Source of the DNA: Sulfuricurvum kujiense DSM 16994
GTDB lineage: Bacteria; Campylobacterota; Campylobacteria; Campylobacterales; Sulfurimonadaceae
Reading direction: 5' to 3'
Length of the DNA: 64,000 nucleotides
Assembly (NCBI RefSeq): GCF_000183725.1
Contig: NC_014762.1
Location: 2,356,001 to 2,420,000, forward strand
Numbering within the stretch: position 1 is the stretch's first letter; each line of letters opens with the position of its first letter. Below the pieces are notes generated by a model that saw only the letters and a list, made by a program, of their open reading frames with translations, was not told the DNA's origin and did not search any database. Position numbers and translations under genes: made by a program. This document shows positions 1 to 64,000 of the stretch, in pieces.

Positions 1-168
1 AACAACGAAGTCACCACAGTCGATATTTGGTGTAAAATAAGGTTTATCTTTACCGCGAAGACGAGTAGCAACATCAGTCATGATACGACCGAATGTTTTC
101 CCTTCCGCATCGATCAAAACCCATTTACGCTCGATTTGCTCAGGTGAAGCAATTTTAGTAAATTTCAT
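1..168 (-). CDS. rplM: Ribosomal protein L13, N-terminal part (cut by window edge)
   Basis: The 56 visible codons read [16 protein letters not shown] and continue with a [10 protein letters not shown] segment and an [19 protein letters not shown] segment, which is the N-terminal pattern of bacterial L13, a large-subunit protein that binds 23S rRNA early in assembly. Start is ATG with a strong AGGAG ribosome site 5-6 bases upstream. A TACAAT -10 box lies 40 bases further up. The rest of the gene (and normally rpsI) lies left of the window. Confidence 0.93.
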
Positions 169-207
169 CTTGAGTCTCCTTTTAAAGTCTCTATAAATAG
201 TGGCGAA

Positions 208-213
208 ATTGTA
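208..213 (-). promoter_or_regulatory. -10 box of rplM
   Basis: TACAAT on the minus strand, 40 bases before the rplM start codon, in the 81-base gap between addA and rplM. No -35 box is evident, which is usual for sigma-70 promoters in this phylum. Prediction by eye only. Confidence 0.45.
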
Positions 214-249
214 CCCTTATAAACTTATAATCTGCTGAAATTAAGTTTT

Positions 250-2952
250 TTATAAGCACTTTATCCATTCAACCCTATCCTCCAGGAGATAGCACAGATA
301 CCCTTGCGCATCCCGGCCGGTTGAAGAGCGTATCGCCTCACGGTAGCGCGCAATCTGATCTTGGTGTTTTTCGTCCTCTTCGCGGCCGCTTTTATAATCG
401 ATGATCACCCATCCGTTTTCCTGCTCGACGAGCAAATCGATTACACCGAGATTCCCTTTATGGCGAATCATCTGTTCTTTGTACCGGACCCCTTGCGTCA
501 GGTGTTTAAAGACCTCATCCTCTATTAGACGGCTGACTCTTTTTTCAATCTCTTCCATCGCTCCCGCATGAAGCGTAGCCCCGTAGCGGTTTCGGGACGA
601 TTCGAGCGCACTTTTCATCGACGAAGAATCAAAATCGCCCATCATCTCCAGCGTATAATGCAAGGCTAAGCCGAACTGCACTGCCGCATAATCATGTGTG
701 GCTTCTTTGTGCGACCGGACACTCTCTTCCTGCCGACCGAATTCGAGCGCTTTGAAATTGGGGGCTTTAGGCACTATAGTCGATTCCGTATGACAGGATT
801 TAATCTCCAATACCCCTCGAGCGGACGGAGTGAGTTCGAGCGGATCAAACCATGAGCTTTTGGTTTTTGCAATAACGCTCAGCGACAAAGCGGCTCGGGT
901 CAGCGCGACATACAGCGCATTGAGCTGATCTTCATCGGATGCCCTCTTCTCCGCTTCTAACGCTTTGGCATACATCGGATCGAGTGCTTCGCGCCCTTTG
1001 ATCCGGTAATGCATCCCCTGAAGCTGCGCCCCTTCGTATTCGTAGACGATCGCATCGCTGCGGCTGCGAGGCGTTCCGAGCCGATCAAGGACGATAACAT
1101 GTTCAAACTCCAGCCCTTTGGATTTATGTACCGTCATGATCCGTATCCCTTTAAGATCGCTTTGGGGAGAAGAGGCTTCCAAGCGGTCTATCTCAAAAAC
1201 CACCTCTTCGATATCGCGATAGCTTCTCAGTGCTTCGATAAACAGCAAGGCACTTTTATCGGCAATCCGATATCGTCTGATGAAATCAATCGCGGTCGTG
1301 ACCGTCTCATGTACGTTTGGACGTTCAATCTCAACACTCTCAATTCCCAGCAAAGCGGCACAATTAGAACGGTAAATCGATTCTCCGAAATAACAGTAAC
1401 GAAGATACTCGATAAGTGCGCGGACGCTTCGCTGCGAGATAAGAAGCGCCGTCGTCTCGGTTACGACGTCATATCCCCGTTCGCTCAAGACTTCTTCTAC
1501 CGCACTTCCGTCTTTGTTGGTTGCCGTCAATATAGCGATCTCTTCGGGTGCGGCCCCTACGCCGATCAACAAGGCGACCCTTTCGCTCAGCGTTTCGAGA
1601 AGCTCGTCACTGCTTAGAACTTCGACAAATCCACCCGAAAGGGTTTGGGGACTCTGCTGTGGAATGTACCCTTTGATTTTCCCCTCAAACGCCCCGTTCA
1701 CAAAATCGACGATCTCACTGCGGGAGCGGTAGTTGACTCTAAGCGGCTCCACACGGACATCGAACAGCTCGGCAACCTGATGAAAAAGGGCACTTACCCC
1801 GCCGCGAAAGCGGTAAATCGATTGTTTTACGTCCCCGACGAAAAAGAAGCTCCCCCCTTCGTTTACACCGATGCCGGAACGGATCTCTTCGATGAGCGGT
1901 CGTAGAATATCAAACTGGATAACGCTGGTGTCTTGAAACTCATCAAGAAGTAGATGTTTCAGACGCGAATCAAGACGAAAATAGAGAAATTCGCTCTCCA
2001 GTTTCTCCCGAAGCAGGGTATGCACATTGAGGGTAATGTCGTCGAAACTCAGTTCATTGCTCTGAACCGCCATATTTTGGCGGCTTTTGATGTAAAGCTT
2101 TAAAATCGAAAACAGCTCTTTAAAATAGAGTACTTCGCGACGGCGCATCTGCTGTGCGATGGCGCTTTGCATTTCGTGAAGCAATTCATCCATCCGAGGT
2201 TCATAACTCTTTTTAAAATCCCAATACTCCAGAGTCGGTTTTTGCAGCCAAGATTTTCCTAAAAGGTCCTCGTAACTCTCGATTTGCATCGTTTTTCGGG
2301 CACGGTCACTGAGCGGCTTCGAGAGGACAAGAGTTGAAAGTTCTTGCGCAATCCCCATACTCTGTTCTGTGGTATCGTCTGGGACACTGAGCGTGCTGTA
2401 TGCATCAAGGTTCAACTCTTTATATTTAGAATAAAGAGAAGAGAGAAGAGAGAACAAGTCGCTCAGGCGCTTATCGCTGAGCAGTGAGAGGTGAACCAAC
2501 GCCTTCTCGGAATGCGACACTTCCACCTCATTTAAAAACCGCTCCAAAAGCGCCGTTTCATGCTGATTCTGTATCGTTTTAAACGTCGGCATCAATCCGG
2601 CATTGAGGGCAAATTTGCGTAAAATTCGCCCGAAAAACTTATCAATAGTCGATATCTGGATATCGGAACGTAAAAATCTGGCCAACACTTTGGGGCGCTC
2701 TTCTAGAATCTTCGCTTCATCGATCCCGCTCAAACGTGCGATCTGAGAAAGTTCGCTCCGCTTCGGCAGTTCTTCGAGTGTCAAAATTATCCGCTCCAGC
2801 ATCTCATTCGCCGCTTTATTCGTAAAGGTCAACGCAATGATGGATGAGGGATTTTCCCCCATAAACAGCAGACTCAAATAACGGACGACCAGGTTGAAGG
2901 TTTTGCCGCTTCCCGCACTCGCTTCATACGCTAAAAACGGTTCAAACTCCAC
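250..2952 (-). CDS. addA: AddA/RecB-like helicase-nuclease
   Basis: 900 residues. The N-terminus has a UvrD/RecB-type Walker A (ASAGSGKT, about residues 12-19) followed by a TFTNKAANEM motif. LLLDEFQDTS is the Walker B region, GDVKQSIYRFRGG is motif III, and IMTVHKSKGLEFEHVIV is motif V/VI. The C-terminal PD-(D/E)XK nuclease is seen as GVIDLLVEQ followed by IIDYKSGRE. The protein would act with AddB on double-strand breaks: unwinding, end resection and RecA loading. Start is GTG preceded by a near-perfect GGGAGGTG site. The gene overlaps the end of addB by 11 bases, so the two are translationally coupled. Confidence 0.93.
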   Translation of the reverse strand: MEFEPFLAYEASAGSGKTFNLVVRYLSLLFMGENPSSIIALTFTNKAANEMLERIILTLEELPKRSELSQIARLSGIDEAKILEERPKVLARFLRSDIQISTIDKFFGRILRKFALNAGLMPTFKTIQNQHETALLERFLNEVEVSHSEKALVHLSLLSDKRLSDLFSLLSSLYSKYKELNLDAYSTLSVPDDTTEQSMGIAQELSTLVLSKPLSDRARKTMQIESYEDLLGKSWLQKPTLEYWDFKKSYEPRMDELLHEMQSAIAQQMRRREVLYFKELFSILKLYIKSRQNMAVQSNELSFDDITLNVHTLLREKLESEFLYFRLDSRLKHLLLDEFQDTSVIQFDILRPLIEEIRSGIGVNEGGSFFFVGDVKQSIYRFRGGVSALFHQVAELFDVRVEPLRVNYRSRSEIVDFVNGAFEGKIKGYIPQQSPQTLSGGFVEVLSSDELLETLSERVALLIGVGAAPEEIAILTATNKDGSAVEEVLSERGYDVVTETTALLISQRSVRALIEYLRYCYFGESIYRSNCAALLGIESVEIERPNVHETVTTAIDFIRRYRIADKSALLFIEALRSYRDIEEVVFEIDRLEASSPQSDLKGIRIMTVHKSKGLEFEHVIVLDRLGTPRSRSDAIVYEYEGAQLQGMHYRIKGREALDPMYAKALEAEKRASDEDQLNALYVALTRAALSLSVIAKTKSSWFDPLELTPSARGVLEIKSCHTESTIVPKAPNFKALEFGRQEESVRSHKEATHDYAAVQFGLALHYTLEMMGDFDSSSMKSALESSRNRYGATLHAGAMEEIEKRVSRLIEDEVFKHLTQGVRYKEQMIRHKGNLGVIDLLVEQENGWVIIDYKSGREEDEKHQDQIARYREAIRSSTGRDAQGYLCYLLEDRVEWIKCL

Positions 2953-5284
2953 GCATCACCTCCCGGTGACAGAGATAGACGTAGGGACAAAGACGGCATC
3001 GGCTCAAATCCTCGCACATTTCCCACTCCCATGTTTTTTTCGAAGCCATCTCGGAGAGAATCTCCCGCAACTTTTCTGTCTTCGCTTCCAAAAACTGCTC
3101 TACCTTCAGCTCTCCCTTATTCAAATCGTAATAGCCGCATCGCGCCACATCACCAAATTCTCCTGCAAGCAGGGCATAAACACTGAGCTGATAATCGACA
3201 TCGCTCTCTTTGGGTTCTTTATCGGTGTCGGGAAATTTACCGCTTTTATAGTCGATCACTTCGAACCGCCCCACCACTTCATCGATCCGGTCTATCCGCC
3301 CGCTTAACGTAATCCCCTCCACGACCGCTCTAGCCTCTTTTTCGGTATACAAAACCTTTGCACCCGAGGCAAACCGAGCCGCTTCCTGCTCATAAAAAGG
3401 GTCCAGTTTATCAAGCCACAGCCGCTTCATATGGCGTTCCAGCGGATCGTCTGCAGCGGTATTTTCCCATTGGTTCCGAAGCGCTTCTTTTATTTTAACG
3501 GCTGAGGAATACTCCGCAGCATCTATAAAGAGTTTTTCCAATGCACTGTGAAGCGCGTTTCCGATATCCCTCTCCTGTGACAGATCCCGCGGCAGTTCGT
3601 GGTCGCGGATATGCTCTATATAGCGGTAATAGAACTGCCGTTTACAGCTCAGGAACGATTTGATACCGCTTGCTGAGAGGGGGTGGGCGGTAAAATCGTA
3701 TTCGCACTCAAAACTCTTGACCTGACGGACATTAAAAGCAGGGGGAGGAAACAATACCTCTTCATAACGGTATGCAGCCGGGATACTTTTGATCCCCAGC
3801 TGCAGTAAAAAACGCGAAGGGACCGATTCAGCATTTTGGACACATCCGATAGCGACCCTTTTCGCCCGGTTAAAAAGGATGGAGTAGTAATGTTTTTGGA
3901 GCGATTCACGATCATGCGCGCTCGGTAGCCCGGCATACTCACGGGTTTTTGTATTCAAAAAGAGATCTTTTTCACTCTTATGCGGGACATACCCCTCATT
4001 AAAATCGACGATCACTACCCCCTCAAATGCAACACCGCGTGTCTCCAACAGCCCCATAACGGTGATTTTCCCGCCCCGGACATCATCAATGCTCTTTTGT
4101 CGAAGACGGTTCATAAAGATTTTAAAAACGGCACGAAAATCCATCACCTCCAGCGCATGGGAAAGGTGACCGAACCGGTGAAGTTCATCACGTATGACCT
4201 CAAGTGAGGATTCATCTCCCCCTTCCCATAGCATCATCATCTCTTCGAGTTGCGAAAACTGAAATTTTTTCGAATAATGGGCTTTGAACCACTCAATCGT
4301 CTCACTTTTGATATTGCGGACCCGTTCACGGTTCACGACATTCATTTCATCCAAAAATAAAGTAATGCTTTCCCATTCCCTGTAGATGTTACTCTTGCTA
4401 AAGGGCTCTCCCATCGCAAAGTTGAAATTCCCCTCGGTATCGAACTCCCTGAGCATTGCCGCCGCATCTTCATCGGGGAGTACCACCGCAATTTTCTCGG
4501 GTGCAATCCCCTCTTCCACAAACCCCTCTACACTCGCTTTGATAAATCCGATCTGCGATAAACGCGTATGAAATACTTCGCATTCAACCGAGCGATTGAT
4601 ACAAAGCGGTTTTTTTTCAATAATAGTTATAGTGCTTAGCGACAGGCGGTACTCCATCCCCTCAGCCAGTTCAAAACCCATCTCTTCCAAACGAGTCGTC
4701 ATTTTTCGGTTGTATGCGGTTGTGTTGTAGTGGAGGATCAACTCCAGATGCTTTGCACACTCTTGAAGCAATACGATTTCATATCGGCTTAAATACCCTT
4801 CAACGACAATCATAATCGACTCATAATTTCGTAAAAAATCACGTTGAATCGTTGTATGCTCCGAGGTATAGATCCGATCAGCCCATCCCTCGCGCTTACA
4901 TATTTCGCCATAGCGTTCACGCAGCCGCTTAAGGATCGCAATGTGCTCTTCATACTCTCCGTAGACATCGACCGACTGAAGCGTTGTAAGCGATACCTGT
5001 TCGGAGGAGAGCTCTTCAAAAAATCGGAACAGATACTCAGAATTCTGGATAAAACTGAAAAAATTACGTTCGATATTGAGCGCGGCAAACCCTGAAAAAT
5101 CGGATGCCTCGTGCATCGCTAAAAGGCGCAGATCCTCGTCCGGAACGATTTTTCCCTCCGCCACATAGGCACGGGAGAGAAACTCCCCCATCGTCATCAT
5201 TGCGGGGAGAAAGCTCTCTGTAGACTCTGCAACCGCTTCACGAACGCACCGAGCGGTAGGATAAACAATACATTGTCGATTCAT
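2942..5284 (-). CDS. addB: AddB-like nuclease subunit with Fe-S motif
   Basis: 780 residues, partner of the adjacent AddA. The C-terminal third holds the RecB-family nuclease: HPLSASGIKSFLSCKRQFYYRY, then a GRIDRID segment and VIDYKSGK with catalytic Asp/Lys. One cysteine (FLSCKRQ) precedes the nuclease core and three follow it in CRLCPYVYLC, matching the C...C-x2-C-x5-C arrangement that binds a 4Fe-4S cluster in known AddB proteins. The N-terminal region resembles an inactivated helicase; no Walker A was found. Start ATG with AGGAA about 8 bases upstream. The protein is shorter than Firmicutes AddB (about 1150 residues) but usual for Campylobacterota. Confidence 0.88.
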   Translation of the reverse strand: MNRQCIVYPTARCVREAVAESTESFLPAMMTMGEFLSRAYVAEGKIVPDEDLRLLAMHEASDFSGFAALNIERNFFSFIQNSEYLFRFFEELSSEQVSLTTLQSVDVYGEYEEHIAILKRLRERYGEICKREGWADRIYTSEHTTIQRDFLRNYESIMIVVEGYLSRYEIVLLQECAKHLELILHYNTTAYNRKMTTRLEEMGFELAEGMEYRLSLSTITIIEKKPLCINRSVECEVFHTRLSQIGFIKASVEGFVEEGIAPEKIAVVLPDEDAAAMLREFDTEGNFNFAMGEPFSKSNIYREWESITLFLDEMNVVNRERVRNIKSETIEWFKAHYSKKFQFSQLEEMMMLWEGGDESSLEVIRDELHRFGHLSHALEVMDFRAVFKIFMNRLRQKSIDDVRGGKITVMGLLETRGVAFEGVVIVDFNEGYVPHKSEKDLFLNTKTREYAGLPSAHDRESLQKHYYSILFNRAKRVAIGCVQNAESVPSRFLLQLGIKSIPAAYRYEEVLFPPPAFNVRQVKSFECEYDFTAHPLSASGIKSFLSCKRQFYYRYIEHIRDHELPRDLSQERDIGNALHSALEKLFIDAAEYSSAVKIKEALRNQWENTAADDPLERHMKRLWLDKLDPFYEQEAARFASGAKVLYTEKEARAVVEGITLSGRIDRIDEVVGRFEVIDYKSGKFPDTDKEPKESDVDYQLSVYALLAGEFGDVARCGYYDLNKGELKVEQFLEAKTEKLREILSEMASKKTWEWEMCEDLSRCRLCPYVYLCHREVMRGV

Positions 5285-5359
5285 TCAGGGAATTCCTATA
5301 TTCTGGCTATTGCATAGATGGATAACAGATAATAAATAATGTGGACATATTGTAGTAGA

Positions 5360-5377
5360 TTTCCCCTAAAGGGGAAA
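5360..5377 (-). terminator. Candidate terminator after the cco accessory genes
   Basis: Seven-base-pair stem TTTCCCC / GGGGAAA with a four-base loop, placed 12 bases past the stop of the FixH-like gene, in the 105-base gap before addB. No long T-tract follows, so termination may be weak. Confidence 0.4.
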
Positions 5378-5389
5378 GAGGACGAGTGA

Positions 5390-5896
5390 TTAAAACTCAG
5401 ACGTAATGGTATTGCGGGTATCGGCTTTGATGTTATAGTAGCGTTGATCCGCTCCTACAGCCACTTTTGCCAAAATATCCCAGCGTCCCTGTTTCGGAAG
5501 ATCCACCGCATTAAAGGTGTATTGCCCTTCATTGATGATAGGGTTTGACAAATTAATATCAAGTTTGGTCGTATCCGGCCGTGTTAAAACCGCTTCGATT
5601 TTAGCATCATTAATCGCGTTGCCCTCTTTATCGGTTACTTTATAGACGATTACCGTCCCTTTTTCACTGATTTGAGGAGTTACAAAAGCAACAGAATACT
5701 TTTTATCAAAGGCTATTTTAGCGTTGATAATCTCATTGGCGTCATTATCATATGAATGATATCCCTGCATACCGTAATCGGACATCTCTACAGGATTATT
5801 CATAGCCATCTTAATGGTAACAACGCCAAACATAATGACAATTACAGTTGATACGGCAATTATAATCGGCCATTTTGTACCTGGATTTTTAAACAT
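5390..5896 (-). CDS. FixH-family membrane protein
   Basis: 168 residues. One N-terminal membrane segment (WPIIIAVSTVIVIMFGVVTIKMA), then a periplasmic beta-rich domain with the FixH pattern (conserved DYY-like region MSDYGMQGYHSYD; NPIINEGQYTFNAVDLPKQGRWDI). FixH proteins accompany cbb3 oxidase genes and are thought to help copper handling or oxidase maturation. I chose the second of two in-frame ATGs because AAGG sits directly against the first but six bases from the second. It overlaps the end of the TPM-like gene. Last gene of the cco operon. Confidence 0.75.
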   Translation of the reverse strand: MFKNPGTKWPIIIAVSTVIVIMFGVVTIKMAMNNPVEMSDYGMQGYHSYDNDANEIINAKIAFDKKYSVAFVTPQISEKGTVIVYKVTDKEGNAINDAKIEAVLTRPDTTKLDINLSNPIINEGQYTFNAVDLPKQGRWDILAKVAVGADQRYYNIKADTRNTITSEF

Positions 5897-6593
5897 TATC
5901 ATCCTTGTTGCGACGACGGAAAAATCGCCCGTATACGTATCGTGAAATACCGTAAAGAATAATACCGTAAAAAACTAACCGAAGGATATCGATAAAATTT
6001 TTGCTGCCGTTTCCTGCAGACGAGCTAAGGGTAACCCCGTGAGCTGCCGCAATCTGATCCGCCGTATCGCTGTACCCGTTGAACATCGCTACCGAATACT
6101 TTTGAACCGTTTCCCCCCCTTTTGTCTTTTCTGCCAAAATGGGGAGAATCGTTCCGCCGCGATTAGTGATAAGTTCTTTCGCTTCATCGTAGTTTCGGGC
6201 AAACATTATTGCACTGACAACCGATCCGATAAACGTTGCGTTCGGACTTAAAATCTGCGATTTGTTAAAATGCTCATATAAAGAGACGGGACGGGCCAAT
6301 ATGTCAATCTGCTGTTTTAGTTCTACAAACGTCATAATAACCGATGGTTCGCCTACTTCCGATACCAACTGTTTTTCAAAATCGGCAACACTTTGGTTTT
6401 CATCCAAATCACGCACCATTACCAAATAGAGTGAAACACCTGTTTTGGCTTTTAGTTCAGCACCGATTGAATTTATCTGTTCCGCAAAGTTCGGGTTGTT
6501 AACAACATCATCTTTATATAAATATTCCGCATGGAGAGAGAATGTCAAAGAGAATAAGAAGGTGAGGGCCGCTAGCCCTCGCGAGAGTAACAA
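5889..6593 (-). CDS. TPM-like membrane-anchored protein of the cco operon
   Basis: 234 residues. N-terminal signal sequence (FLFSLTFSLHA), a periplasmic domain starting KDDVVNNPNFAEQINSIGAELKAKTGVSLYLVMVRDL that resembles the TPM/PsbP-like fold (search of helix then SLYLVMV strand), one C-terminal membrane helix (IDILRLVFYGIILYGISRYVYG) and a basic cytoplasmic tail RFFRRRNKDD. Start is TTG with AAGGG about 7 bases upstream; no ATG or GTG suits better. A TPM-like protein in this position is known in related genomes but its role in cbb3 assembly is not established. It starts 9 bases after the 33-residue peptide gene. Confidence 0.65.
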   Translation of the reverse strand: MLLSRGLAALTFLFSLTFSLHAEYLYKDDVVNNPNFAEQINSIGAELKAKTGVSLYLVMVRDLDENQSVADFEKQLVSEVGEPSVIMTFVELKQQIDILARPVSLYEHFNKSQILSPNATFIGSVVSAIMFARNYDEAKELITNRGGTILPILAEKTKGGETVQKYSVAMFNGYSDTADQIAAAHGVTLSSSAGNGSKNFIDILRLVFYGIILYGISRYVYGRFFRRRNKDDNV

Positions 6594-6602
6594 AAGCTAC
6601 CC

Positions 6603-6704
6603 TTAACCGATGAAAAGGTGGTTCGGTGTTACAACTGCCCACAAAGTGATAGCCGCACCAATCACCAATGTGATTGTAATGAGTTTATCCATGATACTTG
6701 CCAT
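6603..6704 (-). CDS. 33-residue membrane peptide in the cco operon
   Basis: A short ORF that fits exactly between the DUF4006-type gene and the TPM-like gene. It reads MASIMDKLITITLVIGAA and continues ITLWAVVTPNHLFIG before TAA. An AAGGGG ribosome site lies 6-7 bases upstream. One hydrophobic segment (about residues 7-26) predicts a single-span membrane peptide. It leaves only 10 bases to the upstream gene and 9 to the downstream one, the same tight packing as the rest of the operon. I do not recognise a family. By size and position it could be a small oxidase subunit or assembly peptide; that is inference. Confidence 0.7.
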   Translation of the reverse strand: MASIMDKLITITLVIGAAITLWAVVTPNHLFIG

Positions 6705-6714
6705 ATTAAACCCC

Positions 6715-6921
6715 TTATTTAACATCAACACGATGCGCAGCATTTTCGGTGCTGATCATTTTGATGTCTTTTTCATTTTCGACTTGGTAGAAATTAGTCG
6801 CACTACCTTGTTGAACACCCAATCCCCACACGGTTAAACCCGCGAGGATAGAGAGAAGCAACACGGTTGCGATCAACATACCGGTGATACCGTCCAATGC
6901 AAAAATACTACGATTTTCCAT
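6715..6921 (-). CDS. DUF4006-type small membrane protein
   Basis: 68 residues, starting MENRSIFALDGITGMLIATV, with one membrane helix (about residues 13-35) and a polar C-terminal tail. It matches what I recall of DUF4006, a family largely limited to Campylobacterota and found just after ccoP. AAGGAG ribosome site 9 bases before the ATG. It sits 11 bases after ccoP. Probably a small accessory or structural part of the cbb3 oxidase; its function is not known. Confidence 0.65.
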   Translation of the reverse strand: MENRSIFALDGITGMLIATVLLLSILAGLTVWGLGVQQGSATNFYQVENEKDIKMISTENAAHRVDVK

Positions 6922-6932
6922 TATGACTCTCC

Positions 6933-7862
6933 TTATTTGCTAAGGCCGGTGACATAAGCACCAAGCGCTTTTACCTGAACTTCAGTCAAGTTATTGAATG
7001 CCGGCATTTGACCGATCGCACCTTTTTTACCGTGTTTCATTACATTCGCAATAAGCGTAGGATTGAACTCAACGATACTCGGAGCAACCATATCGGTACC
7101 TTTACCGTCAGCAGCATGACAAGCAGCACATGTTCCGGCAAATACGTCAGCACCTTCTGTCCCCTTCATTCCGCCGGCAACATACTTAGATACCGCATCA
7201 ATTTCAGCATCAGTGATCAATGCACCGGTGTTAGCGTTCATGAGACCGTTACGATCCGGCATCGGCATTTCCATACCGAGAAGCTGGTTATTTGAGCCGT
7301 TTTGAATTACATGTTTGATTGATTTCTCATCCAAACGGTGATTCAAGTTAGCTGCTTTACCGTCAATACCGTCCGCTTGAAGCCCGTGACACGGAGCACA
7401 TTGAACGATAAATACGGATTGCCCCATCTCATTAAGAGCAGTGTCATCCATATTAGCGTATTGCGCTTCAAATTTAGCATCGTGCGCAGCAACTTCTTCA
7501 TTATATTCACCGATTTGTGAATACGCGTTTACAGGATATCCCGCAAGGAAATACCAGATTGCCCAAATATTCAAACCGAGGAAAATAACCGCCCATCCGA
7601 AAGGAAGCTCGTTTTTATATTCCCCGATTCCATCCCAGTTTTCATCCGCAAGTTTACCGCTTGCTTTGTCAAATTGCATTTGTCGAACATATTTGGTAAC
7701 TACAAATGCCGTAACGATGACTAGAACAACCGCACCGAGAACGGCGAGTTTATTAACCCAGTCACCTTCACCACCCATACCGCCGGCACCACCGACAGCA
7801 ACGTAAGTGAAGCCAAGCATTGCAATTACAACTATGATAGCAGCAAGTACTGTCTTATTCAT
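6933..7862 (-). CDS. ccoP: cbb3 oxidase subunit III, di-haem cytochrome c (CcoP)
   Basis: 309 residues. Two N-terminal membrane segments (residues about 4-24 and 37-56), then a third hydrophobic segment (LPFGWAVIFLGLNIWAIWYFLAGYP), a conserved CcoP feature. Two class I cytochrome c domains follow with haem-binding CAPCH (near residue 155) and CAACH (near residue 245). Methionines in MPMPDR and QMPAF are candidate sixth ligands. CcoP passes electrons from the bc1 complex or soluble cytochrome c to CcoO/CcoN. 10 bases after ccoQ, with a GGAGG site. Confidence 0.95.
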   Translation of the reverse strand: MNKTVLAAIIVVIAMLGFTYVAVGGAGGMGGEGDWVNKLAVLGAVVLVIVTAFVVTKYVRQMQFDKASGKLADENWDGIGEYKNELPFGWAVIFLGLNIWAIWYFLAGYPVNAYSQIGEYNEEVAAHDAKFEAQYANMDDTALNEMGQSVFIVQCAPCHGLQADGIDGKAANLNHRLDEKSIKHVIQNGSNNQLLGMEMPMPDRNGLMNANTGALITDAEIDAVSKYVAGGMKGTEGADVFAGTCAACHAADGKGTDMVAPSIVEFNPTLIANVMKHGKKGAIGQMPAFNNLTEVQVKALGAYVTGLSK

Positions 7863-7871
7863 TTATGCCTC

Positions 7872-8075
7872 CTACTTTATCTCATCGTTTTTCGAGATCT
7901 CTTCGACCGGTTGATCGGTGATCTCGTCATTCAGCGCGATATTGCCGTACTTTTCATAATCGCGTGTCCCCTTTTTCTGTGCACTGTAGAGGTGATAAAT
8001 GTACGAGTACAATACCACCACCAAAAATGCCGTAAACCCGAAGTAAGCATACGCTTGAAGAGTACCAATATCCAC
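7872..8075 (-). CDS. ccoQ: cbb3 oxidase small subunit (CcoQ)
   Basis: 67 residues with one membrane helix (YFGFTAFLVVVLYSYIYHLY) followed by a charged tail, as in CcoQ/FixQ, which stabilises the CcoP association. Recognised mainly from size, topology and position between ccoO and ccoP. It is 10 bases after ccoO. Confidence 0.88.
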   Translation of the reverse strand: MDIGTLQAYAYFGFTAFLVVVLYSYIYHLYSAQKKGTRDYEKYGNIALNDEITDQPVEEISKNDEIK

Positions 8076-8085
8076 GCTAATTTCC

Positions 8086-8778
8086 TTATTTCAAGCTGTT
8101 AAGATACGCGATCAACGCTACGATTTCAGGGATTTGACCCGCTGCAACCGCATCTTTAACTTCTTGGTCCTTCATGTCTGCCGCAACAACTTTTGCCTCT
8201 TCAAGAGCCGAAGTTTTTGCTTCATCCAATGTTGCTGCCAAAGCAACGGTCGTTTTTGAACCGTCAGCCATTGGAATTTCTGCATTGTATGGAACTGCAA
8301 ATACTTTATTAACCGTTACTTGTTCTGCATACGCCGTATCGATATCAGCAGTATTTTTGAACATCCATGGGTAAGCCGGCATAATTGAGCCTGGAACAAC
8401 CGCTGCAGGATCTTTCATGTGGTTTTCATGCCAGTCAGTCGTACGGTAGTTACCTACACGCATCAAATCCGGACCGGTACGTTTTGAGCCCCAAAGGAAT
8501 GGACGGTCATACGCATATTCGCCGCTCAAGCTGTAGTGACCGTAGCGGTCAGTTTCAGATTTAAACGGACGAATCAATTGTGAGTGACATGCATTACAGC
8601 TGTTTTTGATGTAAACATGGCGACCTGCAAGTTCCAACGTCGTGTAAGGCTTAGTCCCTACAACCGGTTGAGACGCTTGCGCGAAGTTTGGCAAAATCTC
8701 GATAAGACCTGCAAACGCGATTGTTACGAACACCGCTACCGCGAAAAAGAACGGGTGTTTTTCTAACCAGTGAAACAT
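8086..8778 (-). CDS. ccoO: cbb3 oxidase subunit II, mono-haem cytochrome c (CcoO)
   Basis: 230 residues. N-terminal membrane anchor (HPFFFAVAVFVTIAFAGLIEILP), then a periplasmic cytochrome c domain with haem site CNACHSQ near residue 60, the typical GRHVYIKNSCNACHSQ context and a PGSIMPAYPWMF segment supplying the axial Met. CcoO relays electrons to the CcoN active site. It starts 14 bases after ccoN. Confidence 0.95.
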   Translation of the reverse strand: MFHWLEKHPFFFAVAVFVTIAFAGLIEILPNFAQASQPVVGTKPYTTLELAGRHVYIKNSCNACHSQLIRPFKSETDRYGHYSLSGEYAYDRPFLWGSKRTGPDLMRVGNYRTTDWHENHMKDPAAVVPGSIMPAYPWMFKNTADIDTAYAEQVTVNKVFAVPYNAEIPMADGSKTTVALAATLDEAKTSALEEAKVVAADMKDQEVKDAVAAGQIPEIVALIAYLNSLK

Positions 8779-8792
8779 TTTTCCCCTCCTTA

Positions 8793-10274
8793 TTATGCGC
8801 CCATAGGCGATGCGTTTTGAAGTTCACTCTCTTCAACACGGCGAGAGCTTGTCATTGTTTTGTACATATTGTACGCGAACAAGAACATACCTACGAGATA
8901 CAATGTACCACCAACCGCACGGATTGTGAAGTAAGGGTGCAATACGGCAACCGTATCGATGAATGAGTAAGCAAGGTTACCGAACTCATCGTGTGCACGC
9001 CACATCATACCTTGTGTAATACCGGCGATCCACATAGAGGTGAAATATAATACAACACCAAGAGTTTGGATCCAGAATTGTGTGTTCATCAACGATTTAG
9101 AATAAATCTCACGTTTGAATACACGAGGAGCCATGTGGAAAAGTGCTGCCATAATCATGAACGCAACCCAACCGAGAACACCGTCATGTACGTGACCGAC
9201 GATCCAGTCTGTAAAGTGAGCCAACGCATTAACCGATTTAATCGCTTGGATCGGACCTTCAAGAGTTGAGAACATGTAGAACGTAGAAGCCAAGATCATG
9301 AATTTGATCAACGGACTGCTCGCAACTTGTTGCCATTCACCCTTCATCGTAAGAAGCATATTGATCGCAGAACCCCATGATGGGAGGATCAATACAACCG
9401 AGAATACAGAACCCATTGTTTGCATCCAATCCGGTACAGTTGAATAGATCAAGTGGTGTCCGCCAGCCCAAAGGTAAACAAACATCAACCCCCAGAACGC
9501 AAGAAGAGACAATTTATATGAATAAACCGCTTGGCCCGATTCTTTCGGAAGGAAGTAGTAGATCATTGCAACGATAGGTACAGTAAATCCGAACGCAACC
9601 GCGTTGTGTCCATACCACCATTGAACAAGAGCATCATTGGTTCCTGAGTACATTGAAACAGAGTGGTACCATGCACCGATTCCGCCAGACGCAAAATAGG
9701 TTGGGATTTCCATGTTGTTGAAAAGATACAACATTGCGATACCGAGGAATGTAGCAATGTAATACCAGATAGAGATGTACAATGATTTTTCACGGCGAAT
9801 ACCGATCAAACCGAAAATTGACATACCCCAAATAACCCATACCACAACAACTGCGATATCGATCGGCCATTCAAATTCCGCATACTCTTTTGATGTTGTA
9901 ATCCCCATTAACAATGAGCCTACAACTGCAACAACGACTAGTAGATAAAGTGCAAAATGCAATTTACCGAGGAACATCAAGAATTTTGATTCCGCCATTG
10001 ATACTTTTAGAACACGTTGTCCAACATAGTACCATGTAGCCCAAATACCGCTAAAGGTAAATCCAAAAATTACTGCATCGGTGTGCAGCGGACGTAGACG
10101 GCTGAAGTTTGTATATTCTGCCAATCCTGAACCCGCAATTGTATTAACGGCAGGAAATGCCATTTCCCACGCTAAAATAACGCCGACAAGCATCCCGACG
10201 ATTCCGAGTAACACCGTTGTAAGCATAAACATCTTTGCAACCGTGTAATCATACTCCAATGGACGATTATCCAT
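8793..10274 (-). CDS. ccoN: cbb3 oxidase catalytic subunit I (CcoN)
   Basis: 493 residues with about 12 membrane segments. Histidines expected to bind haems b and b3 and CuB are visible: PLHTDAVIFGF near the N-terminus, WYGHNAVAFG, GGHHLIYSTVPDW and VGHVHDGVLGW. This is the proton-pumping, oxygen-reducing subunit of a high-affinity oxidase. First gene of the ccoNOQP operon; start ATG with a strong AAGGAGG site. The 289-base leader holds a 17-bp hairpin and a palindrome listed separately. Confidence 0.96.
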   Translation of the reverse strand: MDNRPLEYDYTVAKMFMLTTVLLGIVGMLVGVILAWEMAFPAVNTIAGSGLAEYTNFSRLRPLHTDAVIFGFTFSGIWATWYYVGQRVLKVSMAESKFLMFLGKLHFALYLLVVVAVVGSLLMGITTSKEYAEFEWPIDIAVVVVWVIWGMSIFGLIGIRREKSLYISIWYYIATFLGIAMLYLFNNMEIPTYFASGGIGAWYHSVSMYSGTNDALVQWWYGHNAVAFGFTVPIVAMIYYFLPKESGQAVYSYKLSLLAFWGLMFVYLWAGGHHLIYSTVPDWMQTMGSVFSVVLILPSWGSAINMLLTMKGEWQQVASSPLIKFMILASTFYMFSTLEGPIQAIKSVNALAHFTDWIVGHVHDGVLGWVAFMIMAALFHMAPRVFKREIYSKSLMNTQFWIQTLGVVLYFTSMWIAGITQGMMWRAHDEFGNLAYSFIDTVAVLHPYFTIRAVGGTLYLVGMFLFAYNMYKTMTSSRRVEESELQNASPMGA

Positions 10275-10313
10275 TTACGACCTCCTTAAAGATTCAAAGC
10301 ATAAGAGCCGATT

Positions 10314-10357
10314 AGGGCACCTCTGACTTCGCAAACCTGTGAAATCAAAGATGCCCT
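10314..10357 (-). promoter_or_regulatory. 17-bp hairpin in the ccoN leader
   Basis: On the minus strand AGGGCATCTTTGATTTC pairs along its whole length with GAAGTCAGAGGTGCCCT, giving 17 consecutive pairs of which three are G-U, around a 10-base loop (ACAGGTTTGC). No T-tract follows, so it is not an ordinary terminator. It ends about 40 bases before the ccoN start. Possible roles are mRNA stabilisation, attenuation or a regulatory RNA site. Confidence 0.7.
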
Positions 10358-10361
10358 TAAC

Positions 10362-10378
10362 ACTTTTGTAACAAAAGT
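10362..10378. promoter_or_regulatory. Perfect palindrome, candidate operator upstream of ccoN
   Basis: ACTTTTGT-A-ACAAAAGT, a perfect 8+8 inverted repeat around one base, directly upstream of the ccoN leader hairpin. Symmetry and size suit a dimeric regulator. It is not the TTGAT-N4-ATCAA Fnr box. Which protein binds, if any, cannot be told from sequence. Confidence 0.4.
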
Positions 10379-10530
10379 AGGCTATTAGACACTCTAATGA
10401 TAGCAATACGAGTATTTAGGGAATCTTAAATTATTAAATGTTTTTCACTATATGAAAACTTAACGATAAATTTAAGTTTATTTACAGAATGAGGGGTAAA
10501 AAAGTAACACTTTACGATAGATTATTCGTC

Positions 10531-10568
10531 AAAAAAGGGGATCGCTAATCCTCCGTAGAGGATTTAGC
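10531..10568 (-). terminator. carA terminator overlapping its stop codon
   Basis: On the minus strand GCTAAATCCTC pairs with GAGGATTAGC (one bulged base) around a TACG loop, followed by GATCCCC and six T residues. The left arm starts inside the last codons and stop of carA. Good intrinsic terminator. Confidence 0.75.
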
Positions 10569-11691
10569 GCTGTAAAAGCTGAAGGAACTCGCTAAATATG
10601 TAACGGCTCTCTTTTGGACCCGGACTAGATTCAGGATGGTGTTGAACCGAGAAAACGTGTCCGCTGTTATATCGAAGTCCTTCGATCGTATTGTCAAAAA
10701 GGTTAATATGGGTCACTTCGGCGATTTCGCGTACCGATTCGGGAACATTATAATTATGATTTTGTGCGGTAATTTCAACCATTCCCGTTTTTACGTTTTT
10801 AACCGGATGATTTCCGCCGTGATGTCCGAATTTCAGTTTGTGGGTATCATAGCCGTGAGCGATGCTGAGGAGCTGGTGCCCCAGACAGATACCGAACAGC
10901 GGGATTTTGCGCTCTATCAGTTTTTTAATCTCTTCTTGCTCTTTTTTCAATACAAGCGGATCTCCCGGACCGTTGGAGAGGAATACGCCGTCAATCTCTT
11001 TGGCATCATATCGTGCGATCAGCTCATCGGCATTGAACGTGTTCGGCAATACTTCCACTTCCAATCCCGCTTCGGTAAGCTCGTTGAGAATATTGCGTTT
11101 GACCCCGAAATCGATTGCCGCGATACGCGCTTTCGGAGCAGGCGCGTCGTTGTAACGGAAGTTAAACGGATCGTAAATCCCGTTGCGGTGGACATATGAC
11201 GTTTTGGTACTTACCTCTTCGATATAGTTGATCTCTTCGATGCGCGGAGATTTTTCAAGAAGCTGCTTTAACTCCTCTTTGTCGCTTACCTGTGTCGAAG
11301 CTATCATCATCATCGCCCCCTCAGTTCGGAGCATTTTGGTGATAAAACGGGTATCGATATCGCAAATACCGATGATGCCGTGTTTTTCTAAAAAGGTATG
11401 CAGCGCTTCTTCGGCACGAAAATTCGAATACTCTTTTTGATACTGTCGGACGATGATCCCTTTACAGTGAGCTGATGTGCTTTCCATGTCCTCTTCATTA
11501 ACGCCGACATTACCGATTTCAGGCATCGTGAAGGTGACGAATTGCCCCGCATACGAAGGATCGGTAATAATCTCTTGATAACCGCTCATAGAGGTATTGA
11601 AAACAATTTCGCCGACAGCCGTTGTATCGGCACCGAAACTTTTGGCACTCAGGTAAGTACCGTTTTCGAGATAAATCCAAACATCACGCAT
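10564..11691 (-). CDS. carA: Carbamoyl-phosphate synthase small (glutaminase) subunit
   Basis: 375 residues. The N-terminal CarA domain (ENGTYLSAKSFGADTTAVGEIVFNTSMSGYQEI) precedes a class I glutamine amidotransferase with GVFLSNGPGDP, the nucleophile Cys in FGICLGHQLL, and the His/Glu pair in SVQHHPESSPGP. It releases ammonia from glutamine for CarB to make carbamoyl phosphate for arginine and pyrimidines. carB is not in the window. Start ATG shares its A with the stop of the preceding DUF507 gene. Confidence 0.96.
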   Translation of the reverse strand: MRDVWIYLENGTYLSAKSFGADTTAVGEIVFNTSMSGYQEIITDPSYAGQFVTFTMPEIGNVGVNEEDMESTSAHCKGIIVRQYQKEYSNFRAEEALHTFLEKHGIIGICDIDTRFITKMLRTEGAMMMIASTQVSDKEELKQLLEKSPRIEEINYIEEVSTKTSYVHRNGIYDPFNFRYNDAPAPKARIAAIDFGVKRNILNELTEAGLEVEVLPNTFNADELIARYDAKEIDGVFLSNGPGDPLVLKKEQEEIKKLIERKIPLFGICLGHQLLSIAHGYDTHKLKFGHHGGNHPVKNVKTGMVEITAQNHNYNVPESVREIAEVTHINLFDNTIEGLRYNSGHVFSVQHHPESSPGPKESRYIFSEFLQLLQR

Positions 11692-12242
11692 TATGCCATC
11701 CCCCGTCTGAGCAGTTCATCTTTATAGAGTTTTTCATAAACGATTTCATATTCGTCGGTTCCCGGAATAAGGTTTCGTTTATAGCTTTTAATTTTTTGGA
11801 ATACCGCCGCTTCGATTTCGCTGGAATCGGCGATAGAGCCGGTAATCGCATCGTAAATAATATTTTTGATACGGTTTTCACTCACGTCGTAATTAATCAA
11901 ATCTTCTTCGTACAACTCATCAAGAATTTGATGCGCAATATCCGAATAACGGTCTTCGTACGAGAGGACGACGCCGTACTGCGGTGCCAATTTCTTTTTG
12001 ATCATAAAAAAGAGTTGCCGTTCATCGGCTAGATAAAAATCGATCTGCTCTTCATTGGCATTAACGATCTCTTTGACCTTCTCTTCCAAAGCGATCTCTT
12101 TTTTGATATTGGCGGCCAAAACCTTTTCAGCCTCTTTTGCGGTGCTCTCGAGACCTTTGGTCATAGTAACCAAGCCGCTTCGGCTGAGATCGACAGCAAT
12201 ACGCGTCGCGATATGGGGTACGTGTGTCAGTGAAACCTTCAT
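11691..12242 (-). CDS. DUF507 family protein
   Basis: 183 residues, largely helical, with no membrane segment or cysteine cluster. The patterns MKVSLTHVPHIATRIAVDLSRSG and DRYSDIAHQILDELYEEDLI fit the uncharacterised DUF507 family. Overlaps carA by one base (TAATG), so it is co-translated with it; the pair is conserved in Campylobacterota. Function unknown. Confidence 0.75.
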   Translation of the reverse strand: MKVSLTHVPHIATRIAVDLSRSGLVTMTKGLESTAKEAEKVLAANIKKEIALEEKVKEIVNANEEQIDFYLADERQLFFMIKKKLAPQYGVVLSYEDRYSDIAHQILDELYEEDLINYDVSENRIKNIIYDAITGSIADSSEIEAAVFQKIKSYKRNLIPGTDEYEIVYEKLYKDELLRRGMA

Positions 12243-12314
12243 TGCCAGCCCTGAGTGAAATTTTCTGCATTTTACTCTAAAATACCTCTAAAATCGCTTA
12301 GGAGAAACGGAGTC

Positions 12315-12842
12315 TTACTTAGGAGGCTCCGGCAGTTTTCGCAATTTATCGGTAATTTCCGACCCTTTTTTCGGATCCATCTTCGCCAATATCTGCCCGA
12401 CGACCTTGCTATTGAGTGTACTCATAATATCTGCAGCATCGGAGGCGGGCATCTGAGAAAGGATTTGTGCCGATGCAGCGGGTTTCATTTTTGCGAATGT
12501 TTGAGAGACTTTATCGGATTTAAGCTGTTTGATTTGTTCCAAAACTTTTTTATTTTCATCCAGCATTTTTTTAATCGACTCTTCTTTGGCTCTGATCTCT
12601 GAGAGTTTTTGATCGACTTTCATGTCTTTTCCCTGAACCATCGCCTCTTTTTTGCGCAAAAGGTCTTCCGTTGCCCGTTTTAGAGAATCGAGAGACTGTT
12701 TCTGCTCGTCAATCCGCTCCAATTCGACCAGCAGCTCATTTTTGCGGTCTTCAAAAATCTTGGTACATTCATACGACTTTGTTGCGGGTGCACCGTAAAG
12801 CCCCCCGATCATCACTACTGCTAAGCTCCAAATTAGTTTCAT
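12315..12842 (-). CDS. MotE/MgtE-N-like periplasmic flagellar-associated protein
   Basis: 175 residues. Signal sequence or N-terminal anchor (LIWSLAVVMIGGLYGAPA), a long coiled coil (about residues 25-110) and a C-terminal MgtE-N/FliG-like helical repeat (FAKMKPAASAQILSQMPASDAADIMSTLNSKVVGQILAKMDPKKG). Matches the protein family next to fliJ in Campylobacter (MotE-like), linked to motility and host invasion. Overlaps fliJ by four bases (ATGA). Confidence 0.72.
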   Translation of the reverse strand: MKLIWSLAVVMIGGLYGAPATKSYECTKIFEDRKNELLVELERIDEQKQSLDSLKRATEDLLRKKEAMVQGKDMKVDQKLSEIRAKEESIKKMLDENKKVLEQIKQLKSDKVSQTFAKMKPAASAQILSQMPASDAADIMSTLNSKVVGQILAKMDPKKGSEITDKLRKLPEPPK

Positions 12843-13261
12843 TCTTCCTCTTTTTTATAGATCATAGTACCGATTTCATCCAGCATTTTAGCCTCTTGTG
12901 CTTTGAGATGTTTGAGACGGGCTTTCATCTCCTGGATTTCCAAATATTTAAACTTTTCAAAATCGATCATTGCCGCCTTATAACGTTCCCGCATCTGATG
13001 CTGATTGAACTTCGCGACTTGTACCTTGTTTTGGCACTGCTCGATTGTCTGATGCTGTGCATGGATCATTGCGGTTGCTTGGGTAAATTCGCCGACTGAA
13101 CCTTGTGTCGGCAGTGTCATACGTGAGAGTTCTTCATACGAAAATTTGAGCTTGTCGGTGGCGGAGGCAAGTTCGTTATTGGCACCGATGAGTGCGCGTT
13201 CGGCACTGTCTAAACTCTTTTTTTTGAGTTTGACCAAAGGCTCGTAACGCGACTTGCTCAT
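12839..13261 (-). CDS. fliJ: FliJ-like flagellar export coiled-coil protein
   Basis: 140 residues, almost entirely coiled coil, starting MSKSRYEPLVKLKKKSLDSAE, which is the FliJ N-terminal pattern. FliJ links the flagellar export ATPase FliI to the export gate FlhA. AGGAG site 5 bases upstream of ATG. The identification rests on coiled-coil character, length and its position between purA and the MotE-like gene. Confidence 0.7.
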   Translation of the reverse strand: MSKSRYEPLVKLKKKSLDSAERALIGANNELASATDKLKFSYEELSRMTLPTQGSVGEFTQATAMIHAQHQTIEQCQNKVQVAKFNQHQMRERYKAAMIDFEKFKYLEIQEMKARLKHLKAQEAKMLDEIGTMIYKKEEE

Positions 13262-13313
13262 AAGCGCTCCTATCTGATGTTATACACTTTTCGAGCAAAG
13301 CCCGCAAAGTGGC

Positions 13314-13329
13314 AGGGACAAATGTCCCT
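13314..13329 (-). promoter_or_regulatory. Small hairpin between purA and fliJ
   Basis: AGGGAC / GTCCCT stem with a four-base loop in the 88-base gap between the purA stop and the fliJ start. No T-tract; could be an RNA processing or attenuation site. Weak. Confidence 0.25.
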
Positions 13330-13349
13330 TGCATCCCCCTAAAGCAGGA

Positions 13350-14615
<1,266 letters not shown>

Positions 14616-15461
14616 TTATTGGTGTAATGCGTCAATCAACGCATCGGTGTAAATGGCAAAACCGACCGATACGGTCTCTTCGCTTTTGTAACGTCCGCCC
14701 ATTGCGTACATTTCGTTTCCTTCGATTACGCGGAAAAAAAGCTCATCATAATAGAGCATTTTAGCGTAATAAAGCGGTGCGACGACCACATTAGGGTATT
14801 CCAGCCCTTCGCACAGCTCTTTCATCTTGATCAATTCCGGTTTGATCGCATCAGGGACGATCTCGACTACCGCATCGATCTCGCTGGCATGCTGCATGTA
14901 CACCAACCGCGTCACCCATTCAATTTTCAAAGAGAGAAATTTCTCGATGTTCACATGGCGAAAGTCATCCAAATGTAATCCCAGCATCTCTGAGAGGATG
15001 CGGGGGATATTAATGTTTGAAATTTGCAATAACGGCGAAATTTTCAACTCTTTTAATATACGGGTTGCCTGAGTAAGGGCAACAGAGAGATTCGGCTCAT
15101 CAATGATCTCGACACCGATTTGGTACTGCTCGTCGGCCGGATAACGGTAGACCGGTTGGATATAGAACCATTTTTTATGTTCGGTATTGCCGCCGAGGCG
15201 TTTGTTGACAATACGTACCACGTCGATCGTCGAGTCGGCGCGGAGGCTGATCGGATGGTTTTCGCTGTCGTTTACACGGATAAGCTCACGCTGATCACAA
15301 ACGCTCATGTGCTGATGATACGAAAAAAGAGGGGTTAAAATCTCTTCAAACCCGGCATCACTTAAGAGGGTGCTCGCTTTGGTTTCGATCAACCGTTTTG
15401 TTTTTGCCGCGCCGGCAAAATAGAGTTTTGAGCCTTCCGGGATTTCGTGTTCAAAAACCAT
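14616..15461 (-). CDS. HisZ-like ATP phosphoribosyltransferase regulatory subunit
   Basis: 281 residues from ATG (MVFEHEIPEGSKLYFAG). A class II tRNA-synthetase-like fold related to HisRS: motif 2-like SLRADSTIDVVRIVNKRLG and YIQPVYRYP, and motif 3-like AMGGRYKS. No anticodon-binding domain, so it is not HisRS. Such proteins are HisZ, the regulatory partner of short HisG, or paralogues of unknown role. The longer ORF upstream lies inside the aminotransferase gene and is rejected as the start. Four bases after that gene. Confidence 0.7.
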   Translation of the reverse strand: MVFEHEIPEGSKLYFAGAAKTKRLIETKASTLLSDAGFEEILTPLFSYHQHMSVCDQRELIRVNDSENHPISLRADSTIDVVRIVNKRLGGNTEHKKWFYIQPVYRYPADEQYQIGVEIIDEPNLSVALTQATRILKELKISPLLQISNINIPRILSEMLGLHLDDFRHVNIEKFLSLKIEWVTRLVYMQHASEIDAVVEIVPDAIKPELIKMKELCEGLEYPNVVVAPLYYAKMLYYDELFFRVIEGNEMYAMGGRYKSEETVSVGFAIYTDALIDALHQ

Positions 15462-15465
15462 AATA

Positions 15466-16569
15466 TCAAAGCCCGAAATAGACGGTGTTAAACACGCGGT
15501 TCGCGGTTCCGTCATAAGCGCGGCGTCCCATCTTAGCCAATGCCAGTTCCACCGCATTCGCTGCCCAACACGCTTCGTACGGTGCAATCAGCCCCATGTG
15601 GTTGATACGGAAAATTGAATCTTTGATATGATCTTGTCCACCCGCAACGTTCACATCGAATTCCTTGAGAGTTGAGCGGATTTTTTTCGCTTCGACGTCC
15701 CCTACCGTCGTCATCGAATCGGCCGGATTGGTTGGATAGATGGAAAGGCCGATCGCCTTCATCGCCTCACGGGTCGCTTTCGCGCGGCGTGCCGTATCAG
15801 CGTAGAGTTTATCGAGTCCCCCTTCAGCTTTGATACGGTTTAATACCGCCTCCAAACCGATAGTCAATGTCGTTGCCGCCGTCCACGCCGTTGTATTTTT
15901 GCGCTGATTTTTGATCTCGGTAGCGAGGTTGAAATAATACCCTTTGCCGCTTCCGATTTTCTCAATTGCCGCATTGGATAATCCCATAATAGCAAGCCCC
16001 GGAGGAAGCATCAGCGCTTTTTGGCTCCCTGAGATCAGACAGTCGATATTGGTTACGTCGATTTTCTCGACACCGACCGCCGTAATACCGTCTGCAATGA
16101 CCATAATAGCCGGATTATGTGCTTTTACCGCGCTGGCAATCGCTTCGACACTGTGGCGCAATCCCCCCGCACTTTCGCAGATTTGAATCGCGATCGCGTC
16201 AATATCCGGATTAGCGTTTAGAGCTGCTTGGACTTCTTCCACAGTAGCGGGGGTGTCCCATTCGTGCTTAATCTCAACGTTGGCAATCCCGTGAGCTACG
16301 GCGATTTTCCCGAAACGCTCGCCGAATTTTCCCGAGTTGATCGAGAGGAGTTTGGAGTGAGCCAAATTGATCACCGCCCCCTCCATCGCACCGGTTCCCG
16401 AAGAGGCAAGCATCAACACCTCATCCATTCCAAGCAATTCAAATAACAGTGCACGTGTGCGTTCAAAAATCGCTTCAAACTCAGGAGTACGGTGGTGAAG
16501 CGTCTCACCAGCCATAGCGATACGTACAGACTCAGGTACCGGGGTCGGTCCGGGGGTAAAAAGTAACAT
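15466..16569 (-). CDS. Class V aminotransferase (alanine/serine-glyoxylate type)
   Basis: 367 residues. Starts MLLFTPGPTPVPESV, the substrate-binding loop of the alanine-glyoxylate / serine-pyruvate family. The glycine-rich region ASSGTGAMEG, Asp in VIADGITAVG and PLP-lysine in ISGSQKALMLPPG are all present. In Campylobacterota this gene stands near purA and may serve glycine/serine interconversion; exact substrate unknown. First gene of a minus-strand operon that runs through HisZ-like and purA. AAGGA site about 8 bases upstream. Confidence 0.85.
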   Translation of the reverse strand: MLLFTPGPTPVPESVRIAMAGETLHHRTPEFEAIFERTRALLFELLGMDEVLMLASSGTGAMEGAVINLAHSKLLSINSGKFGERFGKIAVAHGIANVEIKHEWDTPATVEEVQAALNANPDIDAIAIQICESAGGLRHSVEAIASAVKAHNPAIMVIADGITAVGVEKIDVTNIDCLISGSQKALMLPPGLAIMGLSNAAIEKIGSGKGYYFNLATEIKNQRKNTTAWTAATTLTIGLEAVLNRIKAEGGLDKLYADTARRAKATREAMKAIGLSIYPTNPADSMTTVGDVEAKKIRSTLKEFDVNVAGGQDHIKDSIFRINHMGLIAPYEACWAANAVELALAKMGRRAYDGTANRVFNTVYFGL

Positions 16570-16607
16570 TCAAAAATTCCTTGAGGGAAAGTGTCATAAA
16601 TCCGCGC

Positions 16608-16613
16608 ATTTTA
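16608..16613 (-). promoter_or_regulatory. -10 box of the aminotransferase operon
   Basis: TAAAAT on the minus strand, 39 bases before the aminotransferase start, in the 120-base divergent gap with uppP. Confidence 0.4.
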
Positions 16614-16655
16614 TCCTATGTGAGGTTAGGGGAGGTTTAAGGGGCGAGGCTATGG

Positions 16656-16661
16656 TACAAT
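16656..16661 (+). promoter_or_regulatory. -10 box of uppP
   Basis: TACAAT preceded by TATGG (an extended -10 like context), 28 bases before the uppP start. Confidence 0.4.
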
Positions 16662-16689
16662 TGCACCAAAAAAAGAGCAGCTTTATTAT

Positions 16690-17469
16690 ATGACACTATT
16701 TGACGCATTGATCCTCGGCGCACTCGAAGGGGTCACCGAATTTCTCCCTATCTCTTCTACGGGTCATCTTATTTTGGCTTCGCAGCTATTGGGGCTGGAG
16801 CAGACCAACGCCCACAAAGCGTTCGAGGTCTCGATTCAATTGGGAAGCATTCTTGCCGTTTTATTTTTGTATGCAAAGCGGCTCCTTCAAGACAAAATGC
16901 TGTGGCTTAAAATCGGTGTCGCTTTTTTACCGGCAGGTGCTTTGGGATTTTTGTTTTACAAGCAGATTAAAGCGCTCTTCGGAGTCGAAACGGTCAGCAT
17001 TATGCTGATTGCCGGAGGGATCGTATTTTTGCTGTTTGAGTTTCTTCGCCGCAATAAGCCCATCGATTCGGGAAAAGATATCTCCGAACTCAGTTTCAAA
17101 GAGGCCTTTACCATCGGAGTGTTTCAAAGCCTCTCTATGATCCCCGGTACCAGCCGCTCAGGCGCTACCCTCATCGGCGGATTGATTATGGGGCTTAGCC
17201 GTAAAAGTGCGGCGGAGTTTTCGTTTCTCCTCGCTATCCCCACGATGATCATCGCTACCGCGTACGATCTGCTCAAACATCGCAGCGAAATGGTGGTGGA
17301 TGACTATTTCATGCTCTCGGTAGCGTTTATTACGGCATTCGTCTTTGCCCTCGCGACGGTCAAACTTTTCGTCGCATTTGTCAGCCGTCACACCTTTACC
17401 CCGTTTGCGATTTACCGCATTATCGTAGGGATAATCTTTTTCTATTTTGTGGCAGCACTTCCGGCATGA
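16690..17469 (+). CDS. uppP: Undecaprenyl-diphosphatase (BacA/UppP)
   Basis: 259 residues, 7-8 membrane segments. Carries the family signatures [17 protein letters not shown] near the N-terminus and [18 protein letters not shown] in the middle, which hold the catalytic Glu, His, Ser and Arg residues. Recycles undecaprenyl pyrophosphate to the monophosphate for peptidoglycan and polysaccharide export. Its last 28 bases overlap the end of rdgB on the other strand. Confidence 0.95.
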
Positions 17470-18068
17470 GAGCGTAAAAACTTAATCTGATCGATCAAAA
17501 TTTTCGCTAACTCCAACGCTTTGGAACGGTGCGAAAGCCCTTTTTTAATATCGTTCGGCAATTCGCCCAAGGTTTGATCGTATCCGCTCGGTATAAAAAT
17601 CGGATCGTATCCGAACCCGTTCTCACCTCGTAATTCCGTGATAACATCCCCGTGCATCCATCCGTGAACACAGCTCTCCCCTTCACGCGATACGATTGCT
17701 ATCGCCGCCGTATAATGGGCGGGTGAAGTACTCAACCCTTTTTCTTTTAACGCTTCGACAAGTTTGAGGAGGTTATCCCGATCGCTTGCCCCCTCGCCGC
17801 CGTAACGGGCACTGTAAATCCCCGGAGCACCGTCCAATGCATCGACGCTGATCCCGCTGTCATCGGCGACGACAATCGCATTTTCATCCCCCAGCGCCGA
17901 ATATACGGCGCGGGCTTTGATCAATGCATTGGCTTTAAACGACTCGCCGTCTTCGACAATCTCAAATCCCTCGATCAGATCGGTATAAGGGAACACTTCC
18001 CGATCATGAAGAAGCTCGATTATTTCTCGGACTTTCCCTTTGTTTGACGTTGCCAAAACGATTTTCAT
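17442..18068 (-). CDS. rdgB: XTP/dITP pyrophosphatase (Ham1/RdgB)
   Basis: 208 residues. [11 protein letters not shown] at the N-terminus, [25 protein letters not shown] in the middle and [11 protein letters not shown] plus SHRSKAL at the C-terminus are the family signatures. Hydrolyses dITP, ITP and XTP to monophosphates, preventing their use in DNA. Convergent with uppP with overlapping 3' ends. Confidence 0.95.
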
Positions 18069-18130
18069 CTCATTCCTTACAATAGACTTTAACGTTCGGT
18101 GTTTACCCGATGTTTCATCTAAGGGTGTAA

Positions 18131-18137
18131 TATAATA
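18131..18137. promoter_or_regulatory. Overlapping divergent -10 boxes (MFS gene / rdgB)
   Basis: TATAATA on the plus strand; the same bases read TATTATA on the minus strand. The plus box is 33 bases from the MFS start; the minus box is 63 bases from the rdgB start. The two genes may share or compete for this element. Confidence 0.45.
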
Positions 18138-18168
18138 CTGAAAATTTTAACGTATCTAAGGTTGCACG

Positions 18169-19491
18169 GTGTTTAAAACGGTTCTCCCCCTCTCCGCGAT
18201 TCTATCGCTTCGATTCTTCGGTCTATTTCTCGTTCTTCCGGTTCTCTCTGCTTATGCCCTGGGTCTCGAAGGCGCTACCCCGTTTCTTATCGGAATAATT
18301 GTCGGCGGATATGCTCTGACGCAGGCTATTTTCCAGGTGCCGTTCGGAGTCATGAGCGATAAAATCGGCCGTAAACCGACACTCTTGCTCGGACTCGTTA
18401 TTTTCTTGGTCGGATCGATCATCTGTGCGGTGAGCACCGATATCTACACGCTTATGGCGGGTCGCTTTTTGCAGGGTGCCGGAGCAATCGGTGCCGTCAT
18501 CCCCGCCATGATCAGCGATCTGGTCAATGAAGAGTCACGAGGCAAAGCGATGGCACTCATGGGAGGAACCATCGCAATGAGCTTTGCCGCCGCCATGGCA
18601 TTAGGTCCCGTTATTGCCGCAGGATTCGGATTCTCGTCTTTGTTTTGGATCGCAGCCGTTTTGTCGATTGTATCGATGATCGTCCTCTTTACCAACGTTC
18701 CGACCCCTCCGCGCATCCGTCACATCTACCATTCATCCACCACCACCAAAGACATCTTAAAAGATCCGAATCTCCTGAGTATGATTATCACGAACGGGAT
18801 GCAAAAAGGGTTGATGACCGTCTCTTTCGTCCTTATCCCTATTCTTCTTATCAAGCCCGAATACGGCTTTTTGTGGGACAAAAAAGATCTCTGGCAGGCG
18901 TTTATCCCGGCGATGGTTATGGGGCTTTTAGCCATGGGGCCTGCCGCTGTTTTCGGAGAAAAGTACAATAAACCGCGCGAAATATTTTTGATTTCGATCG
19001 TCCTTTTTATCGTAGCTTTTACCCTTATGGGATTCGCAACCAAAGGGTGGGAATTCGTCGTCGGTGTGGTGAGCTTCTTCATGGCATTTAACATGATGGA
19101 GCCGCTGGTACAATCGATGATCTCCAAATTTGCCAAAGTACACCAAAAAGGTGCGGCACTCGGTATCGCCAACGGGTTTGCCTATTTTATGACGTTTGTC
19201 GGCGGAGCCGTCGCCGGTATCGCATTGCAGTATTCAACCCGTGAAACGTTGGCTATCGGACTGATTATTGTAAGTGCGTTGTGGTTGCTATGGACCTTTA
19301 AAATGTCCAACCCTCACCGCTATTCCCATCTGTATATCTCGATGGATCACGTGGACATGGAGAAATTAAACGCACTGGAACATGAACATATCGCGGAATG
19401 GTTTATCAATGAAACCGAGAACATCGTTGCGGTCAAGTACCGTAAATCGCTGATTGAAGAAGAGGCGATTAAAGCACAAATTGCAAAATAA
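18169..19491 (+). CDS. YajR-like MFS transporter
   Basis: 440 residues, 12 membrane segments. MFS motif A is seen as GVMSDKIGRKPTLL and motif C-like GPVIAAGFGF. The N-terminus (LSLRFFGLFLVLPVLSAYA) closely follows the E. coli YajR pattern. After the last helix is a short cytoplasmic tail (about 55 residues) that could be a reduced version of the YajR YAM domain. Drug or metabolite efflux is likely; substrate unknown. GTG start with AAGG 7 bases upstream; an in-frame stop three codons earlier excludes a longer start. Confidence 0.8.
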   Translation: MFKTVLPLSAILSLRFFGLFLVLPVLSAYALGLEGATPFLIGIIVGGYALTQAIFQVPFGVMSDKIGRKPTLLLGLVIFLVGSIICAVSTDIYTLMAGRFLQGAGAIGAVIPAMISDLVNEESRGKAMALMGGTIAMSFAAAMALGPVIAAGFGFSSLFWIAAVLSIVSMIVLFTNVPTPPRIRHIYHSSTTTKDILKDPNLLSMIITNGMQKGLMTVSFVLIPILLIKPEYGFLWDKKDLWQAFIPAMVMGLLAMGPAAVFGEKYNKPREIFLISIVLFIVAFTLMGFATKGWEFVVGVVSFFMAFNMMEPLVQSMISKFAKVHQKGAALGIANGFAYFMTFVGGAVAGIALQYSTRETLAIGLIIVSALWLLWTFKMSNPHRYSHLYISMDHVDMEKLNALEHEHIAEWFINETENIVAVKYRKSLIEEEAIKAQIAK

Positions 19492-19498
19492 TTCTTAT

Positions 19499-19520
19499 CG
19501 TCATCCTAGAGCGGATGACG
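19499..19520 (+). terminator. Terminator after the MFS gene
   Basis: Perfect 8-bp stem CGTCATCC / GGATGACG with a six-base loop, 8 bases past the stop, followed by a T/C-rich stretch. Separates the transporter from the ZorA-like operon. Confidence 0.5.
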
Positions 19521-19554
19521 CTTCTATTCTTCCCCCATATTCATCTATCGAAGC

Positions 19555-19560
19555 TATAAT
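19555..19560 (+). promoter_or_regulatory. -10 box of the ZorAB-like operon
   Basis: TATAAT 25 bases before the GTG start of the ZorA-like gene and 35 bases after the MFS terminator, so the three-gene unit has its own promoter. Confidence 0.55.
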
Positions 19561-19585
19561 ACTCTTTTAAAAACGGAGCAAAATT

Positions 19586-20722
19586 GTGATTCATAATATG
19601 GCCTATTTCGGAGTCGGTTTAATTACACTGATGTTTCTCATTTTTGTAATGAACCGAAGAAACAAATCCATTCAAGAATTAGCCCCGGGTATTTTAATCA
19701 CTACCGGAATTTTTTTTACGTTTGTAGGGATTGCTATCGGTTTAGTGCACTTTAATGCCGATAATGTCGACGACAGCTTGCCTACACTGCTCAACGGGAT
19801 AAAAACAGCATTTTGGGCATCGGCAACCGGTGTATTTTTTGCTTTAATCATCAAAATTTTGGATATTTTCGATTTAACCCGTACCAATGAATCTTCCGCT
19901 GTCGAGGGAATGAGCATTGATGATATCGTCACCTATCAAGCCAAACAAACCGATGTATTAGTCGAAATCCTCAGAAGCATCAAGAATATGCACTCTTCGA
20001 TTGCCGCACAGGACGACTCTTCCCTCGTGAGCCAAATCGCTTTGTTACGGGATGACTCAAATAAAAAAAGCGACGCTTTGCGTCAAGAGTTTCGCGATTT
20101 CGCTGCTACCATGGCAGAAAACAATTCAAAAATATTTATCGAAGCGCTCAAAGACGTTATAAAAAATTTCAACGACAAAATAAGCGAACAGTTCGGAGAT
20201 AATTTTAAGCAGTTGAATCAAGCCGTTGAAAAAACGGTGATTTGGCAGGAAAATTATAGAAATCAAATGGCACAATCGATCGAAACGATGACTTTAATCG
20301 CCTCTATGTTGGAATCTCAAGCTCACGATTACAGTATAATCGTCTCGAACAGTGCCGAATTCGAGTCGCATGTCTCGGCTATGGGACGTTCATTGGAAGA
20401 GATAACTTTCCAGCGCGAACAGCTCCAGAGTATGATCCATTCCCTCGTCAATTTTCTGGAATCCGCGTCCGATTCACTCCCGCTTATCGGTCAAAAAGTT
20501 GACGATATGACGGAGCGTTTGGTCAAAGGGATGAATGAGGCTACAGAAGAGGTCCAAAAACAGGTGACGATCCTCGATCATGAGCTTGAAATTGCCCTCA
20601 AGCGGTCATTGGAAGGTTTAGGACAGCAATTGGCGTCTCTTTCAAATAAATTTGTGCAGGACTATACACCGTTGACCGAGAAATTGCGAGAAGTGGTTGC
20701 ATTAGCGGCTAAACAGCGATGA
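19586..20722 (+). CDS. ZorA-like MotA/TolQ/ExbB motor protein with coiled-coil tail
   Basis: 378 residues. Three membrane segments at about 5-21, 33-54 and 70-91. The second and third carry the ZorA/MotA-family pattern: PGILITTGIFFTFVGIAIGL, then TLLNGIKTAFWASATG with the conserved AF-x2-S-x2-G. From residue 100 onward the protein is an extended cytoplasmic coiled coil (about 270 residues), shorter than the tail of characterised ZorA proteins but of the same design. With the next gene it should form a proton- or sodium-driven rotary stator complex. GTG start with GGAG 7 bases upstream. It is not a flagellar MotA: the tail and the MotB-like partner differ and no flagellar gene is adjacent. Confidence 0.78.
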   Translation: MIHNMAYFGVGLITLMFLIFVMNRRNKSIQELAPGILITTGIFFTFVGIAIGLVHFNADNVDDSLPTLLNGIKTAFWASATGVFFALIIKILDIFDLTRTNESSAVEGMSIDDIVTYQAKQTDVLVEILRSIKNMHSSIAAQDDSSLVSQIALLRDDSNKKSDALRQEFRDFAATMAENNSKIFIEALKDVIKNFNDKISEQFGDNFKQLNQAVEKTVIWQENYRNQMAQSIETMTLIASMLESQAHDYSIIVSNSAEFESHVSAMGRSLEEITFQREQLQSMIHSLVNFLESASDSLPLIGQKVDDMTERLVKGMNEATEEVQKQVTILDHELEIALKRSLEGLGQQLASLSNKFVQDYTPLTEKLREVVALAAKQR

Positions 20723-20735
20723 ACGGATTAAATGG

Positions 20736-21452
20736 ATGAGCAGCCTACCGCAAAAAAAACACCATCACAAAGAAGATTACTGGATCAGTCTGAGCGATAT
20801 GATGACTTCGCTGATGATGCTCTTTTTACTGATCTCCGTCATCTATATGATCAAAGTCCAAGATAGCGTTAAAGTTCCCCAAATCTACAAAGAGACGACC
20901 CAAGGACTTAATCATGCCCTCAAAAAAGAGTTCGATAAAGATCTGATGAAATGGGGAGCCGTCATCGACAAAGATTTAACGGTACGTTTTCAACAGCCCG
21001 ATATACTCTTTGCAACCGGATCATCCGCCCTCACCCCAAGATTCAAAGAAATTTTGGATGATTTTTTTATCCGATATTTGAAAATAATGATGTCAAAGCC
21101 ATTTATCAACAATATTGAAGAGATCAGGATTGAGGGGCATACCTCCTCTATGTGGGAAGGTGAATCCGACCGGGGAAAAGCCTATTTTAAAAATATGACC
21201 CTTTCTCAAGAACGGACGCGGGCTACTTTGGAATACATCATGACGTCCGATAAAATCAATCTAACGGGAGAGCAAAAAGAGTGGCTGATGAGACATTTCA
21301 GCGCTATCGGATTTTCTTCGGGTCACCCTTTAACCAACAAAGGGACATACCTTGTTGATGGAGAAAGCGAAGATTCTCAGTTATCCCAAAGGGTAGAATT
21401 CAGAGTTCGGACCAACATTGAACGTAAAGTCGCCGATATAGTAGAAAAATAA
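20736..21452 (+). CDS. ZorB-like OmpA/MotB-domain motor protein
   Basis: 238 residues. Histidine-rich cytoplasmic start (KKHHHKEDYWISLSD), then one membrane helix (about 22-39) opening with Asp21, the expected ion-carrying aspartate of MotB/ZorB (SDMMTSLMMLFLLI). A periplasmic OmpA-like peptidoglycan-binding domain follows: FATGSSALTPRFKEIL at 92-106, IRIEGHTSS at 130-138, LSQERTRATLEYI at 156-168 and LSQRVEFRVR at 216-225. The usual GHTD aspartate is Ser here. 13 bases after the ZorA-like gene. Confidence 0.78.
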   Translation: MSSLPQKKHHHKEDYWISLSDMMTSLMMLFLLISVIYMIKVQDSVKVPQIYKETTQGLNHALKKEFDKDLMKWGAVIDKDLTVRFQQPDILFATGSSALTPRFKEILDDFFIRYLKIMMSKPFINNIEEIRIEGHTSSMWEGESDRGKAYFKNMTLSQERTRATLEYIMTSDKINLTGEQKEWLMRHFSAIGFSSGHPLTNKGTYLVDGESEDSQLSQRVEFRVRTNIERKVADIVEK

Positions 21453-21970
21453 TGAAGCTCATCAATTTTTTGGATTTTAAACCGCTCGAAAATCTCCGAA
21501 CCGAAATGAAAGCTCCGTTAGTCAAACCGATTTTTATCCACCCTTTTCACAGTCACAGCAAACCGGTTAAAAGTGATCGAATAGAGATTGAATCTCTTGA
21601 CACATTGACGATTCATCCCGATGGAACACTCATCTTCGACAATACCCGCATCATTCTCTACATTGCAGATAATACTTTACAGTATCTCAATGAGGCCCCG
21701 ATTATCTCGGAATTTCATATCAGTTCCTGTCCTACGATACAAGAGCTTGTTACCAGAGGTCGCCGCCTGCGCTATTTTGTCACCGCTGCCGATGACGAGC
21801 AATTTGTAGTAGATGATACCAATGAGGTTAAAAGGTTAACGGTCTGCAAAGATTGCTTATTATTTCTCAATTGGTCGCAATTCGCTGATGTCGATCAAAA
21901 AAGGAAAAAAGAGATAGTCGCGACATTTACCGTCTCGTCTTTTTTTGAAAAATATCCGAGGCATCTGTAA
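21452..21970 (+). CDS. Unrecognised third protein of the ZorAB-like operon
   Basis: 172 residues, soluble, starting within the stop of the ZorB-like gene (TAATG), so it is translationally coupled. N-terminal half has no known motif. The centre holds a possible metal site: FHISSC (His89, Cys93) and VCKDCL (Cys132, Cys135) with GRRLRYFVTAADDEQFVVD between them. The C-terminus ends FTVSSFFEKYPRHL, 34 bases before the convergent moeA. I do not recognise a named family. I recall, without being able to check, larger proteins in which a similar module is followed by an HNH nuclease domain; if so this copy lacks it. In a Zorya-type operon this position would hold the effector. Confidence 0.6.
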   Translation: MKLINFLDFKPLENLRTEMKAPLVKPIFIHPFHSHSKPVKSDRIEIESLDTLTIHPDGTLIFDNTRIILYIADNTLQYLNEAPIISEFHISSCPTIQELVTRGRRLRYFVTAADDEQFVVDDTNEVKRLTVCKDCLLFLNWSQFADVDQKRKKEIVATFTVSSFFEKYPRHL

Positions 21971-22004
21971 CCATCGCGGCCCTGCATTCAGAGCAGAACG
22001 GGAA

Positions 22005-23204
22005 TTACAGCTTGATAACTCTAACGAGTGTCCCCGCTTCCAAATCTCCGTCCTCTTCGCCGCAGATCATCAATCCCGCATCCCCGAGCAGATTGGTCAA
22101 AATCGCGGAACTTCCCGTCTTTTTCCCCTCAAAATCGACCCAGTAACGTCCCTCTTCAAACGTCAAATTACACGCAGTAAATTCGCTCTTGTTGGAGCGC
22201 TTCGCAAACGGTACTTTGAGCGTCGCTTCGATCACATCGTAGGGATTTTCGACTCCTAGCATACGGGCAATCAGCGGTGCGGCGTAAAGGATAAAGGTAA
22301 CGGTTGAGGAGTAGGCAAACCCCGGCAGAGAGACGATAAACTTTGATCCCCGCTGCGCCACCATCACGTGCTGACCCGGTTTGATATTGACCCCTTTAAA
22401 GATCACTTCGGCACCGAGTTTGGGGACAATATGTTTGACGAAATCGTAATCGCCGACACTCACCCCTCCCGTACTCACCACGATGTCGCATGAATGGATC
22501 GCCTCTTCGAACCGCTCCATTATGGCCGCTTTGTCATCCCCAACGATCCCCATCTGCACACTCTGGGCCCCGAGCTGATTGGCTAATGCCTGCAGGGTAT
22601 AGCTGTTGGAACTTCGGATCTGTCCGGCGTGGCGTGCGACTTCGCCGATATCGAGAATTTCGCTCCCCGTTGCGATAATTGCAACGCGGGGGCGCTGAGC
22701 GACGTGAACCATAACACGGTTGATCCCCGCCAAAACACCGATCTGGGCAAAGCCAAGTTTTGTCCCTTTGGCAATGAGCACTTCCCCCTCGCGGTAGCTC
22801 TCACCGACCGGACGGACGGCGAAACCGTTAGGGACAGGTTTTTCGATAATGATCACAGATCCCTCTACACGGACATTCTCGATCGGGATAAGGGTATCAG
22901 CTCCCTTAGGCATGAGTGAGCCGGTAAACGTCTTGATGCACGCTCCGCTCATAACCCCGCCGACTTCATCGGCACCGGCTGGGTTATCACCCAAAATCTC
23001 TAACGATTCATACGCTTCCTGATCGCTGTGAAGGATCGCATAACCGTCCATCGCCGACGTCGGATGACTCGGATAATCACTGTCAGCAACGATATCTTCC
23101 GCTAAAATCCGCCCCAATGCATGGGTCAAAAAAATCCGTTCGCTTCGGACATCCCCGAGACCGAGAAGACTGATCATGTTTTGAGAGGTTTCATACGAAA
23201 TCAT
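22005..23204 (-). CDS. moeA: Molybdopterin molybdenumtransferase MoeA
   Basis: 399 residues. HPTSAMDGYAI near residue 50, IATGSEI, DIVVSTGGVSVGDYDFVK and SLPGFAYSST are the MoeA domain signatures. Inserts molybdenum into adenylated molybdopterin. Its ATG overlaps the TGA of moaE (ATGA), making a moaD-moaE-moeA operon. Confidence 0.95.
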   Translation of the reverse strand: MISYETSQNMISLLGLGDVRSERIFLTHALGRILAEDIVADSDYPSHPTSAMDGYAILHSDQEAYESLEILGDNPAGADEVGGVMSGACIKTFTGSLMPKGADTLIPIENVRVEGSVIIIEKPVPNGFAVRPVGESYREGEVLIAKGTKLGFAQIGVLAGINRVMVHVAQRPRVAIIATGSEILDIGEVARHAGQIRSSNSYTLQALANQLGAQSVQMGIVGDDKAAIMERFEEAIHSCDIVVSTGGVSVGDYDFVKHIVPKLGAEVIFKGVNIKPGQHVMVAQRGSKFIVSLPGFAYSSTVTFILYAAPLIARMLGVENPYDVIEATLKVPFAKRSNKSEFTACNLTFEEGRYWVDFEGKKTGSSAILTNLLGDAGLMICGEEDGDLEAGTLVRVIKL

Positions 23205-23653
23205 TTATCGCTCCCCAATAATCCCGCACCTTGTATTGCCGTTGAACGATCCGCAGCATAAAGGCGCTGACCGTCTTTAAGATCGTACTTCCATATCGGA
23301 GCGGAGGCTTTGAAATCTTCCACGAACTTCTCAATAGTCTCTAATGCCACACGCCGTTTCGGTGAAAATACCGCCGCAATATAGGAGCTTTCATGTACCA
23401 ATACGTCCCCTCGGCTGTGTGCCATTTTGAGTTTTGCCCCAAGCGCTTCTGCCTTGACTTGCCACGCTTCAAACCATGCGTTTAAAATCGGCTCATACAC
23501 ATCGAAACTCAGTCCCTCAATCCCGTCTTCTTCCCGCACGGTACCGATAAAGGGGATATACGCGCCGTAATTGTAATCGCTCTCCTGTGCATACCAGCGG
23601 GTTATGATTTCAGGGACATTGAGTGCGCCCTCATAGAGTTCCAGCATACTCAT
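23201..23653 (-). CDS. moaE: Molybdopterin synthase large subunit MoaE
   Basis: 150 residues from the ATG that overlaps the moaD stop (ATGA). Two other in-frame ATGs (3 codons up, 2 codons down) are possible. Signatures: GAYIPFIGTVREED, ISLSFDVYEP-like segment GLSFDVYEP, the active-site region HSRGDVLVHESSYIAAVFSPKR and the catalytic lysine region APIWKYDLKDG. Converts precursor Z to molybdopterin with MoaD. Confidence 0.92.
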   Translation of the reverse strand: MSMLELYEGALNVPEIITRWYAQESDYNYGAYIPFIGTVREEDGIEGLSFDVYEPILNAWFEAWQVKAEALGAKLKMAHSRGDVLVHESSYIAAVFSPKRRVALETIEKFVEDFKASAPIWKYDLKDGQRLYAADRSTAIQGAGLLGSDK

Positions 23654-23871
23654 CCGCCGCATACCGGAGGGAGAAGTGAAACTTTGTCCCCTGCTTGAAG
23701 TGTTGTATCGAGAGAAGATACAAGAGTGTCATTGACCGCGACCGCACAGTTTTCGATCCACTGCCCCATTTCCGGGTCTTCTTTTAATACTCTGGCGACA
23801 TCGCGCAGCGATGAAGCTTCCAACGTTAACGGAGCCTTTTGAATAGGTCCTAAAAATTCGATTGTCACCAT
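23650..23871 (-). CDS. moaD: Molybdopterin synthase sulfur carrier MoaD
   Basis: 73 residues with a ubiquitin-like pattern and the C-terminal VSLLPPVCGG. The terminal Gly-Gly is thiocarboxylated by MoeB-type enzymes. The residue before GG is Cys where Ala is commoner. Start ATG with AAGGGG about 8 bases upstream. Confidence 0.92.
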   Translation of the reverse strand: MVTIEFLGPIQKAPLTLEASSLRDVARVLKEDPEMGQWIENCAVAVNDTLVSSLDTTLQAGDKVSLLPPVCGG

Positions 23872-23907
23872 GACAATTCCCCTTTTTGGGTAGTTATATT
23901 GGGATAA

Positions 23908-23913
23908 ATTATA
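23908..23913 (-). promoter_or_regulatory. -10 box of moaD-moaE-moeA
   Basis: TATAAT on the minus strand, 37 bases before the moaD start. Confidence 0.5.
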
Positions 23914-23941
23914 GCGAAAGAGAACTAACAGTCCCTTTGAG

Positions 23942-23947
23942 TATAAT
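23942..23947 (+). promoter_or_regulatory. -10 box of mqnA
   Basis: TATAAT on the plus strand, 110 bases before the mqnA start. The resulting long leader contains the repeat element at 23961-24001. Confidence 0.5.
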
Positions 23948-23960
23948 ACTATTTTTTATA

Positions 23961-24001
23961 CGCCAATCAGAGCAAAGCCCCGTTTGGCTACGCTCGCCGC
24001 T
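23961..24001 (+). repeat. Dispersed intergenic element, copy 1
   Basis: Begins CGCCAA and ends TTTGGCTACGCTCGCCGCT. The same frame occurs at 32164-32202, where CGCCAA is followed about 17 bases later by TTTGGCTATGCTTGCCGCT, two differences in 19. GCCAA and TTGGC can pair. Both copies are in short non-coding gaps. Confidence 0.45.
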
Positions 24002-24057
24002 ATGGCGCTAAAGCTTGTCTCATTCGAGGCAGAAGTTTATTGTATAGAGGGATTATT

Positions 24058-24738
24058 TTGATTTTCGGAAAAATAGATTTTTTAAATCTCCTCCCCTTTC
24101 ATGTTTTTATCAAACGCTATGCCCGCACTACACGGTTTCACCAAAGCCTCCATTATCACAAGGGTGTCCCCTCGGCTCTGAACAGAGAATTTGCCATGCG
24201 CCGGATCGATGCGGCGTTTATCTCCAGCATCACCGCCAAAAACTGCCGCCATTTCGGTGTCGGTATCGTCGCACATCGCGAAGTGCTCAGTGTCATTTCA
24301 CTCCCTGCCCCCGATAAAGCGGATGCCGATTCGGCGACTTCCAACCTGCTCTCCAAAATCCTCGATATTAATGGAGAAGTATTGATCGGCGACAAGGCAC
24401 TGCGATACTATTACGGCGGAGGCGAGTATACCGATCTGGGAGAACTCTGGCACGAGCGTACGGGATTACCGTTTGTTTTTGCCCTGCTGTGCACCCATCA
24501 CCACAGTGACGAACTTCGCCGCCTCAGCCGTGCGTTTGTCTCCAAAAAGGTGAAAATCCCTCACTATATTCTAATGGAAGCATCCCGCCGTAGCGGACTT
24601 AGCCCTGAACAAATCACCTATTATCTAAAATTTATCAGTTACAAAGTGGGCGTTAAAGAGGAGCGAGGGTATAAAAAGTTTGTAAAAGAGGCAAAAAAGA
24701 AGGGAATAAATCCCTCCCTTCGAAAAATTCGTTATTGA
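24058..24738 (+). CDS. mqnA: Chorismate dehydratase MqnA (futalosine menaquinone pathway)
   Basis: 226 residues from the TTG at 24058, which has AGAGGG 6 bases upstream; a TTG 18 bases earlier lacks a site. KIDFLNLLPF at the start is the MqnA pattern (normally INYLN-x-LP), followed by GVPSALNREFAMRRIDAAFISSI and LIGDKALRYYY. MqnA dehydrates chorismate to 3-[(1-carboxyvinyl)oxy]benzoate, the first step of the futalosine route, the standard menaquinone route in Campylobacterota. Convergent with gltX, ends overlapping by 7 bases. Confidence 0.82.
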   Translation: MIFGKIDFLNLLPFHVFIKRYARTTRFHQSLHYHKGVPSALNREFAMRRIDAAFISSITAKNCRHFGVGIVAHREVLSVISLPAPDKADADSATSNLLSKILDINGEVLIGDKALRYYYGGGEYTDLGELWHERTGLPFVFALLCTHHHSDELRRLSRAFVSKKVKIPHYILMEASRRSGLSPEQITYYLKFISYKVGVKEERGYKKFVKEAKKKGINPSLRKIRY

Positions 24739-26117
24739 TGTGCTAAAAGAGCGTCAATCCGCGCCAACGTCTCATCGACCCCGATGATCGCCATAACGGT
24801 ATCCAACCCAGGCCCTGAGAGTTTCCCCATCAGCGCGATACGAAGCGGCTGGCCGATTTTCCCGAAACCGATTTCCAACTGTGCGACAACCTGCTCCATC
24901 ACATGATGATAGTCGCTCGGCAAGTGAAGTTCCCCTCCGTTTTTAAGAGCTCTAGCAAACGTTTGGAGGATTCCTTTGGACTCCTCTTTGTACCCTTTTT
25001 TGAGTGCCGCTTCATCGAACCCGGTAGGACGTACCAGAATCTCATTGATCTGATTGGCCATTTCGACCAACGTTTTAGAACGCTCTTTCAGCGCATCGAG
25101 CAGGATTTCGCGTTTATCGTGGCTCACGAGGATAACACCGTGGAACTCCAACAGTTCGCACAGTTTGTCGTTGGACATATTTTTAATGTAGTGGCTGTTG
25201 AGCCAATCAAGTTTCTCGACGTTGTACACCGAAGCGGAGCGGTTGATATCGCTCGGATCGAAAAGCTCCAGCATCTCTTTCATTGAGAATATCTCCTGAT
25301 CGCCGTGGCTCCATCCCAAACGGACAAGGAAATTGAGAAGCGCTTCAGGGGTATACCCGAGCGTTTTGTACGCCATAACGTCAGTCGCACCGTCACGTTT
25401 TGAGAGCTTTTTCCCCTCATGGTTGTGGATCATCGGAACGTGGAAAAAACGGGGAACCCTAAACCCGAGCGCTTCATACACGACGATCTGTTTTGGGGTA
25501 TTGGAAAGGTGATCGTCTCCGCGGATAACATCGGTGACCCCCATCAATGCGTCATCGACGGCAACTACAAAGTTGTACGTCGGCGTCCCGTCGGCGCGGG
25601 CGATGATAAAATCATCCAAGATATCAGCGACGTTGAAAACAACGTCCCCTTTGACCCCGTCATGTACCGTGATGGAGCCTTCCAAGGGTGCTTTGATACG
25701 GATAACCGCTTCGCGTCCTTCCGGTGCAATACCGCTAAAATCGCGGTAGCGGTTATCGTATTTCGGGCGCTCTTTGCGAGCCGTCTGCTCTTCGCGAAGC
25801 GCTTCGAGTTCCTCTTTGGACATATAGCATTTGTATGCTTTACCGCTATCGAGCAGCTTTTGGGCGTACTCTTGATAGATCGCCAAACGGCTCGATTGGT
25901 ACTCGATTGTCCCGTCATGCTCCAAACCGACCCATTTAAACGCTTCGACGATTGCGCGTGCCGCAGCCTCATCGTTGCGGCTAAAATCGGTATCTTCGAT
26001 ACGGAGCAAAAATTTTCCGCCGTTGCGGCGTGCCCACAGATAACTGAGGAGTGCTGTACGCAATCCGCCGATATGTAAATATCCCGTCGGGCTTGGGGCA
26101 AATCTGGTTACGACCAT
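24732..26117 (-). CDS. gltX: Glutamyl-tRNA synthetase
   Basis: 461 residues from ATG (MVVTRFAPSPTGYLHIGG). Class I signatures: the HIGH-type motif SPTGYLHIGG and KMSKS-type KLSKRDG. FIIARADGTPTYNFVVAVDDALMGVTDVIRGDDHLSNTPKQ is the GluRS catalytic core. Charges tRNA-Glu (in this phylum a second GltX paralogue often charges tRNA-Gln). The GTG-initiated extension upstream reads through the divergent SurA-like gene start and is rejected. Confidence 0.95.
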   Translation of the reverse strand: MVVTRFAPSPTGYLHIGGLRTALLSYLWARRNGGKFLLRIEDTDFSRNDEAAARAIVEAFKWVGLEHDGTIEYQSSRLAIYQEYAQKLLDSGKAYKCYMSKEELEALREEQTARKERPKYDNRYRDFSGIAPEGREAVIRIKAPLEGSITVHDGVKGDVVFNVADILDDFIIARADGTPTYNFVVAVDDALMGVTDVIRGDDHLSNTPKQIVVYEALGFRVPRFFHVPMIHNHEGKKLSKRDGATDVMAYKTLGYTPEALLNFLVRLGWSHGDQEIFSMKEMLELFDPSDINRSASVYNVEKLDWLNSHYIKNMSNDKLCELLEFHGVILVSHDKREILLDALKERSKTLVEMANQINEILVRPTGFDEAALKKGYKEESKGILQTFARALKNGGELHLPSDYHHVMEQVVAQLEIGFGKIGQPLRIALMGKLSGPGLDTVMAIIGVDETLARIDALLAHQ

Positions 26118-26208
26118 GGTAAAAATCCTTTTTGGATGCAATTGCGCAATTTTAGTTAAGGCTATGTTAAAAGCGGGTAAAATAGAAAACTTTGACTCAG
26201 GAGCATCA

Positions 26209-27042
26209 ATGCGTTTGATCACCCTTTCGACTTTATTAGCCGCCTATTTATGGAGTGCCCCGATCGGCGGGGTAGCCGTATTGGTCAAAAACACTCCGAT
26301 CACCCTTTTTGAAATCCAGGAGGAGATGAAACAAAGCGGCACCAGCGCTAATCAAAGTGCCGATACGTTAATCCGCAAAAAGCTTGAACAGCTTGAAGCT
26401 CAAGAGAAAAAAATTACGGTCAGCTCAGCCGAAATCAATGAAGAACTAAATCGTATGGCGGTGCAAAATAAACTTTCCATGGAGCAATTTTTAAACGCGA
26501 TGCAAACGGTTCGCGGTTTGAGCGAAAAAGATTTGAGAGCAAGAGTAGAAGAGAGTATTAAAGGGCAAAAGCTTTACAGCTCTATAGCATTCTCTAAAAT
26601 GGGTCAGCCGACTGCCGAAGAGGAGAATGAATACTATCAGCTCCATATGGACGAATTCTCCCGTCCGGAGAGTTTTGAGGTAACCACTTACGTCTCTTCT
26701 TCCCAAGAAGCATTGACAGCTAAAATTGCCGATCCGATGCGCCACATCGAATCTATTTCGAGCAAAGACGAAACAATTCCCTATGCTAAAATCAATCCGC
26801 AGTTGGCACAGCTTCTTAATAAAATTCCCAACGGCTCATTCAGTCCTGTTCTTCCAAACGGCAAAAACGGGTTTATGAGTTTTTATATGCGGGATAAATT
26901 AAATGTAGTCACCGAGAATCTTGATACAGTGCGTCCGCAAATTGCCAATGCGATTTTAGGAGAGAAACGAAATCAGGTTTTAAACGATTATTTTACCCGC
27001 TTGCGACTCAGTGCGGATATCAAAGTACTGCGACTTCCATAA
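26209..27042 (+). CDS. SurA-like periplasmic chaperone / PPIase-type protein
   Basis: 277 residues from the ATG with CAGGAG 7 bases upstream; the longer ORF would overlap gltX. Signal peptide MRLITLSTLLAAYLWSAP. A SurA-N-like helical domain follows (VAVLVKNTPITLFEIQEEMKQ, then helices to about residue 150), then a parvulin-like segment (EFSRPESFEVTTYVSSS) that is degenerate. Expected role is folding of outer-membrane proteins. Related to the PEB4/SurA proteins of Campylobacter and Helicobacter. Divergent from gltX. Confidence 0.7.
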   Translation: MRLITLSTLLAAYLWSAPIGGVAVLVKNTPITLFEIQEEMKQSGTSANQSADTLIRKKLEQLEAQEKKITVSSAEINEELNRMAVQNKLSMEQFLNAMQTVRGLSEKDLRARVEESIKGQKLYSSIAFSKMGQPTAEEENEYYQLHMDEFSRPESFEVTTYVSSSQEALTAKIADPMRHIESISSKDETIPYAKINPQLAQLLNKIPNGSFSPVLPNGKNGFMSFYMRDKLNVVTENLDTVRPQIANAILGEKRNQVLNDYFTRLRLSADIKVLRLP

Positions 27043-27057
27043 GAATAGAGAATTTTC

Positions 27058-27080
27058 TGCCTCGTAATGAGGCAAACTTT
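27058..27080 (+). terminator. Candidate terminator of the SurA-like gene
   Basis: TGCCTC / GAGGCA stem with a five-base loop, 15 bases past the stop codon, followed by AACTTTT. Confidence 0.45.
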
Positions 27081-27110
27081 TCAAAAAAAGATAAGTGCCT
27101 AAGCTGTATA

Positions 27111-27135
27111 GCTAAAGGGATTTTATCCCTTTAGC
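27111..27135. terminator. Perfect 10-bp hairpin between convergent genes
   Basis: GCTAAAGGGA / TCCCTTTAGC with a five-base loop, between the SurA-like gene and the oppositely oriented chemoreceptor gene. It lies 13 bases past the receptor stop on the minus strand. Probably terminates one or both transcripts. Confidence 0.5.
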
Positions 27136-27148
27136 ATTCAAAATATCG

Positions 27149-29278
27149 TTACGATGCCACCATCTCATTGAGAAGATCGAAAAGCTCGATACTCGCTTTC
27201 TCTGCGTCTTCAAAACACCCTGCAATCGCTTTTGCATGACGAATCGGATCCTCATTCAGCAGCTGCATCGCTTTTTTGACCGAGTCATGAACTTTTTTAT
27301 GCGGTTCCATCATTTTTGCATATCCCGAAGTTGAGCCGAATACCGATTTACCTTCGCCGTTTTCATACCATTTACCAAGTTCACACGCATGGTGGTCGCT
27401 GAATTCTGTACTTACTTTCCCTTCAAATCCGGCTGCATACGCATTGTTTTTGAAAATCATATGATCAATCTTCGCCATATTCGTGAATATTTCGTAACTG
27501 ATTGATTGATTGTCAATTTTGATATGTTCAACGTTTTCGATTAATTTAGACAATACATTTTTAAATTGATCCAGTTTTTGTGATGAATCCACCGCGTATT
27601 CCTCAACCCGCTCGCTGTTTTCCAGCATCCCTACCGAATTTTGTTTGAGAACGCTGATGTTCGCTTCGACTTCGCTGGTCGCTTTCTGGGTTCGTTCCGC
27701 CAGTTTTCGCACTTCATCGGCAACAACGGCGAATCCGCGTCCGTGTTCCCCTGCCCGCGCCGCTTCAATAGCCGCATTCAGAGCCAAAAGATTTGTTTGA
27801 TCGGAAATATCTTTAATCAATGTAATTACGTTGGAGATTTCGCTCACGTTATGATTAAGCTGTTCTGAATTGCTTCGTGAATCGTTGATCATCTCCGTGA
27901 TTTTGGTCATGCTGGCCATAATCTCGTCCGTTTGAACGCTCACTTCATCTACAACCTGACCCGTTTCATGATTGAGCGTATTGACATCTTTCAAATTGGT
28001 CATATTATTTTGAAGCGAACTTCGGAGACTTCCGGCATTGTGGATAGAACCTTGGATCATTTGACGTGCCAATTTCAATGACATCTCATTTTGTGCCACC
28101 TGTTCTTCTATTTTTTCTTTTGCCAAACACGCTTCCGCTGCTTTTTCCTGCGCTTCAATAGAAATTTTTTCTACTTTTTCAATGAATTCGTTAAAGCTCA
28201 TCGCCGCTTTTCCGATTTCATCCGTGGAAGTCACCTTCAAACGTTTGCTCAAATCGGCATCACCGCTCGCCAACTCTTGGGCGATAGCATCAAGGTTTTG
28301 AATCGGCTGTGTTACCGCACGACGGACGATGATAATCAACAATACCAAAATAATAGCATCCATTACCGTCATAATGACGACTTGACGTAATAGAGAATCT
28401 TCAGACTGATTAATTAGATTTTCGACCGTTGAGAGTTTCTTTGCCGTAAATGCGTAGGCTACCTCTTCTCCTGAAAAATCTTTGATCGCTATCGGTTCAA
28501 CATAAAAATTGTCTGTTGTAAATGCCCCTTTTTTCGGATCGAAATCGGCTTTTCCGAGTTCCGATAAAAGCCCTTTATCAACCGTATCCGCTTTTACCGC
28601 CAACGTATAATTTTTACCGATTTTAGGAGCGTCTTTCAGCTCTTTCGCATTCTTCAAATATTGGTTATCCAAAGCAATAATAAGCTCTGCATCAAAATTT
28701 TTGCGCATATCTTTGACGATTGAATTAAGCCCCTGCATAAATTCGACCGATCCGACATACTCTCCCCCCGAAATAATCGGAGCGATTCCGCGTAATTCCA
28801 ATCCCGCAACACCGATTTCAATCGCAACCAACGGTTTTTTGGTCTCTTTAACCGCTAAAATAGTTTTACGAAAACTTGTCAGATCGTCACCGTATTTTTC
28901 AGGTTTCCATACACGCAAGAAACTGTGTACATCTTTGTCATGCACATGAATTTTTATATTGCCGAATTTTGTATTTTCTTTGTACTCTTTCGAAAGAGAC
29001 TTAAGACTCTTTAGCGTCGCTTCGCGATCTCCGCTTATCAGGCCGTTTACAACGGCACTGTTTTTAGAAATCCCGATCGCATTGGTAATACCGACACTGT
29101 TTTTAGCTTCGATCGCCTCATTGAAAATTGTCGTCATCTCTTTTGACTGACTCGCATAAATATCGTCTCGGATATCCTGGACGGAGATTATGTAATTAAT
29201 TAATACTACAATAAATCCGACAATAATTGATGCAATCAATGGAACATGTACTTTTTGTGCGATGCTAAGATTATTCAT
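27149..29278 (-). CDS. Methyl-accepting chemotaxis protein with Cache and CZB domains
   Basis: 709 residues from ATG with AGGAG 5 bases upstream. First membrane helix at about 10-33, a periplasmic double-Cache-like sensor (to about residue 295, including [21 protein letters not shown]), second helix ([20 protein letters not shown]), a HAMP domain and a cytoplasmic signalling hairpin with the tip [38 protein letters not shown]. The C-terminus is a CZB zinc-binding domain: [20 protein letters not shown] and HKKVHD carry the His/Cys ligands. CZB receptors sense oxidants such as hypochlorite through the zinc-bound Cys. Single-gene transcript. Confidence 0.92.
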
Positions 29279-29319
29279 GTTTCTCCTTTTGTTTGTAACG
29301 CTCATTGAGGTGTTAATAT

Positions 29320-29325
29320 ATTATA
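29320..29325 (-). promoter_or_regulatory. -10 box of the chemoreceptor gene
   Basis: TATAAT on the minus strand, 42 bases before the receptor start; sigma-28 elements were not seen. Confidence 0.5.
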
Positions 29326-29430
29326 GTATTGTAAAACTGTAAAATTAGCGTAAAATAGGAAAATATTAGCGCTCAAAGCGTAATTTAGAAAACTAAGTGG
29401 CAATTTTGTGATATTTGAATATATTATAGA

Positions 29431-29455
29431 CTACAGCAGCGATCAGCCGCTGTAG
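29431..29455 (-). terminator. accC hairpin overlapping its stop codon
   Basis: CTACAGCGGC pairs with GCTGCTGTAG (one G-U) around a five-base loop; the first arm lies in the final accC codons and the loop contains its stop. Few T residues follow. Confidence 0.5.
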
Positions 29456-30783
29456 TTTTCGAGGTATTTGGTATCGAAGTTATTATTAATGAAGTCAGGA
29501 TTTTTCATCATCTTCATATGAAACGGAATCGTTGTTTTGATCCCGGTGATGGTAAATTCACTCAGCGCACGATGCATACGAGCAATCGCATCGTTACGGT
29601 CCGTTCCGTACACGATCAATTTTCCGATCATAGAATCATAGGTCGGAGGAACGATATAACCGGCATGCGCATGGGTATCAATTCGGACATTCCGCCCGCC
29701 CGGAGCAATCCACTGGGTGATTTTTCCCGGTGACGGCAAAAACTTGATCGGATCTTCGGCTGTTATACGGCACTCAATCGAGTGACCTTTGAGGACGACG
29801 CTCTCTTGGCTCGGAAGCGCTTCACCTTCGGCAACGCGGATCATCATTTCGATTAGATCGAGTCCGCTGACCATTTCGGAGACACAGTGTTCTACCTGGA
29901 GCCGGGTATTCATCTCCATAAAATAAAACTTTTTGTCCGCATCGAGAAGGTATTCAAACGTCCCTGCCCCTTCGTACTTGATGTACTTCGTTGCACGGAC
30001 GGCAGAAGCGTGCAGTTCGGCACGAATTTCAGGAGTCAATGCTACTGCGGGAGATTCTTCGATCAATTTTTGGTGACGGCGCTGCATCGAACAGTCACGC
30101 TCACCGATATGAAGCACGTTGCCATGGCTGTCCGCAATCACCTGTACTTCGATATGGCGCGGATTTTTAATGAATTTCTCCATATAAATCGTACCGTCGC
30201 CGAATGCACCGATCGCTTCCGCTTCCGCCGCCAAAAAAGCATTTTCGATATAGCTCTCGTCTTCGACGACGCGCATACCGCGTCCGCCGCCGCCTGCTGC
30301 CGCTTTGAGAATAACCGGATACCCGACTTCTTTTGCGCGTACTTTTGCTTCCGCGATATCCTTGATAGCACCGTCAGACCCGGGGACGACAGGGACACCT
30401 GCCGCGATCATGACATCTTTGGCTTTTGATTTGTCCGACATCATCACCATAACTTCAGGTGTCGGTCCGATAAATTTAATCCCGTGGTGGGTACAAATTT
30501 CAACAAAATGTTGATTTTCGGACAAAAATCCGTATCCCGGGAATACCGCATCACATCCGCTGATTTCACAGGCTGCAATGATCGCGGGTATATTGAGATA
30601 ACTCTGGGAACTTGGTGCGGCACCGATACAAATTGCGGCGTCGGCCAGTTTTAAATACGATGCGTCTTTGTCGGCGGTCGAATAAACCGCCACCGCTTCT
30701 TTCCCCATCTCTTTAATTGTTCGGATCGCACGAAGGGCAATTTCACCCCGATTCGCGACTAAAATACGTTTGAGTTCCGCCAT
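29443..30783 (-). CDS. accC: Acetyl-CoA carboxylase biotin carboxylase subunit
   Basis: 446 residues. KRILVANRGEIALRAIRTIKEMGK at the start, the ATP-grasp loop ILKAAAGGGGRGMRVV, IEVQVIADSHGNVLHIGERDCSMQRRHQKLIEESP and FMEMNTRLQVEH are the biotin carboxylase signatures. Carboxylates biotin on BCCP using ATP and bicarbonate, first step of fatty acid synthesis. Two bases after accB. Confidence 0.96.
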   Translation of the reverse strand: MAELKRILVANRGEIALRAIRTIKEMGKEAVAVYSTADKDASYLKLADAAICIGAAPSSQSYLNIPAIIAACEISGCDAVFPGYGFLSENQHFVEICTHHGIKFIGPTPEVMVMMSDKSKAKDVMIAAGVPVVPGSDGAIKDIAEAKVRAKEVGYPVILKAAAGGGGRGMRVVEDESYIENAFLAAEAEAIGAFGDGTIYMEKFIKNPRHIEVQVIADSHGNVLHIGERDCSMQRRHQKLIEESPAVALTPEIRAELHASAVRATKYIKYEGAGTFEYLLDADKKFYFMEMNTRLQVEHCVSEMVSGLDLIEMMIRVAEGEALPSQESVVLKGHSIECRITAEDPIKFLPSPGKITQWIAPGGRNVRIDTHAHAGYIVPPTYDSMIGKLIVYGTDRNDAIARMHRALSEFTITGIKTTIPFHMKMMKNPDFINNNFDTKYLENYSG

Positions 30784-30785
30784 GG

Positions 30786-31232
30786 TTAAAGCTTCTCAAC
30801 CGCAAAAAGTGGCATATCGTATTCAACTGCCTGAGAATCGGAAACCAAAACACTAACAATTTTACAGTCGAATTCGGCCTCAAGTTCATTCATAATTTTC
30901 ATCGCTTCGAGAATACCGATAACTTGTCCTTTTTTAACGCGGTCGCCCACTTTTACAAACGGAGCCGAATCCGGAGAAGGGGCAGAATAAAACGTCCCTA
31001 CCATCGGAGAAAGGATCATATCCCCAGTGTGAACTGCTGCTGCAGATTCTGCGGTAACCGCCACTGCAACCGGAGCTGCCGCCACTGCAACCGGAGCTGC
31101 CATCATTGGTGCGGCAACCGCACCGATATTTTTTTCAAGTTCAATAGAAAAAGCGTCTTGAGTAATTTTTAATTTTGAAAGAGTACTGGCATCAAACTCT
31201 TGCACAAGAGCTTTAATTTGTTTCATATCCAT
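30786..31232 (-). CDS. accB: Biotin carboxyl carrier protein of acetyl-CoA carboxylase
   Basis: 148 residues. N-terminal domain to about residue 35, an Ala/Pro/Val-rich flexible linker, then the biotinyl domain with VKKGQVIGILEAMKIMNELEAEF; the Lys of EAMKI is the biotin site. The linker contains an exact 21-base tandem duplication (31060-31101). ATG with AGGAG 10 bases upstream. Confidence 0.95.
   Translation of the reverse strand: MDMKQIKALVQEFDASTLSKLKITQDAFSIELEKNIGAVAAPMMAAPVAVAAAPVAVAVTAESAAAVHTGDMILSPMVGTFYSAPSPDSAPFVKVGDRVKKGQVIGILEAMKIMNELEAEFDCKIVSVLVSDSQAVEYDMPLFAVEKL
31060..31101 (-). repeat. Exact 21-base tandem duplication in accB linker
   Basis: Two perfect copies of a 21-base unit starting GCCACTGCAACC (plus-strand reading), encoding two identical seven-residue Ala/Pro/Val blocks in the flexible linker of BCCP. 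In-frame, so copy changes would only alter linker length. Confidence 0.85.
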
Positions 31233-31269
31233 CGGAAGAATGCTCCTAAAAGTAGGGTAATAGATGTGT

Positions 31270-31275
31270 TATACT
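31270..31275 (+). promoter_or_regulatory. -10 box of dcd
   Basis: TATACT, 31 bases before the dcd start, in the 73-base divergent gap with accB. Confidence 0.45.
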
Positions 31276-31305
31276 ACCACAAATAAAATTAACAACGGAT
31301 TGAAT

Positions 31306-31866
31306 ATGGGTTTAAAAAGCGATAGATGGATACGTGAAAAGGCATTAAAAGAGGGAATGATTTCCCCGTTTTGCGAGGATCAGGTAGGCTTGGGCGTCGT
31401 CAGTTACGGCCTTAGCTCATACGGCTACGACATCCGTGTGACGAATGAATTTAAAATTTTTACCAACCTAAATTCTACTGTCGTCGACCCGAAACATTTT
31501 GATGATATGAATGTCGTCGATTTTACGGGCGATGTATGCATTGTCCCGCCGAACTCGTTCGCATTGGCGCGAACCGTAGAATATTTTAAAATTCCCCGTG
31601 ACGTGTTGGCGATCTGTTTGGGTAAATCGACTTATGCTAGGTGCGGTATTATTGTCAATGTTACTCCGTTTGAACCGGAATTCGAGGGGCATATTACCAT
31701 CGAAATTTCCAACACCACCCCTCTTCCGGCAAAAATATATGCCAATGAAGGGATAGCACAGGTGCTCTTTTTACAAGGCGACGATATGTGCGAAACTTCT
31801 TATAAAGATAAAAGCGGCAAGTATCAGGGGCAAGAGGGAATCACTCTTCCGCGGATTTTAAATTAA
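31306..31866 (+). CDS. dcd: dCTP deaminase
   Basis: 186 residues from ATG ([19 protein letters not shown]), the family's usual length. [59 protein letters not shown] and the C-terminal SGKYQGQ are Dcd signatures, with the Glu of FEGHITIE-type region catalytic. Makes dUTP from dCTP for thymidylate synthesis. The 14-residue extension upstream covers the promoter and is rejected. Confidence 0.95.
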
Positions 31867-31873
31867 GTAGTGG

Positions 31874-31879
31874 TATAAT
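31874..31879 (+). promoter_or_regulatory. -10 box of the DUF465 gene
   Basis: TATAAT, 31 bases before the start of the DUF465 gene and 8 bases past the dcd stop. Confidence 0.5.
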
Positions 31880-31909
31880 TCCGATAAATTTCCATGCAAG
31901 GACTCCCGA

Positions 31910-32146
31910 ATGTTGCACGAATACCGCGATGTAATTACCCATATGAAACAAAATGATGCGGCTAATGCCCACTTTTTGAAAATTTTTGATCGTCACAATG
32001 ATCTAGACAACCAAATCACCAAAGCTGAAAACGGTGACGTTCCAATGACCGATCTTGAGCTTGAAAAACTCAAAAAAGAAAAATTGTTGTTGAAAGACGA
32101 AGCGTACGCAATGATCATCGCCTACAAAAAAGAGCACAGCCTTTAA
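31910..32146 (+). CDS. DUF465 (YdcH-like) small protein
   Basis: 78 residues: MLHEYRDVITHMKQNDAANAHFLKIFDRHNDLDNQI, then a charged helical stretch EKLKKEKLLLKDEAYAMI. This is the two-helix pattern of DUF465/YdcH, a widespread small cytoplasmic protein of unknown function. AAGGA site upstream of the ATG and its own promoter. Confidence 0.82.
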   Translation: MLHEYRDVITHMKQNDAANAHFLKIFDRHNDLDNQITKAENGDVPMTDLELEKLKKEKLLLKDEAYAMIIAYKKEHSL

Positions 32147-32163
32147 TTCTTACGATATTCTAA

Positions 32164-32202
32164 CGCCAAAGGATATAGTTCCCTTTGGCTATGCTTGCCG
32201 CT
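32164..32202 (+). repeat. Dispersed intergenic element, copy 2
   Basis: CGCCAA then TTTGGCTATGCTTGCCGCT; partner of 23961-24001. Here GCCAAAGG and CCTTTGGC form a perfect 8-bp stem (32165-32172 with 32182-32189), which may also terminate the DUF465 transcript. Confidence 0.45.
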
Positions 32203-32303
32203 TCAAGACAGATTTTCCCTTCTTAAATTTCTTCTAAATTTACTTTTTAGCTTTAACTCGATACGATTTATTTTTTTCAGAATTTTTGTCCAATGAGGTA
32301 CGC

Positions 32304-32819
32304 ATGACCACTTCGTATACCGCCTTAGCTGATTTTGGGCGGGCGCTGCTTAAGCGTCCGGCATTATCAGAAGGTCTTCCGATGATATCCGAGTATGCCA
32401 AACAAGTAAGCAAAGCGGAAAGATGCTCAATTTTTATCTATAATCCGAAAATCCAAATGCTTTGGACGACTTTGGCCGACGGGATAGAAAAAATTATGGT
32501 CCATGTTAATGACGGCATCGTCGGACATACCGTCAAAGAGGGGAAACCCATTTTAGTCAATAATCCCTATGAAGATGAGCGGTTTCTGCATACCATAGAT
32601 AATAAAACCGGTTTTGTGACCGAAAATATCGCTTCTATCCCTATCTTTGATTCCAATCGGCGCATCATCGGTGTTTTTCAACTCCTCAACAAACCGGGAG
32701 GATTTTCACCGGAAGACATTAAATTTATGATTTTTTTTGCCCACTATATCAGCGGATATCTTGAACTGGCCATGCTTTTCGATGATCAAACGGCTTTACT
32801 GGCAAAAGGGATAGAATGA
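32304..32819 (+). CDS. Stand-alone GAF-domain protein A
   Basis: 171 residues from the ATG with GAGG 5 bases upstream; an in-frame TTG six codons earlier has no ribosome site. The whole protein is one GAF domain: AERCSIFIYNPKIQMLWTTLADG, GIVGHTVKEGKPILVNNPYEDERF and IPIFDSNRRIIGVFQLLNKPGG. No output domain is attached. The next gene is a clear paralogue, overlapping by ATGA. Ligand unknown; likely a small-molecule or redox sensor that acts on a partner in trans. Confidence 0.85.
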   Translation: MTTSYTALADFGRALLKRPALSEGLPMISEYAKQVSKAERCSIFIYNPKIQMLWTTLADGIEKIMVHVNDGIVGHTVKEGKPILVNNPYEDERFLHTIDNKTGFVTENIASIPIFDSNRRIIGVFQLLNKPGGFSPEDIKFMIFFAHYISGYLELAMLFDDQTALLAKGIE

Positions 32820-33310
32820 GTCTGGAAATTTACAAACGGATTGCCGATTTCGGCAAAAAACTTACTGAGCTTGATGAACTTGAAAAAACGCTGCCGGCAA
32901 TCTCGGAAGAGGCAAAAGCTATCGTAAATGCGGAGCGATGTTCCATTTTTATGGTCGATTATCCGGGAGAAATGCTTTGGACGAAACTCAGTGACGGCGT
33001 AGGGCGGATTGCGATCAGTATTCATTCAGGCATTGTGGGAGATACGGTTCGGAAAAAAACTGCCCAACTGGTCAATAACCCCTATGAAGACAGCCGTTTC
33101 TTAACTAAAATCGATGAAAAAAGCGGCTTTATGACCCGAAATATCCTCGCTACCCCCATCTTTAACTCACAGCAAGAGGTCATAGGGGTCATTCAATTGC
33201 TCAACAAATATCACGGAGAGTTTGATGAACAAGACGAAGGAATTATGAATTTTTTTGCCAACTATATCAGTGGAACACTGGAATTGGCCTTATTGATGGA
33301 AAAAAAATAA
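32816..33310 (+). CDS. Stand-alone GAF-domain protein B
   Basis: 164 residues, paralogue of the preceding gene: shared AERCSIF, LVNNPYED-RF, PIF and GV-QLLNK blocks along the full length. Also a bare GAF domain without an output module. It overlaps the first by four bases and ends two bases from the convergent asnB stop. The two copies have diverged well apart, so the duplication is old; they may form a heterodimer. Confidence 0.85.
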   Translation: MSLEIYKRIADFGKKLTELDELEKTLPAISEEAKAIVNAERCSIFMVDYPGEMLWTKLSDGVGRIAISIHSGIVGDTVRKKTAQLVNNPYEDSRFLTKIDEKSGFMTRNILATPIFNSQQEVIGVIQLLNKYHGEFDEQDEGIMNFFANYISGTLELALLMEKK

Positions 33311-33312
33311 GA

Positions 33313-35118
33313 CTACAATAACTCTCGTTTAATCCAATGGCTCAGTACATACAAGCCCCATACGTGCTGTTTAAATTTTCCTCGGCGTGCCATATCAATA
33401 TAATTATCTATCTCTTCCGGATAAAAAAGCCCCGTTTTATCATTGACTTCACGAATCAGTTCTATTCTTCCCGACGCAATCAGCCACTCCATGTACGGAT
33501 TGGCAAACCCTTTTTTCTTCCGAGTGATGATCTCATCGCTGAGATAATTTCGGGCGATTTGTTTGAGGAGCGGTTTTGTCCCCCCGTTGCCGATTCTTAA
33601 AGACGGGTCAACCGATAGCACCGTCTCTGCCAGAATGTGATCCAAAAACGGTGTACGCGCCTCAATCGTATGGGCCATAGAGACCCGATCCAGCTTGGTT
33701 AGAAAATGTTCTCCGACAAAAAGCTTCAAATCAATCATACTGTACCAAACACTCGGGTGTTCATGAGCGCTTTGCTCGAACATTCGGCGATAGCTCTCCA
33801 AAAAACGCAATGATTCATTATCGCGGACATTACGGCGGAAAAGTTTGTTTTGCTGCAAATCGGTAAATTTGTCCCCAGAGGTACGAAACAGCAGCGTATC
33901 GTCAAAGATACGCTTGTACCACTCCCACTCCCGGTTCATCGAAAAATGGCTGTGAAAATATTTTTTGAGCCAGTTTTTATGATGCAAAGAAGCCGCTTTT
34001 TCAATATCAAGATATTCGAAGTACTGACGATATCCCAAAAACAGTTCGTCACTCCCCTCTCCGCTGAGAACGACTTTGTACCCCTCCGCGCCGATTTTTT
34101 TCATGAGCAGATAAAGCGGCAGCGCTGCGGGATCATTCAACGGTTCGTCCATATGGGTTAAAAGTTCATCTAGATGCTCATCGAAATCGTTTTGCGAAAT
34201 AATCACTTCGGTGTGATCAAGTCCCAAATACTTTGCCGTCATTGCGGCATTTTTACGTTCGTCATACGCATCGTACTCATTGTAGCCCAGCGTAAAGACG
34301 GGAAGCTTTTTCCCCTGACGTGCCGCTATTGCGCAAATCATCGCGCTGTCCAGTCCGCCGGAAAGCAAAGCCGCTATCGGGACTTCGGTATCCAGACGTA
34401 CGGCAATAGCTCGATGAAGCTCCTCTTCGATCCTGTACAATGCATCAGAATTTCCGGTAATAGATGAATCCGGAGTATCGAGCAGATTATAATAACGGTG
34501 TTTGGTAATTTTCCCCTGCTCTGCGCAGAGCCACTCCCCGCTCTCCAATTTTTCTATCCCTTTATAAAACGTGTGGGGAGGAGTCGGAGCCAAAAAAGAG
34601 AGATACGAATGGAGTGCTTCATCATTCATGTAAACGGAAGATAAAAACGGTTTAATCGCTTTGATCTCCGAACCGAACACAAACGCTTCATTGCTTTGAT
34701 GATAGAAAAGCGGTTTTTTGCCGAAGCGATCCCGAACCAGATAGCACTTATCACCGTCTATCAACGCAAATGCAAACATCCCTTCAAGATACTCGACGCA
34801 CCGTATTCCCCATCGCTCATACGCCGCCAATACGACTTCCGTATCACTGGACGTTTCCCATTTTAAACCGGTTAGCTGCTCTCTCAGCCTGGCATGATTG
34901 TAAATTTCCCCGTTAAAGCTGATAAGCAGTTTGTCTCGGCGCATCGGTTGATGGGAACGGGGATGAACATCCGTTATGGAGAGGCGCTGATGGGCTAAAA
35001 AAAGGGTATTTTGTTCAACAACTCCGCAATAATCCCTGCCGCGATGCTGCAAGGTTTTTAGAGCTTCGCGTGCTTTGTGAGGAGAATAATGACCGATAAT
35101 TCCGAATACGCCGCACAC
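33313..35118 (-). CDS. asnB: Asparagine synthetase (glutamine-hydrolysing)
   Basis: 601 residues. GTG start followed by Cys2 (MCGVFGIIGHYSP), the N-terminal nucleophile of the glutaminase domain, with HRGRDYCGV and FNGEIYNH. The synthetase domain has the PP-loop VPIAALLSGGLDSAMI and LSGEGSDELFLGYRQY. Transfers amide nitrogen to aspartate, or possibly another acid. Single gene between the GAF pair and metK. A second, distinct family member lies at 41712-43370 inside the polysaccharide locus. Confidence 0.9.
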   Translation of the reverse strand: MCGVFGIIGHYSPHKAREALKTLQHRGRDYCGVVEQNTLFLAHQRLSITDVHPRSHQPMRRDKLLISFNGEIYNHARLREQLTGLKWETSSDTEVVLAAYERWGIRCVEYLEGMFAFALIDGDKCYLVRDRFGKKPLFYHQSNEAFVFGSEIKAIKPFLSSVYMNDEALHSYLSFLAPTPPHTFYKGIEKLESGEWLCAEQGKITKHRYYNLLDTPDSSITGNSDALYRIEEELHRAIAVRLDTEVPIAALLSGGLDSAMICAIAARQGKKLPVFTLGYNEYDAYDERKNAAMTAKYLGLDHTEVIISQNDFDEHLDELLTHMDEPLNDPAALPLYLLMKKIGAEGYKVVLSGEGSDELFLGYRQYFEYLDIEKAASLHHKNWLKKYFHSHFSMNREWEWYKRIFDDTLLFRTSGDKFTDLQQNKLFRRNVRDNESLRFLESYRRMFEQSAHEHPSVWYSMIDLKLFVGEHFLTKLDRVSMAHTIEARTPFLDHILAETVLSVDPSLRIGNGGTKPLLKQIARNYLSDEIITRKKKGFANPYMEWLIASGRIELIREVNDKTGLFYPEEIDNYIDMARRGKFKQHVWGLYVLSHWIKRELL

Positions 35119-35196
35119 GAAAAACCTTTTTTCGCAATTATACGATTTTAAAGCCTAACAAAAGAAACGAAAATATTTTACTCAGTTTAAATATCT

Positions 35197-35202
35197 TATA
35201 AT
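35197..35202 (+). promoter_or_regulatory. -10 box of metK and perhaps of the whole polysaccharide run
   Basis: TATAAT 48 bases before the metK start, in the 131-base divergent gap with asnB. Because metK and all following genes overlap or nearly touch, this is the last obvious promoter before the right edge. No SAM riboswitch structure was recognised. Confidence 0.5.
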
Positions 35203-35249
35203 CTATCTTCAGTATTTTCGTAAAATTAGTCAAGGAAAACAACTCTATT

Positions 35250-36452
35250 ATGTATCTATTCACCTCTGAAGTCGTTAGCCCGGGGCACCCTGACAAATGT
35301 GCCGATATCATTGCCGACAGCATTGTTGATCGTCTTATTATCGGAGATCCTAAAAGCCGTGTTGCCAGCGAAGTATTTGTAGCCGGCAAACATGTCATCA
35401 TCGGCGGTGAAGTCACTTCTGCCGTTCAACTCAGCACAAAAGAGTATAAGCATATCGCTCTTGATGCTCTTAAAAAAATCGGATACAACGGTCATCCCCA
35501 TTTTACCCGTGAAGAGTGCCTTCATCCCGATGATGTAGAGGTACAGGTACTTCTTAACCGGCAATCACCCGATATCAATCAGGGGGTTGATCAAAGTGAT
35601 GGCGAAACCGGTGCGGGGGACCAGGGGATTATGTTCGGGTATGCCGATTGCGAAACGGCCAACTATATGCCAAGTGCGATTACGTACGCGCGGATGTTGA
35701 TGGAGAAAGTATATCATTACGCCCTAGCCCACCCTCATAAGCTCGGTGTCGATATCAAAACCCAAGTAACGATGGATTACGGTTGCAAAGATAATTTTGA
35801 AACCTGCAATCCCCAAGCAATCCACACTATCGTCGTTTCCGCCCCGTGCGTCAATACGATGAATATCGAGCAGGTACGCGAACTGATCATGGAATTGATC
35901 CTAGATACGGGATTGCCGACCAATCTGTTTGATCCCAAAGAGTGCATCATCCATATCAATCCGACAGGCAAATACGTCTCCCACTCAAGTCTGCATGACA
36001 GTGGCTTGACCGGACGCAAACTGATCGTTGACAGTTTCGGCGGATATGCTCCGATCGGCGGCGGTGCTCAAAGTTCCAAAGACTATACGAAAGTTGACCG
36101 CTCAGGCTTGTATGCCGGACGCTGGATTGCCAAACATATCGTGGCGGCGGGACTTGCCAAAAAAGCAATCGTACAGATCAGCTATGCTATCGGAGTTGCA
36201 AAACCGACTTCTGTTGCCGTTGATACCTGCGGCACCTGCATTGAAGGATTGAACGATGATATCCTCTCATCGTTCGTACATGACAATTTTGCCCTTACAC
36301 CTAACTGGATCACCCGAAAATTTGATCTTGACCATCCGAGCGAAGAGACATTTCTCTATGCCGATGTCGCCAGCCGCGGTCAGGTAGGACAAAGCGATTA
36401 CCCGTGGGAAAAACTGGACGAAATAGATAAATTTAAGGCAATAAAAACATGA
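35250..36452 (+). CDS. metK: S-adenosylmethionine synthetase
   Basis: 400 residues. LFTSEVVSPGHPDKCADIIADSIVD, GETGAGDQGIMFGYA, GGYAPIGGGAQSSKDYTKVDRSG and AIGVAKPTSVAV are MetK signatures. Makes SAM from methionine and ATP. Its last four bases overlap the start of the first polysaccharide gene (ATGA), which couples SAM synthesis to a locus with two methyltransferases and a radical SAM protein. Confidence 0.96.
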   Translation: MYLFTSEVVSPGHPDKCADIIADSIVDRLIIGDPKSRVASEVFVAGKHVIIGGEVTSAVQLSTKEYKHIALDALKKIGYNGHPHFTREECLHPDDVEVQVLLNRQSPDINQGVDQSDGETGAGDQGIMFGYADCETANYMPSAITYARMLMEKVYHYALAHPHKLGVDIKTQVTMDYGCKDNFETCNPQAIHTIVVSAPCVNTMNIEQVRELIMELILDTGLPTNLFDPKECIIHINPTGKYVSHSSLHDSGLTGRKLIVDSFGGYAPIGGGAQSSKDYTKVDRSGLYAGRWIAKHIVAAGLAKKAIVQISYAIGVAKPTSVAVDTCGTCIEGLNDDILSSFVHDNFALTPNWITRKFDLDHPSEETFLYADVASRGQVGQSDYPWEKLDEIDKFKAIKT

Positions 36453-37696
36453 AAATTGCAATTATCGGATTGGGATATGTTGGATTGCCGTTAGCACACG
36501 CTTTTTCAGAAAAATATTCTGTTGTAGGTTTTGATATTAATCAAACACGTATCGATGAACTTAAAAGTGGATATGATCGAACATTGGAACTTAATTCCTC
36601 TCAGTTGCAAGAAGCTTTTGAAAGAGATCTATATTTAACCACATCCATTGATGATATTAAAGATTGCACAATTTTTATCATAACCGTTCCAACTCCAATC
36701 GATCATTATAAAAAACCCAACTTGACTCCCTTGTTAAAAGCCACGGAAACTGTCGGAAAGTTACTAAAAAGAAATGATATCGTTATTTATGAGAGTACGG
36801 TTTACCCCGGATGTACCGAGGAAGATTGCGTACCAATTCTTGAAAAAACTTCCGGATTAAAATTCAATCACGATTTTTTTTGCGGCTACTCGCCTGAACG
36901 AATTAATCCGGGGGATAAAGAGCATACCGTTACCAAAATTCTTAAAGTTACAAGCGGAAGTACACCAGAAATCGGAGAAAGAATCAACAACTTGTATGCA
37001 AGTGTGATCACTGCCGGGACGCATTTAGCGCCGACCATAAAAGTTGCCGAAGCCGCAAAGGTTATTGAAAATGCTCAACGGGACGTCAATATCTCATTTG
37101 TCAATGAGCTTGCAGTCATGTTTGATAAAATGGGGATTGATACACAAGATGTGTTGGCCGCAGCTGGAACAAAATGGAATTTTTTAAAATTCAAACCAGG
37201 TCTTGTCGGCGGCCACTGCATTGGAGTGGATCCATATTATCTCGTTCATAAAGCGGAAAGTATCGGCTATTTCCCACAGGTCATCTTATCTGGGCGACGA
37301 ATTAATGAAAACATGGGTATTTTTGTAGCCAATAAAGTTATAAAACTAATGATCAAAAAAGGGCTCAAAATTGAAGGCTCAAAAGTATTAGTCTTGGGGA
37401 TAACCTTTAAAGAGAATTGTCCGGATATCCGTAATAGCAGGGTTGTAGACGTTGTAGAAGAATTACGTGAATTTGGTTGTATTGTAGATATCAGCGATCC
37501 ATGGGCAAATGCAAAAGAAGTTAAAGAGGAATACAATTTTAATTTACTTGATCATCAAAAATTAGAATTAGATGCTTATGATGCCATTATCCTAGCTGTT
37601 GCACATAACGAATACAAAACGATCCCCCTTCAAAACACCAATCAAGTCATTTTTGATATTAAAGGAGTTTTGGACAAAGCAGATGGAAGATTGTAA
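36449..37696 (+). CDS. UDP-N-acetylhexosamine 6-dehydrogenase (TviB/WbpO/CapL type)
   Basis: 415 residues. Rossmann start MKIAIIGLGYVGLPLAHAFSEKY, then VPTPIDHYKKPNLTPL, YESTVYPGCTEEDCVPILE, AAKVIENAQRDVNISFVNELA and the catalytic cysteine in GGHCIGVDPYYL. Length and sequence fit enzymes that oxidise UDP-GlcNAc or UDP-GalNAc to uronic acids rather than UDP-glucose dehydrogenase. AT-rich relative to the genes after 38386. First gene of the polysaccharide locus. Confidence 0.9.
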   Translation: MKIAIIGLGYVGLPLAHAFSEKYSVVGFDINQTRIDELKSGYDRTLELNSSQLQEAFERDLYLTTSIDDIKDCTIFIITVPTPIDHYKKPNLTPLLKATETVGKLLKRNDIVIYESTVYPGCTEEDCVPILEKTSGLKFNHDFFCGYSPERINPGDKEHTVTKILKVTSGSTPEIGERINNLYASVITAGTHLAPTIKVAEAAKVIENAQRDVNISFVNELAVMFDKMGIDTQDVLAAAGTKWNFLKFKPGLVGGHCIGVDPYYLVHKAESIGYFPQVILSGRRINENMGIFVANKVIKLMIKKGLKIEGSKVLVLGITFKENCPDIRNSRVVDVVEELREFGCIVDISDPWANAKEVKEEYNFNLLDHQKLELDAYDAIILAVAHNEYKTIPLQNTNQVIFDIKGVLDKADGRL

Positions 37697-38381
37697 ATTG
37701 AGAAAAGCGATATTAATTCAGTCTCGACTTTCATCTTCCAGATTTCCCAAAAAAATGGTACAGAAGCTTGGGGATCGTACGTTAGTCGAATATGTTTATC
37801 AAAGATGCTTACAATCTGAAATCGCGGATCAAGTTATAGTAATTACATCAACCGACACATCCGATGATGAACTTTATAATTTATGCAATGAAAAAAACAT
37901 TCCTGTCTGCAGAGGCAGTTTAAACGATGTATTAAAACGATACATCGATTGTGCCGTTCATGCTCAAGCAACTATTGTCTGCAGAGTCTGTGGTGATTCA
38001 CCCTTCGTAGATATGGATGCAATAGATCAAGGTTTTAAACTTTTTGATTCTGATAAAACGTTGGAATATGTATCAACTGAAAATAGTTTAAATGGATTCA
38101 TGTCAGAAATTATCCGTGTCGACGTATTACAGCGTATCCATTCTTTTCAATTAAATGATAGTGACAAAGAGCATGTAACAAAGTATATTCGAGACAACAA
38201 AGAAAAATTTTCTACCTTTTTATTAAACCTTGACTTATGTCCGATCCACTTAAAAAATTATACGTTGACAATTGATTACGAAAACGATCTAAAAATCGCG
38301 AATTTTATAATAAATCATTTAAAGTGTGTTTCTTTTAAATCAAGTGATATAATTGAGATATTAAATAAAATAGAAGGATGA
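37683..38381 (+). CDS. SpsF-like cytidylyltransferase family protein
   Basis: 232 residues from the ATG that overlaps the dehydrogenase end by 14 bases. RKAILIQSRLSSSRFPKKMVQKLGDRTLVEYVYQR is the nucleotide-binding loop of the CMP-sugar synthetase/SpsF family, and VCRVCGDSPFVD the metal-binding region. SpsF-like proteins occur in surface glycan loci; the sugar activated is not predictable. Markedly AT-rich: only 12 of the 60 bases at 38281-38340 are G or C. Confidence 0.75.
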   Translation: MEDCKLRKAILIQSRLSSSRFPKKMVQKLGDRTLVEYVYQRCLQSEIADQVIVITSTDTSDDELYNLCNEKNIPVCRGSLNDVLKRYIDCAVHAQATIVCRVCGDSPFVDMDAIDQGFKLFDSDKTLEYVSTENSLNGFMSEIIRVDVLQRIHSFQLNDSDKEHVTKYIRDNKEKFSTFLLNLDLCPIHLKNYTLTIDYENDLKIANFIINHLKCVSFKSSDIIEILNKIEG

Positions 38382-38385
38382 TGGA

Positions 38386-39264
38386 TTGAATTATTATGCA
38401 CCCAATTTTCCGCATCGGGTTGAAATTGAATTAGTAAGTGATTGCAATTTAAAGTGCACCTATTGTCCGAGACACTTTGTCAACGAGTTGACCGGCTACA
38501 TGAAATTCGAACTGTTTGAAAAAATCATTACCGAATTGACTCCGAAACCTGAGACTGTTTTGGTTCTTCATCGACGGGGAGAGAGTATGCTTCACCCTCG
38601 TTTCAGCGACATGCTGAATCTCGTTGCGGGAAAATTTAAAGAGGTCCAAATGGCCACAAATGCAACGGTGCTGCATCCGGATAAATTCGATGCCATCGTC
38701 AACGGTTTGGATTTTTTATCTTTCAGCCTCGATACTCCCCACAATTTTAATAAAACCAGGCTGCCTGCAGATTATGACAAAGTAGAGAAAAAAATTCTTG
38801 CATTTTTGGAATACAATCAAGGACGGGTGAACACTCAGGCTTCTATGGTCAAAACAGAGTCGACGCCACCTGAAGACTGTGACCTTTTTTTGAATATCTG
38901 GAAAGACAGGGTCGATCGAGTACGTATCTACGAAGCGCATTCGGAAGACGGGAACTTTGGGTCATTAAAAAATCCTCGAACACCCAGAAAGCCGTGCGTA
39001 ATGCCCATTTACGACATGCTCATTTACGATGACGGCAGAACGGCCCGATGCAACCACGACTGGGACAGCGACGGGATGGGGAATGTCAATACCCACACTA
39101 TTCACGAAATTTGGCATAACGAAAAATACACCGAACTTCGGCGGCAACATGCCAATGTCGGACAATGTCCTATATCGGATGCAGTCTGCAGCAAATGTGA
39201 TAGCTGGTATCCCGAAATCGGCAATCAAGATACCGGAAGCGTGGTGGAAAATGAAAAGAAATGA
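38386..39264 (+). CDS. Radical SAM / SPASM domain protein
   Basis: 292 residues. Starts at TTG (no better in-frame start); AAGGATG lies upstream. The radical SAM cluster motif CNLKCTYC is at about residues 20-27, followed by a TIM-barrel region, and the C-terminus has a SPASM-type cysteine set: RKPCVMPIYDMLIYDDG, TARCNHDWD, QCPISDAVCSKCDSW. SPASM proteins carry auxiliary Fe-S clusters and modify peptides or sugars. Neighbours (cytidylyltransferase, DegT aminotransferase) point to a sugar or glycan substrate. Confidence 0.82.
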   Translation: MNYYAPNFPHRVEIELVSDCNLKCTYCPRHFVNELTGYMKFELFEKIITELTPKPETVLVLHRRGESMLHPRFSDMLNLVAGKFKEVQMATNATVLHPDKFDAIVNGLDFLSFSLDTPHNFNKTRLPADYDKVEKKILAFLEYNQGRVNTQASMVKTESTPPEDCDLFLNIWKDRVDRVRIYEAHSEDGNFGSLKNPRTPRKPCVMPIYDMLIYDDGRTARCNHDWDSDGMGNVNTHTIHEIWHNEKYTELRRQHANVGQCPISDAVCSKCDSWYPEIGNQDTGSVVENEKK

Positions 39265-40393
39265 TTTTTTGCCTTTGGCAAAACCCTACATCTCCGAAGA
39301 TGAACTGGCGGCGGCCAATGAAGTGCTCCGGAGTGGCTGGTGGACGACAGGGCCGAAAGTCACTGAATTTGAAGCGGCTTTATCCGATTATCTGTGCGAA
39401 GGCGATCCTGTGTATGCGGTGGGACTCAATTCCTGTACCGCAGCGCTCCATCTTGCCCTTTTAGCCTGCGGAATCGGAAAAGACGACGAAGTCATCGTTC
39501 CGACATGGACATTCGCTGCGACGGCGCATGTGGTCGAGTGGGTCGGCGCGAAAGCGGTATTGTGCGATATCGAAGGGAACAGTCTCAATATCGACCTCAA
39601 AAAAGCCGAACAACTGATCACCGACAAAACGAAAGCGATTATGCCGGTGCACATTGCCGGGTTCCCCTGCGATATGGAAGGGATAGCATCTCTGGCCAAA
39701 AAATACGATTTAAAAGTGATCGAAGATGCCGCGCACGCTATCGGAACCGAATATAAGGGAGAAAAAATCGGTAATTTTTCAGATGTTACCTGCTTTAGCT
39801 TTTATGCAACCAAAAACCTTGCGATGGGAGAAGGAGGAGCCGCCGTCTCCAAAGATAAAGAGATCATCGAAAAGATACGGAAACTTGGCTATTTCGGCAT
39901 TAACAAAGAGGCTTTCAAACGGTATGAAAAAGCCGGAAACTGGCGATACGATATCGAGGAGATGGGATACAAATGCAATCTTGACAGCGTCCATGCCGCA
40001 ATCGGCATAGAGCAGCTTAAAAAGCTCGATACCCTCAACGCCAGAAGAAGAGAGCTTGCGGCGCTCTATAAAAAGCATCTGAGCCAAAAAATCGGCTTTA
40101 CGCTCGATTCGTCCGAACATTACCACACCTACCACCTTTTCCCGATTCTGCTTCCGGAAGGGGTTGAAAGAGATGTTTTTATTCAGGCAATGAAAGAAGA
40201 AAACATCGGAACCAGCGTCCATTTCATTCCTCTCCATCTGCACAGCTATTATGCGGCAAAAAATCCGCATGCTACATTCGAAACAGCCGATGCGATTTTT
40301 GCCCGGATCGTCTCTATCCCGATGTTTCCGTCTATGAGTGATGAAGATGCCCATTATGTCATAGCCAAAGTCAACGCATTTTTGGGAGAATGA
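39251..40393 (+). CDS. DegT/DnrJ/EryC1 sugar aminotransferase
   Basis: 380 residues from ATG (MKRNDFLPLAKPYISEDELAAANEVLRSGWWTTGP). Key regions: VGLNSCTAALHLAL, PTWTFAATAHVVEWVGAKAVLCDI, IEDAAHAIGTEYKG and PLP lysine in CFSFYATKNLAMGEGG. Converts a keto-sugar nucleotide to an amino sugar with glutamate as donor. Overlaps the radical SAM gene by 14 bases; GC content returns to about 50 per cent or more here. Confidence 0.92.
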   Translation: MKRNDFLPLAKPYISEDELAAANEVLRSGWWTTGPKVTEFEAALSDYLCEGDPVYAVGLNSCTAALHLALLACGIGKDDEVIVPTWTFAATAHVVEWVGAKAVLCDIEGNSLNIDLKKAEQLITDKTKAIMPVHIAGFPCDMEGIASLAKKYDLKVIEDAAHAIGTEYKGEKIGNFSDVTCFSFYATKNLAMGEGGAAVSKDKEIIEKIRKLGYFGINKEAFKRYEKAGNWRYDIEEMGYKCNLDSVHAAIGIEQLKKLDTLNARRRELAALYKKHLSQKIGFTLDSSEHYHTYHLFPILLPEGVERDVFIQAMKEENIGTSVHFIPLHLHSYYAAKNPHATFETADAIFARIVSIPMFPSMSDEDAHYVIAKVNAFLGE

Positions 40394-41712
40394 ATATGAA
40401 TAAGTTTACAGAAAAGCTCTATGCGACAAAAACCGTTTCGGTATGGGGGATAGGTTATCTGGGCTATACCTCTGTTTTAAGGCTCCAGTCAAAAGGTTTT
40501 TTTGTAAACTGCGCAACGTTGGAAAAAGATGTCCGGCACGATATTCAAAACGGCCGATATCCTTACGAATATATGAAGCAGACCTGGTCGCTTAACAACG
40601 ACATCCCGAAAATAGATATCCAGCAAATCGCTTTTCCTGAAAATTATGATACGATGTTTGATTCCAACCTTCATATCATCGCTTTACCGGGCTTTAAAAA
40701 CTCCGGAAAACCTGAAACATATGCACGCCTAATCGAGATTTTTAGCCAACATATCGATAAACTGCACCATTCCCTCATCCTTTTTCAATCCGCTGAAAAA
40801 GCGGGAACGATCAAAAAACATTTCATCGATCCGCTCAAAAAAGCAGGGGCAGAATGCTATTTCGCATCCGCTTTCAGAAGCGATTGGAGCATAGAAGAGT
40901 TTTTGCTCGGAAATGAAACTCGAATGCTCGGAGCCAACGACAAAAAATCGTTAGAGATCGCTTCACAAGTTTTTACGATGATGGAGATTGATTTTGACAC
41001 TCTTGGAGGGATTGAAGAAGCCGAAGTGTATGAAAACGGCAAAAACTGTTTGCATTATACGACGCAGGCTTTTTTCACGCAGCTCTCCTTGGGTTATCCC
41101 CATATCGATATCAATGACGTATCCGCAAAGATCGCCAAGAATTTTGCCGTATCGCCTAAAAAAAGCGGGTTGAACCTTTTAAATCATAAAAATATACTGC
41201 ATATCAACCATATGCTTGCCGGACAGAGGGGAGAATACCTCTCCATCATCCAGGAAACGCAAGCGGTCAATATGAATGCCGCTCTCTTTTACGCCGATAT
41301 TTTGAAAAATTATCAGGTCGCTTCCATAACCATTCTGGGGCTTTCCGTCGAAGGAGCCAGAAAAGATATCAGAGCTTCCGTCTCTATCTTGCTCGCCGAA
41401 TATCTCCATAACCTGGATGTAGAAATTTTCATCCATGATCCCTATTTTACAGAGCAGGAAATCCAAGAGCTTCTCCCGTTTGCCAAACCGTACCGGCTGG
41501 ATGCCAAAAAGGAAAAAGGGGCTGAAGCGTACATCCTCATGAGTTCCAATCCAGCGTATAACCGTCTGACACAGCGCGATATAGAAAAAAATGCGATCTT
41601 CCATGCCAAAATCATCATCGACAGTATTGGTATCTTTAAACATTTCTCTTTTTCTTCTCAAACCATCTATCATCAAGTCGGGGACGGCGGACTAAAGGCA
41701 TTGATCAAATAA
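40390..41712 (+). CDS. UDP-sugar dehydrogenase-like protein lacking the catalytic Cys
   Basis: 440 residues. Rossmann start VSVWGIGYLGYTSVLRLQSKGF and a middle helix region EEAEVYENGKNCLHYTTQAFFTQL equivalent to the dimer core of UDP-glucose/GDP-mannose dehydrogenases; a C-terminal Rossmann half with SITILGLSVEGARKDIRASVSILLAEYL and HDPY. In place of the usual GG-x-C loop the sequence reads NHKNILHINHMLAGQRGEY with no cysteine. So it probably is not a normal four-electron dehydrogenase. ATGA overlap with the aminotransferase gene. Confidence 0.65.
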   Translation: MNMNKFTEKLYATKTVSVWGIGYLGYTSVLRLQSKGFFVNCATLEKDVRHDIQNGRYPYEYMKQTWSLNNDIPKIDIQQIAFPENYDTMFDSNLHIIALPGFKNSGKPETYARLIEIFSQHIDKLHHSLILFQSAEKAGTIKKHFIDPLKKAGAECYFASAFRSDWSIEEFLLGNETRMLGANDKKSLEIASQVFTMMEIDFDTLGGIEEAEVYENGKNCLHYTTQAFFTQLSLGYPHIDINDVSAKIAKNFAVSPKKSGLNLLNHKNILHINHMLAGQRGEYLSIIQETQAVNMNAALFYADILKNYQVASITILGLSVEGARKDIRASVSILLAEYLHNLDVEIFIHDPYFTEQEIQELLPFAKPYRLDAKKEKGAEAYILMSSNPAYNRLTQRDIEKNAIFHAKIIIDSIGIFKHFSFSSQTIYHQVGDGGLKALIK

Positions 41713-43370
41713 TGTGTGGAATAGCCGGTTTTATCAGCAAAAATAAAGATTACAATGCACAAAAGATCGTCCAAGAGATGTTGGATCGGGGCGTACATAG
41801 GGGGCCTGACCAATCCGGATTGGCAACGTATCAAGACACCACTATCGGTATGGTCAGGCTCTCCATCATCGATACCGTCGAACACACTATCCCCTATGAA
41901 GACAGCAGCGGCAATTTTGCAATCGTCTACAACGGTGAAATTTACAACCACCAAGAGATCCGAAAAAATCTTAAATACTATACTTTTTTGACCAATTCTG
42001 ACACCGAAACAGCAATGGTAAGCTTCATCGACAAAGGGATCAACGCTTTTAAAGAATACAACGGCATGTATGCATTCGCACTGCATGATAAAAAGAAAAA
42101 CGAAACCTATATCGTACGGGACAAGGTGGGAGAAAAACCGCTCTACTACGTCAAGACTAAAGATTTTTTCGCATTTGCCAGCGAAATCAAATCTCTTATG
42201 GGGCTAGTTGAACCGAAATTGAACGATAAAGCGGTCTCCTACAGAGCCTATGAATTCACAACAGGCAAGGAGACCCTTTTCAAGGATATCTATCTCCTTG
42301 AGCCGGGTGAGTATATCCATGTCAAAAACAATAAAGCCACCATCAAGAGCTATTGGAAAATATGGGATCACCCTATCGATGTTCCGGATAACGAGGCAAA
42401 AATTCTGAGTTCTCTTGCCGAATTGGTCGAAGATTCCATCCTGCTCCGAACACAAAACAGCGCCCATGCGTTCGGAGCGTTCGTCAGCGGTGGGATAGAC
42501 AGTTCTTTGGTAGCGTGCATCGCCAAACCGGATCATCTTTATACGGCACATTACGATTACAGCGACTTTAATGAACTCGATTACGCCAAACTCGTCGCCA
42601 AGCAGCTCAAGAAAAAGCTTATCATTGTCGAACCGACCAAAGACGATTTCCTCCGGACCCAAGAACAGATCGCTTACCATTTGGACACTCCCTGCACCTG
42701 GACGAGCTTTACTCTATGGGCGCTGATGGAGCGGATCAGCCAAGACGGTCTCAAAGTGATGTTGACCGGAGATGGGGCGGATGAAGTATTTGGAGGGTAT
42801 CATCGATATCACCTACTCCATCACGATGAACAGATTCATACTCTCGAAGCGATGAAAGAGTACAGCTATTTAATTAACCGTTATTACGGCTCGCCGGTTG
42901 AACGTTATACCAAGCTCGTCAACCGCTCGGAGAACCCGTATGACACGAAGGTGCTGAAATTTTTAAACGAAAGCATCGGATTCTATTTTGAAAAGATGCA
43001 AAAAGACGTTGTCCACGCCATGGGGCTCAACGATTTTTACAGTACGATGCAGGTGCTGCTGCAGATGTCCGATCGGGTTTCCATGGCGTTCAGTATCGAA
43101 AACCGTTCGCCGTTTCTGGATTATCGGCTGATTCAATTCGCTTTCTCGATGCCGTCCAAATACAAAATCAAAAACGGCATTACGAAATGGGCACTCAAAG
43201 AGGTAGCCCGAAAATTTATCCCCAAAGAGATATGCGACCGTGTGGACAAAAGGGGATTTTCAGCTCCGGTCAACAAATGGTTCGAATGGGATAAAAACGG
43301 AAAATACAATCGAAGCGCCTACAAAAACATCTCTTTCGACAATTGGAAAAAGGTATATGGAGTTCACTGA
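41712..43370 (+). CDS. Asparagine-synthase-like sugar amidotransferase
   Basis: 552 residues. MCGIAGFIS with Cys2, HRGPDQSG and YNGEIYNH give an intact glutaminase domain; the synthetase domain has AFGAFVSGGIDSSLVA and VMLTGDGADEVFGGYHRYH. Within O-antigen loci such proteins (WbpS, WbtH type) amidate uronic acids, fitting the UDP-HexNAc dehydrogenase at the start of this locus. It shares one base with the preceding stop (TAATG). Confidence 0.82.
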   Translation: MCGIAGFISKNKDYNAQKIVQEMLDRGVHRGPDQSGLATYQDTTIGMVRLSIIDTVEHTIPYEDSSGNFAIVYNGEIYNHQEIRKNLKYYTFLTNSDTETAMVSFIDKGINAFKEYNGMYAFALHDKKKNETYIVRDKVGEKPLYYVKTKDFFAFASEIKSLMGLVEPKLNDKAVSYRAYEFTTGKETLFKDIYLLEPGEYIHVKNNKATIKSYWKIWDHPIDVPDNEAKILSSLAELVEDSILLRTQNSAHAFGAFVSGGIDSSLVACIAKPDHLYTAHYDYSDFNELDYAKLVAKQLKKKLIIVEPTKDDFLRTQEQIAYHLDTPCTWTSFTLWALMERISQDGLKVMLTGDGADEVFGGYHRYHLLHHDEQIHTLEAMKEYSYLINRYYGSPVERYTKLVNRSENPYDTKVLKFLNESIGFYFEKMQKDVVHAMGLNDFYSTMQVLLQMSDRVSMAFSIENRSPFLDYRLIQFAFSMPSKYKIKNGITKWALKEVARKFIPKEICDRVDKRGFSAPVNKWFEWDKNGKYNRSAYKNISFDNWKKVYGVH

Positions 43371-43996
43371 TGTTTGAATTTCTATCCCTCATTACCAAAA
43401 AACGGTACTGGAAACTCCACAGTTTCATGATTAAAATCATTCTAAGATTTTACGGGATCAAAACCGGCAAAGGGTTTTACTGCGAAGGGATCCCCCATCT
43501 GAAGATAGGGGGAAAAGCCGAATTTATCCAAATCGGCGATAATGTTTCGATTTTCGGAAACATTGACCTCCGCAACCGGGAAAATGGGAAAATCATCATT
43601 GAAGACAACGTCTCGTTCGATCACGACGTACGGCTGGTATCCGCACGTGAGGGGACGATCCGAATCGGTTCAGGTTCTGCCATCGGCCCGTACACGATTA
43701 TGAACGGGGGAGGGAGCATTCTCATCGGCCAAAAATGCCTTTTTGCCAAAAGCATCTCGATCAACGCCAATGACCATCAGTTTGAAAAAAGCAGCTGTAT
43801 CCGTGATCAAGGGTTTACCTATGGGGACATTGTCATAGAAGACGACGTGTGGCTCGGTGCCAATGTCTGCATAAACAAAGGGGTTAAGATTCAAAAAGGG
43901 TCTATCATCGGTGCCAATGCCGTTGTAACCAAAAACACCGAAGAATACAGTATCAATGCCGGGGTCCCCTCCCGAATGATTGGCATGCGAACATGA
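43370..43996 (+). CDS. Left-handed beta-helix acyltransferase 1
   Basis: 208 residues from the ATG in TGATG, sharing one base with the preceding stop. Hexapeptide repeats from about residue 55 (GDNVSIFGNIDLRNRENGKIIIEDNVSFDHDV), catalytic His in NANDHQFEKSS and the terminal GAVVTKN / GVPSRMIG pattern (here GANAVVTKNTEEYSINAGVPSRMIG). O-acetyltransferase on a sugar is most likely. Confidence 0.87.
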   Translation: MFEFLSLITKKRYWKLHSFMIKIILRFYGIKTGKGFYCEGIPHLKIGGKAEFIQIGDNVSIFGNIDLRNRENGKIIIEDNVSFDHDVRLVSAREGTIRIGSGSAIGPYTIMNGGGSILIGQKCLFAKSISINANDHQFEKSSCIRDQGFTYGDIVIEDDVWLGANVCINKGVKIQKGSIIGANAVVTKNTEEYSINAGVPSRMIGMRT

Positions 43997-45090
43997 TTTC
44001 ACTCGACCAGCTCACCGTAAACGGCTATCCGGTTTTACTCACCGTAGACAAAATCGTCCGTTTTTTAGATGAGTATGAAGAGATGGAAAAAGTCATTAAG
44101 ATTTTTGAAATCTCTTCCCTGATGACCCATTATACGTGTGCGTACGATTATCGACACTCACTCTGCCGAAATACCGAAGTGCACGACGTATTTAAACTGA
44201 TGAACGTTTACGGATACGGTGTATGCAAGCAATTTTCGCTTATGATGGAGTTCTTGCTCGATCTTTGTGAAATCGACAATCGTGTCATCTATCTCGGTTC
44301 CCCTCCGAAAAACCGGCAAAACTTTGACCATTTCGCGATTGAAGTCTATCTGAACGGCCATGCCCATTATTTTGATCCGAATCTGGGGCTCTATTTTATC
44401 AACACGCAAAATACGATCGCATCGATCGAGGATATACGGCATCAAAATATACTGCAGTGGGTAGGCTCTTTTTCGGCAGAAAAATGGATCAACGCAAACC
44501 CTTCGTTACGCTATCTTTCCGATACCGACCTCTTTCGTCAACAGTATTTCGATATGTTTCTCCATTCGGAACCCTTCACCCTCCACGATCACAGGTTCCC
44601 CTACAAACAAGAGCTGATGTCCAATCGCGGGACGGTCAAATGGTATCAGTATCTGGAAAAAAAGTTTTATGCCCGCCATATCTTTGTCACAACCGTTCAA
44701 CCCTCAAAAGGTGTAGTGGATGCCGTACTGACAGCCACAACCGATGCGTTGCCCGTCCAGAACCTGCTCTTTACCATCTCCAAGCACAACCCGACCCATA
44801 CAATCGAAATCAACGATTTTCCGCTGCTGATCATTGGCTGCGATATGACGTTTGAATCGGCTTCGTCTTCTGAAATCGTTCTTCTCGTTAACGGCCGTTC
44901 TTATCCTCTCCATGCGGCCGGCGAAACCGATATTTTCGAACAAATCGTGACGGACAATCTGTTTGAGAACCCCGTTTATAGCCTCGCAATCGATTCGCAG
45001 TATCCCGTAAAAACAGTACGATTGCGCTGCCAGTCTTCCGTTTATGCCCAAAAAATCTTTGACTATATCCAGCCCCGAGAGCTTTCATGA
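43993..45090 (+). CDS. Transglutaminase-like fold protein in the glycan locus
   Basis: 365 residues, no signal peptide. A papain/transglutaminase-like triad can be placed: Cys78 in YGYGVCKQF, His113 in FDHFAIEVYLNG and Asp128 in HYFDPNLG. The C-terminal 150 residues look beta-rich and have no recognised motif. The function within a polysaccharide cluster is unknown; it could be an amidase, peptidase or acyl/amide transferase acting on a glycan precursor. ATGA overlap with the acyltransferase gene. Confidence 0.65.
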   Translation: MISLDQLTVNGYPVLLTVDKIVRFLDEYEEMEKVIKIFEISSLMTHYTCAYDYRHSLCRNTEVHDVFKLMNVYGYGVCKQFSLMMEFLLDLCEIDNRVIYLGSPPKNRQNFDHFAIEVYLNGHAHYFDPNLGLYFINTQNTIASIEDIRHQNILQWVGSFSAEKWINANPSLRYLSDTDLFRQQYFDMFLHSEPFTLHDHRFPYKQELMSNRGTVKWYQYLEKKFYARHIFVTTVQPSKGVVDAVLTATTDALPVQNLLFTISKHNPTHTIEINDFPLLIIGCDMTFESASSSEIVLLVNGRSYPLHAAGETDIFEQIVTDNLFENPVYSLAIDSQYPVKTVRLRCQSSVYAQKIFDYIQPRELS

Positions 45091-46859
45091 AACCTATTGT
45101 TTTAATCAATGATTTAACGGATATCGACCATTTTATTCAGCATTTTTCTCCCGATGAATACCGCATCGTCACCACCGATATCGCATCCCACATTCACATG
45201 CAGGAAATTTTACAGATCGAAAACCGGCATCTCTCGTCATTTATCAATGCAAACGATATCCTCGAAGCCCAACAAATTACAGACCGATCCGTCTCCTCGA
45301 TTATCGCCAGAATGGATGAACAGCTATCGGCGGCGTTGAAACAAAACGGCGAAGAATCCTATCCGTTTTTCAGTGCTTATCTGTATGTTTTTAAACTCCA
45401 TTACTTAGAGTATTATTGTTTTTTTCAGGCTTTTTCGCATCTTCTACAAACCTCCTCTTCCCCTAAAATTATGATCTATCCGAAAAAAATGAACCATTTT
45501 TTCTATACGGACAGAGAGATGACGGAGTTACTCAAAGTTCTCTTCCCCGAATATCAGATAGAGCCGATAGACGTCCAGCATCAGACGGACGAAAAACCGC
45601 TTATGCACCAAAACAGCAAAACGGCACTCATGAAAAAAATTTTCACTAAAAATCCGTTTTGGCTGTGGCCGAAACTCAAATTAAAAATCGCCGCGTTCAA
45701 AGAGACTTTGCTGGCGTTGGCGTTTAAGAGCAGACCTGTTCTGCTCCTTTTTCCTGAATTGTACGATTTGACGTTTTTAAAACAGCACCGTTTGCACTAC
45801 ACCATGATTGATTGGGAGATGTACCGCCTTTTCTTTGCAAAAAAACGCCCCCTAAGCCGCCCTAAAATCGATTTTTCTCCCCTTGCGTTCGATCATCCTC
45901 TCGATGCTATCGCCGCTTCGGATATGGAAAAATTTTTCCACCAGAACATAGGGCGTGCGCTTGAAGCGCTACGCCAGGTCAAAACATTGCTCTCACGCCA
46001 AAAAATTTCTCTGATCGCATGGGGGAATCCGCCGGTATTCGGTGAAAAAGCGTTTGTATTCGACTTTTTACTGCAACAAAACATACCGGTTGCAGGGATG
46101 CAGCACGGGAATTGCTATGGCGATCAAATCCGATACGGCCATTTTGATTCCGATTTCAACCGATGCGACTATTATTTCACCTACGGTTTCACCCATGACG
46201 ATCTGGAGAGAGGATACGACCGCCGCGAGCACCGATGCCGTATTATCCCTACAGGAACCACACGGCATAAAATTGCGCCCCGAACCAAAACCCCCATCGA
46301 TGTTCTTTTTCCGATTACAATCATCAAGCCAATCCTCATGGGGGGAGTCAATCGCACCCCTGCCGCTGCTTTGTGGAGCGCACAGCATAAAATACTCCGC
46401 TATCTCGACTCTTTGCAAAGCCGTCATTCTTGCTACGTCAAGCCGATACGAGGAGCCAACAAGCGCAACAGCCCTTTTCTCATCGTCAAACATACCTTTG
46501 AGCATCTCCGTTTCGTCGATCATCTCTCCTTGGGCGAATTTCTCAACCACTATCTTCCGAAAATCGTGATTATCGATCTCCCCTCTTCTCCGCTGATCGA
46601 TGTCATCGGACTGGATACCGAAATCTTTTTATTGGCCGATCCGGTTAACGGTTACGAAACGGTAGCCTTGAAAAAACTCCGAAAAAGGGTACACTATTAC
46701 GACGATATCGATCACCTGATCGAAGGCGTCCAGGCATTTTTAGAGGGCCGGATCGAACCGAAACGCAATGAAGAGTATCTTCGCCATTATCTCGCCCAAG
46801 CCGATTCGGAAACCAAAATTCTCGACTCCATTGATGCGATTGTAAAAGGAACGATATGA
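45087..46859 (+). CDS. Putative GT-B-type transferase of the glycan locus
   Basis: 590 residues, no clear membrane helix. The C-terminal half has features of surface-polysaccharide transferases of the GT-B kind: ISLIAWGNPPVFGEKAFVFDFLLQQNIPVAGMQHGNCYGD (the QHG motif after a W-GN segment) and KIVIIDLPSSPLIDVIGLDTEIFLLADP. The N-terminal 250 residues are unrecognised. Could belong near the LIC12162-type transferases. ATGA overlaps at both ends. Confidence 0.5.
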   Translation: MKPIVLINDLTDIDHFIQHFSPDEYRIVTTDIASHIHMQEILQIENRHLSSFINANDILEAQQITDRSVSSIIARMDEQLSAALKQNGEESYPFFSAYLYVFKLHYLEYYCFFQAFSHLLQTSSSPKIMIYPKKMNHFFYTDREMTELLKVLFPEYQIEPIDVQHQTDEKPLMHQNSKTALMKKIFTKNPFWLWPKLKLKIAAFKETLLALAFKSRPVLLLFPELYDLTFLKQHRLHYTMIDWEMYRLFFAKKRPLSRPKIDFSPLAFDHPLDAIAASDMEKFFHQNIGRALEALRQVKTLLSRQKISLIAWGNPPVFGEKAFVFDFLLQQNIPVAGMQHGNCYGDQIRYGHFDSDFNRCDYYFTYGFTHDDLERGYDRREHRCRIIPTGTTRHKIAPRTKTPIDVLFPITIIKPILMGGVNRTPAAALWSAQHKILRYLDSLQSRHSCYVKPIRGANKRNSPFLIVKHTFEHLRFVDHLSLGEFLNHYLPKIVIIDLPSSPLIDVIGLDTEIFLLADPVNGYETVALKKLRKRVHYYDDIDHLIEGVQAFLEGRIEPKRNEEYLRHYLAQADSETKILDSIDAIVKGTI

Positions 46860-47920
46860 GTGTTTACATCATTGCCGAAATCGGCATAAACTTTAACGGG
46901 TCATTAGAAAATTGTCTCAAAATGATCGATCTTTCGGCACAGGCCGGATGCCATGCGGCAAAATTTCAATTTTTCACCGCAAGCGGCATGTATCCGAAAA
47001 GTGCCGGAAAAATCGACTGGAAAGATGGGGAAAAAGCGTATAGCTACGATATCCACGAAGCGGTAAAGCGGTTCGAACTCCTCCCTGAGTGGCTCGATGA
47101 AATCATGGCACGGTGTATCGCCCGCAACATCGATTTTATGGCATCCGTCTTTGATCGGGAGGGGCTGGAGTATTTGGTTCAAAAAGGGATGAATAAAATC
47201 AAACTCTCCTCCTACACCATCACCAATCTCCCGCTGATCGAAGCCGCCGCCCAAACGGGTCTGCCGATCATCATGAGCACCGGAGGCGCAACTCTCGCCG
47301 AAACCGAAGAGGCGGTACGGTGCATCCAAAAAGTACATAACAATATCGCTCTACTGCACTGCTCCATCAAATATCCGACTCCGCTCGAGGAGGTCAATAT
47401 GGGGGTTCTCGATACGCTGAAATTGGCTTTTCCTGAAGTAAACATCGGATATTCCGATCACACGTTTGAAGTCTCGGATGCGCCCGTACAAGCCGTTTAT
47501 CTGGGGGCAACCGTCATTGAGAAACACATTACCCTGAGCAAACAAATGGAGGGGCCGGACCATTTTTTCGCCCTTGAACCGGACGAGCTAGCCCGGATGG
47601 TCATCGACATCAACGAAGCCCGCAAGCGGTTTTTGAACGGATCGGGAACGGTTCAACCCGCAATCTACGGCTCCACGGCAAAAATTTGCTATGAACACGA
47701 AAAATATCTTCGTGACTTTGCCTATATGACCCTTTTCGCTAAACGTACGATCCGAAAAGGCGATCCTATCCCCCCTGAAGCGATCAGCATTTTGAGACCC
47801 GGGAAAAAACAGCCCGGTCTGCCACCCAAATACCTGAAACTTTTTAGCGACCACACGATTACCGCCAAAAAAGAGATCGCGTGTGAAGATCCGATTACAT
47901 GGGATGCGATTCTGGGATGA
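46856..47920 (+). CDS. NeuB-family nonulosonic acid synthase-like protein
   Basis: 354 residues. IIAEIGINFNGSLENCLKMIDLSAQAGCHAAKFQFF, KLSSYTITNLPLIEAAAQTGLPIIMSTGGATLAETEEAV, LLHCSIKYPTPLEEVNMGVL, IGYSDHTFEV and ATVIEKHITLSKQMEGPDHFFALEPDEL follow NeuB throughout. The last 60 residues form a SAF (antifreeze-like) domain. NeuB-type enzymes condense PEP with a C6 amino sugar to a nine-carbon 2-keto-3-deoxy acid (sialic, legionaminic or pseudaminic). The exact substrate is not readable. Confidence 0.88.
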   Translation: MSVYIIAEIGINFNGSLENCLKMIDLSAQAGCHAAKFQFFTASGMYPKSAGKIDWKDGEKAYSYDIHEAVKRFELLPEWLDEIMARCIARNIDFMASVFDREGLEYLVQKGMNKIKLSSYTITNLPLIEAAAQTGLPIIMSTGGATLAETEEAVRCIQKVHNNIALLHCSIKYPTPLEEVNMGVLDTLKLAFPEVNIGYSDHTFEVSDAPVQAVYLGATVIEKHITLSKQMEGPDHFFALEPDELARMVIDINEARKRFLNGSGTVQPAIYGSTAKICYEHEKYLRDFAYMTLFAKRTIRKGDPIPPEAISILRPGKKQPGLPPKYLKLFSDHTITAKKEIACEDPITWDAILG

Positions 47921-48903
47921 CAAAAATACTCTTTCGTGCCGACGCCAAACCCTCCATCGGAACCGGAGACCTGATATCTTTGCTGCACCTATCAAGATAT
48001 CTGGAGGGATTCGAGCTCTATTTTTTGACCCAGAAAACACAAGCGGCCTTAGGGATTATGGAGCGCTTCAATCCCAAAAATCTCTATTGGCTTGATGAAA
48101 ATGCAAGCCTGGAAGACGATATTACGGCCATCAACGCTTTAATCGAAAACGAAAATATCGCTATTGTTTTTTTTGAAATCACCGAACGAAAGCTCACCGA
48201 CTACACAGGGATCGATCCCTCCGCTATCAAAGTTTGCGTCAATTTCGACGGATATATTCCCGATGATATCGCGCTTCTGATCAACTGGGATGCAGCCGCG
48301 CACGACTATTACGTCCCAGAACGTTTCCCGCAGACAAAATTCCTTCTCGGACCGCGTTACGTCATTTTGCCCCAGCCGTTTTATGATAAAACTCTACGGG
48401 AAAGAAGGAATCCCTCCGTCCGTTCCGAGATCCTCATCGCAATGGGCGGAGCCGATGAACTCGATTTTACCGCACTAGTGTCCGAAGCGCTATCGGAGGG
48501 AAACTATCGCCTGAACATCATCGTCGGTGCGGGCTATGCCAACCACAAGAAACTCAAAAAGATGCTCGATGGGAAACAATGCCGCTACTCACTCAAACTA
48601 AACGTGCAAGATATGCTCAAAGAATATCTCTCCTGCGATTTCGCCATCGGAGCGGGAGGTCTGACCGCCAGCGAACTAGTTGCGTCACGAACCCCCTGCG
48701 CCCTCATCGCGACCTATGAACATCAAATCGCCCGATGCCGCTATTTCGCTCATGAAGGATGGGCTACGTATTTAGGCTACCGGACGTTTGACCCGCAGAA
48801 GCTTCGAGACGCGATTGAAACATTTACTCCCCGTTTCGGAGACACCCTCTTTAATACCATGGCGATTGCGGATGAGCTGCGGGCGCTGGGGAGGATAGGA
48901 TGA
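47917..48903 (+). CDS. PseG/SpsG-like protein with catalytic His replaced by Asp
   Basis: 328 residues from the ATG in ATGA. ILFRADAKPSIGTGD at the start is the PseG/SpsG nucleotide-sugar loop, which normally ends GxGH; here the His is Asp18. C-terminal half has IAMGGADELDFTALV, IIVGAGYANHKKL and FAIGAGGLTASELVASRTPCALIATYEHQ, typical of MurG-like GT-B folds. PseG cleaves UDP from a bacillosamine-type sugar before the NeuB-type step, which fits the adjacent gene, but the altered residue makes the activity doubtful. Confidence 0.72.
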   Translation: MTKILFRADAKPSIGTGDLISLLHLSRYLEGFELYFLTQKTQAALGIMERFNPKNLYWLDENASLEDDITAINALIENENIAIVFFEITERKLTDYTGIDPSAIKVCVNFDGYIPDDIALLINWDAAAHDYYVPERFPQTKFLLGPRYVILPQPFYDKTLRERRNPSVRSEILIAMGGADELDFTALVSEALSEGNYRLNIIVGAGYANHKKLKKMLDGKQCRYSLKLNVQDMLKEYLSCDFAIGAGGLTASELVASRTPCALIATYEHQIARCRYFAHEGWATYLGYRTFDPQKLRDAIETFTPRFGDTLFNTMAIADELRALGRIG

Positions 48904-49685
48904 ACATCGTAATAGAAACCGATAGCCGCGAGTCGGAAACGTTATACAACACCCATTTGCAAAGCGGCGAAGAATTTGCCTATTTTAAATTTCTTGAATG
49001 GGATACCGAATTTTTCAAGAAGCCCTCGTATGCGCTGGATATGTCCAAATCGAATTTTGAGCCCAGCGAAAAGGCTCAGAAAAAAATCGTAGACCATTTT
49101 AGCGACAGCTTTATTACGGCCAAAATCGATACCCGGCTCGACTATAAATACACCTATTTTTTACAACAATGCCATTTTTATTATGTCGATACCGAAATCA
49201 AATTGCAACACAAAGGCCTTCTCCCTGCCGCTCCCATAAACGGAGTGAGTATCGAAGATGTCTCATCCAATGAAAATCTGCCGATCCGTGAATTAGGGGA
49301 AGCCTTTAGCCTGACACGGTTTCACTGCGACCCGCACATATCTGCCGAGCAGGCGGACAGACTATGGGGTTCGTATTTACAGAATTTTACCCCTTCCGAT
49401 ACGAAAAAAATGTACCTTGCAAAAGTTGGCGGAGAGATTGCGGGAGTGATCTTGGCAAATCTCAACGAAACGGAAAATTTTTTGTTTTTCGTGGCGGTTC
49501 TCGAACCGTACCGCAGTCAAAAGATCGGCTCCGTTTTAATGGATCACGCCCTTCAGTCGCTGCAAAACAAAAAGCCCGTCTGTACCGGAACGCAAGCCAA
49601 AAATATTACGGCGCTGAATTTTTACATACGGAACGGATTTTCGAAAATCGTCCAAACCAATACGGTCATGCACTATTGGAGTTGA
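48900..49685 (+). CDS. GNAT-family N-acetyltransferase (WecD-like)
   Basis: 261 residues. N-terminal LEWDTEFFKKPSYAL resembles the WecD LEWDS-x-FFG start; the GNAT core has VGGEIAGVILANLNETENFLFFVAVLEPYRSQKIGSVLMDHAL (acetyl-CoA loop) and ALNFYIRNGFSKIVQTNTVMHYW. Likely N-acetylates the amino sugar produced by the DegT enzyme. ATGA overlap with the PseG-like gene. Confidence 0.8.
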   Translation: MNIVIETDSRESETLYNTHLQSGEEFAYFKFLEWDTEFFKKPSYALDMSKSNFEPSEKAQKKIVDHFSDSFITAKIDTRLDYKYTYFLQQCHFYYVDTEIKLQHKGLLPAAPINGVSIEDVSSNENLPIRELGEAFSLTRFHCDPHISAEQADRLWGSYLQNFTPSDTKKMYLAKVGGEIAGVILANLNETENFLFFVAVLEPYRSQKIGSVLMDHALQSLQNKKPVCTGTQAKNITALNFYIRNGFSKIVQTNTVMHYWS

Positions 49686-49709
49686 TTCTAAACTACGAAG
49701 GATTTTCAG

Positions 49710-51206
49710 GTGGAAGACAGCCTTAAAAAACGCTACAGCATCAAACTGATCGCCAACGTCGTCAATGCGCTCATCAATGCCGTTTTAATCGCTATCGTCC
49801 CCAAAGCGTTAGGCCCTGTACCCTACGGACAGTTTGTTTTTGTGCAAGATTTTTTCGCCAAAATCATCGGCTTTCTGGATATGGGGAGTTCCACTGCTTT
49901 TTTTACGAAACTTTCGGCAAAACATACCCGCAAAGAACTGATCACCTTTTATTTCCTCTATTCGCTTGGCGTATTCTTCTTCCTCTCATCGGCTATCGTT
50001 TTGATTCACCGATCGAATTTGAATGCTGCCCTTTTGCCGGATATTCCTGCCGTCTACATCTACCTTGGGCTGATATACGGATTTCTGACATGGGTCACCC
50101 AGATTTTTATCAAAATATCGGATGCCTACGCCCTGACCGTTTCGGTCGAACTGATCAAAATCGGACACAGAATCGTTTCGCTTTTTTTTCTTTTTTACTG
50201 CGTCTATTTCACCCTCTTCGACCTGCAGACCTATTTTTACTATAACTACGCGGTGCTCGCCCTGTTTCTGATCGTCATCGGTTGGCTTTTTGTGCAAAAA
50301 AAGATTTTCGACCGACAGATACTCTCTTTCGATTTCAGTGTCAAAAAAATTGCAAAAGAGTTTATCGACTATTGCCATCCGTTGGTCGTATCGGGGGTTA
50401 TCGGAATGTCTATCGGCATTTTCGATATTTGGCTGCTGCAAACGATGGGCGGAAGCGAACAAATGGGATTTTACGGGCTAAGCTATTCTCTCGCGGCGAT
50501 GTGCTTTTTATTTACGAGTGCCATGACCCCCATTATTACCCGGGAATTCAGCAAATCCTACGAACATAAAAATATAGAACAGATGCAAAAGCTTTTTTAC
50601 CGCTACATACCGATGCTCTATTCGCTGGCAGCTTTTTTCGCCGTTTTTATCTCGTTTCAAAACGAAAATGTCCTGTTAATCTTCGCCGACGAAAAATTCA
50701 AAGAGGCGCACTGGGTACTCGTCGTTATGGCACTATACCCCATCCACCAAACCTACGGCCAGTTAAGCGGCTCGGTCTTCCATGCGACGGGGCAAACGAG
50801 CCGATATCGCAATATCGGCATTTCAAGCGCTCTTATCGGACTGTGTTTCTCCCTTCTGTTCATCTATTTTTTTGATCTGGGGGCGATGGGGCTAGCCTAT
50901 AAAATGGTATTGACACAACTCGTCGGCGTAACGGTTCAACTCTATTACAATTCCAAATTTTTGGCTCTCGATCTGCGCTATTTCCTTCGGCATCAAATCA
51001 CGGCTCTCCTTTTTTTCGTCCTGATCGCATATGCTGCGACCCGTCTCACCCCGATCGCAACGCCGCTCGCCTCTTTTCTCGTTTCAGGGTTTATATACAC
51101 GGTTTTGGTTATCATTTTTGGATATCTATTTCCATCCGTTTTCGCAACCACACACGATGAGATAAAAACGACGTTGGCAAAGGTTTTGAATGTCGCTAAA
51201 AAATAA
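49710..51206 (+). CDS. Wzx-type oligosaccharide flippase
   Basis: 498 residues, 12-14 membrane segments. Starts KKRYSIKLIANVVNALINAVLIAIVPKALGPVPYGQFVFVQDF, the N-terminal pattern of MOP-superfamily Wzx flippases, and continues with alternating hydrophobic segments. Would move an undecaprenyl-linked repeat unit across the inner membrane. GTG start with AAGGA about 8 bases upstream. The 24-base gap before it is the largest in the run from metK. Confidence 0.88.
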   Translation: MEDSLKKRYSIKLIANVVNALINAVLIAIVPKALGPVPYGQFVFVQDFFAKIIGFLDMGSSTAFFTKLSAKHTRKELITFYFLYSLGVFFFLSSAIVLIHRSNLNAALLPDIPAVYIYLGLIYGFLTWVTQIFIKISDAYALTVSVELIKIGHRIVSLFFLFYCVYFTLFDLQTYFYYNYAVLALFLIVIGWLFVQKKIFDRQILSFDFSVKKIAKEFIDYCHPLVVSGVIGMSIGIFDIWLLQTMGGSEQMGFYGLSYSLAAMCFLFTSAMTPIITREFSKSYEHKNIEQMQKLFYRYIPMLYSLAAFFAVFISFQNENVLLIFADEKFKEAHWVLVVMALYPIHQTYGQLSGSVFHATGQTSRYRNIGISSALIGLCFSLLFIYFFDLGAMGLAYKMVLTQLVGVTVQLYYNSKFLALDLRYFLRHQITALLFFVLIAYAATRLTPIATPLASFLVSGFIYTVLVIIFGYLFPSVFATTHDEIKTTLAKVLNVAKK

Positions 51207-51957
51207 ACTCAAAAATAACACCCTTACAATAGGCAGCTGGATCATGATCGGTAATCCTATGAGTGTAGAAGTTATGGCACTGGCCGGATTTGAATGGCTC
51301 GTAATAGATATCGAACATACGTCTGTTGATTTAGAAACAACCGAAAATCTGATTCGAACCATTCAAGCAAACGGTATGAAAGCACTGGTACGGGTCAGCA
51401 AAAACGAAGAGGTCATCATCAAACGCGTGCTGGATATGGGTGCCGATGGGATCATCGTCCCCATGGTATGCTCAAAAGAAGATGCTATCCAAGCGGTGGA
51501 TTATGCAAAATACCCTCCCGTAGGTAAAAGAGGTGTAGGACTTTACCGCGCCTCAAAATACGGTACGAAATTTGAAGACTATAAAAAATGGGTCAATGAA
51601 GAGCTTGTAATCATAGCCCAGATTGAGCATATCGAAGCGGTCAACAATATCGATGAAATCGTGCAAGTCGATGGGATCGACGGAACGATCATAGGGCCGT
51701 ATGATTTATCCGGTTCTATGGGATATCCCGGAGAATTCGAAAGAACAGATGTCAAAAGCGCCGTCAGCCGTGTACTCGATAGATGCAAAGCATACGGCAT
51801 CCCATCAGGGTTTCATGTCGTCGATACCGATCCTAAAAAATTGCAGGATAAAATAGACCAAGGATGTACTTTTTTAGCGTATGGGATCGATTACTTCTTT
51901 ATGAGAGATGCGGCAATAAGCGGCATGAATAGATTAAAACAAGAGATAAACACATGA
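51190..51957 (+). CDS. HpcH/HpaI-type class II pyruvate aldolase
   Basis: 255 residues. SLKNKLKNNTLTIGSWIMIGNPMSVEVMALAGFEWLVIDIEHTSVD is the HpaI/RhmA pattern; metal and substrate residues appear in LVRVSKNEE, GADGIIVPMVCSKEDA, GKRGVGLYRASKYG, IAQIEHIEAVNNIDEI (metal Glu) and GTIIGPYDLSGSMG (metal Asp). Such enzymes join or split pyruvate and an aldehyde to give 2-keto-3-deoxy acids. In a glycan locus beside a KdsB-like gene it probably makes or modifies a sugar acid. Confidence 0.85.
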   Translation: MSLKNKLKNNTLTIGSWIMIGNPMSVEVMALAGFEWLVIDIEHTSVDLETTENLIRTIQANGMKALVRVSKNEEVIIKRVLDMGADGIIVPMVCSKEDAIQAVDYAKYPPVGKRGVGLYRASKYGTKFEDYKKWVNEELVIIAQIEHIEAVNNIDEIVQVDGIDGTIIGPYDLSGSMGYPGEFERTDVKSAVSRVLDRCKAYGIPSGFHVVDTDPKKLQDKIDQGCTFLAYGIDYFFMRDAAISGMNRLKQEINT

Positions 51958-52730
51958 ATATTATTTCCATAATCCCTGCCCGAATGGGCTCAAGCCGTTT
52001 TCCGGGAAAACCGATGGCCGATATCTGCGGAATGCCGATGATCGGACATGTCTATAAACGGGTGAAAATGTCCAAGCGGCTCGATGAAGTCTACGTTGCC
52101 ACCTGTGATCAGGTGATTTTTGATTACATCACTTCCATCGGCGGCAAAGCGGTCATGACGAGCGACTGCCACGAACGGTGCAGCGACCGGTGCGCCGAAG
52201 CGATGCTCAAAATCGAAGCAACGAGCGGCGAGAAATGCGATATCATGGTCATGGTGCAAGGGGACGAGCCGCTGACGTTTCCTCAGATGATCGACGAAGC
52301 CATCGAACCGATGATTCAGGACAACTCTTTGGTCATCACCAATTTGGTCGCCGATTTGGAGAGCATTGAGGCGTTTGAGAATCCCAATGAAGTGAAAGTC
52401 GTCATGGATAAGCAAGGATTCGCACTCTACTTTTCTCGCGAACCGATCCCCAGCCGTAAAAAAGGGGTACTTGACGTCCCGATGAAAAAACAGGTCTGCG
52501 TCATCCCTTTCACACGCGATTTTTTACTTGAGTACAACGCGATGGAACCGACACCGCTGGAGATCATCGAATCGGTCGATATGATGCGCATCCTCGAAAA
52601 CGCTCAAAAAGTGAAGATGATCCCAACGCAGTACGTTACCAAAGCGGTCGATACGCAAGAGGATCTCAATACCGTCAATGCAATGATGAGCCAAGATCCT
52701 TTATTTGCAAAAGGGTATGCCGATGTTTAA
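51954..52730 (+). CDS. KdsB-like CMP-sugar-acid cytidylyltransferase
   Basis: 258 residues. IISIIPARMGSSRFPGKPMADICGMPMIGHVY is the CTP-binding start of CMP-Kdo synthetase; KAVMTSDCHERCSDRCAEAM replaces the housekeeping SDDH-x-SGTDR segment, and IMVMVQGDEPL supplies metal-binding Asp. The divergence suggests a ketosidic acid other than Kdo. ATGA overlap with the aldolase gene. Confidence 0.85.
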   Translation: MNIISIIPARMGSSRFPGKPMADICGMPMIGHVYKRVKMSKRLDEVYVATCDQVIFDYITSIGGKAVMTSDCHERCSDRCAEAMLKIEATSGEKCDIMVMVQGDEPLTFPQMIDEAIEPMIQDNSLVITNLVADLESIEAFENPNEVKVVMDKQGFALYFSREPIPSRKKGVLDVPMKKQVCVIPFTRDFLLEYNAMEPTPLEIIESVDMMRILENAQKVKMIPTQYVTKAVDTQEDLNTVNAMMSQDPLFAKGYADV

Positions 52731-53448
52731 ACGATGGGTCAAAAAGCTTTTTCTTCTCATCGATTTAGAGATTCAGAGAAAACCGAAAATACCGATCAAG
52801 CAGTTTGAGAGTGATGAAAACTTTACAGCTCTCTACTCTCTGGCACAACGCAAAACCCAAATGGAAACAAGCGACAACCTCTCACGCCGTGAGCGTCATT
52901 ACGTCCTTAACCAGCTCATAGAGAAAGCCCCGATGAACGGGGAGGTTGCCGAATGCGGCTGCTGGCGCGGGCTCTCTGCTTATCAAATCGCTTACAAAAT
53001 GGCTAAAAGAGGTTTCCAAAACCGTTTTATCATTTTTGACTCTTTCGAAGGACTTTCCGATTTTGAAGAAGCCGATATCCCTTTGGGCGGAATCAAAGAT
53101 CAAGAAGCCCGAAAAAAGGAATTCGCCTGCGGCGAAGATATCGTTAGAAATAATCTCAAAGACTTTAATTTTATCGACTACAAAAAAGGGTGGATTCCCG
53201 AACGTTTCCCCGAAACAAGCGATCGAAGTTTCGGTTTTGTCCATATTGACGTCGATATGTATCAACCGATTTTGGATGCATTGGGATTTTTCTATCCCCG
53301 AATGCTCAAAGGTGGAATAATCGTATTGGATGACTACGGTTTTACCTATTTTCCCGGAGCTAAAAAAGCAACGGATGAATTCATGAAAGATAAAAATGAT
53401 TTCTTCCTTGCTTTAGCGTCCGGTCAAGCTTTTATTATCAAATCGTAA
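52723..53448 (+). CDS. TylF/MycF-like O-methyltransferase
   Basis: 241 residues from the ATG with AGGG 7 bases upstream, overlapping the previous gene by 8 bases. NGEVAECGCWRGLSAYQIA is the SAM site, IIFDSFEGLSDFEEAD and FVHIDVDMYQPILDALGFFYPRMLKGGIIVLDDYGF are the TylF/MycF signatures with metal-binding Asp residues. O-methylation of a sugar is likely. Confidence 0.87.
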   Translation: MFKRWVKKLFLLIDLEIQRKPKIPIKQFESDENFTALYSLAQRKTQMETSDNLSRRERHYVLNQLIEKAPMNGEVAECGCWRGLSAYQIAYKMAKRGFQNRFIIFDSFEGLSDFEEADIPLGGIKDQEARKKEFACGEDIVRNNLKDFNFIDYKKGWIPERFPETSDRSFGFVHIDVDMYQPILDALGFFYPRMLKGGIIVLDDYGFTYFPGAKKATDEFMKDKNDFFLALASGQAFIIKS

Positions 53449-53451
53449 AAG

Positions 53452-54024
53452 ATGATCCTAAAAATCCTGTTCGAACTCTATATCGGTTTTCTCGGATCAA
53501 TTCCGACCTCGTTGGGTGTTCGAATACGCTATTACGGCTATAAAACACTTTTTAAAAAGACGGACGGTTTTTTTCGCATCGATCGAGGTGTCACCATCAC
53601 CGATTTTAAAAATATCGAGTTAGGTAAAAACATAAATATCATGAAAAACAGTTATCTTTATGCTCATGACGATGGCGTATTGGTGATCGGCAACAATTTT
53701 TCAATGAACACTAATACCCAACTCGGGGCCAGCGGAGGGAAAATCGTTATCGGCGACGATTGTTCCATCGGTCCGAATTGTGTTTTAAGAGCTGCCGATC
53801 ATGAATTTTCGAATCCCGATATCCCTTTCAACCAACAAGGGCACAAATACGGTGAAATCATCATCGAAAACGATGTCTGGATCGCATCAAACTGCGTGAT
53901 AACCGCCAATACTGCCATCGGGACAGGATCTGTTATCGCAGCCGGAAGCGTCGTAACAAAAGACGTAGAGTCTTTTTCCGTCATGGGCGGCGTCCCGGCA
54001 AAACTGATCAAAAAAAGAGGATAA
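53452..54024 (+). CDS. Left-handed beta-helix acyltransferase 2
   Basis: 190 residues. Hexapeptide repeats start near residue 45 (GVTITDFKNIELGKNINIMKNSYLYAHDDGVLVIGNNFSM), with catalytic His in RAADHEFSN and the terminal GAVV-type motif IAAGSVVTKDVESFSVMGGVPAKLIKK. Sugar O- or N-acetyltransferase. Related to acyltransferase 1 of this locus but not close. Confidence 0.87.
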   Translation: MILKILFELYIGFLGSIPTSLGVRIRYYGYKTLFKKTDGFFRIDRGVTITDFKNIELGKNINIMKNSYLYAHDDGVLVIGNNFSMNTNTQLGASGGKIVIGDDCSIGPNCVLRAADHEFSNPDIPFNQQGHKYGEIIIENDVWIASNCVITANTAIGTGSVIAAGSVVTKDVESFSVMGGVPAKLIKKRG

Positions 54025-54963
54025 ATGGCAACCTATCTTATTACCGGAATCGCCGGTTTCATCGGATCTTCGATTGCAAAAGCATTGGAAAAACAGGGGC
54101 ATAAGCTCATTGGGATCGATAACCTCCTCACCGGAAACCGCACCAATCTTCCATCCACCTGTACTTTTATCCACGGCGATATTGCGGATCAATCGGTATA
54201 TGAGTCGCTGCGCGGGAAAAAAATCGACGCCATCTTGCATCTGGCCGCCCAAAGTTCAGGAGAAATCAGTTTCGAAAAGCCCCAATACGATGTTTTGACC
54301 AATACACTGGGAACCCTCAATCTCCTCAATTTCGCTGTTGAAGAGGGGATCGGCCGATTTATCTACGCTTCGACGATGAGCATATACGGGGATGTGGACG
54401 ACAAACCCATCCGCGAAAATCAGGCGAAAAATCCAAAATCGTATTACGGGATCACAAAATTGGCGGCGGAACAGTATGTACGTGTTTTTTCCGATCGTCT
54501 TAATACGACATCTTTTCGCCTGTTCAACGTATATGGACCGGGTCAAAATATGGCCAATCTGAAACAAGGGATGGTGAGTATCTATCTGGCTTACTTTATG
54601 CGCAACGAGCCGGTAATCGTCAAAGGGTTCAAAGAGCGTTACCGGGATCTAACCTACATCGATGACGTCGTGGATGTCTGGACGGCATCCATCGACAACC
54701 CTCTAACGTATGGAAAAACCTACAATCTCGCGACAGGGAAAAAGACGACGGTAGAAGCGCTGTTAAACGAACTCAAAACAGCGTGGGGATCGCCTGAATA
54801 TCCGATTTACTTTACGGAGGGGACTCCGGGAGACCAATTCGGAATCTACGCCGATATTACGCAGCTGCAAAACGATTTGGGGTGGGAGCCAAAAGTCTCG
54901 CTGAGCGAGGGGATTCACCATTTCGTCAATTGGGTAAAAGGGGAAATGCATGCCGATATGTAG
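54025..54963 (+). CDS. NAD-dependent sugar epimerase/dehydratase 1
   Basis: 312 residues, extended SDR. TGIAGFIGSSIAKAL is the nucleotide-binding loop; LHLAAQSSGEISFEKP, Ser in YASTMSIYGD and YYGITK give the Ser-Tyr-x3-Lys catalytic set. C-terminal region with RYRDLTYIDDVVD fits a UDP-sugar 4-epimerase or related enzyme. Starts directly after the acyltransferase stop. Confidence 0.87.
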   Translation: MATYLITGIAGFIGSSIAKALEKQGHKLIGIDNLLTGNRTNLPSTCTFIHGDIADQSVYESLRGKKIDAILHLAAQSSGEISFEKPQYDVLTNTLGTLNLLNFAVEEGIGRFIYASTMSIYGDVDDKPIRENQAKNPKSYYGITKLAAEQYVRVFSDRLNTTSFRLFNVYGPGQNMANLKQGMVSIYLAYFMRNEPVIVKGFKERYRDLTYIDDVVDVWTASIDNPLTYGKTYNLATGKKTTVEALLNELKTAWGSPEYPIYFTEGTPGDQFGIYADITQLQNDLGWEPKVSLSEGIHHFVNWVKGEMHADM

Positions 54964-55858
54964 AATTTGTAAGGCGGAAGAGAACCTGCAATCGGTTCGG
55001 GCCGATTATGTGTTCGGCGGAAGCGAACACTATAAATTCTGGGAATGCCGTTCGTGTAAAGCGATCTATATGGACCCGAAACTCACCCCCGAAGAAGAGA
55101 AACATTTTTATAAAAAAGAGTTTGAAAAATTTATGGCGCAGCGTGTCGGCGATCACAGAGACTGGAGCAATGCCGAAAACCACATCAAAACCAATCAAGA
55201 CCAGGTGGAACGGAGATGGAAGTTTTTATCGCCGCATCTCAAACCGGGTTTGGAACTGCTTGAAATCGGCTGCTCAAGCGGATTCATGCTCGATGCTTTC
55301 CACACGGCCGGGTTGCAGTGTACCGGAGTCGAACCCTCCGGAGAGTTTTTGGAATTTCTCCAAAAAAAAGGGTATCGCGCCTATGAGTCCCTCGAAGAAC
55401 TGACAAAAAACGATCCGAAACAATACGACCTGATTAGCCATTTTTTCGTCTTTGAACATATTGCCGATCCTTTCGCTTTTTTGCAAGAAACCTACGGGCT
55501 TCTCAAAGAGGGAGGGGTGATCATCGCCGAAATCCCCTCCGCCACCGATCCGCTGACCTCTTTGTATACGATTCCCTCATTTGAAAAATTTTATTGGTCG
55601 ATCGCACACCACTATTATTACACCCCCGATTCGCTGCGTTACATTTTGGACACGCTAGGGTACAACTACGAGCTGCTCCCCGAACAACGTTATGATCTCT
55701 CCAATCATATGACGTGGATGATGGACGGAAAACCGGGAGGTCAAAACCGTTATAACGATATTTTCAGCCCCGAAACGTTGCAATCGTATCGGGAGGACTT
55801 AAAACGCCATTGGCGGTGCGATACGGTCATCTTGAAAATCTACAAGGAGAGCGTATGA
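54950..55858 (+). CDS. Class I SAM methyltransferase with N-terminal zinc ribbon
   Basis: 302 residues. Two CxxC pairs at the start (CRICK and CRSCK) form a small zinc ribbon typical of sugar C-/O-methyltransferases of this type; LLEIGCSSGFMLDAF is SAM motif I and FVFEHIADPFAFLQETYGLLKEGGVIIAEIPS motifs II-III. Overlaps the epimerase gene by 14 bases. Confidence 0.85.
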   Translation: MPICRICKAEENLQSVRADYVFGGSEHYKFWECRSCKAIYMDPKLTPEEEKHFYKKEFEKFMAQRVGDHRDWSNAENHIKTNQDQVERRWKFLSPHLKPGLELLEIGCSSGFMLDAFHTAGLQCTGVEPSGEFLEFLQKKGYRAYESLEELTKNDPKQYDLISHFFVFEHIADPFAFLQETYGLLKEGGVIIAEIPSATDPLTSLYTIPSFEKFYWSIAHHYYYTPDSLRYILDTLGYNYELLPEQRYDLSNHMTWMMDGKPGGQNRYNDIFSPETLQSYREDLKRHWRCDTVILKIYKESV

Positions 55859-56775
55859 AAATCATCGCTCTCTCCCCTTCTTTTTCAAAAAATGAAACGC
55901 TTCAAAAAGAATTTTTGACCTTTTTCCCGGACGGTATCCTTAATACGGAGGGGAAGCGGTTTTCAGAACCGGAACTCATTGCACATATCCACGATGCCGA
56001 TGCGATCATCGTCGGGCTTGAAGAGATCAACGATCAAATCCTCAGCGCCTGCCCGAATCTTAAAATCATTTCGAAATACGGTGTCGGGCTCAACAATATC
56101 GATTTGGATGCTTGCCGAAAACGGGGAGTGCAAATCGGATGGACCGGAGGGGTAAACCGCCTCTCGGTCGCCGAAATGGCGCTAGGCTATATGCTGATGC
56201 TCTGCCGGAATCTCTACATCACCTCCAATGAGCTCAAAAACGGTATCTGGAACAAATCCGGCGGTTTTCAACTTAGTGGAAAAACAGTCGGTATTATCGG
56301 TGTCGGCCATATCGGTAAAGAGCTCATCCGCCTTTTACAACCGTTCGGGTGCACGATTTTAGTCAACGACATCATCGATCAATCCGGTTATTACAAAAAG
56401 CATAACCTCATCGAAGCCACCAAAGAAGCGCTCTATGCGCAATCCGATATCGTCACCATCCATACCCCGCTGGACGATACGACGAACAAAATGATCAACC
56501 GAGCCGTCTTCGAACAGATGAAATCCAGCGCATTCATCCTCAACAGTGCACGTGGTGGTATAATTGACGAAAATGATTTAAAATTTGCGTTGCAAAATCG
56601 TTTAATTGCCGGAGCTGCAATCGATGCCTATATTGAAGAGCCTCCGAGTGATACGGAACTTTTAACATTGCCGAACCTCATCTGTACGCCGCATATCGGG
56701 GGTAATGCTATCGAAGCGGTAGAAGCGATGGGGTTCAGCGCTATTCACCATGTAAGAGAGTATTTTAATTTATGA
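55855..56775 (+). CDS. D-2-hydroxyacid dehydrogenase
   Basis: 306 residues from the ATG in ATGA. NAD loop GVGHIGKELIRLL, catalytic Arg in LNSARGGIIDE, Glu in AYIEEPPSD and His in CTPHIGGNAIEA follow the phosphoglycerate-dehydrogenase family. In a glycan locus, with an aldolase and a KdsB-like gene, the likely substrate is a sugar-derived 2-hydroxy or 2-keto acid rather than 3-phosphoglycerate. Confidence 0.88.
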   Translation: MKIIALSPSFSKNETLQKEFLTFFPDGILNTEGKRFSEPELIAHIHDADAIIVGLEEINDQILSACPNLKIISKYGVGLNNIDLDACRKRGVQIGWTGGVNRLSVAEMALGYMLMLCRNLYITSNELKNGIWNKSGGFQLSGKTVGIIGVGHIGKELIRLLQPFGCTILVNDIIDQSGYYKKHNLIEATKEALYAQSDIVTIHTPLDDTTNKMINRAVFEQMKSSAFILNSARGGIIDENDLKFALQNRLIAGAAIDAYIEEPPSDTELLTLPNLICTPHIGGNAIEAVEAMGFSAIHHVREYFNL

Positions 56776-57656
56776 AAAAAGTGGTTATCTTCGGAGGAAG
56801 CGGTTTTTTAGGAAGCTACGTCGCAGACGAGTTTACGCGCCGCAAGTATGATGTTGTTATCGCCGATATCGCCCCATCCCCCTATCTCAAACCCAAACAG
56901 ACGTTTGTACGGGTCAATATCATGGAGATGGGTGAGGTCGAACAGGCAATAGCAGGGGCCGCTTTGGTTTATAATTTTGTCGCTATCGCCAATCTCGATG
57001 AAGCGATCCATAAGCCGGTTCATACCATGTCAATTAATGTGATGGGTAATCTCAATATTCTCGAAGCATGCCGTCAAAACGGCAAAATCGAACGTTTTGT
57101 TTATGCCAGCAGTGCGTACGCTCTCAGCAGTGAGGGTTCGTTTTATGGAATCAGCAAACACTCCTCCGAAAAACTGACCGATGAATATTACAAACGCTAT
57201 GGTCTAAAATATACCGTTATCCGCTACGGCTCGCTCTACGGCGAACGGGCGAGTCATAACAATTACATCTACAATCTTCTCTCGGACGCTCTGCAAAACG
57301 GAACCTTGCACTATAGCGGAGACGGAGAAGATATCCGCGAATATATCCATGCCGCCGATGCGGCCAAACTTTCCGTCGATATCATCGAAGATGCCCAATA
57401 CGAAAACGAACACATCATCCTGACGGGAATCGAAAAACTCAAACGGATCGAGCTGTTGACGATGATCAACGAGATCATGCAAAACAGCTTGACAATCACC
57501 CAGCATAACACCGAGAATATGGGACATTATAAAATCACCCCGTATGCATTCCACCCCAGTGCGGCTAAAAAGCTGGTTGCCAACCCCTATATCGATTTAG
57601 GGCAGGGGCTTCTCGAATGCATTCAGTTCATTCATAAAGAGCTCCATAGCGAATGA
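56772..57656 (+). CDS. NAD-dependent sugar epimerase/dehydratase 2
   Basis: 294 residues, extended SDR. VVIFGGSGFLGSYVADEF, FVYASSAYALSSEGSFYGISKHSSEKL with the Tyr-x3-Lys pair, and YGERASHNNYIYNLL. Overlaps both neighbours by ATGA. Confidence 0.87.
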   Translation: MKKVVIFGGSGFLGSYVADEFTRRKYDVVIADIAPSPYLKPKQTFVRVNIMEMGEVEQAIAGAALVYNFVAIANLDEAIHKPVHTMSINVMGNLNILEACRQNGKIERFVYASSAYALSSEGSFYGISKHSSEKLTDEYYKRYGLKYTVIRYGSLYGERASHNNYIYNLLSDALQNGTLHYSGDGEDIREYIHAADAAKLSVDIIEDAQYENEHIILTGIEKLKRIELLTMINEIMQNSLTITQHNTENMGHYKITPYAFHPSAAKKLVANPYIDLGQGLLECIQFIHKELHSE

Positions 57657-58312
57657 TTTTTCTCTCTTATACCCTCAACTCTTCGACACCGTCCTACGGA
57701 AACCGCAATCGGTTTGGAATCGACAAAAAAAGCGCCATTACACAAGGGGATGTCGCCAACGATAGCACGATTACAACAACAGTGCACATTGGAACCCATT
57801 TAGATATGCCGTACCATTTTTACGAAAACGGTCAAACGATCAGTGCGTATAATGCCGATTTTTTTTCTTTTTCGAATATCTTGTTTTTAGAGATACGCCC
57901 CGAGGCTCTGGTGATCAAAGATGAACTTATCCGTCAGCTTTCCCTCATCGACGACCTGGGATACGACCTCCTCCTCGTCAAAACCGGTGCATGCGCTCAT
58001 CGGGCCGAAGAGACCTATTGGAGCCAAAATTACGGATTTCATCCCGACGTGTACACGGTTTTGACCGAGCGTTTCCCCTCAATCCGTGTTTTCGGCTTTG
58101 ATACCATCTCCGTTTCCAGTTTTCAAGACAGAACCATCGGCAGGGAAGCGCACAGACGGTTTTTAAATCCCGATCATCCCGTATTGCTGCTCGAAGATAT
58201 GGATTTACGCTGTGTCGATGCATCAAGTATATTCACTTCGTTCATTATCGCCCCCCTGCGAATCGAACACTGCGACGGCATCCCCTGTACCGTCATGGCA
58301 ACCGTCGTATGA
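57653..58312 (+). CDS. Cyclase / kynurenine-formamidase-like metal hydrolase
   Basis: 219 residues. VHIGTHLDMPYHF is the HxGTHxDxPxH metal motif of the cyclase (KynB-like) family. The rest of the fold is visible as LLLVKTGACAHRAEETYW, FGFDTISVSS and FLNPDHPVLLLEDMDL. Members hydrolyse amides, lactones or ring amides. Tryptophan catabolism genes are absent, so the substrate is presumably a lactone or formyl-amino sugar in glycan synthesis. Confidence 0.82.
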   Translation: MIFLSYTLNSSTPSYGNRNRFGIDKKSAITQGDVANDSTITTTVHIGTHLDMPYHFYENGQTISAYNADFFSFSNILFLEIRPEALVIKDELIRQLSLIDDLGYDLLLVKTGACAHRAEETYWSQNYGFHPDVYTVLTERFPSIRVFGFDTISVSSFQDRTIGREAHRRFLNPDHPVLLLEDMDLRCVDASSIFTSFIIAPLRIEHCDGIPCTVMATVV

Positions 58313-58926
58313 TACGAAATATCCTTTTTGACTTCGACGGCGTCATCCTCGACAGTATGAAAATCAAAGGGGACGGATTCGTCGAACTGTTTAAAGCGTA
58401 TCCCGAAAGAGAGCGCAACGAGCTCGAAAAATACCATTACGCAAACGGCGGAGTGTCGCGCTTTGCAAAAATACGCTATTTTTTTACTCACCTCATTCAT
58501 CAGGAGATATCCGAAACCGAGGTCGAATGTCTCGCGAACCGATTTGGAGAGATTATTGCCCAAAAGCTTTTCGATCCGGCCAATCTGATTCCCGAAACCG
58601 TTGCATTCATCGAACACCATTGTGCCCATTATAACTGCCACATCGTCTCCGGTGCTGAAGAGCGGGAGTTGAAAAATTTGTGTAACCATTTTAAAATCGA
58701 TCATTATTTTAAATCGATACATGGTTCACCGACCCCAAAACCCGAACTGGTCCGTGCGGTCTTGGAACATAATCATTATCACCAAGACGACACGATCCTG
58801 ATCGGCGACAGCATCAACGACTACCATGCGGCACAAGCGAATGGGATCCGTTTTTATGGCTATAATAATGGGGAGCTCAAACCGTTTGGGTGTTATCTTG
58901 AATCGTTTAACGGATTTCGGCCGTGA
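58309..58926 (+). CDS. HAD-superfamily phosphatase
   Basis: 205 residues. Motif I ILFDFDGVILDS, motif II IVSGA, Lys in TPKPELVRAVL and motif IV ILIGDSINDYHAA. Phosphoglycolate-phosphatase-like HAD enzyme with a helical cap. May play the KdsC-type dephosphorylation role for the sugar acid made by the neighbouring genes. ATGA at its start; its end overlaps the next GTG. Confidence 0.87.
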   Translation: MIRNILFDFDGVILDSMKIKGDGFVELFKAYPERERNELEKYHYANGGVSRFAKIRYFFTHLIHQEISETEVECLANRFGEIIAQKLFDPANLIPETVAFIEHHCAHYNCHIVSGAEERELKNLCNHFKIDHYFKSIHGSPTPKPELVRAVLEHNHYHQDDTILIGDSINDYHAAQANGIRFYGYNNGELKPFGCYLESFNGFRP

Positions 58927-60440
58927 CACCGCAAGAGCTCGAACATAGCTATCAGCGAGAAAAGCCCCTTTTTCATCACTATCTCGATTCCATCAAAAAA
59001 AGAGCCCCCCGTGACATCTTTACCATCCTCAATGCGACGCTGACGAAAAACCCTTATGCTACAGTGTTTCCAAAACATTTTTTCTCAAAACAGACTCCCG
59101 CTTCGAATATTTTCTGGGTATTCATTAAAAATACTATCCTGTTTTACGGCAAAAACTTCTATGTGTTGTTCACCTACCTCATCAGCTATCTCGTATACAA
59201 AATCTATTTCACCAAAGAACGCCGCTCTAAGCCGACCACCCTCATCGATGTTTTCGCCCTTGTCGATACCGTCAATCGTAACGGAACATTCAAAGATTCT
59301 TATTTTACGGATCTTTATGATGTTTTTGAAAAATATTCCCGGCCCTACACCCTCCTCCTCCGATTTTACGGTGCGGGAAAAAATCCGTTCAAACTGATCC
59401 CTTTTTTCAAAATTATCAATCAGGACCGTCGGGATTTTCTTTTGGAATTCGAGTTGCTTACCCTACGCGATTTTTTAGAACTGGCGATGCTCTTTTTGGC
59501 GTATCCGTTTAAAACACTCCGCCTTTGGCAAAAACCTCACAATCTGGATGACCGAATCTTCAACCACGCCTTGGTAAGTGACATCAAAAACGTCAGTTTC
59601 GAATCCTTCAGCCGATACGTTTTAGGCAAAAATGTGGCCAACATTCCGACGGTAGAAAAAATATTCTCGTGGAGTGAATTTCAGGCCGTCGAAAGAGGTT
59701 TCAATTTCGGAATCCGCAAAAACAACCCGAACATTGAACTCGTCGGCTGCCAGTTTTTTCTCAATTATGAAACCTATTTTAACGCCTATGTCGACGATCT
59801 CGATTTTGAGATGCTCTCATCGCCGCATAAAGTTTTGGTCAACGGCAGCCACTATATTCTCCATCGCAAACATCTCCGATATGAGACGGGGGGGTCGTTG
59901 CGCTATAAAGAGCTTTTTCATTTCGACGGCATCAAAGAAGAAAAAAATATCATCATCCTCGGCTCTTATATCGAATCCGACACCCGCTATATGTTGGAAA
60001 GTGTCCCTCGTTTTTCCGACGTTATATTCAAAAACCACCCTGCCGTTGCCATCCAACGGCTCTATCCATTGCCCTCAAATGTCATCCTCTCCAACGAATC
60101 GATCTATACGCTGTTCGCCCATGCCAAAATGGTCATCGGCACCGCATCGGGGACTTTGGTCGAAGCGGTTGCATCGGGCGTATCCGTGATCATCGTCGCC
60201 AGCCAAAGCAATTTGACGGCCAATCCCCTTGTCGAACATGGCAAAGGGGAGATATGGGAGATCGCATTCAGTAAAGATGATATCCCGATGCTATATAATA
60301 AACTGCTCAATTTTAGACAAGAAAACAGATCAAGAATCCAAGAAATCGCGAAGTGGTATAAAAATAATTTTTTTATTGAACCGACCGAAGCAACTATATG
60401 CAAAGTATTTGAATTAAAGCAGGAGGCAGCCAAGGAATGA
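58923..60440 (+). CDS. Putative GT-B-like transferase of the glycan locus
   Basis: 505 residues, GTG start overlapping the HAD stop (GTGA). A hydrophobic segment at about 65-95 (FWVFIKNTILFYGKNFYVLFTYLISYLVYKIYF) suggests membrane association. The C-terminal third has NIIILGSYIESDTRYMLESV, FKNHPAV and AKMVIGTASGTLVEAVASGVSVIIV, a nucleotide-sugar-binding pattern of GT-B polysaccharide transferases. Family not recognised. The start of the protein is unusual, without a standard GT N-terminal domain. Confidence 0.5.
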   Translation: MTPQELEHSYQREKPLFHHYLDSIKKRAPRDIFTILNATLTKNPYATVFPKHFFSKQTPASNIFWVFIKNTILFYGKNFYVLFTYLISYLVYKIYFTKERRSKPTTLIDVFALVDTVNRNGTFKDSYFTDLYDVFEKYSRPYTLLLRFYGAGKNPFKLIPFFKIINQDRRDFLLEFELLTLRDFLELAMLFLAYPFKTLRLWQKPHNLDDRIFNHALVSDIKNVSFESFSRYVLGKNVANIPTVEKIFSWSEFQAVERGFNFGIRKNNPNIELVGCQFFLNYETYFNAYVDDLDFEMLSSPHKVLVNGSHYILHRKHLRYETGGSLRYKELFHFDGIKEEKNIIILGSYIESDTRYMLESVPRFSDVIFKNHPAVAIQRLYPLPSNVILSNESIYTLFAHAKMVIGTASGTLVEAVASGVSVIIVASQSNLTANPLVEHGKGEIWEIAFSKDDIPMLYNKLLNFRQENRSRIQEIAKWYKNNFFIEPTEATICKVFELKQEAAKE

Positions 60441-61213
60441 AGGTATTGTTACTAGCCGGCGGGTTTGGGACCAGACTCAGCGAAGAGACCGATATCCGTC
60501 CCAAACCGATGGTCGAAATCGGAGGAAAACCGATCCTTTGGCACATTATGAAGATTTATTCCACTTACGGATTTAACGAATTTGTAGTTTTGCTCGGATA
60601 CAAAGGGTATTACATCAAAGAATATTTTGCGAACTATTTTCTCCACCAAAGCGATGTGACCATAGATCTGAAAAACAATAAAATGGAAATTCTGAACAAT
60701 TCAAGCGAACCGTGGAAAGTGACGCTATTGGATACCGGGCTCAATGCCATGACGGGATCACGGATCAAAAAAGCGCAAAAATTCGTGGGCGACGAACCGT
60801 TCATGCTCACCTACGGAGACGGCGTGTCGGATATCAATATCGAGGAACTTCTCCGGTTTCACCGAACACACGGGAAAACGCTCACCATGATGTCTTCTCA
60901 GCCGGCAGGCCGTTTCGGCGCATTGAATATTGACAGTGACGGCCGTGTTTCAAAATTTTTGGAGAAACCAAAAGGGGACGGGAACTGGGTCAATGCAGGG
61001 TTTTTTGTTTGCGAACCCAACGTTTTTGATTACATTGACGACGATGAGACGGTCGTCTTCGAACAAGAACCGCTGCAAAAACTCGCCGAAGAGGGGGAGA
61101 TCTTTACCTATCAGCATCAAGGCTTTTGGAAACCGATGGACAGCCTGAAAGACAAAAACGACCTCAACCACTTATGGGATCACGGTATGGCTCCGTGGAA
61201 AATTTGGAACTAA
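60437..61213 (+). CDS. rfbF: Glucose-1-phosphate cytidylyltransferase
   Basis: 258 residues. LLAGGFGTRLSEETDIRPKPMVEIGGKPILWHIMK is the RfbF/DdhA start; YGDGVSDINIEELLRFH and GFWKPMDSLKDKNDLNHLW complete the family pattern. Makes CDP-glucose from glucose-1-phosphate and CTP. ATGA overlap with the transferase gene; first gene of the CDP-deoxyhexose module. Confidence 0.95.
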   Translation: MKVLLLAGGFGTRLSEETDIRPKPMVEIGGKPILWHIMKIYSTYGFNEFVVLLGYKGYYIKEYFANYFLHQSDVTIDLKNNKMEILNNSSEPWKVTLLDTGLNAMTGSRIKKAQKFVGDEPFMLTYGDGVSDINIEELLRFHRTHGKTLTMMSSQPAGRFGALNIDSDGRVSKFLEKPKGDGNWVNAGFFVCEPNVFDYIDDDETVVFEQEPLQKLAEEGEIFTYQHQGFWKPMDSLKDKNDLNHLWDHGMAPWKIWN

Positions 61214-61215
61214 GC

Positions 61216-62316
61216 ATGTTCAAGAATATTTATAACGGAAAAAAAGTTCTAATCACCGGGCATACGGGCTTTAAGGGGAGTTGGCTGAGTATCTGGCTGC
61301 TCAAACTCGGTGCCAAAGTGGTAGGCATCTCCAAAGACATACCGACAAAGCCTTCGATGTTTGAGGAGTTAGAGATTGAGCGGCAAATCACCCATTATCA
61401 AACCGATATCCGGGACCTTCCGGCGGTGCAAAGCATCATCTCCGCCGAACATCCTGATTTCGTCTTTCATCTTGCGGCTCAGCCGATCGTTTCACTCTCG
61501 TATACCGACCCTATCGAAACACTCTCCTCCAACATCATGGGGACGGCCAATGTTTTAGAAGCGCTGAGACTATCCAATCACCCCTGTACAGCCATTATCA
61601 TCACGAGCGACAAAGCCTACGACAACGTTGAGCAGGTTTGGGGATACCGCGAAGACGATAAAATGGGGGGAAAAGATATCTACAGCGGAAGCAAAGGTGC
61701 CGCCGAGCTTGTCATCAAATCGTACTTTCACTCCTTTTTCCGTTCGCGCGAGTCTCAGGTCAAAATCGCAATCGGCAGAGCCGGCAATGTGATCGGTGGG
61801 GGAGATTGGGCGCAAGATCGGATCGTTGTCGACTGTATGCGCTCATGGAGCCAAAATGAAAAAGTTGAAATTCGAAGCCCCGACGCCACCCGTCCGTGGC
61901 AACACGTTTTAGAGCCTCTCAGCGGATACCTTCAGTTGGGGGCGGAACTGCATCTCAATGTCTCTTTGCATGGGGAAGCCTTTAATTTCGGTCCCCGGGC
62001 GGAACAAAACCATACGGTCAAACAGCTGCTCGAAGATCTGAGCCGATATTGGCACTTCGATACTGCCATGGACGCGTTTACCGTAACCGACCATATCCCT
62101 TTTCACGAAGCAGGCCTTTTAAAACTCAACTGCGACAAGGCCCTTTTTTCTCTGAAATGGCACTCGACGCTCCGTTATGAGCAAACCATCCGCTTCACAA
62201 GCGAATGGTATTACGATTTTTATCGCACCAAAGGCGATATGTATCTCAAAACCCTTCAACAAATCGAAGAGTACGAACACTTGGCAACAAAGGATTCACT
62301 GCAATGGACGGAGTGA
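61216..62316 (+). CDS. rfbG: CDP-glucose 4,6-dehydratase
   Basis: 366 residues from ATG (MFKNIYNGKKVLITGHTGFKGSWLSIWLLKLGA), two bases after rfbF. HLAAQPIVSLSY, ITSDKAYDNVEQVWGYREDDKMGG and IYSGSKGAAELV (Tyr-x3-Lys) are RfbG/DdhB signatures, and SPDATRPWQHVLEPLSGYL is characteristic. Converts CDP-glucose to CDP-4-keto-6-deoxyglucose. Confidence 0.95.
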   Translation: MFKNIYNGKKVLITGHTGFKGSWLSIWLLKLGAKVVGISKDIPTKPSMFEELEIERQITHYQTDIRDLPAVQSIISAEHPDFVFHLAAQPIVSLSYTDPIETLSSNIMGTANVLEALRLSNHPCTAIIITSDKAYDNVEQVWGYREDDKMGGKDIYSGSKGAAELVIKSYFHSFFRSRESQVKIAIGRAGNVIGGGDWAQDRIVVDCMRSWSQNEKVEIRSPDATRPWQHVLEPLSGYLQLGAELHLNVSLHGEAFNFGPRAEQNHTVKQLLEDLSRYWHFDTAMDAFTVTDHIPFHEAGLLKLNCDKALFSLKWHSTLRYEQTIRFTSEWYYDFYRTKGDMYLKTLQQIEEYEHLATKDSLQWTE

Positions 62317-62726
62317 TCCTCACCCCCCTCAAACGTATCCCTCATCCCAAAGGGGATGTGTATCATGCACTCAAACAAAGCGATAACGGTTTTCATGCTT
62401 TCGGCGAAGCTTATTTTTCAACCGTCCGTCAAAACTGCATCAAAGGGTGGAAAAAACATACGAAAATGACCCTTAACCTGATCGTCCCGGTCGGATCTAT
62501 CGAATTCGTCCTTTTTGACGACAGAGCAGATTCTTCCACAAAAGGGAAATTTTTTGCCACCGTTTTGGGTCCAAGCGCCTACCAGCGCCTGAGCGTTCCT
62601 CCGAATGTGTGGATGGCGTTCCTGGGATTGGAAGAATTTAACCTGCTTTTGAATGTTGCCGATTTGGAACATGATCCGGCCGAAGCCCTTACTCTTGAGC
62701 TGGATGCGATAGCCTATGAATGGTAA
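62304..62726 (+). CDS. RmlC-like keto-sugar epimerase
   Basis: 140 residues from the ATG that overlaps rfbG by 13 bases. A single cupin with FGEAYFSTVRQNCIKGWKKHTKMTLNLIVPVGSIEFVLFDDR, comparable to the RmlC G-x-H...G-x-v-DV-v-DlR core, and FLGLEEFNLLLNVADLEHDP. Shorter than RmlC (about 180). Probably epimerises CDP-4-keto-6-deoxyglucose at C3 and/or C5. Confidence 0.75.
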   Translation: MDGVILTPLKRIPHPKGDVYHALKQSDNGFHAFGEAYFSTVRQNCIKGWKKHTKMTLNLIVPVGSIEFVLFDDRADSSTKGKFFATVLGPSAYQRLSVPPNVWMAFLGLEEFNLLLNVADLEHDPAEALTLELDAIAYEW

Positions 62727-63636
62727 ACCCTCCATCCTGATTACCGGCGCCACCGGAACGATCGGTCAGGCCATAACCGAACAGCTCATTCTTTTGGGCT
62801 ACACGGTGACCGTGGTTGTCCGAAATCTTAAAACGTCCAAAGCGCTCTTTGACGATGCCGTGAACCATGTGGTATTTGACGGAGAAGCCTTTTCTCCCGG
62901 CCTCGATACTCTGCGCACCGATATCGTCATCCATTTGGCATCCTACTCCACCAGCCAAGACGAGAAAAAAGAGATTATCCGGCTGATCGATTCCAATATC
63001 GTATTTGTCTCTTTGCTCCTGAAAGAACTGGAACATTCCCATCTCAAACTCTTCGTCAATGCGGGGTCATTTTCCGAATTTCATCGCAACGACGGAGTTC
63101 TCGAACCCACCTACTTTTATTCTGCAACCAAGAGCGCGTCATGTTCTATCATCGACTATTTCAGCAAACTGCACGGCTTTATATTTGTAAATGCCGTTTT
63201 ATACTCCGTCTACGGCCGAGAGGCAAAACAGAAAAAAATCGTCGACTATATGATCGATGCGACCCGATCCGATCAGCCCGTACCGATGAGCGAAGGGCAT
63301 CAGGTTTTGGATTTCATCCATATTGACGATGTCGTCGGTTTTTATCTTTTGCTGATTCAAAACTACAACTCTCTTTCGACACCCTATCATATGTACCATA
63401 TCGGGACCGGCAAAGGGACGAGCATCCACGAACTTGCCGATATCGTCTCCCGCATCGGCGGCGTGCAACCAAATGTGCTGTGGAATGGGCGTCAGGCACG
63501 TTCAAGAGATACGCTCAAAGCCATCGCCGATACCGGCGGAGTGGAAAAAGAGCTGGGGTGGAAACCTTCCGTTCCGTTGATATCGGGTCTTCAAAAATAC
63601 ATGCGTGTTTACGGAAGAGACAATGCAAAATCGTAA
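62716..63636 (+). CDS. NAD(P)-dependent SDR reductase/epimerase 3
   Basis: 306 residues. SILITGATGTIGQAITEQL, VNAGSFSEFHRNDG and YFYSATKSA with Tyr-x3-Lys. Follows the 3,5-epimerase-like gene, so it is probably the 4-ketoreductase that finishes a CDP-6-deoxyhexose. Overlaps it by 11 bases. Confidence 0.85.
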   Translation: MNGKPSILITGATGTIGQAITEQLILLGYTVTVVVRNLKTSKALFDDAVNHVVFDGEAFSPGLDTLRTDIVIHLASYSTSQDEKKEIIRLIDSNIVFVSLLLKELEHSHLKLFVNAGSFSEFHRNDGVLEPTYFYSATKSASCSIIDYFSKLHGFIFVNAVLYSVYGREAKQKKIVDYMIDATRSDQPVPMSEGHQVLDFIHIDDVVGFYLLLIQNYNSLSTPYHMYHIGTGKGTSIHELADIVSRIGGVQPNVLWNGRQARSRDTLKAIADTGGVEKELGWKPSVPLISGLQKYMRVYGRDNAKS

Positions 63637-64000
63637 TGTTAAAGTTTCGGTCATAACACCCGTCTATAACGGCGAAAAGTTTTTAGAAGAGACGATTCGT
63701 TCCGTTTTAAACCAAACCTTTACCGACTTTGAATACCTCCTCGTCAATCACGCTTCTACCGATGCATCGGGGCAAATCCTCCAAAAATTTCAAGCCTTAG
63801 ACGATCGAATCACAATCATCGAGCTATCGGTCAATAAAGGAGGCCCCGCATATCCGAGAAACGAAGGGATAAAAGCGGCCCGAGGGGAATATATCGCCTT
63901 TGTGGATGCGGACGATGTATGGAAACCGCACAAACTCCAAACCCAACTCGATTTTTTAGATCAACACCCCCAAACCGATATGGTCTACTCATCCGCTGAT
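63623..64000 (+). CDS. Family 2 glycosyltransferase, N-terminal part (cut by window edge)
   Basis: 126 codons visible, starting MQNRNVKVSVITPVYNGEKF. SVLNQTFTDFEYLLVNHASTDAS, GGPAYPRNEGIKAARGEYIAFVDADDVW (DxD metal motif) and LDFLDQHP are standard GT2/GT-A features. Overlaps the reductase by 14 bases. Continues past the window. Confidence 0.92.
   Translation, partial: MQNRNVKVSVITPVYNGEKFLEETIRSVLNQTFTDFEYLLVNHASTDASGQILQKFQALDDRITIIELSVNKGGPAYPRNEGIKAARGEYIAFVDADDVWKPHKLQTQLDFLDQHPQTDMVYSSAD

What the first reader, a model, noticed from the sequence alone, without database searches (positions are those of the whole stretch)
51190..58926. Possible undescribed pathway to a CMP-activated sugar acid
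A contiguous block combines an HpaI-type pyruvate aldolase, a divergent KdsB-like cytidylyltransferase, two methyltransferases, an acyltransferase, two SDR enzymes, a D-2-hydroxyacid dehydrogenase, a cyclase-family hydrolase and a HAD phosphatase. Together with the NeuB-like synthase just upstream, it could build a 2-keto-3-deoxy acid by aldolase condensation rather than the Kdo route, then tailor and activate it. I know of no named pathway with this gene set.
Basis: inference. Interest (0 to 1): 0.7.

Follow-up and report, generated by a model that had tools for sequence, protein, structure and literature searches.

The report
Aldolase-based route to CMP-sugar acid
This stretch of an O-antigen-type gene cluster is a conserved, mobile set of enzymes that probably builds an unidentified acidic surface sugar by joining pyruvate to an aldehyde and then tagging it with CMP, a shortcut unlike the known routes to Kdo and sialic acids.

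Summary
Aldolase A lies within 1.8 kb of KdsB-like B in 25 of 26 other B-clade loci; G-H-I-J (2-hydroxyacid dehydrogenase, SDR, cyclase-type hydrolase, HAD) are all present in 13 of 19 with enough sequence. The methyl/acyltransferase genes between vary. In five phylum genomes the same A adjoins a PseF/NeuA-like cytidylyltransferase instead, four with YhcH, a family with a sialic-acid anomerase that feeds an aldolase. A second aldolase type (DmpG/HMGL-like) is fused or adjacent to KdsB/NeuA-likes elsewhere. B keeps CTP/Mg residues but in 26 of 26 rows lacks a sugar-side signature fixed in 27 of 27 ordinary KdsBs; the five phylum genomes with B also have an ordinary KdsB. Best reading: pyruvate aldolase, HAD phosphatase and CMP-synthetase replace KdsA-KdsC-KdsB to make a CMP-activated 2-keto-3-deoxy sugar acid other than Kdo. 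Chain length, acceptor and the roles of G, H, I are unknown; I found no biochemistry. The upstream NeuB is not part of the unit. Nine searches of an open-access library listed no description (lists capped).

The parts
51190..51957 (+). A: HpaI-type class II pyruvate aldolase (core)
   Evidence: PF03328 137 bits; H43, R68, E146, D172 invariant in 18 aligned sequences, aligned to H50, R75, E153, D179 of 1dxe (numbers counted by me from the printed alignment)
51954..52730 (+). B: KdsB-like CMP-sugar-acid synthetase with altered sugar-side residues (core)
   Evidence: PF02348; TIGR00466 164.3 bits; CTP/Mg residues kept, H180Q G182C Y184I L208V E209D Q210M relative to ordinary KdsB
52717..53448 (+). 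C: TylF-type methyltransferase (variable tailoring)
   Evidence: PF05711 76 bits; ORF cluster of 3, window included
53452..54024 (+). D: hexapeptide acyltransferase (variable tailoring)
   Evidence: PF00132; no hit in several loci that have A, B, G-J, e.g. L025, L026, L042
54025..54963 (+). E: extended SDR, GalE-like (variable)
   Evidence: PF01370 178 bits; ORF cluster of 11, window and a duplicate contig included
54950..55858 (+). F: SAM methyltransferase (variable tailoring)
   Evidence: PF13489; ORF cluster of 8, window and a duplicate contig included
55855..56775 (+). G: D-2-hydroxyacid dehydrogenase, SerA-like (core)
   Evidence: PF02826 173 bits; best solved chains are phosphoglycerate dehydrogenases
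56772..57656 (+). H: extended SDR with intact Ser and YxxxK (core)
   Evidence: PF01370; S113, Y125, K129 invariant in 21 aligned sequences
57653..58312 (+). I: cyclase/kynurenine-formamidase-like metal hydrolase (usual, not universal)
   Evidence: PF04199; HxGTHxDxPxH invariant in 17 aligned sequences; no counterpart in L113 or annotated in L140
58309..58926 (+). J: HAD phosphatase (core)
   Evidence: PF13419 74 bits; in one ORF with I in L029; directly after the aldolase-KdsB fusion in L037
58923..60440 (+). K: GT-B-fold enzyme, probable glycosyltransferase, usually right after J; donor unresolved
   Evidence: no Pfam hit; AF2 pLDDT 86.6; GT-B matches, VIA Z up to 14.7
49710..51206 (+). Flippase-like (Wzx-type) gene just upstream, overlapping A; name inferred from the sequence, not scanned against a family library
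   Evidence: homologue in 19 of 26 other B loci (one of them inverted and distant)
60437..62316 (+). Separate CDP-sugar route: glucose-1-phosphate cytidylyltransferase and CDP-glucose 4,6-dehydratase
   Evidence: TIGR02623 407 bits, TIGR02622 476 bits

Best explanation
The block is the sugar-acid module of an O-antigen-type locus. A condenses pyruvate with an aldehyde (probably phosphorylated) to a 2-keto-3-deoxy aldonic acid; J removes the phosphate; the open chain closes to the ring; B couples it to CMP; C-F add strain-specific methyl/acyl groups; K or a neighbouring transferase uses the CMP-sugar. Thus aldolase/HAD/CMP-synthetase do the jobs of KdsA/KdsC/KdsB with pyruvate in place of PEP. 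G, H and I (oxidation, oxidation or epimerisation, hydrolysis) prepare the acceptor aldehyde or remodel the chain. Shown here: gene content, conservation, intact catalytic residues, altered B residues, exchange of the partner enzymes. Inferred: every reaction, their order, and the product.
For: A within 1.8 kb of B in 25 of 26 non-duplicate loci other than the window. Of 397 phylum genomes, 10 have A at 67% identity or more and all 10 have a CMP-sugar synthetase gene beside it: 5 B, 5 PseF-like c29 (only the L033 copy of c29 was scanned against libraries); the 7 with an HpaI at 31-39% showed no hit to B or c29 in the fetched stretch. 4 of the 5 c29 loci carry a YhcH-family gene; E. coli YhcH opens cyclic ulosonic acids for an aldolase (PMC8141875, abstract and passages). 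A DmpG/HMGL-type aldolase is fused to a KdsB-like domain in L037, adjoins a KdsB- or NeuA-like ORF in 7 of 7 opened loci (7 of 20 genomes with a match), and forms an aldolase-KdsB-HAD trio on Leisingera plasmids (2 of 3 opened). Acuticoccus plasmid: HpaI - acylneuraminate cytidylyltransferase - phosphoglycerate dehydrogenase - HAD - oxidoreductase in a row; it is the first-listed plasmid hit for both A and H. Tree: 27 ordinary KdsBs and 36 aldolase-associated KdsB-likes split at 98/98. The 5 phylum genomes with B each have an ordinary KdsB as well. L039 has a CST-I-type sialyltransferase gene next to G.
Against: No enzyme, metabolite or glycan data. B passes the curated kdsB cut-off. 6 of 19 long B loci lack some or all of G-H-I-J. 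I is missing from some modules. L065 has B, G, H, J but no A found. One of the ten A genes (G173) has an in-frame TGA. The 26 loci are close relatives found with peptides of B itself, so they are not independent trials. G249, which carries the fusion, gave no other KdsB hit at E<=1e-25, so there the fused enzyme could still serve Kdo. Not all HMGL-associated KdsB-likes have the B-type residues: L144 and L146 keep H180 and G182, and L137, L138, L142, L143 and L039 keep Y184. K's fold does not point to a CMP donor. Sequence does not decide whether A uses pyruvate or another 2-keto acid.
Confidence: 0.62

Rival explanations
1. B is a second CMP-Kdo synthetase that activates Kdo (or a Kdo variant) for the O-unit, fed by the genome's ordinary Kdo pathway; A has an unrelated task.
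For: B scores above the kdsB cut-off; second KdsBs for capsule Kdo exist (a kpsE/kpsF capsule context on a plasmid).
Against: The signature H-x-G-x-Y / L-E-Q is fixed in 27 of 27 ordinary KdsBs and absent in 26 of 26 B-clade rows; A lies near B in 25 of 26 loci; A keeps a CMP-synthetase neighbour when the KdsB-like is replaced by a PseF-like one; two capsule-type KdsB loci opened on plasmids carry kdsA and/or kpsF.
Confidence: 0.15
2. B activates the nonulosonic acid made by the upstream NeuB/PseG pair; A and G-J make something else.
For: NeuB- and PseG-like genes end 3.3 and 2.3 kb before A; 10 of 26 other loci have some NeuB.
Against: Of 18 loci with at least 7.5 kb upstream, 1 has the same NeuB, 9 another at 31-37%, 8 none.
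Confidence: 0.08
3. A with G, H, I, J makes a small hydroxy-acid (for example a glyceric or deoxytetronic acid type acyl group) used by acyltransferases to decorate an amino sugar; B is a partner only by position.
For: 2-hydroxyacid dehydrogenase, cyclase-type hydrolase and an acyltransferase in the block.
Against: Acyltransferases belong to the variable part; the constant partner of A is a CMP-sugar synthetase of either of two subfamilies, and a different aldolase is fused to one.
Confidence: 0.1

Closest known systems
Kdo pathway (KdsD, KdsA, KdsC, KdsB)
   Same: Three-carbon unit added to an aldehyde, HAD phosphatase, KdsB-type CMP transfer (pathway recalled); CTP/Mg residues of B conserved (residues from PMC3149649 sections 6 and 7)
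   Different: Pyruvate aldolase instead of PEP-dependent KdsA; a different HAD subgroup from KdsC (recalled); altered sugar-side residues in B; extra dehydrogenases and hydrolase
Nonulosonic acid pathways (NeuB/NeuA, PseI/PseF)
   Same: CMP-activated ulosonic acid; the c29 variant uses a PseF-like synthetase (below the PseF cut-off); YhcH family in c29 loci
   Different: No dedicated NeuB in the conserved unit
HpaI/GarL/RhmA catabolic aldolases
   Same: Family and catalytic residues
   Different: Below the curated cut-offs; polysaccharide context
DmpG-type 4-hydroxy-2-oxovalerate aldolases
   Same: Best named models for the fused or adjacent aldolases of L037, L137, L141 and L145
   Different: About 530 aa and paired with CMP-synthetases; Pfam PF00682, not the PF03328 of A (the two were not compared directly)

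Membership tests
KdsB (CMP-Kdo synthetase) | Curated NCBIfam kdsB score | tested here: met
   TIGR00466 164.3 vs cut-off 155.2 bits
KdsB (CMP-Kdo synthetase) | CTP and Mg-A residues (P8, R10, R15, K19, D95, D219 in A. aeolicus, PMC3149649) | tested here: met
   P8 R10 R15 K19 D104 D233 kept in all 26 B-clade rows printed
KdsB (CMP-Kdo synthetase) | H-x-G-x-Y and L-E-Q residues of the C-terminal, Kdo-binding domain, fixed in ordinary KdsBs | tested here: not met
   27 of 27 ordinary vs 0 of 26 B-clade rows; that these residues touch Kdo is recalled, the structural paper was not held
KdsB (CMP-Kdo synthetase) | Turnover of Kdo | not testable with these tools
   needs an enzyme assay
HpaI-type aldolase (PF03328) | Domain and catalytic His/Arg/Glu/Asp | tested here: met
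   (roles of the residues recalled)
HpaI-type aldolase (PF03328) | Named activity (HpaI, GarL or RhmA equivalog) | tested here: not met
   207.7/368.8, 200.8/393, 197/406.75, 167/441 bits vs cut-off
Kdo pathway | PEP-dependent KdsA encoded in the block | tested here: not met
   none of the 10 proteins matches such a family; other loci were not scanned for kdsA
Nonulosonic acid pathway | NeuB-type synthase conserved with the synthetase | tested here: not met
   same NeuB in 1 of 18 loci with enough upstream sequence, another in 9, none in 8
CMP-ulosonate glycosyltransferase (K) | Structural match to a CMP-sugar transferase | tested here: inconclusive
   GT-B fold; listed rows are UDP-GlcNAc epimerases and UDP/TDP-type transferases, TagF among them
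PF04199 cyclase/KynB-like hydrolases (I) | HxGTHxDxPxH metal motif | tested here: met
   (role of the motif recalled)

The most novel reading that the evidence does not exclude
There is a general, undescribed 'aldolase route' to CMP-activated sugar acids: at least two different pyruvate-aldolase families (HpaI-like PF03328 and DmpG/HMGL-like PF00682) have each been paired, by linkage or fusion, with non-Kdo KdsB-likes or NeuA/PseF-likes and often an HAD phosphatase, in Campylobacterota, Alphaproteobacteria, Desulfovibrionaceae MAGs and possibly a Micrarchaeota MAG, giving a new family of surface ulosonic acids distinct from Kdo and nonulosonic acids.
Probability: 0.5. Interest if true: 0.78.

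Novelty: new variant of a known kind. Interest (0 to 1): 0.62.

Why it matters
As far as I recall, characterised biosynthetic routes to CMP-activated ulosonic acids in bacteria use PEP-dependent synthases (KdsA or NeuB families). A route through reversible pyruvate aldolases would mean that many genes auto-annotated 'KdsB' or 'acylneuraminate cytidylyltransferase' in polysaccharide loci handle unknown acidic sugars, and would give a compact enzyme set for making them. The claim is directly testable with three purified proteins.

Tried and rejected
NeuB/PseG as part of the unit: rejected on distribution. Kdo as B's substrate: disfavoured by residues, tree and second KdsB. K as a proven CMP-sugar transferase: the fold search gave only GT-B; no sialyl- or Kdo-transferase is among the printed rows (50 each), which does not exclude them. 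K profile against solved sequences: one meaningless hit. RNA families (gathering threshold) and tRNAs in the window: none. KdsB-like in phages: 7 records, best identity 36.9%, not followed. Plasmid KdsB hits opened (4 of 81 records: H1, H3, H6, H9): kdsA and/or kpsF beside it in two, housekeeping surroundings in two. Two further HpaI plasmid hits opened as controls (rows 2 and 5 of the list, of 758 records: H39, H42): transport and sugar-catabolic surroundings, no cytidylyltransferase annotated. H26, a short HMGL homologue on a Desulfobaculum plasmid, has no annotated cytidylyltransferase beside it (transketolase and RfbH-like genes instead), a case against a universal pairing. The cyclase I has one weak plasmid hit (26%). 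Literature: ten searches were answered; nine on the topic and one on the organism (92). No listed title describes an aldolase route to CMP-sugars, but lists were capped (12 of 1,808, 15 of 32, 12 of 14) and most subscription papers are not held. Seen beyond listings: PMC3149649 (outline, passages, section 6, and section 7 part 1 of 2), PMC8141875 (abstract, passages), PMC12409901 (passages). A specific order for G-H-I (sugar oxidation, lactone opening, C2 oxidation) was considered and left as speculation.

Rows dropped or handled before counts: L046 and L057 duplicate L026 and L028 and were left out; L060 (incomplete B) is but not in the tree; H_L143a (no CTP-site residues in its alignment) was dropped from the tree; L067-L072 were put in the ordinary set after I had seen their residues, though the tree places them there too; three ordinary KdsBs (L077, L079, L083) were read wrongly and recovered. 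The L033 aldolase (genome G173, one in-frame TGA) was not used in A1. In one search I required at least 35% coverage, 38% identity for H and 30% for G. Of 20 of 249 genomes with an HMGL match I opened the 7 best (9 of 24 places); the shorter, weaker hits were not examined.
Full report
What is there. The window lies on a 2,574,824-base contig of a 2.82 Mb, five-contig genome. From recall this size fits the Sulfuricurvum kujiense chromosome; the closest named relative of B is in a Sulfuricurvum MAG (86%, L042). All ten ORFs of the finding exist with the families named, on one strand and mostly overlapping, between a flippase-like gene and K, followed by glucose-1-phosphate cytidylyltransferase and CDP-glucose dehydratase genes. 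I call them A (HpaI-type aldolase), B (KdsB-like), C (TylF methyltransferase), D (hexapeptide acyltransferase), E (SDR1), F (methyltransferase), G (2-hydroxyacid dehydrogenase), H (SDR2), I (cyclase-type hydrolase), J (HAD), K (GT-B).

Conservation as a unit. A scan of species genomes, with peptides of B, found 31 relatives: 24 at 56% identity or more and 7 at 32-41%. Mapping the window's proteins on these and on the phylum loci shows one recurrent order: flippase-like - A - B - variable cassette - G - H - I - J - K - CDP-sugar genes. Over 26 non-duplicate B-clade loci other than the window (4, 22), A lies within 1.8 kb upstream of B in 25 (with H in between in L061-L064); of 19 with at least 7.9 kb downstream, 13 have all of G, H, I, J. 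The six others: L028, L055 and L056 show none of G-J, L059 and L061 lack I, L064 has only H. The loci are related to each other, so this is conservation, not 26 independent trials. The cassette between B and G differs from locus to locus: FkbM, TylF or other methyltransferases, acyltransferases, SDRs, or a radical-SAM/SPASM plus SDR pair. So A, B, G, H, J and usually I are the core, and C-F are tailoring.

Sporadic distribution. In 397 genomes of the phylum, B at 78% identity or more is in 5 (one further at 43%), I in 16 and A in 17 at the cut-offs used. Related blocks occur in records labelled Endonucleobacter (L050), Gammaproteobacteria (L059), Flavobacteriaceae (L058), Desulfovibrio or Desulfovibrionaceae (L061-L064; A at 34-38%), SAR86 (L065, no A found) and, at 31-45%, a Micrarchaeota MAG (L066). 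MAG labels can be wrong; L058 in particular may be a binning error.

The partner enzyme can be exchanged, the pairing stays. Ten of the 397 genomes have A at 67% or more (one copy, G173, with an in-frame TGA). In five B is the neighbour. In the other five (L030, L031, L033, L035, L113) the neighbour is c29, a 224-residue protein; the L033 copy is CTP_transf_3 like B, but its best named model is PseF (85.9 bits, below its cut-off) rather than KdsB. Four of the five blocks (L030, L033, L035, L113) also carry a YhcH/YjgK/YiaL-family gene; none was seen in L031. E. coli YhcH was shown to open cyclic Neu5Ac and KDN so that an aldolase can use them (PMC8141875, abstract and passages). A member of that family beside an aldolase and a CMP-synthetase fits interconversion between the open chain made by A and the ring taken by the synthetase. 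The seven genomes with an HpaI at 31-39% showed no B or c29 hit in the fetched stretches.

A second aldolase family is paired in the same way. In G249 one 783-residue ORF joins an HMGL-like domain (residues 3-253) to a KdsB-like domain (539-743), followed by J (L037). The HMGL part is nearest to 4-hydroxy-2-oxovalerate aldolase models, and its best solved chain is a 'putative aldolase' (3dxi), then 4-hydroxy-2-oxovalerate aldolases. Of 249 phylum genomes 20 had a homologue; I opened the 7 best, and in all 7 a KdsB-like or c29-like ORF lies beside it by BLAST at E 1e-6. Three Leisingera plasmids carry aldolase and 'KdsB' side by side; in the two opened an HAD gene follows. Against: a short homologue on a Desulfobaculum plasmid has no annotated cytidylyltransferase nearby. 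L029 has I and J in one ORF. L039 has a CST-I-type sialyltransferase gene next to G, L040 a CTP_transf_3 gene next to G, and L032 a divergent HpcH/HpaI protein next to G.

Hold-out. In the plasmid collection, not used to define the unit, the first-listed record for A (44%, of 758 records) and for H (38%, next 27.6%, of 1,049 records) is the same Acuticoccus plasmid, where the annotation reads aldolase/citrate lyase, acylneuraminate cytidylyltransferase, phosphoglycerate dehydrogenase, HAD, NAD(P)-dependent oxidoreductase in a row. No cyclase gene is annotated there. The two further HpaI hits that I opened are in other surroundings.

Is B a CMP-Kdo synthetase? By curated score, yes. By residues, probably not. 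The CTP and Mg ligands given for A. aeolicus KdsB (PMC3149649, sections 6 and 7) are kept. But positions 180, 182, 184, 208, 209 and 210 of the window protein are fixed differently in 27 of 27 ordinary KdsBs and 26 of 26 B rows; 100 and 255 nearly so. Ordinary KdsB reads H-x-G-x-Y and L-E-Q, B reads Q-x-C-x-I and V-D-M. They lie in the C-terminal domain, which the paper assigns to Kdo binding and dimer formation; direct contact with Kdo is recalled, the Kdo-complex paper was not held. The ten other aldolase-associated rows are mixed: several read K-Q-V-C-V with Y184 kept, L144 and L146 keep H180 and G182; none has the full ordinary signature. A maximum-likelihood tree of 63 rows separates 27 ordinary KdsBs from these 36 (98/98); the B clade is 100/100; long branches make the finer order unsure. 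The five phylum genomes with B each have an ordinary KdsB too; G249, with the fusion, gave no other hit there.

Is A a working aldolase? H43, R68, E146 and D172 are invariant in 18 sequences and align with H50, R75, E153 and D179 of 1dxe, a 2-dehydro-3-deoxy-galactarate aldolase; their catalytic roles are recalled. H keeps Ser-Tyr-Lys and I its HxGTHxDxPxH motif.

Mechanism. Most likely: A adds pyruvate to an aldehyde, J dephosphorylates, B activates with CTP; C-F decorate; K or another transferase uses the product. The trio aldolase - synthetase - HAD on Leisingera plasmids is the best argument that these three suffice and parallel KdsA-KdsC-KdsB. G, H and I remain unassigned: two oxidoreductases and a hydrolase could make the acceptor aldehyde or remodel the acid. 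K models well (pLDDT 86.6) as GT-B but its donor is open.

Novelty. Searches of the held open-access library listed no title describing such a route (calls under Tried and rejected); lists were capped and most subscription papers are not held, so this is weak evidence of absence. I class it as a new variant of a known kind.

Noticed in passing
L113:6018-7914: An FRG-domain gene and a Macro-domain gene (a possible defence or toxin-related pair) sit inside the c29-type block, between YhcH and the HAD gene.
   Followed up: no
L143:3139-16997: Several CMP-synthetase-like ORFs and three HMGL-type aldolases close together; some ORF ends encode short glycine runs, as poly-G tracts would, suggesting phase variation.
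   Followed up: no
L039:12437-13324: CST-I-type (PF06002) sialyltransferase gene beside G in a locus with two cytidylyltransferase-family genes.
   Followed up: partly
window 46856-49685: NeuB-like, PseG-like and WecD-like acetyltransferase genes look like a separate nonulosonic-acid set; the same NeuB and PseG recur only in L053 (65% and 49%) among 26 loci.
   Followed up: partly
window 43993-46859: Two ORFs of 365 and 590 aa before the NeuB-like gene, not assigned here.
   Followed up: no
L058: A MAG labelled Flavobacteriaceae carries a full block 78% identical at B; possible transfer or binning error.
   Followed up: no
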